The notes under the pieces were generated by a model. It was given only the letters and a program-made list of their open reading frames with translations, did not search any database and was not told the origin of the DNA. From contig CM048845.1 in assembly GCA_026545225.1 (NCBI GenBank), positions 100,374,033 to 100,438,032 on the forward strand: a DNA stretch of 64,000 nucleotides, written 5' to 3'. The position numbers were made by a program, and so were the translations under genes. Numbering within the stretch: the stretch's first letter is position 1; every line of letters starts with the position of its first letter. Origin of the DNA: Cornus controversa (lineage: Eukaryota; Streptophyta; Magnoliopsida; Cornales; Cornaceae). Shown piece by piece: positions 1 to 64,000 of the stretch.

Positions 1-2001
1 TCCCTTGAGTCGCTCTTCCTCAATCACACAAAGTGCTAATAGCTGGTTAATATTTTATTTTGTCTCATGTAAATTATAATTCACCTTGAATTTCTCAAAA
101 AGACCTAAACAGAGAATTAATATATCACTATGTGGACTAATAACTCATCATCAAATGTGATTCTCTGCTCCCTTAAAGCATTAACCAGTTTGCACATTAT
201 ATAAATGTGCTCCCTCATTGAACCATTGTCATCATATCTGGCTGACACAAGTTGTGTCAGATAATAATACTGTAACTGCTTCTTGGTGCCATGAACTACT
301 TCCTAATCAGATCAAGAAATTTCTTAGCAGTATTAAATACTAGAATACCACCCACAAATCATACCAATAGAAGCACAAATCAACCTTATGGCAATTGAAT
401 TACCTTTAGTCCACTTAAAATGTAACAACTTTACTACCTCAGAAGACTCTACAACCAGCATAGAGGGTTTCTCCTTAAAAGGTACAGACTCGTAGTCTAA
501 TAAACCCAATATAATATCAAAACATGTCTCCTAGGTAAGTATAATTTGAACCATCCAGTAGTTCAATCCCTGTAAGCTATATCTAAATTGCGGAAGCATT
601 AATAACCTCAATACGTGTTATATTAAATAACACCACATAAACAACATATAAAATAATATGTCACAGCTTTAGGGATTATTACTTTAATTCGTACTTGGAG
701 TTTTAAGCCGAATTTATCAGGGTATTTTACTATGTGCAAAACCTTTCACCCTGCGGGAATAGGTAAGATGTCATTTAAAAATCACCTTTCGGCAGAATTT
801 TAAATACATTTACCCCCCAAATTTACGATTAAATCGCACATAGACCTAGTTGATTATGCTTGAATTATTACTAAACATTTCCACTACCTTTGGGCAAGAG
901 GGTCATTTAGTTCTAACCCAAACACTCTCAACTATTCTACTCACTTATCCTACATTAAGACACTGATCACCTTTGGGCAGAACAAATGCCCCAATATAGG
1001 TAAGTGTAATATAAGACCTTAAAATTTTAAAAATAATAACTTACATGAGTGAATGTCACCTTTGGGTAGGTATCACTCACTTTGGATACTACCTTGAAAC
1101 GGTCACTTTACCGGTCCTCCTAAACCCCAAGGAAAGACCTAAACTTTAAATCTTCATTTTATTTAGGTTCATAAACTTCTTTATAATGCACATAAAAATA
1201 AACCCAAATATAATGAAACAATATTTGAACATGGATCAAAATAACTTGAATATAAATAAAAGAAATATATTTATAATAACCCATGCACATAAAATCCACT
1301 GTTCATAACTTTTTCAAATTTAAATGTTTAATCTGAAAACTCCAATAAACAACAAATGCTTAATTTGATCTTTATAAGATACGCATCAGTAGCCTCCAAG
1401 CCCAATTATAATGGATATAAAAATAAATAAATAACAATTTACTCAAGGTCAATTCATGTGTATGCACTGTATATTATCGTATACTTCTATTAGAAAATTA
1501 TATTCTAGTAAATATACATATGTCATATGCATGTATATAGATATCGGAAACTTTAAATTTTAATACACATGTTATATGCATGTATATAGATATCAGAAAA
1601 CTTTAAATTTTGACACACACATATGTGCTGTTGACTATAATTGAGGTCCATTATATCAACAATATATACAACAGGACCATAATAAAACAATAGACCCAGA
1701 TAACTTGGCTAGTTAAAAAAATAAATTTCAAACAAGCCATTATTACATGTAACCAAACAAAATGACATATATAACATATACACGTTTAGCCGGGATATAA
1801 CAAAATCGTTTTACTTATATATATATATACACACACACGATTCCAATAATAAAATAAAAAACAAAGTTGTCATAGCTTTGTTTACCCATGTACACGTAGC
1901 TTTGTTTACCCATGTACACATGCTCCAGTCATGATTTTTCATATATATATATATAAAAGCCTGAATCATTAATTACTTAATAGATCAACTGAAACATGTA
2001 A

Positions 2002-2044
<43 letters not shown>

Positions 2045-2822
2045 TTTAAACATGCCATGTAACTATGCACAAATTTCGAGAATTCTATACATGTAAAAGG
2101 TGACCATGAAATCTGAGATTTCAAATTAACAAACTTTACATGTATATGTAATCGTGTGCCTTCGTACAACGCAATCATAGGAAATATATATATATATATA
2201 TATATACATACATGAGTCTGTTCATGCGCGCAATTATAGATATAGACAATTTACACGAAATTGGAGGGAAATCAATTTTTCTAGATTCCTACAAGAAAAA
2301 GCTCCAGCTTTAACCATGGCTCTAATACCAATTGTTGGAATTTATTCCATACCCAACTTGTAAAAATCAAGAAAACTGCAATTAATTAAAGAGGAAATTT
2401 TAATTGACATACCTGAATGAAGATTAAGCTGTAAAATACCTTTGAGTTTCTGCAAGAGATCCTTAGAGAGCTCTACCCCCTTTCTGAGAGTTGTCCTTCG
2501 ATAAGGCTGAATAAGGGTTATGAAACCCTTATTTATGAAACCCTTATTTATAACAACAGGGGGGACAGCTTCTCTACAAATAAAATACTTAAGTCTCCCT
2601 TCCTATCATGGAGACCTAGATATCAACGGTTAGGATTAAATCCCACTGAATAAAGTTGAAAAATCACAATCCAACGGTGTAAATATTGTACTGTCAATTA
2701 GACCACAATTGACAAGTATAACCCCAACCCATCAAATAACAATAATTACATTACAATCCAATTTTAGAAAAATAATGCATAGAACCACAAAAAATATTTT
2801 ATTTATTTAAAATATTCCAACA
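1..2822 (-). mobile_element. Ty1/copia LTR retrotransposon relic, 5' part
   Basis: The element reads on the minus strand and runs off the left edge. One LTR is visible at 2333-2822 (490 bp). It begins TGTTGGAAT and ends ATTCCAACA in either orientation, as plant copia LTRs do. A primer-binding site complementary to initiator Met-tRNA (TGGTATTAGAGCC on the minus strand) lies at about 2314-2330, two bases inside the LTR. About 1.8 kb of non-coding leader follows, and at about 1-540 there is sequence resembling a copia gag polyprotein (UBN2-type). The coding part is broken by several interruptions. The second LTR is outside the window, so age cannot be judged. Its outer end lies exactly where homology between duplication copies A and B starts. 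Confidence 0.75.
1990..2215. repeat. AT dinucleotide microsatellites
   Basis: Two runs of alternating AT, at about 2008-2042 and 2183-2206, lie inside the leader of the copia relic. They are simple-sequence repeats with no coding content. Confidence 0.8.
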
Positions 2823-2959
2823 CAAATTTCTTCGGCTAGTTTTTAAGTAGGCTTCTATATTAGTATGCCCACATGACATTAGTACATTACTAGTAGAAAT
2901 GTTCATAATTTTCATTTAGAAAATTGTGCAAGGAAGATATAAGAATAACAAAACAAAAA

Positions 2960-4821
2960 TCATCCCTTAATTTGTTCGATGAAGTTATTGAAATTCTTGA
3001 ATGATGATCCACCTTCGGTGATACTCTGTCTACCCAATTCCTTCATCTTCACTGCATTCGCTCTTATACTACCATCAGACAGCAACATTTCCATCTCTCT
3101 CTTTATCTCATGCTTTGAGATGATCCCATTTCCCTCTGGTTTCAATCCTAAACCCACCTTCCAAACATCACAAATGTAGCTCCTATTGAGAAACTGATCT
3201 GTAAAGTAAGGCCAACACAGAAAGGGCACACTCATGCTTAGACCCTCTATGGTTGAGTTCCAACCACAATGGGTCAGAAAGCAAGCAATAGAAGGGTGAG
3301 CCAATACTTTCTCCTGAGGTGCCCATTTGACTATCTTTACATGATCAGCAACTCTCTCCAAGAACCCATCAGGGTATCTATAAATAAGCGCATCAGTGAG
3401 GTTTGATCTCACAACCCACAAGATTGGTTGTGCTAGCAATTCAAGTCCTAGTGCTAGTTCTTCAAATTGTTGAGCACTGAAGATTGTTGTGCTGCCAAAC
3501 GCGACATATATGACTGATTTGGCAGGCTGTGCATCGAGCCAGGTTAAACAAGTTGAGTCCTCAGGCCAAAAGTTTCCTGTGCATTGCCCAAAATCATCAC
3601 TTGACAGTAATGGACCGATAGATAGGAGGTTTGGGATCAATTTGCAAGCCAAAGACTCAAGCTCATTGAATGAGTTGCAAAGAAGCCAATTTGAAGTTTT
3701 GGCAGCTTCAATGGCGGACAACGTTAATGCAAATGCCACCTTTTGTGCGGTTGGGTCGTCCGGCCAGTTCCATGGAAAATCAGCAGTATTCATGGCAGGC
3801 AAGTCCGGTGACAGACAGATCATCTCATTTTTCAAGGCAGTTCCTATGAAAAAAAAATCAAATAAGTACATAAATTGAAGCAAGAATAAATGCTACTTTT
3901 GTTAAATTAATTTTGTGGATTGTTGGCTTTTGTACAAGTATGTTTTAGCTTCTGATTGGTTCTTGACAACTATGAGGGAAAGGAACAGAAAATGCATCTA
4001 TATGCCTACATGATTGTTTTCCTTTCCTTTCCTTCCTTTTCCCTGAGAATCAAAAGATCCTCAAAACATTCAAAGAACTTGAACCAACTGAATATTAAAC
4101 AACTTGAAACTCAAAACAGTGATCTGTCCAGCTTTAGGCCTTTTACATGGGATCACTTGCTGTTGCTGTCAAATCTTAGGGAAAATCTTTGCTCTCTCTC
4201 TCTCTCACACACACACAGTCACATCTTGCAGTATTTTGTTCTGTAAGAAGAAAAATCGGATGGTCTAACCACAAGATTACATTAAGACTAAACTATTTGT
4301 CCTGTTAAAGTAGAGTAAGAATAGAATATACCATCATTATCAATTACTGCAGCCTCAATCAGCTTTGGAATGTGGAGACCACAGGCAAAGACTGTCACTG
4401 ATGAAGGCCAAAACATGGCATGCTTGATTCCCATCTTTTGAGCAATTCCTAGAGCCCATGAGACTGCTACTTCAGCAAGGACACAAGTGATGTGTTCATC
4501 ATCATCACTTGATGAATTGATCTTGTTAATCAGGTCCTCCAAATGACCAGGCATGACTTTCAGAATAGTTTCATTCAGCTTTGTCACATCTTTTCGATCA
4601 TCCCCTGGTTCAAGTCCATCAGGGATCGATACCATCTCAATCCGGTTTTGCTCTTCACCCTTCTCCCGCGATGCTGCCAAGATTAAATCATGTACGAACT
4701 CTGTGTTCACAAATGTAACCTTGACACCGCCATCAGCAATCCGTTGTGACAGCTTCATGAGGGGCCGTACATGGCCTTGTGCAGGGTATGATACAGCTAG
4801 CACATGCGCTCGCTTGCCCAT
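2960..4821 (-). CDS. UDP-glycosyltransferase, UGT83A1-like (copy A)
   Basis: Two exons, 4821-4332 and 3843-2960, joined by a phase-1 GT-AG intron, encode 457 aa, the usual length for a plant family 1 UGT. The product should transfer a sugar from a UDP-sugar to a small acceptor in the cytosol; the acceptor is unknown. Residues 1-20 hold the N-terminal motif with catalytic His17 (PAQGH). The 44-residue PSPG box spans residues 337-380, starts WAPQEKVLAHP, contains HCGWNS and ends with Gln44, typical of UDP-glucose users. The start at MGKRAH was chosen over an in-frame ATG 84 nt upstream because family members begin there and a TATA box lies only 70 nt upstream. The position of the usual catalytic Asp (residue 117) is Glu in this copy. 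Overall similarity is closest to Arabidopsis UGT83A1 from memory. Confidence 0.9.
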
Positions 4822-4890
4822 GATTTCTGATAACACGTTTACAATCTGCTTGGACATGTATATATTGGTGTTTGTTTGCTTGATGAAGAG

Positions 4891-4900
4891 AAAATATATA
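4891..4900 (-). promoter_or_regulatory. TATA box of UGT copy A
   Basis: The minus strand reads TATATATTTT about 70 nt upstream of the chosen ATG. With a usual TATA-to-start spacing this leaves a leader of about 40 nt, which would exclude the alternative ATG at 4905. The same site is present in copy B. Confidence 0.5.
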
Positions 4901-4905
4901 CGCAA

Positions 4906-5950
4906 CTCAAGTGCATTGAAAGATACTTCAACGAGTCATCACCAATTTAAAAAGGTTTTTTTAGAACTTTTTGTTCATTGGCCTTTTGTTAGATCACTGT
5001 TGCATATTTTGGCTCAATTCAATTTTTTTCCCTTAATGATGAGATTCTACTGTTGATAGATTAACAGATGAATGGACTTACTCAAACTATATGTTTCATA
5101 TAAGACATAAAGAATGAGTAGAAACAAGCTTTTAGTATCAACAAGTTAGTTCAAAAGCTTGCTAATGGTATCTTTCTTCAATAGTACCAAAATATTTTTA
5201 CCTGGATAGGAAAAATGAATAAACAGAGAAAGATATCTTTTTTGGTGTTTAATTATTTGTTCTCTTTCAACCATCAATTCTATTCGTGGCTCTTTTGGGT
5301 GTCTGGTTACATCCATTCCGTTAGTGTTGGTTAAAATTCTTTTGATGATGTGTTTTAGGTGCGTGCGCGGTCATTTGATGAAAAATGCATAAGCCATATT
5401 CTTATGCATAGCATGTGTTGGGATCCTTTGCATTTCCTAGTGAATTTACATCAGAAGAGTAGCAAACTCCTTTTCTTGAGGTTCCATTCAACCATCTATC
5501 CAAGATCAGCTATTCTCAACCTCGACAATATCAAAAGCAACATTAAATTAAACAAAAGATTGCCATATATAACACATATAGAAAGATTAATGCTTCTGAA
5601 ACCTAAACTTGCCTATTCATACAATTCTATGAATTACAACAATACTAAATGATTTGATGCTTGACATGTTCAAATAGTCACTAGTTTCAGCAAGCCTGTA
5701 ACTGTAATGGGCTAACAAATATCAATAAGCAATGCAATAGATATTAATGGTTTGTCACCAATTGATTTTCATTTAATTCAAATACATCAATTGGAAGGTA
5801 ACAGACACCAACTACCTCGGTCGAGTTTGGTACTCCTTCCCACTAAATGTACCAAACTTAGAACATCACAAATCAAAATCAAAATCAAAATGCTTTCAAA
5901 GAAAAGGGGCCAGTTATACTGTCATGTCTTAATTCATAATCTAAGGAATC
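4906..5950. other. Spacer between UGT copy A and the Asterix 3' end
   Basis: About 1 kb of AT-rich sequence forms the UGT 5' flank and the Asterix 3' flank (both genes read leftwards). It is repeated almost unchanged in copy B. I see no separate gene here. Confidence 0.6.
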
Positions 5951-8900
5951 CTAACTTTGTGTTCCAGGTCGAGCAGGCCCCAGGTAGTTCGTAGCCAATC
6001 CCATAACAGCAAACCTGGAGTTAAAATATAGTATCAGAAAGAAAGAAAGAAAAAGATTAATTTACATATTCCACAGGTCGACTTAAAGATAAGAAATATA
6101 ACCATAATATCAAGTGAGACATTGCTAGTCAAGAAAAGATCAACCTCATAAAGCTTGACACTATTATGCAAGGAAATGACATAGTCTATTATCAAAGTCA
6201 AAATTACATCAAGGAATTTAAAGCAGAATTTCCAAAACAGGCCAGATTCCTGTCCAGATTCTCTTATTGATGAAAATCTGTGCCATGTCAAGGCTTTTCA
6301 ATTTAAAAATAACACATATTAAGGATTTCTAAAAGTTGGGAGGGAAATATTTGATTAACAGCCTAAGTTACACAAAATAGAGTTTTGCCTTTTTTTATTA
6401 TAAATAATTTGAAGCAGTGTATCTCCCACTGAATAGAAGAAGGCTTTTGCAGCTCTGCAACCTTGGGAACACAAGGAGGAGCTTTGGCAGCACCCATTTT
6501 CTTAGAACTTGATCATATAAAATTGATTATAGAACACAGCAAACTAATAAATGACAATCTAATAAATAGGCTATTCAATTTGATTAACTTAAAGGAAATC
6601 AGATGTTAATCATGTGGCTTATTTACGCCAACACAATAAGAATTTTATATACAAATATACATTTATGTGTAAAACAATATAGAATATCAATGCATGGTCA
6701 ATCATGTAATAAACATATGGAGAAAAAAAAATTAGGCAAAGGCTGAGCCCATAAAAGTCATAGGTTATGGCCTAAAATACACAGAAAACCCAAATAGGCA
6801 GACCATGCGCAACTGTACTGACCCACTGACTTTGGTACGCTAGAATGACCCTGTGGGAAAATCTAGTTAGATACCTGCAAGATCTAACATCAAGGTAATA
6901 GGGGCTATCTTCAAATAGGGGCTATGAACAGGTCAGTCTGTCAGACCCTAAATCAAGCATTGGAGGATAATAAATTAATCAGCGAGAAAATAACAACTTA
7001 TTAATTAGCCTTGTGATAAAGGTATGTAAAGTTCTCCAATCATTGGTTGAACAGCAAATAAAAGGGCTCTACCAAAAAATTTGATGATGATTTTCCCTAT
7101 AAACAGGTAAGTAAGGTCATCCATCAATGAAGAGAAGACTTCTGCTCCTTAAGAAATAAACTGCATACAACTAAAATATATACAACTCTTTAGGAATTTA
7201 GCCACATGAGCCCCAATCCACGTTTCCTTTGAGTTTTTTAGTGATGCAGCCAGCCAGTCACAAGGTGAGAGAGCCTTTAAATTCATAATGCAACTGCCTG
7301 TAACAATTTTGCTTGAACCGAAATCAAAATAAACTTACTCAGTGTGTCAATTTCATTGTATATTGTTTTTCTATTTCATCTATTTAATTTTTTTTCTATT
7401 AATTCAAATACATCGTAATTTTGCAATATAATTGACATTACTTCAAAAATTAATTGGGAAATGTGTTAACTATGAACCTATGAATAATAGAACTCATTAA
7501 TTCCATGAGAGAAATTTGCAGTACAATTATCATAATCGCCTAGTGATAAGAACATGAATTTATGTCACCAAATTTCGTGCACGCCCACAAAATCAATAAT
7601 AAATAAGCCAAATGTAGGAATCAAGCTTTTTAGCATTTTTCAAAGCCCTTTCTAAATATGCAATGGATGCAGATCTTTGTTCCTTTATAGCCATATAGAT
7701 TCTAGTTATCAACTTGAGTTGGATGGAGGCGGTAAGCCCTTGCAGAAATCCAATGTGGTGAAGATTCAAATTTTACCTCAATTCACCTCTTACCGTCCAA
7801 GATTTCGAGTGTATCCGATAAAAGCTCAATTTAGTCATTGGTAGCTTTCTGGGTTCGCCCAAGTTCTAAAGCTGAGGGCTCAAGGCAATTGCATTTCTAG
7901 ATTGAAAAATGAAGTGTGCAGAGGAAGCATGTTTCATCCTCAACACTTCTTTAAAAATGTTTGTACTCAATTTAATGAATCCATTAAGATTATTACACCT
8001 AACAACAAACATGATTACAATTCTATTCTAGAGTCATAATTAACCATGCATTAGAAAAGGCACCAGAAAAGGCACCAGAACACCAATACAGGCTCACTGA
8101 ATGCACATGGCATGTGGTTTGATGTATGCATCTATAGGCATCAATCTCGATTGGGAATGCGTTAGAATACCTCCCATTCTTCACCACCACACCCCACCCT
8201 CCCCCCCCCCCCCCCAAAAGAGAAAGGCATGGAAAGGAGTAATATACGGATTAAGTGGCTCAAACTGGTATCTGCAATAGTCATGCCCTGTAGATATTTA
8301 GGTTAGCAGTTGTTTACTTTTTTAGTAGGATGCCACTACTTATTTAACAAATCAACACACATTTAGAGTGATTTGCCCTCACTATTCATTTTTCTCCATA
8401 CCCCCAATCTTGTGTAGAACATTTAAACAAAAAGGAAAAAAAAAGGTACTAACCTTCCTTAAATGCACTTTTGTGGGTGCCTCCATCATAAAATATTGTC
8501 ATCAAGTATTATGATCCTTTACCTCGAATAGAATTCATCTCTACATGATGTATGTTTTGTTGGGATTATATGCCCTAAAAGCCAATTATTTGTATATATG
8601 ACATTGGGGAAAGCTAACCTCCCTGCTTTCATGGGGAGGTTAAGCTTTGTCCCATATTTTTTAGACAATAAAAGCCCTTCACTTTTATTGTTTAGCATTT
8701 TAAGTGAAGGCTACTTCTGTCATTTTATATTTTTTTTGCATCTCCACTTCAACGTTCACTTTTCCTTGAACATCTACGTCAAAAATACCACTCACCAACA
8801 ACCATGGATTCCACCAACAAGATGAATGTTTTAATGTATTCTGGTCGGAATCCATGATCGACGACCACGAAATCCATGGATTCCGTCCGAACTGCATCCT

Positions 8901-11900
8901 GCATCCATGGATTCCGACAGGCATAGTAAAATTGACAACCATGGATTTTGGCAGGAGTGCAGGACTACATCCTGCTTCCATGGATTTCGATTCACCGAAG
9001 ATCTCGTGCACAACGGCTAGGAGAGGTTGGACCCGACATGGCGGCAGAGAGATTCAGGATTAGTGCACGGAGTGCCGGTGGCTGTGACGACAAGTTCACG
9101 GCAATGGCAAGGTCGTGACAATGGCATTGAGAGAGAAGGTGGTAGAGGTGGCGACAATGGCACTAAGTGTGAGAGAGAGAGAGGCTATGAGAAGGAGAGA
9201 GAGAACAGGTGGGTTAGGGTTTTTTTGGTTTTGAAATTACATTAATGTCCATCATTTTTGTGAGGGGGCAGAGTCTAATAGGGTTATATTTGACTAAAAA
9301 TATGTGGACAAAGCTTAACCTCCTCATGAAAGTGGGGAGGTTAGCTTTCCCATTTGACATTTTATTAATAAATGTGATTTTTTATTAATTAAATATTCAC
9401 GCCTTGGGCTTTTCATATGTTCGCATGAGATGCATTGGGGGTGACTAAGTGTGAGAATGAGATTTACACAGGAGATTTGCGTTCACCTGCTTCTTGCATC
9501 TTGGCATTGTTCGCAGTCGTTAATAAAGCTAGACGCTTTATTCTGTAAGACCATAACACACTTGACCTCTATGAGATAGGATGGTTTGTCTTGATCATTA
9601 GAGTAGTTAACTCTAAGTCACCATGTCAGTGTGCTAGGAGCACACTGAATTGGATCACCATAAGATCACATCACACAAATTACTGCCATTATTTTGGTGT
9701 GATTCTCATCTACTGAATGCATTAGGCTCTAAATCCTGAAAGGTTTAGTGGACTCAAGTTTCAGTGTTGGTCATTTTGATTTACTAATGTGTGAGATCTT
9801 TTAAGATTAATACCACAGTATCTTGGGTGGCCATTGTTGGAGCTGTGGGAATGCAAACACTCAATGTAAAATATCACCTTGATGCAATTTAAAAAGTTTG
9901 ATCACTAGAACTTGGCCAGGGCATTTTAGTAAAAAATGTCAAATGTTTACTAGATTTTGATAAACCATTCAAGGTAAAAACGGATGCCTCCGGTCAGAAT
10001 ATTAGGGGTGTGTTAGTGCAAGAAGATCGTCCGGTGGCCTTCGAAAGGAGTCTTCCAAACTGTTTGGAGAAATTATGATATTCAATCCATGCTTCTCTAT
10101 TTTTCTATTATTCATGCCTGAAAAACATTTATTTTGAAAATTCTTCTATCAAAGAATTTAATCCAGTGATCATAAAGTTTTAAATTGGCTACTCAAGAAA
10201 TATAAGATATAAGTAAGCCTTAAGTGGGGACAGTATTTAATTTTCTTGGGGCTACTTGTGGATATTCAATAGTGGAGGGGCTTAAATGCAATAATTTAGT
10301 AGGACATGGCCTTGTTGTAATTTCCAAATCCTATAGTGCAATTACAATAAAATAGTGGTAATTATTGTAATTAATTGGATAGAAATAAAATTATGAGATA
10401 ACTCAATCACTATCCAATTGGAGCTAGGATAAGGAAGCCCTTTGGATCCTCATCTCTAACCCCATTTATTATAAAAGGATATTATCTCTCAGGTTATTAT
10501 TCTGTAATTGTATATACATAAAATACAGAATACAGAATAACAATAATAAGAGATAGAGGTTTCCAAAAACCTACATTCTAGGGTCACAGAGGTGAAGCTT
10601 CAGTGGTGTTCAAGAGAAAGAGTGTTCTTGTATCGACGATCAATCAATCGTCCAAAGGTATTAATTCAATCTTAACGGTTTCGATTTCATTAAAAATCAC
10701 GTGATAAAGATCCTATATTTTTTTTAAAATTGCTTTCGTTTTTCTTCAGATTTTAACAAATCCATAACATATCAAATTACTTCACCTTCCATGTAATAAA
10801 AATTGGATTGAGTCTCTCTTCTCTCCTTTCCTTTCACTTTATTAGTATCTATGTCTCTCTTTCACCTTATTGCAGGTGAAACTCGAACGAGTTAGGCAGG
10901 TTAAAGAGACAACCCACGCTCAACCCAACCCAACCCAACCTTCAACTCAAGTTCCCCAACACTTGTTCAAATTTTTGAACTCGGGTTGAGCTTGGGTTAA
11001 ATAGCAATCAAACTGAGAATTGGGTTGATCTCCATTAGCCTCATGTTGGTTTACACCTACGCATTAAGATTCTAAAAAATGAATGTTAATATATACAAAC
11101 TTTTCCTTACCCGCCATAAAGTCAATTAGAGGCATTACTAATCTGGATTTTTTTGTACTCCTACATCATAATTGGACCCTAAACATATGAAACTGATCAC
11201 ACACAATTTTGTGCCATATACAACAATTCATCTTTTGATTTGAAGCAAAATTTTATGGCTTCTTCATTTATAAGACTTCTACGCATTCCTACAAGGGCAT
11301 TAGGATATACGAGCATAAAGAAACACACGATTTTAAGTTCTTGGAAAAGTTTCACATTTCAAAAACAGTTTGAATGAGTTGAAAGAATGCTCTCCAAAAG
11401 CTTGGTTTAAAATATTTAGTGATTGATAAAATAAAATAAAAAGGAATCATCCAAAAGTGAAGGAACACGGCATATTCGTGAAGCACTTAGGCAAAAGAAA
11501 AGGAATCCCAAACAAGTAACAACTAAATAACATTGGGGTGGGGAGTAAAAAGAAACACTTCATATCCTTTATCTTGATCCTAAAGTGTGTTGTGCAATAT
11601 CACAAAAGGTACTTAAAAAAAAGGTTTGAGATTGAATCTTAAACATATAAAAACAAAATTGTTACGAACATGGTGCAACAAGCATAATGAACCATGTATT
11701 TATTCATATTTAAGAAGACCATCCTATTTAAGAAGTCTCCAACTTTTTCATACACAACAAAATAGAAGCAATTTTTGGCGTCTAAAAAATTTCCTTCTAG
11801 ATTTTCATTCTGTTTCCATCTTTTGTGATTAAATGATTTAAAAAAGGGGAAAAAATTATAACTTGACATGTCATGAGAAACAGAACATTATCAACAATTT

Positions 11901-12816
11901 CCATCCAAACCCTCAATGGATCATGGTGATTATAAATTGACAGTTACATACAATTATGACACTAAAGGAAAACATAAATTTGAATATTTACCTGCACAAG
12001 AATTACTTGTGTAAAAACTTAATTAGTATTTTAAAAACTAAATTTAAATCATGAACAGTTGCTCATCAATCTAGAAATTGAACAGGACAAGGAATCTAAT
12101 GGAACATAAGCCACAAATTATATATGCACTATGCCTGTATATAATCAAAAACACATGCATAAGAGTTACTTACATCATCGCCATGGAGACCTGTTTAAGG
12201 TCATTTTCCAGACTCCTCATGTTGGCAAGGGATTGGGCACAGAATATGATAGCAACCCACGAGCTAAGTTTATACTGCAATAAGATTAGAAGTGTAACCC
12301 ATCAAAGTGGAGAGGGAGAGAGAGATCTAGATTCTACGAACCCCAATAAGTGTTGAACTATAGAAACAAAGTAATTTGTTTAAAGATAAAGCCAAATTAT
12401 TTAAGGAAAGGCGTGATTGTGTGTGATATGTAAACGAAACTAATAGAGAAACAGAATTCATGTTTAAACCCCAAAAAATAGAGATATATAAATACTAAGA
12501 TTGTGCAAGACACAGATATCAAAATAGCAGTGAGAGAACAACATACATTTTCAGTTACATAGATGAATACACACATAGACAGACAAACATGTATAAGCAC
12601 TAATCAAATAAACATCTGAAAATATACATGTGTGTATAGAGAGAGAGATCGTACCCTGAACATAACGCCACCGATGCCGAATATGAGGGCGATGAAACCA
12701 GCGTAATCAATTGGAAGATCTTGCGGAGCCACCATCGAAGCCACGTAGGGCTTCGCCGTCGACGGTTGTCGTGGATCGTTAGCCGCAGACGACGATGAAT
12801 TGTTGTGCGACGACAT
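5951..12816 (-). CDS. Asterix-like PAT complex subunit (WDR83OS/UPF0139 family)
   Basis: Three exons, 12816-12655, 12274-12174 and 6014-5951, give 108 aa with phases that fit exactly (0, then 2). Family members are about 106 aa. Asterix is an ER-membrane protein that, with CCDC47, shields transmembrane segments of new multipass proteins. Exon 1 has a Ser/Asn-rich start, then QDLPIDYAGF and a hydrophobic segment (about 38-53). Exon 2 holds SSWVAIIFCAQSLAN and DLKQVSMA. Exon 3 ends the protein with GLATNYLGPARPG, the conserved C-terminus. Intron 1 is 380 nt; intron 2 is 6,159 nt and full of transposon debris. The last exon lies inside duplication copy A, and an identical exon occurs in copy B upstream of the gene. 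Transcript data would settle whether the long intron is spliced. Confidence 0.8.
6462..8557. other. Asterix intron 2, unassigned sequence
   Basis: About 2.1 kb of AT-rich sequence with no convincing gene or element ends. It includes a run of 15 cytosines at 8201-8215. A short minus-strand reading frame at about 6420-6500 crosses the right breakpoint of copy A but is not recognised. Confidence 0.5.
8558..9840 (+). mobile_element. Possible LTR-like fragment split by a Mutator-type element
   Basis: The sequence before 8606 starts TGTTGGGATTATATGCCC, which resembles the start of a known style of plant LTR. The text after 9352 (TTATTAATAAATGTG onward) reads like its continuation. No second copy, primer site or exact right end is visible, so family and extent are uncertain. 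A 747-bp terminal-inverted-repeat element has been inserted into it. Confidence 0.35.
8606..9352. mobile_element. Non-autonomous Mutator-like element (747 bp)
   Basis: Terminal inverted repeats of about 46 bp: the left end starts GGGGAAAGCTAACCTCCC and the right end is its near-perfect reverse complement. The flanks are near-identical 9-bp direct repeats (8597-8605 TATGACATT, 9353-9361 TTTGACATT), the length made by Mutator-type transposases. The interior has a GA-rich tract and repeated ATCCATGGATTCCG-like motifs but no transposase. A relative with similar ends is at 44459-45497. Confidence 0.8.
9870..10092 (+). mobile_element. Ty3/gypsy pol relic (RNase H region)
   Basis: A short stretch translates to residues typical of the Ty3/gypsy RNase H start (TDASG followed by GVLVQ, then PVAFE). 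The rest of the element's coding region is missing and the piece is broken. It runs directly into the 0.69-kb repeat at 10093-10779, which probably holds the 3' end and LTR of the same element. Confidence 0.65.
10093..10779. repeat. 0.69-kb direct repeat, copy 1 (gypsy 3' end/LTR-derived)
   Basis: This stretch recurs at 13989-14677 in the same orientation with only about a dozen differences seen by eye. It starts with what may be residual gypsy pol sequence and continues with LTR-like non-coding sequence. The two copies flank Asterix exons 1 and 2. It is an LTR-retrotransposon fossil with no intact coding region. Confidence 0.75.
10780..12173. other. Asterix intron 2, right part
   Basis: AT-rich sequence without a recognised gene. 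At about 10900-11040 there is a stretch of repeated CAACC/GGGTTG words that recurs in variant form at about 26460-27040, 32690-33245 and 45700-45850. It probably belongs to a dispersed non-autonomous element whose ends I could not define. Confidence 0.45.
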
Positions 12817-13988
12817 CTCTGATCTCTCTCCTTTGACAGAGCGACAGCAACAAAATACGAGCAAATATGATCTGGGCCAGAGTCTGCTATGTTACTCGTA
12901 CAGTCTAGAGTAATTCAACTGAATGATTCTAGTCCGTTGATGTGCATAGTTTTTTTTTTTTTTTTTATGGTAACGATAGTGAGTATTGGTGAACCTCGAT
13001 TCTATCCTATGTTACAAAATGTTCGTTATGTCACGCTGGACTTGACAAAATATACGGGTTTGACCAATGAGTAAATCATATATAAAATGTGACTCATTTA
13101 CAATGGGTCAAATATAGATCGGATTAATTTGTCAATTCAACTATTCTTTTTTAATTAACAAAAATAAAAGTCATTTTTAATTTGGACTAATTTCATCAAA
13201 TGAATAAAAAATGGACGAATAAAAATACAGGCTCATATTAACTGTTCAGGTTGAAATAAAAAAAATTGCTTGATCACTTAAATTCAACCCTTTTTAAAAA
13301 AAATTTAAATTTGAAGCTAAAAATTCAAGTTGGCATGTACTAATTCGCTTATATAAAATCCAATAAGAATTTGACTCATTTATACAACTCGATCTATTTA
13401 CAATGACCAACCCGTTTACTTAAAAAAATTATTTTTTTCATAAATAAAAAGTAAACAAATATTATTGGGGCAAATATGTAAAAAGGAGATAAATAATACT
13501 TTACAATGTGTTTTTAACCCGACTCATTTTATAGCATCCGGCCCGACCCATTTGATAGGGTCTAACACGTTTACACAACCCAACTCATTATTCACAAGTC
13601 TAATCCTATCATCATATATGACACCAGTTGGGTCTGGTAATTTCGAGAGTCGCACACACTGACGCGTATAATGATCTATATTACACACATCTATATATCT
13701 TCACCAAGTCCAATCCATTTTACACGACCCGACCCGTTGATCCCTTAAAATAATTCTACTCAAAAAATCTTTCAATCTTTTACAGAAGATCTTCAATTCC
13801 CAAATCACAGTCAAATGTATATCAAAATATGATTTTCAACCTTCAAAACCCGTGAATTCAAGGTAGCATGGCCCAACCCATTTGTATGACCCGACCTGAC
13901 CCATTGAACCCTTAAAAAAACCTCAACCATATAGTGAAGATGTTATGCATTCCCAAATCATGATTAAATACATGTAACATAAAAATAG
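12817..13988. other. Asterix 5' flank and degenerate repeat-like sequence
   Basis: The first 100-200 bp should contain the Asterix promoter on the minus strand; I see no clear TATA box. From about 13080 to 13960 the sequence is full of GACCCGACCC and AACCC words separated by AT-rich text, as in old non-autonomous DNA transposons. No terminal repeats could be fixed and there is no coding content. Confidence 0.45.
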
Positions 13989-14677
13989 TTCTCTATTTTT
14001 CTATTATTCATGCCTGAAAAACATTTATTTTGAAAATTCTTCTATCAAAGAATTTAATCCAATGATCATAAAGTTTTAAATTGGCTACTCAAGAAATATA
14101 AGATATAAGTAAGCCTTAAGTGGGGACAGTATTTAATTTTCTTGGGCTACTTGTGGATATTCAATAGTGGAGGGGCTTAAATGCAATAATTTAGTAGGAC
14201 ATGGCCTTGTTGTAATTTCCAAATCCTATAGTGCAATTACAATAAAATAGTGGTAATTATTGTAATTAATTGGATAGAAATAAAATTATGAGATAACTCA
14301 ATCACTATCCAATTGGAGCTAGGATAAGGAAGCCCTTTGGATCCTCATCTCTAACCCCATTTATTATAAAAGGATATTATCTCTCAGGTTATTATTCTGT
14401 AATTGTATATACATAAAATACAGAATACAGAATAACAATAATAAGAGATAGAGGTTCCAAAAACCTGCATTCTAGGGTCACAGAGGTGAAGCTTCAGTGG
14501 TGTTCAAGAGAAAGAGTGAGTGTTCTTGTATTAACGATCAATCAATCATCCAAAGGTATTAATTCAATCTTAACGGTTTTGATTTGATTAAAAATCACGT
14601 GATAAAGATCCTGTATTTTTTTAAAAATTGCTTTCGTTTTTCTTCAGATTTTAACAAATCCATAACATATCAAATTA
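13989..14677. repeat. 0.69-kb direct repeat, copy 2 (gypsy 3' end/LTR-derived)
   Basis: Second copy of the 10093-10779 sequence, same orientation, about 3.9 kb away, with abrupt unrelated flanks on both sides. Unlike copy 1 it is not preceded by the RNase H relic. It is a broken LTR-retrotransposon fossil. Confidence 0.75.
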
Positions 14678-15840
14678 AAAAGATCAATTACTCTGTTCAA
14701 TTCAACTATTTCTTCAGTTGTGATATCTTTCATTTTTACTTACAAAAATCAATATCAAAACCTAAGGAGGGAGAGAGAGAAGAAAGAGTAGATACAAAGT
14801 AGAGAAAAATAGTTGAGAGAGGCTGGAAGTGTAGGGAAAAAAGAGGCAATTAAGAAAGCGCATGAGACCAAAAATGTTAAAGATTGAAAAGAGAGGAGGA
14901 GACGAAAAGATCCTTTCATATCAGATAGGGTAGTGTGGTATTTGAAAAAAAAAAATCATTTAATTATGAAGTTAGAGATAAAAGTGTTATTTCTTTTAAG
15001 ACTGGAGTGCAGTCGTAGTAAAAGGGAGTGCAAATATCGCCTTTTTTTTTTTTTTTTACAAATAATGAAATGAAGTAATTGTCATTTAAAAGTAGAGCAA
15101 TGAGAATTGGAACTAAATCCATCTCATTTCTTAAATAGTGCAAGTGACACCTAAACATTTATTACACTATCACAATCTTTTGGACTCTTCATTTGGTGAT
15201 AACATTCACCATCTAAATCATTAACTTTAAATGATTATCATATTTCAATTTGTCCCAAGAACTACTCTCAGGGCACAAAAAAAACTAGGGTAATTTCATA
15301 GTTAATGTAACATGTATATAAAATTTAAAAATAATAATCATAAAAATAAATTGGAAAAAAGAAAAGAAAAAAAACTAATGCATATTTCTGTCTTATATGA
15401 CTTGAGGTTAAGAGGTGTAGCTATTGAGTCCCGAGTGGTTATGGACATACCTACTTAATTTATTTTTTTTTTAAATCTATACATATGAAATTATTTTTTG
15501 GGTCTTAGTGCAATTTATATAGCATACAAGGCTTATATAGTAATAAAACAAACTTAATGACAGCTCCTTTTTTACCGGTAAAGCAATGACACACTACACT
15601 CATCCACTTATCACTTATCATACAAACAATACATAACATAGGGTGAGGGAGAGTATCACACGCGGTGGCTCCTCGGGTCTCTCTGATCTCGCAAATCAAA
15701 CTCGAAAGATTAGATCTCTCAGATTTCACAAACCCAGTCCGAGTAAGTTCAAATTTTGCAAACCCTCTTGATTTTTGAAACCCTAGCTCAAGTAGATTTG
15801 TGATTTTGTTAGTGATTTTGTGAGTTATTTTTGAAGTAAT
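14678..15840. other. AT-rich spacer before hAT fragment
   Basis: No gene recognised. At about 15630-15840 a less AT-rich stretch directly precedes the hAT transposase tail and may be the former 5' part of that element joined by internal deletion. Confidence 0.4.
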
Positions 15841-15853
15841 ACGAGTATTGATT

Positions 15854-16073
15854 TGCTAAAAAATTGGTTCAATGGAAGAAGCATCGTACATATCCATTAA
15901 CATATTTGTTAGTGCAGTTGGCATTACTCTTACCCATTGCAACTGCAACTGTAGAAAGAGTATTTTATACAATAAAAATTATCAAGATTCAACTATGCAA
16001 TCGATTGAAAGATGAGTTAATAAATGATTGCTTGGATGACCTATATTCAAAAAGACATATTCCAGACCATTGA
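15854..16073 (+). pseudogene. hAT transposase C-terminal fragment
   Basis: About 70 codons ending in TGA at 16071-16073 match the hAT dimerisation domain. They contain the motifs HRTYPLTYLL, LALLLPIATATVERVF and NRLKDELINDCLDDLY, close to the family pattern in which A-T-A-T-V-E-R is followed by a conserved F and a C-terminal NDCL. An in-frame stop lies immediately upstream, and no BED zinc finger or catalytic core is nearby. This is the tail of an internally deleted element. Terminal repeats were not found. In intact transposases the domain mediates oligomerisation. Confidence 0.8.
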
Positions 16074-16555
16074 CAATGAAAATATTATTTAACGTTTTCA
16101 GAATATAAAGTATCAAAAAGGATTGTTGTTAACAATAGTTATATCATGTTATTTTGGCATTTTGTTGTGTAAAAGATATGAAATTTTTATATGCGGTATT
16201 TTACTTTGTCATGTTTTTTTACTTGAAAAGAAAAAAAATCTTACTTAGAACTTTTACTATCCTACTCACTTATTCAAATTTCTAGCCACACAACTGAGGT
16301 TTATGTGTTGATATACAATTTTACAAAGATTACCTTCTTATATTGGTCACACCGGGTGTTGGGAGGTCAAAACTAGAGTTAGAATCAACTTTTACTATTA
16401 TTTTCTACGGAGTATTGTTTTTCAACATGCCTCAACCCAAATTTTTACCACTGCATCAAGGAATATTCAATCATAGAATAATTTGAAATTTGATGTTAAA
16501 AATAAAAATGAAAAAGAAAAAGAACAGAAAGAAATGAAAAACTGGAGTATTGGGT
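16074..16555. other. Spacer left of duplication copy B
   Basis: AT-rich sequence, possibly the 3' remainder of the hAT element. It shows no similarity to the copia LTR that occupies the equivalent position next to copy A. Confidence 0.4.
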
Positions 16556-16693
16556 CCAAATTTCTTCTGCTAGTTTTTAAGTAGGCTTTTATATTAGTAT
16601 GCCCACATGACATTAGTACATTACTAGTAGAAATGTTCATAATTTTCATTTAGAAAATTGTGCAAGGAAGATATAAGAATAACAAAACAAAAA

Positions 16694-18547
16694 TCATCCC
16701 TTAATTTGTTCGATGAAGTTATTGAAATTCTTGAATGATGATCCACCTTCGGTGATACTCTGTCTACCCAATTCCTTCATCTTCACTGCATTCGCTCTTA
16801 TACTGCCATCAGACAGCAACATTTCCATCTGTCTCTTTATCTCATGCTTTGAGATGATCCCATTTCCCTCTGGTTTCAATCCTAAACCCACCTTCCAAAC
16901 ATCACAAATGTAGCTCCTATTGAGAAACTGATCTGTAAAGTAAGGCCAACACAGAAAGGGCACACTCATGCTTAGACCCTCTATGGTTGAGTTCCAACCA
17001 CAATGGGTCAGAAAGCAAGCAATAGAAGGGTGAGCCAATACTTTCTCCTGAGGTGCCCATTTGACTATCTTTACATGATCAGCAACTCTCTCCAAGAACC
17101 CATCAGGGTATCTATAAATAAGCGCATCAGTGAGGTTTGATCTCACAACCCACAAGATTGGTTGTGCTAGCAATTCAAGTCCTAGTGCTAGTTCTTCAAA
17201 TTGTTGAGCACTGAAGATTGTTGTGCTGCCAAACGCGACATATATGACTGATTTGGCAGGCTGTGCATCGAGCCAGGTTAAACAAGTTGAGTCCTCAGGC
17301 CAAAAGTTTCCTGTGCATTGCCCAAAATCATCACTTGACAGTAATGGACCGATAGATAGGAGGTTTGGGATCAATTTGCAAGCCAAAGACTCAAGCTCAT
17401 TGAATGAGTTGCAAAGAAGCCAATTTGAAGTTTTGGCAGCTTCAATGGCGGACAACGTTAATGCAAATGCCACCTTTTGTGCGGTTGGGTCGTCCGGCCA
17501 GTTCCATGGAAAATCAGCAGTATTCATGGCAGGCAAGTCCGGTGACAGACAGATCATCTCATTTTTCAAGGCAGTTCCTATGAAAAAAAAATCAAATAAG
17601 TACATAAATTGAAGCAAGAATAAATTCTACTTTTGTTAAATTAATTTTGTGGATTGTTGGCTTTTGTACAAGTATGTTTTAGCTTCTGATTGGTTCTTGA
17701 CAACTATGAGGGAAAGGAACAAAAATGCATCTATTTGCATACATGATTGTTTTCCTTTCCTTTTCCCTGATAATCAAAAGATCCTTAAAACATTCAAAGA
17801 ACTTGAACCAATTGAATATCAAACAACTTGAAACTCAAAACAGTGATATGTCCAGCTTTAGGCCTTTTACATGGGATCACTTGCTGTTGCTGTCAAATCT
17901 TAGGGAAAATCTTTGCTCTCTCTCTCTCTCACACACACACACAGTCACATCTTGCAGTATTTTGTTCTGTAAGAAGAAAAATCGGATGGTCTAACCACAA
18001 GATTACATTAAGACTAAACTATTTGTCCTGTTAAAGAAGAGTAAGAATAGAATATACCATCATTATCAATTACTGCAGCCTCAATCAGCTTTGGAATGTG
18101 GAGACCACAGGCAAAGGCTGTCACTGATGAAGGCCAAAACATGGCATGCTTGATTCCCATCTTTTGAGCAATTCCTAGAGCCCATGAGACTGCTACATCA
18201 GCAATGACACAAGTGATGTGTTCATCATCATCACTTGATGAATTGATCTTGTTAATCAGGTCCTCCAAATGACCAGGCATGACTTTCAGAATAGTTTCAT
18301 TCAGCTTTGTCACATTTTTTCGATCATCCCCTGGTTCAAGTCCATCAGGGATCGATACCATCTCAATCCGGTTTTGCTCTTCACCCTTCTCCCGCGATGC
18401 TGCCAAGATTAAATCATGTATGAACTCTGTGTTCACAAATGTAACCTTGACACCGCCATCAGCAATCCGTTGTGACAGCTTCATGAGGGGCCGTACATGG
18501 CCTTGTGCAGGGTATGATACAGCTAGCACATGCGCTCGCTTGCCCAT
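16694..18547 (-). CDS. UDP-glycosyltransferase, UGT83A1-like (copy B)
   Basis: Two exons, 18547-18058 and 17577-16694, with the same phase-1 intron as copy A, again encode 457 aa. His17, the PSPG box at 337-380 and its final Gln are unchanged. Compared with copy A there are six amino acid differences: V43I, D78N, L115I, E117D, V144A and E413Q (copy A first). At residue 117 this copy has the canonical Asp of the plant UGT His-Asp catalytic dyad (motif IADVAVSW). No frameshift or stop is present and the splice sites are intact, so it looks functional. The role should be glucosylation of a small cytosolic acceptor; the acceptor is not predictable from sequence. The start was chosen as in copy A. 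Confidence 0.9.
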
Positions 18548-18616
18548 GATTTCTGATAACACGTTTACAATCTGCTTGGACATGTATATATTGGTGTTTG
18601 TTTGCTTGATGAAGAG

Positions 18617-18626
18617 AAAATATATA
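18617..18626 (-). promoter_or_regulatory. TATA box of UGT copy B
   Basis: Minus-strand TATATATTTT, 70 nt upstream of the chosen ATG, identical to the copy A site. The flanking 200 bp differ from copy A at only a few positions. Confidence 0.5.
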
Positions 18627-19677
18627 CGCAACTCAAGTGCATTGAAAGATACTTCAATGAGTCATCACCAATTTAAAAAGTTTTTTTTTGAACTTTTTGT
18701 TCATTGGCCTTTTGTTAGATCACTGTTGCATATTTTGGCTCAATTCATTTTTTTTCCCTTAATGATGAGATTCTACTGTTGATAGATTAACAGATGAATG
18801 GACTTACTCAAACTATATGTTTCATATAAGACATAAAGAATGAGTAGAAACAAGCTTTTAGTATCAACAAGTTAGTTCAAAAGCTTGCTAATGGTATCTT
18901 TCTTCAATAGTACCAAAATATTTTTACCTGGATAGGAAAAATGAATAAACAGAGAAAGATATCTTTTTTGGTGTTTAATTATTTGTTCTCTTTCAACCAT
19001 CAGTTCTATTCGCGGCTCTTTCTGGTGTCTGGTTACATCCATTCCGTTAGTGTTGGTGAAAATTCTTTTGATGATGTGTTTTAGGTGCGTGGGTGGTCAT
19101 TTGATGAAAAATGCATAAGCCATATTCTTATGCATAGCATGTGTTGGGATCCTTTGCATTTCCTAGTGAATTTACATCAGAAGAGTAGCAAACTCCTTTT
19201 CTTGAGGTTCCATTCAACCATCTATTCAATATCAGCTATTCTCAACCTCGACAATATCAAAAGCAACATTAAATTAAACAAAAGATTGCCATATATAACA
19301 CATATAGAAAGATTAATGCTTCTGAAACTTAAACTTGCCTATTCATACAATTCTATGAATTACAACAATACTTAATGATTTGATGCTTGACATGTTCATA
19401 TAGTCACTAGTTTCAGCAAGCACTGTAACTGTAATGGGCTAACAAATATCAATAAGCAATGCAATAGATATTAATGGTTTGTCACCAATTGATTTTCATT
19501 TAATTCAAATACATCAATTGGAAGGTAACAGACACCAACTACCTCGGTCGAGTTTGGTACTCCTTCCCACTAAATGTACCAAACATAGAACATCACAAAT
19601 CAAAATCAAAATCAAAATGCTTTCAAAGAAAAGGGGCCAGTTATACTGTCATGTCTTAATTCATAATCTAAGGAATC

Positions 19678-19741
19678 CTAACTTTGTGTTCCAGGTCGAG
19701 CAGGCCCCAGGTAGTTCGTAGCCAATCCCATAACAGCAAAC
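19678..19741 (-). pseudogene. Orphan duplicate of the Asterix last exon
   Basis: A 64-nt exon identical to Asterix exon 3 (5951-6014), with its splice acceptor (CCAG before GTTTGC on the minus strand) and stop codon preserved. It lies upstream of Asterix exons 1 and 2 on that strand, so the gene in this window cannot splice to it. No other Asterix exons are seen to its right within the window. It was carried along with the UGT duplication. Confidence 0.85.
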
Positions 19742-20185
19742 CTGGTGTTAAAATATAGTATCAGAAAGAAAGAAAGAAAGAAAAAGATTAATTTACATAT
19801 TCCCAAGGTCGACTTAAAGATAAGAAATATAACCATAATATCAAGTGAGACATTGCTAGTCAAGAAAAGATCAACCTTGACACTATTATGCAAGGAAATG
19901 ACATAGTCTATTATCAAAGTCAAAATTACATCAAGGAATTTAAAGCAGAATTTCCAAAACAGGCCAGATTCCTGTCCAGATTCTCTTATTGATGAAAATC
20001 TGTGCCATGTCAAGGCTTTTCAATTTAAAAATAACACATATTAAGGATTTCTAAAAGTTGGGAGGGAAATATTTGATTAACAGCCTAAGTTACACAAAAT
20101 AGAGTTTTGCCTTTTTTTATTATAAATAATTTGAAGCAGTGTATCTCCCACTGAATAGAAGAAGGCTTTTGCTGCTCTGCAACCT

Positions 20186-20413
20186 TATATACGCAACTCA
20201 AGTGCATTGAAAGATACTTCAATGAGTCATCACCAATTTAAAAAGTTTTTTTTAGAACTTTTTGTTCATTGGCCTTTTGTTAGATCACTGTTGCATATTT
20301 TGTCTCCATTCATTTTTTTTCCCTTAATGATGAGATTCTACTGTTGATAGATTAACAGATGAATGGACTTGCTCAAACTATAAGTTTCATATAAGACAAA
20401 AAGAAAGAGTAGA
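20186..20413 (-). repeat. Third partial copy of the UGT 5' flank
   Basis: About 228 bp matching the region just upstream of the UGT genes (copy A about 4896-5125, copy B about 18622-18851), starting at the TATA box and ending at GAGTAGA. It is fused to the end of copy B with no UGT coding sequence attached. It shares the CTTCAATGAG variant with copy B rather than copy A. Confidence 0.85.
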
Positions 20414-20473
20414 TTAGCCTTTTGTCCTTGTTATACCAAACTTTCATGTTATCTCTTACCAATAAAAAATTTT

Positions 20474-20604
20474 ACAATACTCAGAGATATTTTGACATGT
20501 GATACGTCCTTCAATGAATAAAAAATTGTACCGTTTTTAAGAGAAATGGAGAGCATTCATTGGAGGGAATATCACATGTCAAAATACTCCGGAGGTATTG
20601 TAGA
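20474..20604. mobile_element. Small palindromic MITE
   Basis: The left ACAATACTC and the right GAGGTATTGT begin long inverted arms (ATATTTTGACATGTGATA against its complement TATCACATGTCAAAATA), total about 130 bp with no coding capacity. The structure is that of a foldback or Stowaway-sized MITE; the target duplication is not clear. Confidence 0.6.
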
Positions 20605-22818
20605 CTTTCTCCGAACGAACATAATCTACTTTAGAACCAAACGTGAAAAAAATTAAGACATTCGCAAGTTGATTCATAAATCAAGTAATCATACACCATA
20701 AGATGAAATCCGAGTTATTTTGCATCATTGATTTGCTCCGTAGTATGGAAGGTATACACATTGGTTCTTTACAATTCCAGACAGAATCAATCCTAATGGT
20801 TCCTTAATTTTAAAACCGATACCAGAATTAGAATCGTTGAGGCATGAAACCAAACCATTCGGTTCGGTTTCGAACCGGTTCTAGGACTTTTGAATGAAAA
20901 CTATTGGAATATAACATTGAATGACAATCAGAGTCGATGGATGAAGTAAAACACTCTGAACCCAAACACTGCCTGGTGCTTCAACAGAACCAGACCAAAT
21001 TAATTGAAACCAACCCCTTTCTCTAGCATTTTTGTCTTCTTGTAGTTCACTGTAACTCTCATTTGGCAACAGACGAATGAGAATTTTGTCTTTAACCAGA
21101 AGGATTATATGAGATGCAAATGATGATCTTTGAAGAATATTATTAACTATGAGGGAAAGAATATGAGATCTTATTTCTTATATTCAAGTGAGGGAGGATA
21201 GTTGTCTTTGGTAATAATAAATAGTAGTAATACGTCTGATTTTGAAACACACGACTTTCCCGACAGAATAAACTCAATTTGAGTGATATAACTACAATTT
21301 TTTACATCGGTTTACTGGTTTCACAGATTATTTATGCACCCCTAATAGTATGCTTGTTAAAATGAAAGACGATTTCAATTTGAATATGGAGATACATGAA
21401 TTAAATTTTGTACAACAATGAGAACAGTATGTATAGAGAAAGCAGCAAACTTGTTCATTGCACCTCCAACTCCAAACACTGTTAAGGTCCTGTATTGAGC
21501 TCTCAGTTGAAGCTTAATATGGTTTTATATTTTCTGGGTAAATGGAGTCTGTATAATCTGTAGTCATTTTTCTCTATTGCTTTCCTTTGATTTCAAAACA
21601 CCTTGTCATATTATGTAGGAAAGTTGATAGCCATTGCAGAAATTGAAGAATTTGGTGAAATGGTTATACTGTTCCAAGTTTTTGTAAGAGACTAATAGAA
21701 GCAGCTTTTTGAAGGATAGGGTGGAGTGAAATTTGTAGTGGTGCTACTAAGGCCCTTCGTAGCCTACTTCCATTTGATCAATGCAAACAGTCATGTGCTA
21801 TGTCAAATCAGGAATGGGGCTACCTCATATCTAGAGCCATCAACTAAATCAAGACATCACTTGGACAATTCAAATACTCATTTATCAAAAAGATTATCAT
21901 ATGCAATAGACAGTGATTTTTCTAATGAGGGATTCTTTTTTCAAAAAATAAATTATTAATGATTTTGGATTCTCAATGAAAGCATTATAGAAGTTAATTA
22001 ATTTCAAGAGAGTAGTTCCAAATCTTATTATTCAGCTAAATGAATTCAAAATCACAGACACTTCATTGAGGATACCTTACTCGTGTCGGACACTCAGATA
22101 CCGTGTCGGATAATATTTCTGTTGAGGGAATAGGAATTTTGTAGCATTCTACAAATTAATTACAGACAACCTTCTGTTACATAATCCCAACTTTTGTAGT
22201 TCCGAGTTTAAATCTAAAATGCTTACAAGACTTGGAACATCTACCAAAAACAATTGATTGATGCTACCTAGCTGCTAAGTTAGTGAAGCTGGCATTGCAT
22301 CAGAAAGCTACTGACCTTGAGTGGCATGTGTGAACACTTTGGTTACTTGAAGCCTTTTCTGTTGATTGTAACTATCTTTCTGATTTATGACAGCTCTGTG
22401 TTTTGGAAAGAAAAAAAAAACATTTAGGACACATTGCCTTCACACCTTAGCATCAGGGAAATAGAAAAACAAAGAACGAAATGATCAATTACCTAATGCA
22501 GGATCCTATGAGGGGAAAAAATATTGTACAAAGTTAGTTCTCTCGTACTTGACTAGAATCCTCACACTAGTCAGTTCGGAACTTTACCATTGAACCAAGC
22601 AATGTCCCACATCAAGAAAGCAACTTGAGAAATATAAGCATCAGTGTTCAAGCAATGGAAAATTTTCTTTCGTTGAATAATAAAAAAATTGCCAACATAA
22701 TCTCCGCTATTACAACAACCTTGAGTCCAGATTGTAACAGGAAGAAAGAAAGAGGCACACTGCTGTCAAAGCATTAGCAATCCTAATGTCATTTGATAAT
22801 CAGGGTAACATCATTTTT
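20605..22818. other. Intergenic sequence between UGT copy B and SRO
   Basis: About 2.2 kb without a recognised gene. At about 20840-20880 there is a TTCGGTTCGGTTT-type stretch and at about 21340 a CACCCCTAA end, as in degenerate non-autonomous hAT-like elements, but no pair of ends could be fixed. The last part should contain the SRO 3' UTR. Confidence 0.45.
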
Positions 22819-25061
22819 TTATACAAGTTGTTTTGAATCAGCTGATTTCTTCCCCTCCATTGTTGGCTTATAAATATTTGAGGTGCTAATTGTTGGAAAA
22901 TCTGTTGATGCTTCAAGTTTCTGCAAAAAAACAAACACAAGTTCTCTCTCAATAGAACCACATAACTTGTGGATATGGAAAAGCAAAAATATAACATAAT
23001 CCAAATGGGTTAGGATAAGAGGTGTTTACAATGAGAACCTAAGACAAAAATTCATAATCCAAATTTTCAATTTCTAATTGATCCTTGGTTGGATAATTGG
23101 ACCGTGCAAAGGAAAACAGATCATGTTCAGAATGATTACATTTCTTCAATGTCTTATAACATGTTCATTGTTTAATTGGCTTGAAGATGCCATCATATAT
23201 TGTTAGTACTACACTACAATTCAGCAAAGAATTCAGCCAACCACATCCAAAATAATTACGGAAAACAAACATTATAATTTCATTCAAAGTGAAGTATCCA
23301 ACATGTTTGACATTACTTCATCAAACAAAATAGATCCAATTAATTTCCCACACCATTGTTCAATAGAAGCATCTATATATTTCACCAGAGAGAGTCATAC
23401 CTTGTCTCTGAATGATTTTATGACAGCAGTCAACAACTTGTCTCCTGCTAACTGTCTCATTCGCTGTATCAATTCATGCCGTGAGATCTTCTTTTCCTGG
23501 ATGACAAAATTGATCGAGATAGGGATATTAATTAGTAGAATAAAAGATACCATAGATATTCTAGAATCATGCCACAAATGCGAGTCATATATAGATACTT
23601 ACTCGATGATAACTGTGATATTTGGACATCAAACTGATGGTATGAGGAGGTAAGAACTTCGAAAGGACATATATTAGAGTAGAAAATGGCATCCAAGGTG
23701 AATTTGGCCTTATCAATGGATTTTGAATCCTTTGCAAACCTAATCAATTCAAAACACAGAAGAAAATAAATGAATGCTACATCTTGAACTATTCCGAAAT
23801 TCTAGAATACCATTAAAACAATTAAACTCAGAAAAGTACGTCAAATTAATCTCTCACCTTTTAAGCAAGGAGGAGCTCTGAAACTTATGACATACTCTGG
23901 CAAAATATGAGTATTCATGTGGGTACTCCACACAATGTACTTTTTAGGAGCTGAGAGATTGTCAACGCCAGAATCAAACTCTTCAGAACTCGGATGACAC
24001 TGTTCAGACCCGGGATGGACAAGCTCCATCTTCCCCAAGATAACGCGACAAAGCAGTAGATGCCTCAAACCATCCTCATCAATGATGGAAGATTTAACAC
24101 TGTAAAACCAAAAACCCCAAGATCAAAAATCTTACAAAATTTGACCTATACTTGAAGAAATTACACACAATCAACAATACTCGTACTTTAATCAACCAGT
24201 GTATTACCCAGTGTTTGTCCTGCATATGACTTCAATCAACTGATCAGGAAAAATAATTTAAGAAAATTGTGCTGAAAATAATGGAAGATTTAACACTGTA
24301 AAACAAACCCATTCACAAAAATCATACAAAATTTGACCTATACTAAAGAAATTACACACAATCAACACTACTAGGATGTTAATCAACCATTGCATTACCC
24401 AGTGTATGCCCTGCATATGACTTTAATCAACTGATAATGCAAAATAATTTAAGAAAATTAGAAAAACGTACGTGCTGAATGTATACTTTGCTTACCTTTC
24501 AATGGAAGAATCCTCGGGATAGAGATAGATGCCACAGCCATACGATCCATTGCTCTCAGTTTTCCCACAATGACCAAAACCATGAGAAATTATCTTCCCA
24601 ATCTCATTCTTGGAAGCACCATACCAAACAAACTTCAAATTCGAATTACCACACTTGTTTTCCATAGCTTGGTTGAAAATTTGAAACGAACGAAGCCGGG
24701 CTTGTCTTGTAAAGCCAGAACAAGGATATCCATGTATGGCCACCACTCTGCTCTGAGCTCCAATAGAACCCAAACCCCAAAAAAATCTGCTTTCGATCAT
24801 TTTGAACAGTCTGTGCCCTTCATCTATTTTGATCAACACATGACTAAAATCTTGAGATTGGACAGAGTGTGGGCCGGAAATCCTACTTTCGCAATCAGAA
24901 ATTGATGGGTTTTCTTGATCAAGAACAGTCCTTGAGACCGAATCTCCGGAATCCGAATGCTTGTTTGGATCATCTAAAGTATGTATTCGATTTCTGGTAG
25001 CGTCAGAAAGTAAACCCTTGAAGGGCCTAAACCCATTTACATTCCCATCATTGCTTCCCAT
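22819..25061 (-). CDS. SRO protein (SIMILAR TO RCD ONE), inactive PARP plus RST domain
   Basis: Five exons, 25061-24496, 24099-23858, 23739-23603, 23496-23401 and 22920-22819, keep phase throughout and encode 380 aa. Residues about 70-265 form a PARP-like domain and about 275-347 an RST domain ([19 protein letters not shown] then [19 protein letters not shown]). There is no WWE domain, so this is the short SRO2/SRO3/SRO5-type class. The PARP triad is degenerate: the first His is Tyr147 (WYG), Tyr179 remains (GIYL), and the final Glu region reads [12 protein letters not shown]-ribosyl transfer is therefore unlikely. SROs act in the nucleus in stress and hormone responses by binding transcription factors through RST; that role is inferred from the family. 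Intron 1 contains a tandem duplication of the exon 2 acceptor region, and fragments of exon 1 recur in the array upstream. Confidence 0.9.
24084..24460. repeat. Tandem duplication in SRO intron 1 including the exon 2 acceptor
   Basis: Two direct copies of about 180 bp with a spacing of about 195 bp (24084-24270 and 24281-24460). Each contains GGAAGATTTAACACTGTAAAAC, the first bases of exon 2 with its 3' splice site, plus adjoining intron. The true exon 2 continues only in the left copy. The right copy carries a decoy acceptor with an intact AG. Confidence 0.8.
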
Positions 25062-25189
25062 TGTAATGGAAAGTAACCAAGAAATAAAACTGAACGGAAC
25101 AAGAACATATACTCTGAATAAACCAAACTAAAGAAAATCAGATCAAATAATCAGAGAATGGATGTGTATGTGTATGTGTGTGTGTGTGT

Positions 25190-25400
25190 GTGTGAGGCAG
25201 CGTTTAGGAATGTTACTTGGGGAGGAGGGAAGAGTAACAGCGGTAGCGTTTTAGCAATATTGTTACTTTGGGAGGAGGTACAACTAATATAAAACTAACG
25301 GAACCGCCGCAGGGTTTGGAATTGGTGGTTGTTTTTGTTTCCTCTTTCGGCCGGTATTGGCGGTGTGGTGTGGGCGTGTAATTTTTTGGACCAATAGCAC
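25190..25400 (-). promoter_or_regulatory. SRO 5' flank with tandem promoter motif
   Basis: Upstream of the SRO start the plus strand has two tandem copies of a motif of about 45 bp (GTAGCGTTTAGGAATGTTAC then TTGGGGAGGA), followed by CTAACGGAACCGCCGC. A GT-repeat lies at about 25165-25195. The same motif block recurs next to each SRO fragment in the array: three copies in units 1 and 2, two in unit 3. A regulatory role is an inference from position alone. Confidence 0.5.
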
Positions 25401-25536
25401 CTTGTATAAGTTGTTGAACCTACAATAGAAAAAGTTAAGAGATTAATCTCATCATATATATAAAGCAACAAAAAAATGTAAAAGTAGACAACTGTTAAGC
25501 ATCATATCCAATCTTCCAACCAAATAAAATTCAAAA

Positions 25537-25876
25537 GATTTAACACCGTAAAACAAACCCATTCACAAAAATCAATGGAAGAATTCTCAGGATAGAGATA
25601 CAGATACAGATAGAGATAAGAGATATAAATTACAATATTTTGCTTGCTTGAAAATCGAAACGAGCTTGTCTTGTACAGCCAGAACAACCATATCTATCTG
25701 TGTATGGCCACTACTCTGCTATAGTGCTATGAGCTCCAATAGAACCCAAACCCCAAAAAATTCTGCTTTCGATAATTCCGAACAGCCTATCCTCTTCCTT
25801 ATTTTATTGATGGGTTGATCAAAATAGACGAAGGGGATATATAGACTGTTCAAAATGATCGAAAGCATAATTTTTT
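25537..25876 (-). pseudogene. SRO exon 1 fragment with inverted repeat (unit 1)
   Basis: The sequence matches SRO intron 1 (right tandem copy), then jumps to the 3' end of exon 1 (CAATGGAAGAATTC) and continues through degenerate exon 1 text with deletions. Bases 25755-25790 and 25841-25876 are inverted copies of one exon 1 segment (31 of 36 positions pair), separated by 50 bp. The right arm keeps the closer match to the functional gene. No reading frame survives. Confidence 0.8.
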
Positions 25877-26159
25877 CGGAAATCCCACTCACAGTTCAAT
25901 GAAACTAGCTTTAAACTCTGATGATCAGCTTATTGATTCTCTGCATCTTAAGTCTACAATAACTAAACTAACCCACAAAAATGCTTTCTCACAGTACAAG
26001 AACCCATACTTCAAATAAACCAATCTAAAAAAAATCAATTAAATGTTCACAAGAGAACGAAGTAAAAGCAAATTTGAATAAATTGAAAGAGTTTTGGTGG
26101 TTGATAAAGTTGCAGAGGTAGACTAATGATTGAATGTGTGTGTATATATATATATATAT

Positions 26160-26400
26160 ATTTGTGTGTGGCGGTGGTGGGGGTAGCGTTTAGGAAAGTT
26201 ACTTGCGGAGGACGGAGAAGTAACAGGGGGTAGCGTTTAGGAATGTTACGTGGGGAGGACGGAGAACAGGGGGTAGCGTTTAGGAATGTTACGTGGGGAG
26301 GACGGAGAAGTAATATAAAACTAACGCAACCGCCACACGTTTTGGAATTGGTGGTTATTTTTGTTTCCTCTTTCCTTGCATCCGCGGTGTGATTGTGGGT
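26160..26400. repeat. SRO promoter-like tandem motif block (unit 1)
   Basis: Three tandem copies, about 47-bp period, of the GTAGCGTTTAGGAATGTTAC motif with GGAGGACGGAGAA, then CTAACGCAACCGCCAC as in the SRO 5' flank. It is preceded by GT and AT dinucleotide runs. Confidence 0.75.
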
Positions 26401-27093
26401 ACCGCTGCAGTTTGGGCGGGTTAGAGATACAATCCGATTCACTTTACGTATGAAATGTTCAATCTTAATTTAAACCTAACCCTACTCTAACCCTAACTAT
26501 TCAACCCTAATCCAATCCATCTTTAAATTTTTAAATTCAGGTTTGCAACTAGAGTTGAAATTTTGGGTTTGAAAGTCGGGTTAATTTGGATTATCTATAT
26601 TATCAATCTCTATGTTAAAATTTTAAAGTGATCTGTAATAAGTTTCATATTAGATTACTCCTAAACACCCAAAAAATTAAGAACTGAATCCAAATTTCTA
26701 AAAAATTACAAACAAACTTTTATAAAATTAATTATCCAAAGTATTAACATACAATAAATTAAGATTTAAATAGAGGAAGTTGAAAAGAAAAATGTTATTA
26801 TAATTTGAATATTATATATAATATATTTAAAATAAAAAATATGTATAAAAATAATATTACAATTCGGGTTCGAGTTGAGCTCAGGTTGTTGGTACCTCAA
26901 CCCAAGTCCAACACTAATTAAGTTCTGGTTGAGATTTTTTAACCCAAGCACAACCTTACTTATAAAAATAGTTGCTCAAATTCGTAAAAAATCGGACTGA
27001 GCTCGAGTTGGGTTCGGATTACCCAACCTAAGTTGCACCCTAGGTGTGGGTCCGAATGTCGTTCTCTCTCTTTCTCTCTCTCTCTATATATAT

Positions 27094-27287
27094 GAGCAAT
27101 GCTATACGTCATGAAATTATTTTATGAATTTGTATCATGAATGATGTGGCAGGTAACGTGGAGAGTTAGTATTGGTAGAATTCCCCCCATACACAGAGTT
27201 CCATGATATTATCACTGAATTCCACCAATACTAACTCTTCACGTTACCTGCCACATCATTCATGAAATAATTTCATGACGTTTAGCA

Positions 27288-27293
<6 letters not shown>
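27094..27293. mobile_element. Mutator-type MITE (unit 1 only)
   Basis: A 200-bp palindromic element with ends GAGCAATGCTATACGTCATG and its near complement, inserted in a CT/AT microsatellite. Unit 2 has an uninterrupted microsatellite at the equivalent place. A relative lies at 32433-32644. Confidence 0.7.
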
Positions 27294-27318
<25 letters not shown>

Positions 27319-28056
27319 GATAAAGTGCGGAAAACATTCCTCTAATATACATTTTTTCCAAGATTACCCCTTACTTCTTAAAAGAGTAAATTTAATAAAA
27401 AAATAACTTAACTTTTTATAATTTAAAATACAATAAATATTGGTATACAAAGTCATTTACGCATTTGACAACTTTATCTCAACAAATTTCGTATATGATA
27501 AATTTCACTATTCATTTTTCATACTATCGTCCAATTTACCCCTCACTATTTTTTCTTATTACCTAATTATGTCTTTCTCTCTCTATCTCTATTTTTCTCT
27601 CTAAATATACATTTTATTACACACAATCCCTAACACCACCACACCCACCCCTACAACCACCACCACCACAACAACTTTGATCCAAACTTGCCTCATTCGT
27701 CAACGACTCCGACAACAACCACCTCTTTCTCGCACTGATTCTATTGAAAAGAGACCACCTCTTGCTTGAAAAATCATGGAATGGCTTTTAGAAATAGGGT
27801 TAGGGCTAGGGTTTGAAATTAGGGGATTGGAGTTGAAGTTGAGGTTGGGGTTACGGAGAATAGGAGGCGGAGATCCAAACCACATCATTGGTGGATACGA
27901 AGATGAGGTAGGTCATGGAACGAGGGGTGGGCGAAAATGGGACGGAGGGACCGGATTTGGTGGTTGAGGAAACGTTTCTGGGTTTCACTATTGGGCAAGA
28001 GGAATGGGTCAGGTCGTGGCGGCAGTGGTGGTTGTGTGGTAGAGAGGTAGAGGATG

Positions 28057-29075
28057 TGTACACACAAATTTCGTGTCCGAAAATCTAGGAACGAAAATGA
28101 GTGACAAACAGTCAATTTTATTAATTTAAGAAAAATGGGTACAGTTCTCTGTGATCGATTCTTTTACAACAAAGAATCTTCCTCTGATTCATTCTCCTTG
28201 ATGTTTGATACAAGGGCTTCGAAAGCTTGTTCTTGAACCGGTTGTGCTGAGCTTTCTTCAAAACTTCGGGATTGAGGAATGCTTGATTGGATTTTCAATC
28301 GAGTGCCGATAGAGCTTGATCTCGAATGGTGGATTGAAGGTCTTCGAAGAAGAACGACACTTGTGTGACGTGTTTGATGTTCTTCGTCTTCAGATTCTTC
28401 AAGGGTTGAAGGTCTTTGAAGTAAAACTGCACTTGTGTGGCGTGCTTGTTGTTCTTCGTCTTCAGAACTTTGAGGGTTGAAAGTCTTTGAAGTAGAACGG
28501 CACTTGTGTGGCGTGCTTGTTGTTCTTTGTCTTCAGAACTTCGAGTGTTGAAGGTCTTAGATAAAGAACAGCACTTGTGTGGTGTGCTTGTTGTTTTTCG
28601 TCTTCAAATTCTTCAATGGTTGAAGGTCTTAGATGAAGAACGGCACCTGGCGTGCTTATTGTTGTTCTTCTTCAAAACTTCGAGTGTTGGTCGAGGCAAA
28701 GGTTCGGCAGAGCTTTTGTGTTCCTTTGATCTCTTTGTCTCTATCCTCTTCTCTATCTGTCCTCCCGTCTGTCCTTCCTGAATGTGTAGGGTGACCTTGT
28801 ATTTATAGGCAAAAGGGTGGGGGTTTAATTTGGTAACTCCCCATTAATTGTGCCAACTTTCATAAAAAATAGATTTTGCCTCCTTTTATATAGAAATAAA
28901 TTAAATTTAAATTTGAATTATCGATCACACATGTTTTTTAAAGGCCTGAACCTTCAAGATTTTGACACGTGTCCTTTGACGGGACCCGCAATCGTAAAAT
29001 TAAATTAATCAAAAGTATTTGACTTATTGACCAATCGGATGGTGATTAGACCATCACAAAATTTATGTGTTTACA
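28057..29075 (-). mobile_element. Solo LTR (1,019 bp), unit 1 only
   Basis: Starts TGTACACACAAATTT and ends AAATTTATGTGTTTACA (imperfect inverted ends, TG...CA). It is flanked by a perfect 5-bp target duplication GGATG (28052-28056 and 29076-29080). Unit 2 has the uninterrupted empty site at about 34070. A CTATAAATAC box on the minus strand at about 28796-28809 suggests minus orientation. Positions 28336-28690 hold five tandem copies of a 71-72-bp sequence. No internal region remains, as expected after LTR-LTR recombination. It is younger than the unit duplication unless the empty unit arose otherwise. Confidence 0.85.
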
Positions 29076-29334
29076 GGATGAAAATAAAAGAGAATATATG
29101 AAGGTGGCTATGAGGCTGTAGAGAGTGGTGGCTTTGTTGTCTATTGTGGAGGTGGCAATGGCAATTAGGGTTGCACAAAAATTTGTCCAAACTAAAAAAT
29201 CGAACCGGATTGGACAAAACGGTTTGATTTTTTACGGTTCAATTTGGTCACAGTTTCAAAAACTTCAATACGTAATTTTTCAGTTCGATTATGATTTCGT
29301 GTCCATCAAAATCGGACCGAACCGAACCGTTTAG

Positions 29335-29337
<3 letters not shown>

Positions 29338-29373
<36 letters not shown>

Positions 29374-29510
29374 ATTATGGCATATGCTCTTATGGATGTA
29401 CAAATTCAGATGTGCGCGCAAATTCACCCATATATATATATATATATATAATATTATGGCATATGCTCTTATGGATGTACAAATTCAGATGTGCAAATTC
29501 ACCCTTTGAA
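29338..29510. repeat. AT microsatellites and local duplication
   Basis: AT runs at about 29336-29370 and 29433-29450 are each followed by the same segment of about 45 bp (ATATTATGGCATATGCTC...), a local tandem duplication absent from the matching place in unit 2 (about 34336-34410). Confidence 0.75.
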
Positions 29511-31504
29511 CTATTTTTTGAAACAAGTCAATCCGTCATCTTATAAAAGTTAACAACTTGACCCCCTCATAGAAATATAATGATATATATACCCTTTATT
29601 ATGTCCATTATGCCCTTTTCTTTATAAATAATTTAAAAATATAAAAAAGTAAAAGGCCAATAGAATTTTATTCTAACTATTTTTTTATTTTTTAAAATTT
29701 TTCTTTAGAAAATACTATACTTATAGTGTAAAGAGCATATATGTTATTATAGTTGATTAAATTTTTTTGTTTTTAAAAAATCTTAAATAAATTTCTATTA
29801 ACCTTTTATTTTTTAATGCTTCTAAACGTATTATTTAGGAAAATAGTATATATGTCATTATAGTTCTGTCACATGTCAACTTTTGTAAGATGATAGACTA
29901 AGTTGCTTCAAAAATAGTTCAGGGTGAATTTGTACATTTGAAAAAGTTAATGGAGATTTCTGCACTTTTGCATTTTTCATATTGCTTTATTATACTAATA
30001 CAATGTCATTTTAGTCTTTTGGAAGGCATAGGTCCTTATTTGCACAGTTTTATATCTTTGAAGGGTGATTTTTAATACACATGGACATATGCATCATAGG
30101 AAATTTTTCTCACTTTACACAAACACACACACACACATATATAATGGGACGGGGTTGCCACCCCTTTTCCCGCAGTATATATTCTGTAAATTTAAGTGGA
30201 GAAACAAAATGGTGTAAAGAAAATAGTGACGTATCTAAATATTCTTTGACGAGCACAAGAAAAAAATATAAATACTCTTTGCTTGGATTAATTGTATTTC
30301 TGGTAAACAATGAATAATCTTGTCTCAACTAATAAGATTGCTATACATTGAAAATGTTTGGCTTGTATTACCTTTCAAAAAAAAAGTGTGGATTTACTGG
30401 GTTATCATTTCTAATTTAAGCCAATAATTTTTAGAATAATATTTGTCTACTCATAAGTGAATAAGAACGTACCCTTTATTATGGATGTGACATAACGAAT
30501 GACACGTGTCAATTTTTTCAAACATAAACATGATTTTAGTTATTAATTCATGTACTACTTAAATGACATGATTTATTTGGTTCCAATAAAATTAAAACAA
30601 GAAAAAAATCAGATTGCGAATTAATCTCAATAAAATGCCATGGTTAAATTTGCATGCCTCTCAATTTTTCTTGGTTCTCAAGCTAGCCAAAAAAAGTTAT
30701 TATTTAGAAATTGTAGATTTACCCTGTCACAGATATGAAAAAACGATTTTATGAGTATAGTACACAAGCTTCCCCTCCGCTAAATGTTGACTAATGGTCA
30801 ACGATGGAGTCAGCAAGTAAAATTTCAAATATTTTTATTTTTCCCTTTGCATCAATGTAAAGACAATGTTACCACCATTTTTGGAAGAAAAAAAAATCGA
30901 CTTTGGTGCCCTTATATAACATTTTTGACAAGACAAATCATTAAATACATATATTATGAGATTGCATACATTTTTTTATGTTTATTAAATATAAAATATT
31001 GTATTTTGAAATAACAAATTATACACATATATTATCAGATTTCAGTACATATATTTCTAAAAATTTACATTGTTTCATTTTTTTTTAAAAATGCATTTAA
31101 TTTGTGCTTTATATTTTCCAAGCCTCTCTCACTATTTATTTTGCACAGCTCTTACTTTTTCTTTTCAATTTTTTTCTTTTTGCTGCACGACATAGAAGAA
31201 GTTGTAAATTTGGAAATTAATTACCTATAGTGCATAATATAAATTTTATTAAATATATATTAGTTGAAATGCAATTTCAAATATTACAAAATTTTAAGAA
31301 TTATATATATATAGCAAATATATAGCATTAAAACAAAATAAAATATATAATACATTCTACAAGTGTTTGAATTAGCATCTTGAATAAGTTGTTGAACCTA
31401 CAATAGAAAAAGTAGAGATTAATCTCATCATATAAAGGAATAAAAAGAGTCAAAATAGACAAGTGTTAAGCGTATCCAATCTTCCAACCAAATAAACTTC
31501 AAAA

Positions 31505-31848
31505 GATTTAACACCGTAAAACAAAACCATTCACAAAAATCAATGGAAGAATTTCAGGATAGAGATGCAGATAGAGATAGAGATAAAGATAGAGATATAA
31601 ATTACAATCCATTGCTTGCTTGATAATTGAAACGAGCTTGTCTTGTACAGCCAGAACAACCATATCTATCTGTGTATGGCCACTACTCTGCTATAGTGCT
31701 ATGAGCTCCAATAGAACCCAAACCCCAAAAAATTCTGCTTTCGATAATTCTGAACAGCCTATCCTCTTCCTTATTTTATTGATGGGTTGATCAAAATAGA
31801 TGAAGGGGATATATAGGCTATTCAAAATTATCGAAAGCATAATTTTTT
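31505..31848 (-). pseudogene. SRO exon 1 fragment with inverted repeat (unit 2)
   Basis: Same structure as the unit 1 fragment. The inverted arms are 31727-31762 and 31813-31848 (33 of 36 positions pair), with a 50-bp spacer. The arms derive from the exon 1 segment around 24776-24811. No reading frame survives. Confidence 0.8.
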
Positions 31849-32112
31849 CAGAAATCCCACTCACAGTTCAATGAAACTAGCTTTAAACTCTGATGATCAG
31901 CTTATTGATTCTCTGCATCTTAATTCTACAATAACTAAACTAACCCACAAAAATGCTTTCTCACAGTACAAGAACCCATACTTTGAATAAACCAATCTAA
32001 AGAAAATCAATTAAATGTTCACCAGAGAACGAAGTAAAAGCAAATTTGAATAAATTGAAAGAGTTTTGGTGGTTGATAAAGTTGCAGAGGTAGACTAATG
32101 ATTGAATGTGTG

Positions 32113-32179
<67 letters not shown>

Positions 32180-32181
<2 letters not shown>

Positions 32182-32400
32182 GTGTGGCGGTGGTGGGGGT
32201 AGCGTTTAGGAATGTTACTTGCGGAGGACGGAGAAGTAACAGGGGGTAGCGTTTAGGAATGTTACTTGCGGAGGACGGAGAAGTAACAGGGGGTAGCGTT
32301 TAGGAATGTTACGTGGGGAGGACGGAGAAGTAATATAAAACTAACGCAACCGCCACACGTTTTGGAATTGGTGGTTATTTTTGTTTCCTCTTTCCTCGGC
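32180..32400. repeat. SRO promoter-like tandem motif block (unit 2)
   Basis: Three copies of the GTAGCGTTTAGGAATGTTAC motif with GGAGGACGGAGAAG, followed by CTAACGCAACCGCCAC. It is preceded by a GT run and an AT run of more than 50 bp. Confidence 0.75.
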
Positions 32401-32432
32401 GAGTTGAACGGGTTAGAGGGGCAATTTGAGTT

Positions 32433-32644
32433 GAGAAATGCTAAACGTCACAATTTTATTTCACGAATTTTAACTCGAATCTATGTGGTAGGTGATAATA
32501 CCATAGGGACTCCGTGTATGGGGTGAATTCCACCAATAATAACTTACCATTTAATTTTATCTCCTAAAATAATGGACTATACCACCTGCCACATAGATTC
32601 GAGTTAAAATTCGTGATATTTATTCGAGACGTGTAGCATTGCTC
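32433..32644. mobile_element. Mutator-type MITE (unit 2 only)
   Basis: A 212-bp palindromic element with ends GAGAAATGCTAAACGTC and GACGTGTAGCATTGCTC. Flanking 9-bp direct repeats ATTTGAGTT (32424-32432) and ATTTGGGTT (32645-32653) differ at one base. Same family as 27094-27293 but at a different site in the unit. Confidence 0.8.
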
Positions 32645-33273
32645 ATTTGGGTTCACCTTACATATAAATATTTAACTCTAATTTAACACTAACCCTACTT
32701 TCAACCCTAACTACTCAACTCTACCCCAATTCATCTTTAAATTTTTAAACTCAGATTTGCAACTCGGGTTGAGATTTTGAATTAGAAAGTCGGGTTAATT
32801 CGGATTATCTATATCACCAATCTTCATGTTAAAAATTTAAAGTGATCTGTAATAAGTTTCATATTAGATTACTCCTAAACACCCAAAAGATTAAGAACTG
32901 AATCCAAATTTCTAAAAAATTACAAACAAATTTTTAGAAAAGTAATTATCCAAAGTATTAACATACAATAAATTAAGATTTAAATAAAAGAAGTTGAAAA
33001 GAAAAAACTTATCATAATTTGAATATTATATATAATATATTTAAAATAAAAAATACGTATAAAAATAATATTATAATTCAGGTTCGGGTTGAGCTCAGGT
33101 TGTTGGCATCTCAATCCAAATCCAACTCTAATTAAGTTCGGATTGAGGTTTTTCAATCCAAGCACAACCCTAATTATAAAAATAGTTGCCCAAACCCATA
33201 AAAAATCGGGCTGGGCTCGGATTGGGTTCAGATTGTCCAACCTAAGTTGCACCCCTAAGTGTGGGTCCGAATG

Positions 33274-33330
<57 letters not shown>

Positions 33331-34334
33331 GATAAAGTGCGAAAAACATTCCTCTAATATACATTTTTTCCAAGATTACCCCTTACTTTTTAAAATAGTA
33401 AATTTAATAAAAAATAACTTAACTTTTTATAATTAAAAATACAACAAATATCAAAAAGTATTGGTATACAAAGTCATTTATGCATTTGACAACTTTATCT
33501 CAACAAATTTTGTATATAATAAATTTCACTATTCATTTTTCATACTATCGTCCAATTTACGCCTCACCATTTTTTCTTATTACCTAATTATGTCTTTCTC
33601 TCTCTATCTCTATTTTTCTCTCTAAATATACATTGTATTACACACAATCCCTAACACCACCACACCTACCCCTACAACCACCACCACCACAACAACTTCA
33701 AACCAATATTGATCCAAACTTGCCTCATTCGTCAACGACTCCGATGACAACCACCTCTTTCTCGCACTAATTCTATTGAAAAGAGAATCACCTCTTGCTT
33801 GAAAAATCATGGAATGTCTCTTAGAAATAGGGTTAGGGCTAGGGTTTGAAATTAGGGGATTGGAGTTGGAGTTGAGGTTGGGGTTACGGAGAATAAGAGG
33901 CAGAGATCCAAACCACATCATTGGTGGATACGAAGATGAGGTAGGTCATGGAACGAGGGGTGGGCGAAAATGGGACAGAGGGGATTTGGTGGTTGAGGAG
34001 GTGTTTCTGGGTTTCACTATTGGGCAAGAGGAATGGGTAAGGTCGTGGTTGTGTGGTAGAGAGTTAGAGGATGAAAATAAAAGAGAATATATGAAGGTGG
34101 CTATGAGGCTATAGAGAGTGGTGGCTTTGTTGTCTATTGTGGAGGTGGTAGTGACAATTAGGGGTGCACAAAAATCCGTGCAAATTGAAAAATCGGACCG
34201 GACCTAACCGGATTGGATAAAACGGTTTGATTTTTTACTATTCAGTTCGGTCACAGTTTCAAAAACTTCAATCCATAATTTTCCGGTTAGATTACGGTTT
34301 CGTATCCATCAGAACCGAACTGAACCATTTAGTG

Positions 34335-34381
<47 letters not shown>

Positions 34382-35025
34382 GGCATATGATCTTGTAGAT
34401 GTACAAATTCAGATGTGCAAATTGCAAATTCACCCTCTAAACTATTTTTTGAAACAAGTCAATCCGTCATCTTATAAAAGTTAACAACTTGACCCACTCG
34501 TAGAAATATAATGATATATATACCCTTTATTATGTCCATTATGCCCTTTTCTTTATAAATAGTTTTAAAATATAAAAAAGTAAAAGGCCAATAGAATTTT
34601 ATTCTATCTAACTATTTTTTATTTTTTAAATTTTTTTCTTTAGAAAATACTATACTTATAGTGTAAAGAGCATATATGTCATTATAGTTGATTAAATTTT
34701 TATTTTTTAAAAATCTTAAATAAAGTTCTATTAACCTTTTATTTTTTAATGTTTCTAAACTTATTATTTAGGAAAATAGTATATATGTCATTATAGTTTT
34801 GTCACAAGTCAACTTTTGTAAGATGATGGACTAAATTGCTTCAAAAAATAATTCAGGGGTGAATTTGTACATTTGAAAAAGTTAAAGGAGGTTTATGCAC
34901 TTTTGCATTTTTAATATTACTTTATTATACTAATACAAGGTCATTTTAGTCTTTTGAAACACATAGGTCCTTATTTGCATACTTTTATAACTTGAAGGGT
35001 GATTTTTAATACACATGGAGATATG

Positions 35026-35614
35026 TAGGGATGGCAACGGGGGCGGGGTGGGGCGGGTTTTGCCTTCCCCATAACCGAAACCGTTTAACTTTCCCCGCCC
35101 CATCCCCGTCCCACAACCGTGTATAAACGGGGCAGGGCGGGGCGGGTTTTGACTTCCTCATTCCCATAACCGTTTAACTTTTCCTGCCCCGTCCCGTTTA
35201 TACTTTTTTTTTTTTAATGCAAAAATTTTTATAATAATAAATCTGATATTTTGATACATATATACCAAAAACACACATTTAGGTACTTGCAACACAATGG
35301 ATAATATTAAGTCATCCATTATTGATATAATAAACTTGTATAGTTGTATGATATATACAATATTAATATTTTCTTTATATATTATTAATATTTTCTCTAT
35401 ATATGATATATATATAAGTATAAATATATATATACTTAAACGGGGCGGGTACCCGTCGAGGTAGGGTCTTACCCCCATCCCCGCCCCGTTTAAACGCGGA
35501 TTATTTTCTCTAACCCCATCCCCACCCCGTTTTCTTAAACGATTTCGTAAACGGGTTTTAAACGGTGCGGAGCGGAGCGGGTACCCGACGGAGCGGGGCA
35601 AATTGCCATCCCTA
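35026..35614. mobile_element. hAT-type MITE (unit 2 only)
   Basis: Ends TAGGGATGGCAA and TTGCCATCCCTA, with near-identical 8-bp target duplications GAGATATG (35018-35025) and GACATATG (35615-35622). Unit 1 retains a single GACATATG at 30084-30091, the empty site. The GC-rich subterminal GGGCGGGG tracts are typical of this MITE type. It has no transposase. Confidence 0.9.
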
Positions 35615-37588
35615 GACATATGCACTATATGTAAATCATATCAAACTTTTCTCACTTTACACACACATATATATATATATAATGGGACGGGGTTGCCACC
35701 CCTTTGCCCGGAGTATATATTCTGTAAATTTAAGTGGAGAAACAAAATGGTGCAAAGAAAATAGTGACGTATCAAAATATTCTTTGATGAGCACAGGAAA
35801 AAAATATAAATACTCTTTGCTTGGATTAATTGTATTTTCTGGTAAACAATGAATAATCTTGTCTCAACTAATAAGATTGCTATACATTGAAAATGTTTGG
35901 CTTGTATTACCTTTCAAAAAAAAAAAATGTTCCGACTGTGCGACTCAATTTTTCTTTAAACAATCATCTTGAAGGATTAGGAAAACTCTTTTAGAACTTG
36001 GAAGGCTTCAAATCTCAACATCCAACATGTCATGAGATGTGTCATGCCACATGCTCTCTCTTTCCATCCATCCATTAATATTCTAGATTTTCTGTAAAGC
36101 AAATTTGGAACATTAACCTTTATGAATAAAGAATACTATATGTTTTGGTTGAGGTGATATTCGCACTCGAATTAATTTTTTTTTTTGTCAAAATTATATT
36201 TTAATAGAAAAAAAATTCAAAATAACTAGATGCATGTCATGGTTGATTTTGTCCTTGAAAGTAGCAACACTCATTTTAATAACATGAACTAGAGAATGGA
36301 GTTTTCAAAAAAAATTTGGAAGTGCAAATATGATTTTCTTGTATGCCAATATGCTTGAAAAATTATTCCATAATTCAAATTTAAGATTTAGAGGTTTCCA
36401 TTCTTATTTGTTTTTGTGTTACTGCTTCATTCAATGTAATTTCATTGTATTTTTTCACAAAAGAAGCAAAGCAGAGCGGGACAAAAGTTGGGTGAAAGAA
36501 TTTAAAGAGCCGATGACACTATCTACTAAATAGTTTTAAATAGAGATGAAAATTTGCTCCGATAAATAAAGACGGAAATGAGAAATGGCCTCCAACCCTA
36601 AATTTGCTGGGTCATCATTTCCAATTCATGCCAATAACTTTTAGAATAATATTTGTCTACTCAGAGGTGAATAAGAATCTCCTCTTTAATATGAATGTCA
36701 CATAACGAAAGACACGTGTCAATTTTTTCAGACATAAACATGATTTTAGTTATTAATTCATGTCTACTTAAATGACATGGTTTATTTGGTTCCAATAAAA
36801 TTAAAACAAGAAAAAAATCAGATTGCGAATTAATCTCAATAAAATGCCATGGTTAAATTTACATGCCTCTCAATTTTTCTTGGTTCTCAAGCTAGCCAAA
36901 AAAGTTATTATTTAGAAATTGTGGATTTACCCTGTCACAAATATGAAAAAACGATTTTATGAGTATGGTACACAAGCTTCCCCTCCGCTAAATGTTGACT
37001 AACGGTCAACGATGGAGTCAGCAAGTAAAATTTCAAATATTTTTATTTTTCCCTTTGTGTCAATGTAAAGACAATGTTACCACCATTTTTGGAAGAAAAA
37101 AAAAATGACTTTGGTGCCCTGAGACAAATCATTAAATACATATATTATGAGATTGCATACATTTTTTTATGTTTATTAAATATAAAATATTTTATTTTGA
37201 AATAACAAATTATATACATATATTATCAGATTTCAGTACACATATTTCTAAAAATTTACATTATTTCATTTTTTTTTTAAAAATATGCATTTAATTTGTG
37301 CTTTATATTTTCCAAGCCTCTCTCACTATTTATTTTGCACAGCTCTTACTTTTTCTTTTCAATTTTTTTCTTTTTGCTGCACGACATAGAAGAAGTTGTA
37401 AATTTGGAAATTAATTACCTATAGTGCATAATATAAATTTTATTAAATATATATTAGTTGAAATGCAATTTCAAATATTACAAAATTTTAAGAATTTTAT
37501 ATATATATATATATATAACAAATATATAGCATTAAAACAAAATAAAATATATAATACATTCTACAAGTGTTTGAATTAGCATCTTGAA

Positions 37589-38330
37589 TAAGTTGTTGAA
37601 CCTACAATAGAAAAAGTAGAGATTAATCTCATCATATAAAGGAATAAAGAAAGTCAAAATAGACCAGTGTTAAGCATATTCAATCTTTGGACCAAATAAC
37701 CTTCAAAAGATTTTACACCGTAAAATAATCCCATTCACAAAAATCAATGGAAGAATCCTCAGGATAGAGATAGAGATAGAGATAGATGGCACAGCCATAC
37801 AAATTACAATCCATTGCTCTTACTTTTCCCACAATGACCAAAACCATGAGAAATAAATAATTATCTTTCTAATCTCATTCTTGGAAGCACCATTATGGTG
37901 CTTCCAAGAATGAGATTAGGAAGATAATTATTTAGTGATGTTTTGAACAAAATAGATGAAGGAGAAGGGCCTAAACCCATTTACATGCCCATCATTCCTT
38001 CCCATTGGAATGCAAAGTAACCTAGAAATCCATGAGAGAACGAAGTAAAAGCAAATTTTAATAAATTGAAAGAGTTTTGATGGTTGATAAAGTTGCAGAG
38101 TCTACAATATATATATATATGTGTGTGTGTGAGGGTAGCGTTTGGGAATGTTACTTGGGGAGGACGGAAAAGTAACAGAGCGTAGCGTTTGGGAATGTTA
38201 CTTGGGGAGGAGGGATAAAATTAATAGAAAACTAACGCAACCGCCACACGTTTTGGAAGTGGTGGTTGTTTTTGCTTCCTCTTTCCTCGTATTGGCTATG
38301 TGGTGTGGTGTGGGTCCTAATAGCTAAATA
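37589..38330. repeat. SRO-derived tandem array, unit 3 (truncated)
   Basis: Starts with the same GTTGTTGAACCTACAATAG boundary and contains an SRO fragment and a promoter-like block (38135-38300, two motif copies), then diverges at about 38330. Its GTGGTGTGGTGTGGG end resembles the flank of the functional SRO gene more than units 1 and 2 do. Confidence 0.8.
37709..38028 (-). pseudogene. SRO exon 1 fragment containing an 81-bp palindrome (unit 3)
   Basis: It joins intron 1-like text, the 3' end of exon 1, the GASKNEIG segment, an inverted copy of that segment, and finally the 5' end of exon 1 (region encoding VNGFRPF and the initiator ATG). The arms 37854-37893 and 37895-37934 are 40 bp each with one mismatch (a G:U pair in one transcript orientation). 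The fragment is not translatable as an SRO protein. Confidence 0.85.
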
Positions 38331-38514
38331 TTATGGATACTAGTATGAGGTGCACGTGCCTAAATATTATGGAATAAAAATGAACATGCATCAATATGTT
38401 ATTACCAACAAGGAGGGCTAAATATAATGAACTTTTTTGAGGTTTGGTCAAATTACGATGAAACTTTTTTAAAATTGTACGTTGTCTTCTCTCAAAGTTT
38501 ACACATTTTTTACT

Positions 38515-39136
38515 AGAGAAGTGTTAGGCACAGTTGTTGAAGTGACTGTCGCTCCATTAATTGATAGAAATCAATCACAAAAATTAAATGTTTTCCTGTA
38601 ATAAATGTCTTACTTTTTCATCAATCAATATACCCTTTTAGCTCTAAAATATTTACATTGGTGCAATCAATAAACAAATAAAACTATTTATAAAAAATAT
38701 ATATGATAAGTATATAAAAGAAAAATATGCTCTTTAATTCAATTAACCATAATTTCAAAATTTTAAAAATTATATAGGAAATTATTATAATAAGTATATA
38801 GATTATTAAAAATATTTAAAAGCAAAAAAATATATAAAAAATATTAATAAAAATATTTTAATACTTTAAAAATATGTTCTTTAATTCAATTAACCATAAT
38901 TACAAAATTTTAAAAATTATATAAGAAGTGATTATAATAAGTATATATAGATTATTAAAAATATTTAAAAGCGAGACAGTATAAAAAAAATATTAATAAA
39001 AATATTTTAATACTTTATGTTTATAATTTTATTTGTTTGTTGATGGCACCAATGTAAATACTTTAGAGTTTTCACCAATCCGTGTAGCGACCTGTGCAAG
39101 GGCAGTTGCGTGAGCGATTATCTCTAGCACTCCTCT
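38515..39136. mobile_element. Possible nested element with AGAGRAGTGYTAG ends
   Basis: Left AGAGAAGTGTTAG and right CTAGCACTCCTCT are complementary at 11 of 13 positions, and both lie inside the larger element. The target duplication is not convincing, so the limits are tentative. Confidence 0.35.
38721..39017. repeat. Tandem repeat, two copies of about 147 bp
   Basis: AT-rich units starting AAAAATATGYTCTTTAATTC at 38721 and 38868, each ending with AATATTTTAATACTTT. Confidence 0.85.
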
Positions 39137-40582
39137 TTTTATTTATATCTCCCTCTGCCAAAAAAATGTATATTCTGACCAAAGTACCTTTTATCAATGT
39201 ACATTGAGAATTATTTATGAAAATACCTAAAATTTAGGACAAAATTGCCCTTGTATGAAAGTGGGTCGGGTTGGACTAGGTTGAAAGACAAAACCAAAGT
39301 TTCCATTCCTAAAATTGATCGTTGTAGAGGGAGGACCTTAGGCTATATGCAATGATGGAGAACAGGGACAATGGGTGGCAAACCAACAGTGTTCCGACAA
39401 CGACAACGACTAAGATAAACTCCAACGAAGGCAACGATTAGAAAATATTACAACGACGACGGAATAGATGTGGTGACGAGAAATCGATGGTGACACCTGC
39501 AACAGTGATTTTAGTAATGATTTTGATGGTAAGGATTTCAACGAGGATTTCTTACGACTAGGGTTTAGATTATATGATATGATTTTTGCGATTAGATTTT
39601 GTTTTAGTGGCTGAATTAGGTAATGAAGGTTTGAGTTGGGTTGCGATTCGTGTTTGACTTTGGCGATGATAACGAGATGATAGCGAGAATATAGAGAAAA
39701 TGATTATCTCAGATGCTTGCTCTGATAAGTGATATTGGTAATGACAAACGGCGGTGGTGAAGTTGGCTAATGGCAAAGAGTGACAAGATAATATTCATTA
39801 AGTTTCGGCTGATGGTTTTTGCCTTAGGGTTTGTCGGCGCGTCCCTAATGGAGTTCGACAAATATAGGGTTTTAACTTGGTGTTATGATGGTGTTCGGGT
39901 TTGGGCTTGATATTAGTTTTTGTTTAGTTATAGATGGTGGGGGATCTATTTATTTCTTCTTAGTTGTGCGATTGTGTTTGGTTTGTGGAAACAATAGATA
40001 AGGCTGTGGCGGTATAGTTAGGTCATTGAAACAACAAAGAAGGGGTAGGTTGTGGTGGTAGTTTTGGGTGGATCGATGGCAACAATTGATTTTGGGTTTG
40101 ATTCACACTGAAGGTTGTGGTTGGTGTCGAGGGTCTATGACCCTTCCTGCCAGTGAAGAGAAAATAAAGATGGTGAAAGAGAGATTTTGGATTGATGAGA
40201 GAGTGGTTGTTTTGTGGTTGGTGTCGTGGGTTCAACGAGTTATAGATTGTTGTTTAATTTCAATCATAGCCTTCACTTCTTTCTTTTGATTTGTAATTTT
40301 CGATCAAAGAAAACCCATGTCGGAGAAGATGAAATGTGAGGAACATAGAGAAAGTGGTATTTGTGGGACCCACATCTAAGGTTTTTTTTAATTATAAAGT
40401 TGGGTAATTTGGTCATTCTACATTTTGATTTTTTTAATATTAAAATATTGAGGGTATTAAAGTAAAATCACACCAAAAAGTAAGCTAATTTTGTTAGAGG
40501 AGAGATCAATGCAAGATTTTTGAAAAGTTTCATTTGAGTGTAATTAGGTCAAATCTCATGAGAAGTCATTGTATTTAACCCT

Positions 40583-41480
40583 ACAAATAATGACGATTAT
40601 ATAGAATTCAAAAGGTTTTTCTCTCACTTAATTTTTGTATGTTTGTGCATCTTTGCCACCAAAGGCCTTAGTCCAAATGGTATCACATAGTTTCAATAAA
40701 GATATTTAAAGTTCAAATATATTGTGTCAAATTAACAATTAGGTTTTATTGGGCAAGTGCTGAAAATTTAGTAATTAAGTTTGATAATTCAATTCAACAC
40801 TTAATTCTGAACAAATTAATTATTTATCCAATTAAGTACGTTTAATAACGTAATTTGAATATAACTGAAAATGGTAAGCACCACTTAAAATGGGATAAAA
40901 ATTTAAGTGACAGGGATATCACTTATCATTGAATGCTAAACACTGAAAAATAAAAAAAAAATATCAAAAAATATTTATTTTTTAATTACCACTTAAGATC
41001 TTCAACACTTCAAATTTTTAGTACTTAGTTCTTATTTTTATCAAACAACACTGTGAAATGGGTTGGTCATGCCTACTTATTGAAGTTGCACATACCACAA
41101 CATGATTCTCAAGGAATATTTGACAATATAGTGAATATGGCTAAGTGGAGAAATTATTACATGGTCCCGGCCAATCACAAAAAGACACACAATAAAAAAG
41201 TTAAAAAAAATTAGCATATTTACTTGTGTGTCTTTCTCTAATTGGTCGAAATCATGTAATAATTTCTCGACTTAGTGGATTCTAGGCCAACCTATAGTGG
41301 ATCTATAGATAAGGACCATAAAAAACAAAAGTAGTTCATAAATTATGAATGTTAATCATTTTAAAATCATCAAATTGTAAATGATCTTGCAACTGAGAAA
41401 GGGCATCATTATCTATTTTAATTTATAAAAGCCTCCACAATATATATAACAATCATATAAAAATCAAAGACTATATTAGA
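40583..41480. other. AT-rich intergenic sequence
   Basis: No gene recognised. At about 40655-40720 a stretch has a weak resemblance to a tRNA-type promoter (TTAGTCCAAATGG, then GTTCAAAT) and could be an old SINE. Confidence 0.4.
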
Positions 41481-42015
41481 TGTTAGAGGGGCTAAACTTG
41501 TCTCACATATATTGGATTCGAATGAAGAAGGACTTGGGCATATGAGGGTAGGTATGCACACTACCCAATACCTTAGGCTTTTAGGTTAGAGGGCAAGCAT
41601 CCGACCCATTACATTTGGTATCAGAGTCAAATCCAATCCTTGATCCGGTATCACGCCAAGTGCCTGACCTGGAGGAGTCCGGCTCTGTCCCGAGTAGGCA
41701 AGGTGGCACAACCGCAATGAGGGCGTTGCGAGTTCGGGTGAGGGAGAATGTTAGAAGGGATAACTTATCCCACATCAAATGAGATGTCCGACGGCAATGA
41801 GGGCGTTGCGAGTTTGGATGGAGGAGAATATTAGAGGGGCTAATTTGTCCCACATCGGATCTGGATGAGGAATGACTTGGGCATATAAGGGTGGGTATGA
41901 AGTTATACCAAATAGCTTAGACTTTTGGTTTAGAGGGCAAGCGTAAGGGTGGGTATGCAGCACTACCAAATATCTTAAATTTTTGGGTTAGAGGACAAGT
42001 GTCTAACCCGTTACA
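41481..42015 (+). mobile_element. TRIM-like miniature LTR element
   Basis: Left LTR 41481-41613 (TGTTAGAGGGGCTAAAC to CCCATTACA), then a primer-binding site TGGTATCAGAGTC at about 41616, a short interior, and a right LTR-like copy at 41829-42015 with some internal rearrangement. There are no coding regions, as is normal for TRIMs. Flanks TTAGA and TTAGG may be the target duplication. The LTRs differ noticeably, so the element is not very young; it looks internally duplicated. Confidence 0.7.
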
Positions 42016-42367
42016 TTAGGCCTATACAATTGATGTGGATCAAGGAATCTATTGTCTATTGTGGGCATGGCATCGTGTAATGCTTAAAGAATATTTCAAA
42101 TAACTACTAAATAGGATTTTGGATTAGAGGGCAAACGCCCGATCCGTTAAATTAGGCCTATACAATTGATGTGAATGAATAGATCCTTACGGAATCTATT
42201 GTCTATTGTGGGCATGGTGTCGCATAATGCTTAAAAAATATTTCAAATAACTACCGACAAAATTGTCGTTACATTAGGCCTATACAATTGATATAAATAA
42301 ATAGATCCTATTGTGGCCATGGTGTTGTATAATACTTAAAGAATATTTCAAATAACTACCGAATAAA
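42011..42367. repeat. Degenerate tandem repeat next to the TRIM
   Basis: Three copies of a sequence of about 100-120 bp beginning TTAGGCCTATACAATTGAT and ending TTTCAAATAACTAC, at about 42015, 42153 and 42275. A scrap of the TRIM LTR (GGATTAGAGGGCAAACGCC) is repeated between the first two, so the TRIM end was duplicated along with its flank. Confidence 0.75.
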
Positions 42368-42542
42368 ATGCAAATTTAAGCTTTGCCATTGTCATTATAC
42401 TCTATAGCACTCTTAACTAACTAATATGTTACTTTCTTCACAGGGTTGTGACATTGCAACAATTTGGTAATTAGATCTCACATTTTGAAAAGGCAATGAG
42501 GTATAGAATTTACTCCATTAAACAATTTATCGTCTTTTATAA

Positions 42543-43523
42543 TGTTAGAAATAAAGAAAAATTGTATTAAATTGAATTATATTATGAACAATAGATAAAG
42601 GTCTATTTATAGGCGCATAATCTTAGAAGCTAAGTAAATTTAGAAGATAAAAAATTCTAATCATAGAAGGTTTAAGAGAAGATGTAAGAAACCTACGTGG
42701 TTTAGAAAAAGATATATAATCTAACAACAGATATAATAGAAAATATATAATCTAATAACCCCCCACATACTCAATGTGAGTTATATAAAGTCAATTTGAG
42801 TTTGGAGACAAAATCTTGAATGCGACTCATGAAAGCAATCTGGCAATGTTATCGGTCGTGGCTGCGAATACATACAAAAAAGCTGCAAAAGAACGACTTA
42901 GTAGACAAAAGCAGCTCATTGGAGCAACGGGAAGATCGAAAGCGGCTCGTTGGAACAAAAATTGATTTAAAAATCAAACAGTGTGTGGATCGAAAGTGGC
43001 TCAACTAACAAGACAAATAACTGTTGAAATTAGTCGATAACACGGAAAAGTGGCTTGTTAAAATCAGCGACTTTGACACACAAATGTTAGTGAGAGCTGA
43101 TGAATTGAACTTGAGTTGGGCTGTCGGTAGAATGAATCAATACAATTTTACTATATTTTTTATGGTATTAGAGTTTACTAGTCTCTGGTAGTCTTCAAAG
43201 TTTACACCTTTTCAGGCAATCATTAAAATAACTTCCGCCCTTATATATATTTATTATAGAGATAATAAAAGAAGAAAAAATATGATAGTCCAACTCTAAT
43301 ACCATGTTAGAAATATAGAAAATTTGTATTGAATTGAATTATATTGTGAACAATACATAAACGCTTATTTATAGTCACATAATCTTGGAGGCTAAGTAAA
43401 CTTAATTAGGAGACAAGAAATCCAAGTCATAAATGGTTTAGGAGAAGGTATAAGAAACCTATGTGGTTTAGGAAAAGATATATAATCTAACAGCAGATAT
43501 AATAGGAAATATATAATTTAACA
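42543..43523 (-). mobile_element. TRIM-like element with both LTRs and target duplication
   Basis: LTRs at 42543-42757 and 43315-43523 in direct orientation. A minus-strand primer-binding site TGGTATTAGAGT lies inside the right LTR (about 43303-43314) and a GTGGGGGGT polypurine tract beside the left LTR. The 5-bp target duplication TATAA is perfect (42538-42542 and 43524-43528). The interior is 557 bp and non-coding. The LTRs have diverged visibly, so insertion is not recent. Structurally it looks whole. Confidence 0.85.
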
Positions 43524-43695
43524 TATAAATATCACATGCAGACATAAGAACTATATGCAACCAATACCTCTAAAATAGTGTAATATAATATAAACCTCCA
43601 TATGTTGCATAAAAGCACTATACTCGGACGTTATTATTAATAGTGAAAGGTCAGTATTTAGCGGTCCACCTATAAAATTGTGATTTTTGTTTTAT

Positions 43696-44424
43696 GGAGC
43701 TGATATTGACGCTCCAAATTCTCCTCTGGCACTCCAACTCCATTTATTAATATAATAAAAAGATTATATTGTTCTCTTCTTTTTGTCTAAATCTTGTTTG
43801 GCAAACCTTGAAAGTCATAACCTAATCTTGTATATTGCCCCTTTTCTTTTATCGTTTGTTTTGTTCTCTTTTTTTATTTGTTCTCTCTTCTCACTTTACA
43901 CCATGCATACAGATGTAATGAAACCATCATCAAGAACTCATTATATTGAACTCCAAAAAGATGAAACAAATTATAACAGCTCAAAAATAATACTTGAAAT
44001 ATTGCACCTACTAATATTGTTTATCAGAAATAATGTTTCATTTAAAGGGGTATTTTGAGAGTAGACAATTGAGGCAAAGTAAAGAGGATAAAGAGACCAT
44101 AAACTCTTTTATTCATAAAAAGAAATACCCAAACGAGAGAAACAAAGACAATAAACTTTTTTCTTCTTGGGTCTATGGCAACATACTCATCAAACCGTAA
44201 ATTTCACCCATATCAAGCTTGTCTTGTTCCACTAGCCATCGACAATTTAAGAACAATATTGGTGGTTCTGGCATGTCAATTGATGTTTGAAAAACTATGG
44301 AGATTGATGTTTGAAGAACTATGGAGTTTAGAGATAGTGTGTTTCTTATATAAGAGGGCACATTGGTAATTTTATTAAATTTGGAGCGCAAGAGGAGAAT
44401 GCTGGAATGCCAATATTAGCTCCC
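43696..44424. mobile_element. Non-autonomous TIR element (about 730 bp)
   Basis: Left GGAGCTGATATTGACGCTCC and right end (complement GGAGCTAATATTGGCATTCC) form inverted repeats of about 45 bp. Flanking 9-mers TTGTTTTAT and TTATTTTAA agree at seven positions. No transposase is present. It ends 34 bp before the next TIR element. Confidence 0.65.
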
Positions 44425-44458
44425 TTATTTTAATTCTATATATTTGCTATATAAATAT

Positions 44459-45497
44459 GGGTTCGGCTAACACCCCCACTTTCAGGAGGACATCATTGTC
44501 CCCCTTCTTTTTTTTTTAGACAAATATCTCCTTAATATATAGTTCTAACTCTCTTATTATTAGGGTTATTTTAGTCTATTTCCAATTTTAGATTGATGTG
44601 TCTTTTTGTGTCACAATTTTGCAACCAATTTCACAAACTACTCATTAACGACCATGCTTCCATGGTTTCCGGCATCCATAGGATTCATTGATTCCGATGA
44701 GATGTATTCTACCACCAACACCATAACCAACATCATAACCATAACTACAACCACCACCGCCATTGCCACTATGTGTATTCTGGTGAATAAACCACTGTCT
44801 CAACCCCAAAACCACCATTATTCATTCGCACCACCGCCATCCCCACCGTTGTGTATTCCGGTGAATAAAACACTACCACCACCATTGTATTCTGGCAAAT
44901 AAATCACCATCACCACCGTTTCAACCCCAAAACCATCACCACCACTATCTTAACCCCTAAACCACCACTGTCTCAACCCCAAAACCACCACCATTGTTCA
45001 TTCCGGTGAATGAACCCCATAGCCATGATGTCGAAAAATTAATGGCAGTTCGAATCACTCCAAATCAGATCTTATGGATTTCCTATAGCTACCACCTCAA
45101 GAAGAAACCTTTACTCTACCAATGATCGTCGCCGAGAGAGGGGGCGATTCTGATAAGCTATAAGAGTGTCGATCGATGCATAATTTTGATGATTTGGGAG
45201 TCGACGGTGGAGGCAACAGCGAGGTTGGACTCATCCGATAATGGTGGGGTTGGTATTGTCTAGCAGTGACGAGGTTTAGGGCCAGGGCTCGGCAGTGACA
45301 AGGTTGGTTCGGCAATGGTATTTGAGAGGGAAATGATACACGATGCGAGAGATTGAGAGAGAAGTTGTGGAGAGGTTAAATTATATAAATGTTCAAATTT
45401 TTTATGATACGGTAGATTTTATTGGGCTTATATTTGTCCAAAAAAAAATAGGGACAATGTTATTCTCCTCCTAAAAGAGGAGATGTTAGCTTTCCCC
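44459..45497. mobile_element. Non-autonomous Mutator-like element (1,039 bp)
   Basis: Ends GGGTTCGGCTAACACCCCC and the complement of GGGGAAAGCTAACATCTCC. Flanking 9-mers TATAAATAT (44450-44458) and TATATATAT (45498-45506) differ at one base. The subterminal blocks (GGACA then TTTTTTTTAGACAAATA) and the interior CATGG/GGATTC words resemble the element at 8606-9352, so both belong to one family. A CAC/CCA-rich tract fills about 44740-45010. No long reading frame is present. Confidence 0.75.
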
Positions 45498-46428
45498 TAT
45501 ATATATATATATTAAGACTTTATCACAATCAAGTTTTCAGTCCAGAATTAAGCACTGAATTAAGTTATCAAACAGTACCTTACTGATATCATTCCCGTTC
45601 AAATAACATAATTGAAAACCATTAAAATTATATAATTTATATTAACAAACCATCAAAATTTCACTGTAAGAACTTAGTCAGTAAACGCATTGGCATAAAC
45701 AAGGGTGCAATTCAACGCGGGTTGGATAGGTTAAAGTGTTAACCCTAACCTAACTCGCAGCATGAGAAATGTTGCTCAAACTCAATTTGAACCTGTTTTT
45801 GAATTAGGGAGACTTAATCCAAACCCGATCCTGGTCACATTGGTCATAGGGTTGACACGTTGATATCTAATTCAATCAATTTCACAACAATTTAGACATA
45901 TGACCTTACACTGCTGTAAATATGCAAATGTGTACGTGTAGAGAAATCTATGTTCATTATTTTATTATTATTATTATTATTATTATTGAGCTTACGGTTA
46001 GAGAAATTAAGCTAAAAATCAAATTAATCTTAGGTTAGTTTATTAGACTTCTCTTAAGCATTAAAATTTATAAATAAAAAAACTCAATGTAATTTTTCTA
46101 AAAATTTGTTTGTAATTTTTTATATAAAATATATAATTGTTTAGAAAATTATTTGTCCAAAGTAATAATATACAATGAAGAATTAAATAAAAGAGCTTTA
46201 AAAATAAAATTTTGATCTGAAATATATAAAATATTTTTAAAATAAAAAAATTAAATTCAGGTTTGGATTAGGCTAATTATCTATCCAACCTCCATACTGA
46301 TTATAAATTAATTGCACAAAATCCTATTAGACCAAAAATCTAAAATAATTTTTTTAGTTACCAAACACAATTAAAGTAAAGGTGAAACAGCCCAATTCTC
46401 AAAAATTGCAGAAGGATTAACCTTGACA
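45498..46428. other. Intergenic sequence upstream of the 46429 gene
   Basis: It contains an AT run, a degenerate repeat of the CAACCC/GGGTTG type (about 45700-45850) and an ATT trinucleotide microsatellite (about 45958-45987). The promoter of the downstream gene should lie within the last few hundred bases; no clear TATA box was seen. Confidence 0.45.
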
Positions 46429-48213
46429 ATGGAAGAAACCAAAACCCTAAATTCAAACCCTTCCCAATCTCTCTCACCTTCAACTCCATCCCAAGAATCA
46501 ACAGAAACGAAGCACCAAAACCATAGCACGACATCTTCCACACCCACTCCACCACCTTCTTCTTCTGTCACTCGGCTATGGAGACCAGCCGCACAGCGAA
46601 ACCTCAGAAACCAGTGGTCCAAATTGGCTTCATACAGGCGAGACTGGGCCTCTTATTCTTCGAGTGGTCGATCACACGCCACTTCTATCGTCAACTCCTA
46701 TCTCTCCCAAAGGCATTGTCAAAAGTCCCCTCTACATTTACGCGTATATGTGTGTGTATTTTTTTCATATATACATATTTGTGTGTATTTGTTGTTTGGG
46801 ACTTAATGTGTATGCGGTGGTTTACTTGGCCTGGTTTTGGTGCAGGTACATGGACGCTATGGACTTGGGTGTTTTGAGTGACATGCCTGATATTCGAAAG
46901 AAAGCTTGTCGTAAATTGTTTAAGCAGCAAGTAATTTTCTGTTAAATTCTAATGATTTTAATGCGTATAGTTCTTCAGTTTGAGCTGGGTAATTTGTCTG
47001 AGTATTGGTTTCTCCTTGTACTTTGCTACTGCTTCTGGATTAAACCGAGTATAAGAATGGGAAATTTGGCACTTCTGTTAGAAACTTGGATGAATCATGG
47101 GAACTTGGGGGGATTTTAGAAAATTTGATTACAATTAGTAGGCATCAAGTTTTAGAGACAATGCCAAGGTGGTTAAGGTAAAAAAAATTGAACCCGGTTA
47201 GTGAAAATCAGCTGCTAATTTCTCAAATTATGGAAAGTTATAATTTTGGCATCATTTAACCAGTTCAAGGAAATTGTTGGTGAGATTCAGGACTGAAACG
47301 AAAGAGGGTATTCTGAACTAACGCGAGATTGATCGTTGGTTTGTTATATCTCTCTTGCTTTCTAAAAAATATTTGGTATGGAATGTATGTTTGTGACATA
47401 TTTGAATGTGTTTGGTTCTGCATTTGTTATAGTCATCAAACTAGGTCAATCTCCTTGCATAAACTGACTTCTGCTAAAGCAAAAATAAGATATTATGTGA
47501 ATTAATGGATTAATTTAAAATGAATAGAAGTAGTAGAGGTGCAGTAGTATTTTAGATTCTATTAGGCGTCATCTATTGGAAGAATGATCAGCAAGTTTGG
47601 TCCATCATTGACATGGCTTCCAATAACTGTAACATGTTTAAGGATGATAACCTGCCAAGGAAGTTTTTTATAGTTGCTCAACAAAATCCAATTGATTCAA
47701 TAGCTGAGCTCATCATGCGATTATAAATGTATTTTGCTTTGATGTTGGCCAGAAGAAACCATGAACATATTGAATTTTTGTAGGCAGAAGTTCCATCTTC
47801 ATTGTTTATAATGAAGACTGGCGTGATTGATTGTGAAACAAAAATAAGTAACTAAGAACTTAAAGTTCAATAGGGCTTCTAGTTGACATGCAAACAACAT
47901 TTTTTATTTATTTATTAATTTATATATTTGACTGTCTTGGGGCTATATGGCTTTTAGTGTACCATGTGAATAACTTTGTCCTCATTTTCATTATCTTTGT
48001 ACCTATAAGGATTTTTATTTTTCTATACATTTTTTAAAAAAATTTTGTATTATTTTTAAATTATAAATATACTTATTTGAATTTTATAAGAATTACTAAA
48101 ATCTATCTTAAATTATAAATTTATAATCCTAAACATAGACCTTCTCCAGAATTCTTTGCACTCTCGGCCTCTTAAATAGAGTCTAAAACATCCATATGTA
48201 TATCTACTCTAAG

Positions 48214-48246
<33 letters not shown>

Positions 48247-51200
48247 TTGACCTTAATAAATATGTATTGGTATATATAACTAATTTATGATGAAGTATAA
48301 CTAATTTATTATGGACTTCTTTACATTACAGGACTCTATAATAAACCAACCAAATTCTGTATATTTTAAGTTTCTCTAAATATTTTTAATCTTGGCTATG
48401 GACTGAAGACCCAACTCCTTTCACATTGTAGTGTCAAGATAGAGAAGACAGGTGTGTTCCTCAACATTAAATGATATTGGTCCCAATCACAACTCAAAAC
48501 TCATCAATTAGAAGGTTTAATAGATTATATGTTGTGGCAAGAAAAAGTCTTTGACTTACAATTACAGCCGTCATGTAGTGAAGGCAGATCGACAAAGGAT
48601 CTGTTGGAAGCACTTGACTTTGTGCTTGTCTTGTGGCAAAAGCATGGCCGAGAAGCAAGGCAAATACTACGAGAGTGGTGGAACAATGAATTGGTCGATT
48701 CGGGTTCGCTTCTCTTTATATATTAAAGTTTAAACACATACATATAAACAGTTAAGTTTGCTCTCTTTTTCTTTTAGATTCTATCTTTGGGATAGCTGGA
48801 TTGAAATTGTCATATCAGTCTCAATTTTGCTATATTGCTATGATTCAACTGTGCTCTTGTGCTAAATTTATGGAACAAGTTCTTGAGTTCATTCATTGGT
48901 GTGGGAAAAAATTTGGCCACGCTACCCTTTTCAACTTTTATATAAGTAATTAATCTAATCACATAATCATTTTTTAACAGGAAATTAATGCATAAAATCT
49001 GGTTTTACGCATTGTGTTTGCTTAATTACAACCAAAAAAATAAGTGGATTTTGAATATATCTTGCGCGTATGTGTGTGCATTCCTTTAAAAGAATTTTCA
49101 GAATGTGGTCTTCAATTATTCATCTTCTTAAGGATCTTTAAGTTCAGTGCTATTTTGATGGTTTCGAAATTTTGGATGGAAGATGTACATCTTGTTTAAT
49201 AGTATGCAGCAACCATTAATCAATATATATAGATAAGCAATGGAGACATTTTTCTACATTTTTGCTTACAAGAAAATTCTTCTTAATACTATACATATAT
49301 CTACTATACACACATATAAATGTGTATAGAAAATTTTAATTAAGGTTATAAGTTCACTTTTAACCATGTGCACTTAAACTAGTATTATAATGAAATGTTC
49401 ATATTTCTGATAGTGGTATTAAAAAATCTTTCTTTCAGGAGTTTCATCAGGGCAAACTTTTATCCAGTTACAAGGATATGGTATGTTGACTTTATGGCTA
49501 TTAGTTTCATTAGAAACATGTCTCATCTTAGCTCACAAGATTGAATGCAGTTAAATAAATAGCCTTCTAATTGAGTGAGTACACATTTGTTCTTTAGTTA
49601 GAAATTTAGAATTGCAGCAACGAAGGAACATCATTTTTTCAAAATTGCTACAATATCCCCAAACTATAAAGTGAATCAATAACAGAGCTCTGAAGATGTA
49701 TGTTCATGTTAGATCACCATGAATTAACTGCTGTGCAAATGTCAATGATTTTCACTGTGAACCATTGTATTACTAATGATGATGTCTGACCTTTCATATG
49801 CTCACAGACATTGGAATCTACTTGTATTGGTTCCCATAAATGTTATTTTTTTGCTTTCTACATTTTTTTTTCTTTTTCCAAATGAATGTTATTTTTTTGC
49901 ATGGACTAAGAAGCTGATTTATTTTATTTTATTACTTATTTATCTATTTAATTTGTCTATTTTTGCTAGGTCTAAGAAGCTGATCATTAAAAGCCACTTT
50001 TTTTATAAAATGCTTAGGAGACATTCCTCAAATTGATCTACCTGATATAGCGAACCATACAGCATTAACCCATTCCTAAAATTTAAATAAATTGGTTCCT
50101 TCACTGATTACAGCTTACTGCACGCAATCATCTCATAAGGTTGAATTTTGGCCTGAAAGTTTATTGAAGATCTGCTCATCAGTGAATTTTATCATTTTCT
50201 GCACCCTCATACAGAAGTTCTGGTCTTGTTACTCTCTTACAAGATCTGTTGTAAAGAAGGACTAAAAATATCAAATTAAGGTTTTTTCTTCCTTTGTTTT
50301 TCTTTTCTTGCTTCTACCCCCTCCCTTGGTGCCCAGGGGGTTGGGGAAGCAGAGGTCCACTATGAGAAGGGAGCACTTGATTCCATTATGTTACATGATC
50401 AATTACTTAATGTCAAACTTTGACCAAATTTATCAAGGTTTAATGTGCCAGCCCTAATTATGCCATACTTTGGAGTTGCGTTGACAGTGTTTTGCATTCT
50501 GCAGCCTTTTGTACTCTTGATAGCTTTGACAATGTCATCACAACCTTCTCTCTGTTAGGAATTCACATCCTTAAATGGATATCATTTGACAATTCAGCAA
50601 GAAAAAATTTTGATTTCTTTTTCTATCAATGTTATGCAAAAGGGGAAAGGGCTGTTGAAAGGCATCATTATAATGGTTACTTGTGATTTTATCGTATGAT
50701 TAGTAGTACTGTTATTGGATCCTCTAATGTCATGTTGAGTTTCTTTTTAAGCTCATAGTGATGTGTTTGTTTATGAATACTATTTAGTGAATAATTTGAA
50801 CTCGTAAATAGTCAAGTCTTCATGTGAATTTCTCACTTTTCTGTTTTCAGAAGTGGTTTTCATGTGATGAACTCCAATAATGCTATAATTTTTCAAGATT
50901 TCTAAAGAATCAAATTGGAAATGAGATTTTGGTTTTGATTTTTATACAAATTTATTCAAACATGAAATTTAAATTTTGTTTTTTGTATTTGAAAGTTGAA
51001 ACTTAACTCAGTGTTGACACTAGAAAATTCCTTACTGAAATCTCATCACCTGGCTTTAGCACTGCTTGCCAAATCAATTGAGCATATTTCGCCATATTGA
51101 GTAGTGGCACCAAGACCAAAGCAAGAATTTTCTCCTGGACTGACCACAGGCAAAGGAACAAGTCCAGACCCTTTTTGTGTGTCTTTGGATTTGACGCCTA

Positions 51201-54200
51201 CCCAGGTCATAGGCTGGGCTGGGAGGAACCTTGAAAGTTGGTCCTTTACTTGTCTAAGGGAATTCTGACAGTGTGGGGTTGGTGACTATATTCGGGGGCT
51301 CGTTGAGGCGGTCCAACCCCAGGAGTTCTGGTGGGAGATTCATCTTTACTGGACTAGTAAACAAGGGAAAGCTGGTGCGATAGCTATCACGTGTAGCGTG
51401 AGTAGTGCTTCTCCCTTATCTAACAGTGAATTTCCAGTAACTGACTTGACCGACCAAGCTTACAAGCCTAATAGTGCAGGCCGTGCATGTTGGTAGTTCC
51501 AGTGTGTAGTGATTGGCTCTGGACTCACAACTCAATTATCCTCTACATCCCTGAAGATTCTATATATAACCATCAGGTAGCAGATAAGCAATGGGCTAAG
51601 CATATTTTTTTACTTAAGCCTAAACCTATTTTGAACCTCTAGACGCTAACACATGTCCTTATACTGATCTACTTCCAATTCCCTATTCTCTCAGCTCCTA
51701 CCGAACTACCCCAATCTTATCTGAATGTCGCTCACCGAGCTTCATTTACTATGCATCTAACCTCCTCTACTTAGGAACCCCCACTTAAAATGCACAGTAA
51801 CCTATTTTTTCTTGTATGATTGAATAATGAAATATGTTGTTTGAATTTTCTTATGCTGCATAAATAAGCCTATTAGGATCTAAATTAATAAGAAAATATC
51901 TAAAGGAATGGACAAAGACATGATAATTCTCAAAAAGGTAAGGCACGGACACGGCGAACGTGACAAGAAATTATATTTCTTATATATAGAATTACGGTAT
52001 ATACAACATAAATATTCTATAATTGTAAATAAATAATATATTTTTAATTAATTCTATTATATAGAGAAAGATATATCAAGGATTTTAACGTATCTTTATG
52101 CACGTGTTTACATGTAAATATCTATGTTTGTGTGTGTGTATGCACATAACTTGATGACTCCTTCCTTGCATGCCTGATTCTTCAAAAAAATCTTACTATA
52201 TCTATGTTTTTTAAATATGATCAAACTTTATAGAAATTTCGTATAAGCCTTTAATTTGAATTTTCTTATAATTAAACTCTTTTTTTTTTCATGCTAAAGG
52301 AAATTTTAACCAAGGTCGATTGTCACTTGTTAAGACGTCCAAAATGTTAGGCAACATTTTTGGTAAGTGTCTGAGAAATGTCATCATTGACCACATGTTG
52401 AACAGGGTCAGCTCCTTCTTAGAAGTACCTGTACTCTTTAGGAAGATATCTGTTTATCATTTTTGGTACAAATAGCATGAGAACAGTAAAAATATACTTG
52501 GTCAAATAAGCATCTTGGACTTCAAACATGGAATGTGCTTATAGTTCCATCAGTGATTATTATTATTATCTGTTATGCGTGATGCATGTTTAATACATAA
52601 TGATCTAGCCGCTTTCCTTTTTGCTGCTGAATTTGTAGAGGTACAACTGTGATGTTTATTAATTATCCACAGGTGGCTGTTGTAAAAAACATGGTCAACA
52701 CTAGTGGATCAATGGGGTGTTTCCTTAAGGGCACTAGTAGTAGTCCGGTTGTTCAATATTCTAGCTGTTCTGAGGATAAGAATGACAATGGTGATGGTGG
52801 GGGGATCCCAGTATTTACATTTTGGTCAATTTCTTCCTTTGGTATGCTCTTGTCTGCAATTCCTTTGCTGCATCTACTTTTTGTGCAACTTTGAGACGTC
52901 AATTCACCTTAAAAGGATATTACCGTTATGAAATCTGGAGTGTTTCTGCCAACTCAGGTTTGGCCTTGTCAAATTGTTTTTTCTATGAGAGGCAGTATCA
53001 CATCATTTAACAATAACTTGTATATATTGTTCAAGTACTTTATCTTTTGCTTCAAATTTAACTATAAATAAAATTAAATGTTTTAGAAATTTTACCAGAT
53101 TAAACTGAAGTTCTTCAATTCTAGACTTGGATGGAATCAAATATTAAAAAAATTATATATATTGTTCAAGTACTTTACCTTTTGCTTCAAATTTAACTAT
53201 AAATAAAATTAAATGTTTTAGAAATTCCAGATTAAACTGAAGTTCTTCAATTCTAGACTCGGATGGAATCAAATATTAAAAAAATGTTATATTATTGACC
53301 AATCTTTGTCACCTGTCTTTGAGTACAAGTGTTCCCCTTTCCATTAACCTAATGGGCTGTATAAGGTAAAATTAATTTAGAAGCTTACTTCAAGGAGTAA
53401 ACTGAAGTTCTTCAATTCTAGACTCGGATGGAATCAAATATTAAAAAAAAAAAGTTATATTATTGACCAATCTTTGTCACCTGTTTTTGAGTACAAGTGT
53501 TCCCCTTCCAATTAACCTAATAGGCTGTACAAGGTAAAATTAATATAGAAGCTTATTCCAAGGAGTAAACCAAAGTTCTTCAATTCTAGACTCAGATGGA
53601 ATCAAATATTAAAGAAAATGTTATATTATCTGAATTTGAATCACATGAAGCATTAGAATGTTGTATAGACAAAAGCAACCTTCATTGGCACCAAAACAAA
53701 GATGTTAGTTGGGTTTACTAAGGCTTTTTTCCTGGTTGACGGCAAATCTTTTGAGATGTAATCATCATCATCATCGTTGCCTTTCTCCCACATGAATGGG
53801 GTCAGCCACATTAATTCTCTTTTTCCATTCTATTCTATTATACGCTATGTCACCTCTAATATTTCAGTTTTTTGAAATCATTTTTAATTACTTCATTCCA
53901 TCTTTTGAGATGTGTATTTGTACTGAAGTTCTTATATGCACCCTGAGAGGGAGGAAAAGAAAGAAGATGTGCAACATCTAAATTACATCACAGACGTTAT
54001 TCATTTATATGAGATATTGTGTTGGTGTCAGTTTCATTGAAAATCTGTTACTTTCTGGAATTTTCCTTTCAAAATTTACCAGATTTTTCATTTTTCTGAT
54101 GTATATTGATGTAATTAATTTTAAACTATTACAGAGAAATTAGCACAGGAGCTTGTTCAGATGTTTGCATTGGAATTAAATTTGAAGGTAAAAGACAGTA

Positions 54201-55790
54201 TCAGTTGGCTTATGAGATATCTAATATGGGGAAAAGAAGTTGGACATGCTATGAATCAGCTGTCTTAGTTTGTGTACCTTCCCTCTACTCATCTGATATA
54301 ATTAATTTGAATGAGCAGCGGTTGCTTGTAGTGGAGTTACTCTCACTTTGTTCTGAAGAAGTTCCAATCAATGAATTTTGTTGGTCAGATGAACTCTATC
54401 CCGGAGAATTTGATGATTTGAGTACATGCAGCTTGTATTCCGAAGAAGCTTGTAAGCCTATTCTTCCGAAAATAAATGGCTGGAAATCTGATACACCTGC
54501 TGAAGGATCTAACCATCAACTAAACCATGAGGTTTTACAGGTATTGGGTTAATTCATAACTTCAAAAACCATAATTAGTTATATGTCATGATGTAATAAG
54601 TTTGATACATTTTTTAAATACTTCATGACTTGGAATTTTTCATGGTGCATTATACAACACTACAACATAAGTAGTAGTATGATACAATTTTTTAATGAGT
54701 AAAACATACACACATTCACATCGAAACTAGGACTTGAACCCTGCACTTCCTCATTGGGAGTGGCCAGAGATTCCACTGAAGCTAACAGTTGGTTGTTGGT
54801 GTGCGTTTATATACATACATGGCCATGTCACTATTTTTTGGGTAATTATTTTACCAATCTTTCACTATTTTCAAAGATGCCCATGTCACTTGTTCTCATT
54901 CAGAATCTATGGTTAAAATGGTAATTTCAAGTAATTCAAATTGTTTTCAATCAACCACTGCTGTCAGAGCACACACTATTCGCTGAATTGCATCCCAGTT
55001 TTTGGTTTGCGATTGACAGTGGTGGAAAACATATTTCCGCAATTAGACATGAGGTAAACATGGATGGAATGACCCGATATTATGGGTCTAGGGACTGGGC
55101 CAATATTCTGAGATTCAACAGCATTTCTTTTAACAATGAATCTCTAGTACTGATCAAAATTGAAGAAAACAAAATGTTCAAAAGTCAATGTGGCGTTCTA
55201 AGTCACCAAGCTTGGATCTTCCCTTAAATTTGCAAACCTCTCTCTCTCTCTGAACCCCTAATTGTTTGAGTTGCAGATTTATTTAACAACCTGGCTTGCA
55301 GAGGTTAACATAGATGCACACAGGTAATTGCAGAGTTGGTTTATTTTGAGCTAATTTCATATATTTTTACTTTCCGACTTTGATTTGAACAATGACAATT
55401 GATATTGGAAATTATCAATGACAATTGCTGTATGCTCAACTCTGTTGTCTCTCATATGTGGAAGAAAGAAAAAGAAAAAGGCAAGGCAGGAAGGAAATTT
55501 TCAATTCATGATAAGATAGCTGTAGTTTGTTTTCAAAATCCCAAAACTTGGGAGTATGCCAGATGCTAGACAACATATGCATAGCATAAGCATGATTTGA
55601 ATTTAAGATATTTTTTTGCAGCCTCCAATTTAGGTGAAAATTTTGATTTTTGTCACCATGATTTGAAATTCTGGCTTCTGGGTTTCAGCTTGGATGATTT
55701 GTACCAAGCGCTGATGCTTCCACTTTTCCTTACAGGGTGGATGAAGTCTTTGCTGTCATCGGAGAGGAAATGCATGTTTGCCTTTCTTGA
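46429..55790 (+). CDS. Conserved plant protein of unknown function (318 aa)
   Basis: Eight exons: 46429-46712, 46846-46930, 49439-49480, 52673-52841, 54135-54187, 54319-54540, 55277-55323 and 55736-55790. All phases fit, giving 318 aa. The N-terminus (about 1-48) is Ser/Thr/Pro-rich. A basic block follows (RLWRPAAQRNLRNQWSKL), then MPDIRKKACRKLFKQQ, an acidic Gly stretch (EDKNDNGDGGG), and a C-terminal helix-like region ending VFAVIGEEMHVCLS. No signal peptide, membrane segment or catalytic motif is visible. I believe close relatives exist across land plants but cannot name a domain or function. Introns 2 and 3 are 2.5 and 3.2 kb. Intron 1 (46713-46845) appears to use a GC donor, because no in-phase GT donor gives the expected SQ-R-YM junction. 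The gene converges on the next one, with 1.35 kb between the stop codons. Confidence 0.8.
51040..51560. other. GC-richer island in intron 3
   Basis: About 500 bp with clearly higher GC than the surrounding intron, abrupt edges and no long open reading frame. It looks like a fragment of a mobile element or captured sequence, but I recognise no protein motif. Confidence 0.4.
53020..53620. repeat. Nested tandem duplications in intron 4
   Basis: The sequence AAACTGAAGTTCTTCAATTC occurs at about 53103, 53230 and 53400, with a variant at about 53570. The left pair has a period of about 130 bp and the right copies about 170 bp, so two duplication events of different unit size overlap. Confidence 0.75.
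53760..53910 (-). mobile_element. RTE-type LINE 3' end fragment
   Basis: On the minus strand the fragment reads into the end of an RTE reverse transcriptase: RIEWKKRINVADPIHVGE followed by a GATGAT microsatellite tail. The VADP motif next to a short tandem-repeat tail is characteristic of plant RTE LINEs. Only the last about 50 codons remain, with interruptions, as expected for a 5'-truncated copy. Confidence 0.6.
54665..54800 (-). mobile_element. tRNA-derived SINE-like sequence
   Basis: The minus strand has an A-box-like TTAGCTTCAGTGG and a B-box GGTTCAAGTCC about 45 nt apart, followed by a GTGTGTATG region and an A-rich stretch. This is the head structure of a plant SINE, lying in intron 6 of the 46429 gene. 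Confidence 0.5.
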
Positions 55791-57142
55791 AGCTGCTTCA
55801 GTGTTGGTAGTAGAATTTGAAGGAAAAGTCCACTGATAATTCTACAATTGCATTACTTCAACGAGTGGCAAATGGTTGGATTCAAAATCTAAAATAATTT
55901 GGTAGTACTGGGGAGTTTGGACATCCTATTTATACATGGAAACCTTGCTGCAAAATCTTGAGGTAAATTTAATGTTACTGAATACCTTATCTGACATGAT
56001 GGTGTTATTTTAATGAGGAAGGCATGGAAGTTTGTTTGGCTAGTGCAGCTTGGATGTGTAATTAAAACGACTTCTTTTTTAATTTTTTTCAGCTGAATAG
56101 TTGGCAAGTATGGTAGTGTCTCTATAGTGCCTGCTTCCGTGACATCTTCGTGGTGTGTTGATTTGTTTCTAATTGTGCAGATGTGCATTAAAAATATAGC
56201 AGTCATAAGTTTTGATATGTCTGACGGTTTTTTTTCCGGTAAAAGGGGCAAGTATTTCATGTTTTGATGGTTGCCTTTATAGAAGAGCCACTGTTTGTGC
56301 TAAAAGGTTACGTTTGTGATATTGGGAGAAGACTGGGGAAATCAGTACCATGTGTCACGCATTAATCTGCTTGCTTGTACTTGAAGCCTACAACAAATCG
56401 ATGAACCCTAATGCAAAAAAATTGACTTGTGCAGCTAAATTAATCTGCTTCCTGTTTCCTGTAAAAAAATTAATCTTTAATGACCTGTTAATCTGCTTCT
56501 TGTTTAATAAGTTGTAACAACAGCAGCAAAAAGGCTAGTGCAGCTAAATCATTTTGACAATAAATGCAGCCAACTTTGCTACCACAGCCACAGCAAAAAG
56601 CTTCAGAAGCAACCTAGAAATTGTTGACCCTAGATATCGTTTAAGTTTGATTTAGTAAAAGAATCAACCAATCAGGTAGACAACTAGGCGTTAATGATGG
56701 TAAATGGAAGAAGTTTGAACCCAGGCCAATTTGCAAATAAAAATCCAAGCCACAAACTGTTAAGAACAATAATTTATATTTATGTATAATGGGAAATTTG
56801 GCCAAGTGCCAACATCTTCAGAATATAAGAAGATGCTGCATTTTATATTCAGCCCATTTGCCGCAAAAATGACGGGGCACCCCAGTTTGTTTTAAATTTC
56901 AGAGATGTACAAGGGCTCGGATCTATATTCTCAATAATGAAATTTATGGCCTTGACAGAGAAGATCAACAGCCTCCATTGCTTCCAAAGAGACTATCTAC
57001 TATCCATTTTCCTGATATGGGTGTGCTTCTATTGTGTTGCCAGCATGTGCCAGCATGTTGCTTCCAAGAAAATAGATCAGGGAAGCAGAGGGGTGCGGAG
57101 ACAGATGGACCAAGAATGGGGGAAAAACAATTAAATCAATGA
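55791..57142. other. Convergent intergenic region
   Basis: 1.35 kb between the stop codons of two convergent genes. It should hold both 3' UTRs. No further gene or structured element was recognised. Confidence 0.5.
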
Positions 57143-60100
57143 TCAAAGTGAAAGACATTGTACTCTGTCAGGGACATTCCTAGGCATTGGAAGTGCAGTA
57201 ACATATCTCTTGGGGCAGGGTTTTTGAGCATTTGTAGCTGCATCCGGGTATGATGAGGACTCGGCCCCATCAGCTTGCCCCCGGCCATGGAACTTGGCAA
57301 AACGATTGATTACAGAATACTTCTCTAGCTCCTGGCATTCCACTCGTAAGTCCAAGACCGAGGCTCTTTTGTCCAGTCTGCACCAAAAAAGGGAAAACAT
57401 TAACCAAAGAGAGGGACTCTTCTTGCGAGAGAGAGAGAGGGTGATTAATTTGAATGAAACTTGACTTCTGAGTTCTTATCAATGATTAAAAAAATAAAAT
57501 GAAAAGGATTTCAACAGCATCAGCAGCTAACAAAAGCAAAAAATTGCTTGTTTCAGCGATTGAAGTCAGACAACAATACCAATTATATGCCCCCACCTCA
57601 AAATACAAAATAAAGTAAAATCTGAAACTTGGACTACTGGCCCTACAAGCTTTCTATACAGTACTGATCACCAATGCTAGTTAGTCTTCTGAATAGGTCT
57701 AAACAATGACAATGAGCATCGTCTTTCTCATGACCTATGAAGGCTAGCACCGAGTCCTCCAAGGCATTCAGTTTTCTTATTCTATCTTTTTCTCATGACC
57801 CATGAAAGCATCCAAGCCTCCGCTACACCTATTCCATTAAATTTCTCCAAGATCAACAATACTGTGAACCAAAGAGCATCACTGTTTTTTATATTTAATA
57901 TTTCAAACTTTCTTGCAGTCGTTAGGAAGTTGGAATATGATGATAATGTGAAGCACCACATTTATTACCAAGGAGTGAAACTAAATGCATCCTAGGAAAC
58001 GTCGGAATCAGACCTACTGTTGGGTATGCTCTTCAAAAGTAGGCATGTCGGACGCATATCTCATGCCCATCCCCCATGTTGATCATGTCTATATTCAACA
58101 CATCATGCAATGTCCACATAACATGGAACACCAGGAGCACGTGTAAACTTATTCTCACAGACCTCTCCAAAGCAACATCCTTCCCCTTCTACCTTGTACA
58201 GGATAGAACCTGGGCATTAAACTGGAAAGAATGGCATCATATAATCATCTACCCAAAGCCCTATCCCTCTACTATTTTGTTACCCAGATGAATTCTTCTA
58301 TCATCCTTTCATTTTTTCCTTTTTTAAATCAAGGGCCATGTCATCTTTCTTAACATCAAGAAGTAAATATTATGGCAACTTAGAGTGATTAAACCCGGAC
58401 ACAAAATCAGAACATTATAAAGGTATACTGAAGAACGAGAAAATATTCATCTCCTTAGATTTTTATTCCGACTACTCAACTGCCAAATCATCTTTCTTGC
58501 AATTACATTAGAGTATTAAACTAAAAGAATATAACAAAGGAAATTCAGGGAAACCAGTATATCTTACAGATTTATATAGAAACAGAAAAAACTCAAAAAT
58601 TTAGACATTAGAAGGCCAAGTATAGCGTTAACAGAATTAGCTGGAAAATATAATGTGTAAAAATAAAATAGACCAGAAGCATTACCTCAAGAAATCATTT
58701 TCTAGCTTCTGTGCTCTACCAATGTAGTCTTCCATAACTTTTGAAATATGCCAATCACCAATTCTCTCAGAAGATTTATGCTTATCAGACAAGCTATAAA
58801 AAAATATAAAACAAGTTATTATGTGCAGAATGACAGTCCTCATTAATTCTACAATTATTCAATCTGACTGAGCATGAATATTGATGAACAATTTCAGCCT
58901 TCAGGTAATTTCCAGGGTAGTTCTTACAGGTTTATGTTGTCATGAAGCCCATGGGAAATATTTCCCCGGCAAGAGATTAGGCTGCATGCACCCCCTAATG
59001 CTAGTCTAGCAACCAAGTACGTAATACTCTCGTAGTTTGAACCAGCATCTGCAGAGAGAACTGCTCCTGGGGGAGGGCGGAACAGTTGCTGCATTAACTG
59101 TGTAGTCAAGATAAGCCGTCTTTTTGGCCTAAGCATTGGTGGTCCATCTTCAATCATTTCAGCTTCATCTTCAACCTGTCATCAGAAATGAAGGCATTAT
59201 AGGACAACTGGATAACTAGGCAAAAACTAGTACAAAGAACGTGAATAGTACAGGGTGGTTACACCAGCACACCTTGTCAATCAGCCGATTTGCTGTTTTG
59301 GCCCAATCTACTTCTGCCATGCTGTAAGCAATAAAACTTCACTTGTATGAGAAAAACCAAAAAGGAAATGAATGAAAAACATTACTAGGAAAGAAAAAGA
59401 ATATTGAACATAAAGCAACCATATAGCATCCTGACTTCATGTAATCGATGATAAAGCTTATCAAATTACACTGAAAGAATTTGCGTTGTTTCATTAAATT
59501 ATTATTTCACCATATTTCGGCTGAGATTGCATGCATAACTTTAGAGTCAACTAACCCAAAAAAAGAAAAGGTATAGCAAACATATAGTGCTATGCAAATA
59601 ACATAAGGGGGCCAACTGTACTACAACATGTTAAAGGAGCCAACTTTCAGAAAGAAGTAATAAAATTCAGAGTAGGAGTGAGGAGGAGAGAAGACAGACA
59701 CAGAGAGGGTAAACATAGAGCATTCAGAAAATTTGCTATTTAAGACACCCACCTGATACTCCAAAGACTTTGGGAACCCTGTGTGACTTCTTTACGCCAA
59801 GAAAGAAGCTCACATGTTGCACTTTTGCGCTTCTTTGGTCTCACAATAACCAGACGTTGATCAATGACATCTGGAGGCAATGATTGGGGGGAAAATAAAT
59901 GCTCATTTGCAGCTGCAATTGGGATTGAAGTATTACCAACCCGACTTGCATCAGCATCAGCATTTACTTGCAATGTTGAATTATGTGCTTTTACACTATC
60001 AGAAGGCTTCCCAAGAGTGAACGGTTGTCCCAAACTCTTGCCAGCAGCAGTTTTTTGTGCATCATGTATTGGCAACATTTGCCCGTTTTTAAAGGTTCCA

Positions 60101-63100
60101 AATTGATTGAACCAAGAGGGTGCCATCTGAGGACTAATCTGAGAATTTTCAAGTCTAACAGCAGTTGTATTATTACTAGCAGGGCAATTCTGAGGATCAT
60201 CCCGACCAAATCTAAACATGTCCTGAGATGGTACACTGCCAAGTTGAGAAGATGAATTTCTTTCACAATTATTTGCTGACGCTAAGAAGCTTAGCATTTT
60301 AGAATCTCCAGATGGAACAGTGCTACGATGAACTAATGCATCTCCATCCCTAGTAATGTAATCGTTTGACAGTCCTATACTTGGAGCTTGCTGCTGAACT
60401 CCCTGACCACTGTGTGTTGCTTTAAATCTCTTCAAGTCCCTATTACTTGGATCATTCTCTGAACTCTTCATTGCCCGCATTTGATGCAGTAAGGAGTAAT
60501 TTTGATGCAAGATGTTATTTGGTTTTAAAGAATGGCCAAAGGCTTCAACGTCTCTCTGAGTTAAAGCAGGGTTCAGCGGAGATGCATCTGTGAGATGCTT
60601 GACAATGGTTTCTCTCTCTTGAGAATCACATCCTTTTTCAGCATGGAAAATGTTCCCAGATAATGGTCGCTGACTGGTGCTTTCTCTCTCTGATTGCTCT
60701 TCCCCACAGACAAAATCTTGTGAGTTCACAGAACTAGCAACAAATGCAGATGGCCCACTGCCTCCTTTACGGGTATCTTCAACCTCTAAATTCTGTGGAG
60801 CGCATGAAGTTGAATCCACATTAATATTTGATTGATTGGACTGGAAAAAATTCATTGGAGCCTTGCTAGATTGGGCACCTAATAAACGTTGCTGCACTGG
60901 AACACTAGTCCACAAGTTAGGTAATCTTTTCGTGGCACTCTGTTGAGAGATCCCAGATGTAATGGAAGGCTGGGAGACATGCACAGCTTCCCCTGCTGAA
61001 ATTTGTGGGGCTAAGACTCCATTTGGAATACTGCCAACTGTACTAGGCAAAGATGCCGGTGCAGACTGACCAGTAAGAGCTCTAATAGACAAATCTTCTG
61101 CCGCTTTAGAATGGGAAGCAAACCTGTCAAAAGGAGTATTCATAGAATGATTTGTTGTCACTTGTCCACTCGTACTGATCAATTGTTGATTTTGATGCTG
61201 ACTTCTGGAATAGGGAAGACCAGAATTAAATGCTGAAGAGGAGGTTCTCTGCATATTATACTGTGAGGATTCATTGCCAGTTTGTCCTGAAATATCAAGT
61301 TTACTATTCTTGAATTCTCCTTGAGATGTTCCATAAAAAGGAGACAAAGATTGACTTTGAGCTGCAGGAGCCAACGTCGTCTGACGCTTGTCTTTTATCT
61401 CAGTAGTGGTGTGACTTGAACTAGCAGAATTAATCGTCTGTGCAAGGCTCTGAGAGGACAATTTATGATCTGGAACAGGTAACTGTTGTGATGGAGGTGC
61501 CAGTTGTAAACCAAAACCATGAGAAGCATAAGAATGATTTTGCTGAAGCTGACTGACAGATCCATCAGAATTATCTACTTTGGGCATCTCAGATGATGGA
61601 TTGTGCACAGAAGAGCTGACATGCATCAGTGTGCCACATTCCCTCGATTGATCCACCTTGTGAAGAAGCTCAAGCATATTTTGACTGCAATGAACAGAAA
61701 CAGTTAAAGCATGATAGTGAGAACTTAAACATTCTAACGAAGGGGAAAAGAACAATAGTTATAAATTTCTGAAGGGACTTAAAAAGGAGAACTAACCAGT
61801 AATTTTTTATATAAACAAACTCTGTAGTAAATTAGTATTGAGTTATGGGCATGGGCATGGGTGTCGAGTGTCAACATAACATGGTCGCATGAGGAGTTCG
61901 ATGTGGCATTATGGGAACCCCTAACAATCAAGACAGAACACAATAGTACATGGATATATCTATGTTTCCAAAAATACTAATGTCTTTATAGTTCATACCA
62001 TCATTACCTTGTAAATTGGCAAAAAATAAGGTCAAATTTGTCATCATATTCTTGTCAATTGAGGGAAAAGGTAAATTTGCAAAGAATATTGACAAGAGTA
62101 TGTTTTGAAACTATTATATTCTCAGAAGTGGTTTACGTAATTCAATAAATTATAGGGCCAATTTAACAATTATCAATAATAGGCTTTAAGTTAAGGCTTC
62201 AATTATCATAACAAACAAAGAGAAGGAAGTATAGCTGACTAGGGCTCAAAAACTAGCCCAAAGAAGAAAGAGATGAGGAAGTCTCTCTCTCTCTCTCTCT
62301 CATATCCTGTTCTACTGGACACAAGATAAGTCAGTGCGGTTTCTTTTTCATTTTCTTTTCCCTTTTCATTTCTTTTTTTTTCTTTTTCTGTACCAACAGA
62401 GGGAAACACTCCATATGTTATTAACCGAGTGTCAACATATGGCCCTCTCACAGACGGCCATGTGTCTCAAATTATAGGCAATCAGAAGATCTGACTATGA
62501 AGATACCTAATATGTACAAGCTATAAGAAATCAAATTAACATGCATCCTATATAATAATCGTAAACCTCAAATAAACAACTACCTTGATGGAGCAGCCCT
62601 ATTTGGTGCATATTTGCTGACAGATCTATCGAAGGGACTAGACATGTTCTGCACAGAGCCTGGAAGAATACCTCTGGAAGGCACCTCGTCAAACCCTGTT
62701 GTGTTTCCTTGAAGATCAGGTAAATGTCCCTGTAAATATAACAACGTTCAACAAATATAATAACATTCATACTTTATTGCTCATGTCAGAAATAAAGTAA
62801 ATATAATAAAACAAAGCAAAGCCCGTGACTAACCTTTTCCATCTCCATAGAATTTTTGGGAATGGGGCGAAAAAAATTTGACTGCCCAAAGTACCCTTGA
62901 CTGTGACTTTTTGATCCTCGAGAAATCTGCTGGGACAGTGTCTGTGAATGGGTATTCTGTTTCATTCCATAAGAAGGTTCCACATCCTCATCCAAGTTTC
63001 CCATTGGATGATACTGAAATTTACGAGGGGCAGAAGTTCTCCGACCAGCCTGACCAGATGACTTTTGCTTGCCTGCATGTTGAATCCGCGAATCACTTGC

Positions 63101-64000
63101 ATCTGACCAGACATTTTCCCTCAACTCACCAGTGGAATTGCGGTGGGAACGATATCTTTCACTAGGATTCTCCTTTTTATCATGGTTCTCCATCTCATTT
63201 ATTCTGACTGCCTCCCTATCAGAGCTATTCATCGGTGACTCCAAAATCTGAAGACTATTGTTCAGATAATTCTGTGATTTCCCTGAAGCTTCACTTCCTC
63301 CACATTTCGTTGAAGAATCAACTTGTCTCCAGCGATTAAGGTGATGACTATTTGGAAGAAGTTCACTGGTTTCCTGTCTGGCCCTTGCAGTTCTTGAATT
63401 TGTTATGAGCCCAACATTATTCAAACTAGAGGCCTCTCTGTTTACCTCTGGATTTCCCATGGCAGATTTGGCATGTTGCAATTCAACAGCTGAATTAGGA
63501 AGAGAATCAGTATTACATATATCATCAATGTGACCAATTTCCTCATACACTGGTCCTTTCTGATCATTGCTCTGTGAAAATTGCAAAGAATTGTCATTCT
63601 CATGAATTTTTGAAGTCGCATGTTCACTTTGTGATACAGATTCAATAACATTACAGCCATTTGGTTTATTCCATGGTTGGCCCCCAGAGTTATACGAGGA
63701 TGTGCCATTTTGAAGGGTCCAAGAACCTCTAAGAGCACTTCTCTTTGCATTCATTTCTGTGTCTAAAGAACAAGCAGCATTTCCATTAACCTGACTCCCT
63801 TCAGCAGGCGGGTTTTGTAAAGGACCTCGATTTAACCACTTGCTTCCTTGATCTGAAGATTGCTGGATGGATCTGTGAGATAGGCTTTCTCCATGTTCGT
63901 AGGAAAATTTGTGTTCAAGTTGCTGAAACACCGGGGCACAGAAATTATTATTCATATTGGCATCATTAGACAGGGGAACAGATCTAGAACTTAATGCCGA
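57143..64000 (-). CDS. Dentin-sialophosphoprotein-like protein, 3' part
   Basis: Seven exons in the window: 64000-62834 (open at the window edge), 62729-62584, 61684-59753, 59321-59273, 59175-58928, 58793-58686 and 57377-57143. Phases fit at every junction, giving 1,294 residues of the C-terminal part. The protein is rich in Ser, Asn and Gln with long low-complexity stretches. Conserved blocks are NMLELLHKVDQSRE, APSWFNQFGTFKNGQM, a basic KKRKSATCELLSW block (possible nuclear signal), MAEVDWAKTANRLI, RPKRRLILTTQLMQQL and the C-terminal ALPMPRNVPDRVQCLSL. The layout matches the Arabidopsis AT5G07940/AT5G07980-type proteins annotated as dentin sialophosphoprotein-related, from memory. Molecular function is unknown; a nuclear role is inferred from the basic blocks only. 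The largest exon is 1,932 nt. The start codon lies outside the window. Confidence 0.85.

Follow-up and report, generated by a model that had tools for sequence, protein, structure and literature searches.

A near-perfect palindrome in a degenerate SRO exon-1 copy of Cornus controversa, a probable scar of DNA copying or repair

A palindrome at 37854-37934 of a 64,000-nucleotide stretch of Cornus controversa DNA (assembly GCA_026545225.1, contig CM048845.1, positions 100,374,033 to 100,438,032 of the forward strand; the window) raises the question of whether a fragment of a protein-coding gene facing its own inverted copy is a gene in the making or the trace of an accident. The original prediction considered it a candidate young hairpin-RNA (proto-miRNA) locus directed against the neighboring SRO gene and named a rearrangement scar as the main alternative. 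It is this alternative that is favored by the junctions, the sister copies and the paralogs described below. It is very likely that a single event of DNA copying or repair, in a non-functional SRO exon-1 copy, left the palindrome as its scar, and that the hairpin is a by-product with no demonstrated function.

The palindrome and its rarity

When the two arms were paired directly, the predicted anatomy was confirmed: each arm is 40 nt long, 39 of the 40 positions are paired and 1 nt lies between them. The palindrome consists of three features (exon-1 positions refer to the intact SRO gene in the same window, and relic C is the degenerate SRO copy in which the palindrome lies).

37854..37893, minus strand: left arm, relic C exon-1 sequence in its original place and orientation, with SRO sense on the minus strand
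37894, no strand: axis base T, the complement of the next exon-1 base (A, 24623)
37895..37934, plus strand: right arm, most likely the left arm copied inverted (39/40 paired)

In a scan of the whole window for palindromes with short spacers, 37854-37934 scored 36. The six others scoring at least 14 were five AT runs (maximum 27) and one 14-bp pair, and no score above 13 was reached in 20 first-order Markov sequences, each of 64 kb. The palindrome is far beyond chance. A search of the assembly (771.7 Mb in 61 contigs) that tolerated 3 mismatches placed its 29-base core at one site, and the backwards-sequence control gave 0 matches. A MITE was rejected as the source of the palindrome, since all 12 matches of the genome search were at SRO loci and the core was found at one place.

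The same scan (score of at least 18) was applied to a background sample of 200 kb, consisting of twenty 10-kb stretches taken in 6-Mb steps along contig C1 of the same chromosome. Ten palindromes were observed, seven of which are AT/TA runs or nearly so (dinucleotide share of 0.84 or more), and those labeled L023 and L028 are built of a repeated ATCGAT-like motif. Palindrome L036 (2609-2682), about 590 kb from 37854-37934, has perfect 37-bp arms around an AT-run centre, 29 bp of them outside the centre. It occurs as a whole at one genome site, and parts of it are 79-87 % alike at four other sites. The sample suggests that palindromes like the one at 37854-37934 are not exceptional here, one comparable case in 200 kb being a thin base.

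Both arms come from SRO exon 1, as had been proposed from the sequence. The longest exact match is 23 nt for the left arm, the length originally given, and 24 nt for the right arm including the axis base. The right arm with the axis base is identical to exon 1 at 35 of 36 positions, which agrees with the earlier estimate of about one difference over 33.

SRO copies around the palindrome

The intact SRO gene (A1) was placed about 13 kb from the palindrome in the original prediction; the distance is about 13.3 kb, and the gene reads through as 348 aa with RST and PARP domains. The setting of the palindrome had been overlooked. It lies in a degenerate exon-1 copy (37577-38308) which has two sister copies, and the three broken copies of upstream region and exon 1 beside A1 (A2, B and C) head successive units of a tandem array of about 6 kb.

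23395..25061, minus strand: intact SRO gene A1, four coding exons, 348 aa; exon 1 at 24496-25061
25395..26399, minus strand: sister relic A2, with A1 24667-24830 direct and 24776-24850 inverted; older inverted duplication at about 25751-25879
31373..32398, minus strand: sister relic B, with the same older inverted duplication as A2, at about 31724-31848
37577..38308, minus strand: relic C as a whole, with an intron 1 / exon-2-acceptor fragment, exon-1 remnants and upstream region
37744..37893, minus strand: relic C exon-1 remnant, collinear with A1 exon 1 24499-24622
37931..37962, plus strand: beginning of the older flipped segment, which corresponds to exon 1 24848 to 24817 in sense orientation; 29/32 to the A1 minus strand
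37928..38005, minus strand: relic C start codon and 25-codon leftover frame, MGRNDGHVNGFRPFSFIYFVQNITK then stop
38035..38308, minus strand: relic C remnant of the SRO upstream region, with a putative promoter role

The coding exons of A1 are 25061-24496, 24099-23858, 23739-23603 and 23496 onward. Its product contains an RST domain (E-value 1.5e-24) and part of a PARP fold (E-value 6.3e-07), and the exon-1 product matches the solved SRO1 (E-value 0.00076) and RCD1 (E-value 0.0063). The start of exon 2 and its acceptor are tandemly duplicated into intron 1 (24081-24268 and 24277-24459, 86 % identical). Two more SRO loci were found in the same genome, D (C1:84,684,533 onward) and E (C2:70,260,070 onward); paralog D has one TAA within the stretch matching residues 1-191.

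Compared with A1, relic C is direct as far as 24622. Two inverted pieces follow, one running from 24623 to about 24588 and the other from 24848 to 24817, after which direct sequence resumes at 25020 and takes in the start codon. Approximately 207 bp of exon 1 are missing and the right arm stands in their stead. The direct remnant (37744-37893) has substitutions at 7 of the 124 columns compared with 24499-24622, plus 3 insertions. The right arm and the older flipped segment overlap by TTTA, and the stop codon of the 25-aa frame falls in the right arm. A single simple inversion was ruled out, as the order of the inverted pieces (24623-24588, then 24848-24817) is unlike that of one inverted segment.

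Relics A2 and B run direct from about 24667 as far as 24830; this part is followed by 24850 to 24776 in inverted orientation and then by direct upstream sequence. Both keep 24667-24830, which lies within the segment missing from C; both lack the start codon, which C has, and the portion of exon 1 that reaches to about 24660. Their inverted pieces are oriented like the one of C that begins at 24848, and the ends almost coincide. On this ground the simplest reading is that A2, B and C would descend from a common ancestor copy already carrying the older inverted duplication; the event in C would then have removed 24624-24830 (207 bp). The presence in A2 and B of this earlier event, an inverted exon-1 duplication with a deletion, means on the sequence that events of this kind occurred at least twice in this copy family.

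The older duplication gives A2 and B an imperfect hairpin from SRO exon 1, self-complementary at 96/133 and 96/127 aligned positions, with predicted folding energies of -52.5 kcal/mol (A2) and -53.3 kcal/mol (B). Should any locus here yield small RNAs, these predicted stems look more miRNA-like than the palindrome. The upstream blocks of A2 and B (26045-26399 and 32017-32398) differ at 5/334 sites and other blocks at 19/239, 70/655 and 42/659, a similarity that would reflect local gene conversion or unequal exchange.

Elsewhere in the window, long direct repeats were observed at 2823-6464 / 16557-20186 (98.2 % over 3.6 kb) and 10093-10779 / 13989-14677 (97.8 % over 0.69 kb), nested like the terminal repeats of inserted elements; no TG..CA ends were found at their BLAST limits, which are approximate. 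Elements that resemble MITEs and have inverted ends lie at 27091-27294 and 32432-32645, and a relative of the first is found upstream of paralog D (L009 457-671, with matches in both orientations).

Origin of the right arm and the proposed event

The derived state of the palindrome in relic C is polarized by the three relatives that are free of the event. In A1, D and E the sequence across the axis is CACCATACC and runs straight through, and the axis T of C is therefore the complement of 24623. As judged from these alignments, the inverted copy starts one base past the end of the direct copy, and A1, D and E fix the switch point.

The source of the right arm was examined by comparing fits. Against C's own inverted flank, the right arm and axis base together scored 37.5; the fit to inverted A1 exon 1 was poorer (33.5), and the three direct sources tried gave 7.0, 7.9 and 7.7. 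In a control with 3000 random places in the window, each compared with its own inverted left flank, the highest value was 36.0, against 37.5 for the right arm; such a place may be an AT run or the palindrome itself. In addition, a 7-nt insertion is missing from A1, D and E, and five of its bases are present in both arms. Since the right arm is closer to C's left flank and the insertion bases are shared, one arm was most likely copied from the other, and the same two observations rule out an independent origin of both arms from the SRO gene.

Two details fit less simply. The right flank in the form found in B also contains a match to the insertion of the left arm. This insertion may predate the event and have supplied the microhomology, or it may have been added later, when the left arm was extended on the hairpin as template. 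At the sole mismatch between the arms, the left arm and D have AGAAAG, the right arm AGGAAG and A1 GGGAAG; the right arm shares its base with A1 and the left arm with D, a pattern not expected from one simple event.

We propose that synthesis proceeded to the base corresponding to exon 1 24622, moved to the other strand at the base next to it, and then ran backwards for about 41 nt. The copied strand would have rejoined further along at a short match, TTTA or possibly TTATTTA. The outcome would be the loss of about 207 bp of exon 1 and a relic with a near-perfect hairpin sequence. Such a process would fall into the class of template-switch mutation or of fold-back, microhomology-mediated break repair. 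The copy structure, the polarity, the junctions and the shared older event are observed directly; the enzyme, the setting (replication or break repair), the order of the steps and the lack of function are what we infer.

The match at the rejoining point is TTTA, or TTATTTA (7 nt) if one T of a run in B slips. A microhomology of at least 4 nt has a chance of 0.022 at window composition, a value that is higher in AT-rich DNA. The shortness of this match stands against the scar reading, as does the 1-nt spacer, which is unlike the loop left by a simple intramolecular fold-back, and the left-arm insertion matching the right flank of B may need a second correction step beyond the simplest model. 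A fold-back within the molecule at TTGG/CCAA of A1 was itself rejected, because it would leave a 10-nt loop that is absent from C.

Both classes of process have been described. Template switching makes hairpins in one event (PMC8794818), and fold-back inverted insertions occur at double-strand breaks (PMC11724301). As in the hairpins of PMC8794818, the reverse complement of the adjacent segment would here have been copied in one event to give a near-perfect stem, but the present case has a deletion of about 207 bp and lies in a plant pseudogene copy, whereas the cases from that work considered here concern RNA genes, mainly rRNA. The insertions described in PMC11724301 are likewise short, inverted and templated, with the other end joined by 0-5 bp of microhomology (median 2); the yeast fold-back there has an imperfect 10-bp inverted match and a 41-nt loop, in contrast to the 1-nt spacer found here. 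Template-switch models (PMC8794818) and fold-back repair of breaks (PMC11724301) both yield a strand switch between neighboring bases, a templated insert in inverted orientation, lost sequence and a short match where the copy rejoins. The locus has the apparent anatomy of such an event.

With regard to age, the arms differ at 1/40 sites, B and C at 58/1203 sites in the adjoining repeat and 24/241 in the left block, and C and A1 at 7/124 in the exon. The palindrome event is probably younger than copy C, the single arm difference being a poor basis for dating. These difference counts gave no sign of special conservation of the palindrome.

Alternative explanations and meaning of the palindrome

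A variant of the scar reading, compatible with it, is a hairpin-capped end: the DNA end at the axis would have been sealed as a hairpin and opened by a nick some 40 nt from it, and its joining to the older flipped segment would have given a palindrome almost free of spacer. We regard this route as rather unlikely. The 1-nt spacer would favor an inter-strand switch or a hairpin-capped end over a simple fold-back with a loop, and would suit the opening of a hairpin end better than a looped fold-back, but a strand switch accounts equally well for the axis base. A palindromic overhang of 40 nt is also long for the hairpin-opening route.

The proto-miRNA reading supposes that relic C is transcribed from the co-duplicated SRO promoter, that the hairpin is diced and that the small RNAs silence SRO. 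Its premise is sound, in that inverted duplication of a target gene, invoked in the original prediction, is a published route to MIRNA genes (PMC1790633, PMC3237417, PMC13128112): 16 young Arabidopsis MIRNA loci arose from inverted duplication of protein-coding genes, and MIR163 took the promoter of its gene of origin too, by computational evidence (PMC1790633). At this locus, the exon-1 origin, the near-perfect inverted duplication, the folding and seven exact 21-mers hold, but no sign of a hairpin-RNA gene accompanies them in the sequence. The minus strand is predicted to fold at -55.1 kcal/mol (z -15.3; 38 pairs) and the plus strand at -59.1 kcal/mol (z -16.6; 39 pairs), each with a 3-nt loop, and the minus-strand stem also forms in a 321-nt context (z -8.2). 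Seven 21-mers of the region are identical to SRO exon 1, and the SRO upstream region is partly retained in C.

Against these points, a 14-base upstream element, TAATATAAAACTAA, which is a putative promoter element, is identical in A1, A2, B and D and is changed to TAATAGAAAACTAA in C at 38222. The near-perfect stem with its 3-nt predicted loop is also unfavorable, as DCL1 has limited activity on perfectly paired dsRNA (PMC1790633). Measured against A1, the arms carry 1 and 2 differences over about 36 sites, which is no closer a match than that of the entire remnant (7/124), and the sister relics show that inverted duplications are recurrent in this copy family. The 64-kb window contained no Rfam families at gathering scores, which a new locus need not match. 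The arms of the young MIRNA loci MIR161 and MIR163 likewise originate in a protein-coding gene, some of whose upstream sequence is included (PMC1790633, PMC3237417), but the palindrome, known here from its sequence, has a short, near-perfect stem with almost no loop. Even for loci formed in this way, drift and death is perhaps the commonest fate (PMC1790633).

We therefore consider the proto-miRNA reading improbable, and a small chance is left that the palindrome is a nascent hairpin-RNA locus. In its boldest form, a single template switch in a promoter-bearing relic would just have made a hairpin RNA gene against the neighboring SRO stress gene, the older and more diverged A2 and B hairpins being earlier births; this is very improbable. 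If true, it would be a plant locus where repeated template switching keeps yielding candidate hairpins against its own parent gene.

An assembly or sequencing artefact is the least credible explanation: fold-back chimeras are known in long-read libraries and the palindrome is seen in one assembly, but it is short, has non-palindromic sequence at both ends and one arm mismatch, and lies at a junction with a 207-bp loss, joined to a flipped segment that is found in two sister copies.

Read as a scar, the palindrome would be a well-polarized case in which one copying error turned part of a gene into a near-perfect hairpin, and the parent gene, the sister copies and an older event of like kind can be seen beside it. 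It also indicates that derivation of a palindrome from a neighboring gene gives, on its own, little reason to assume a small-RNA gene.
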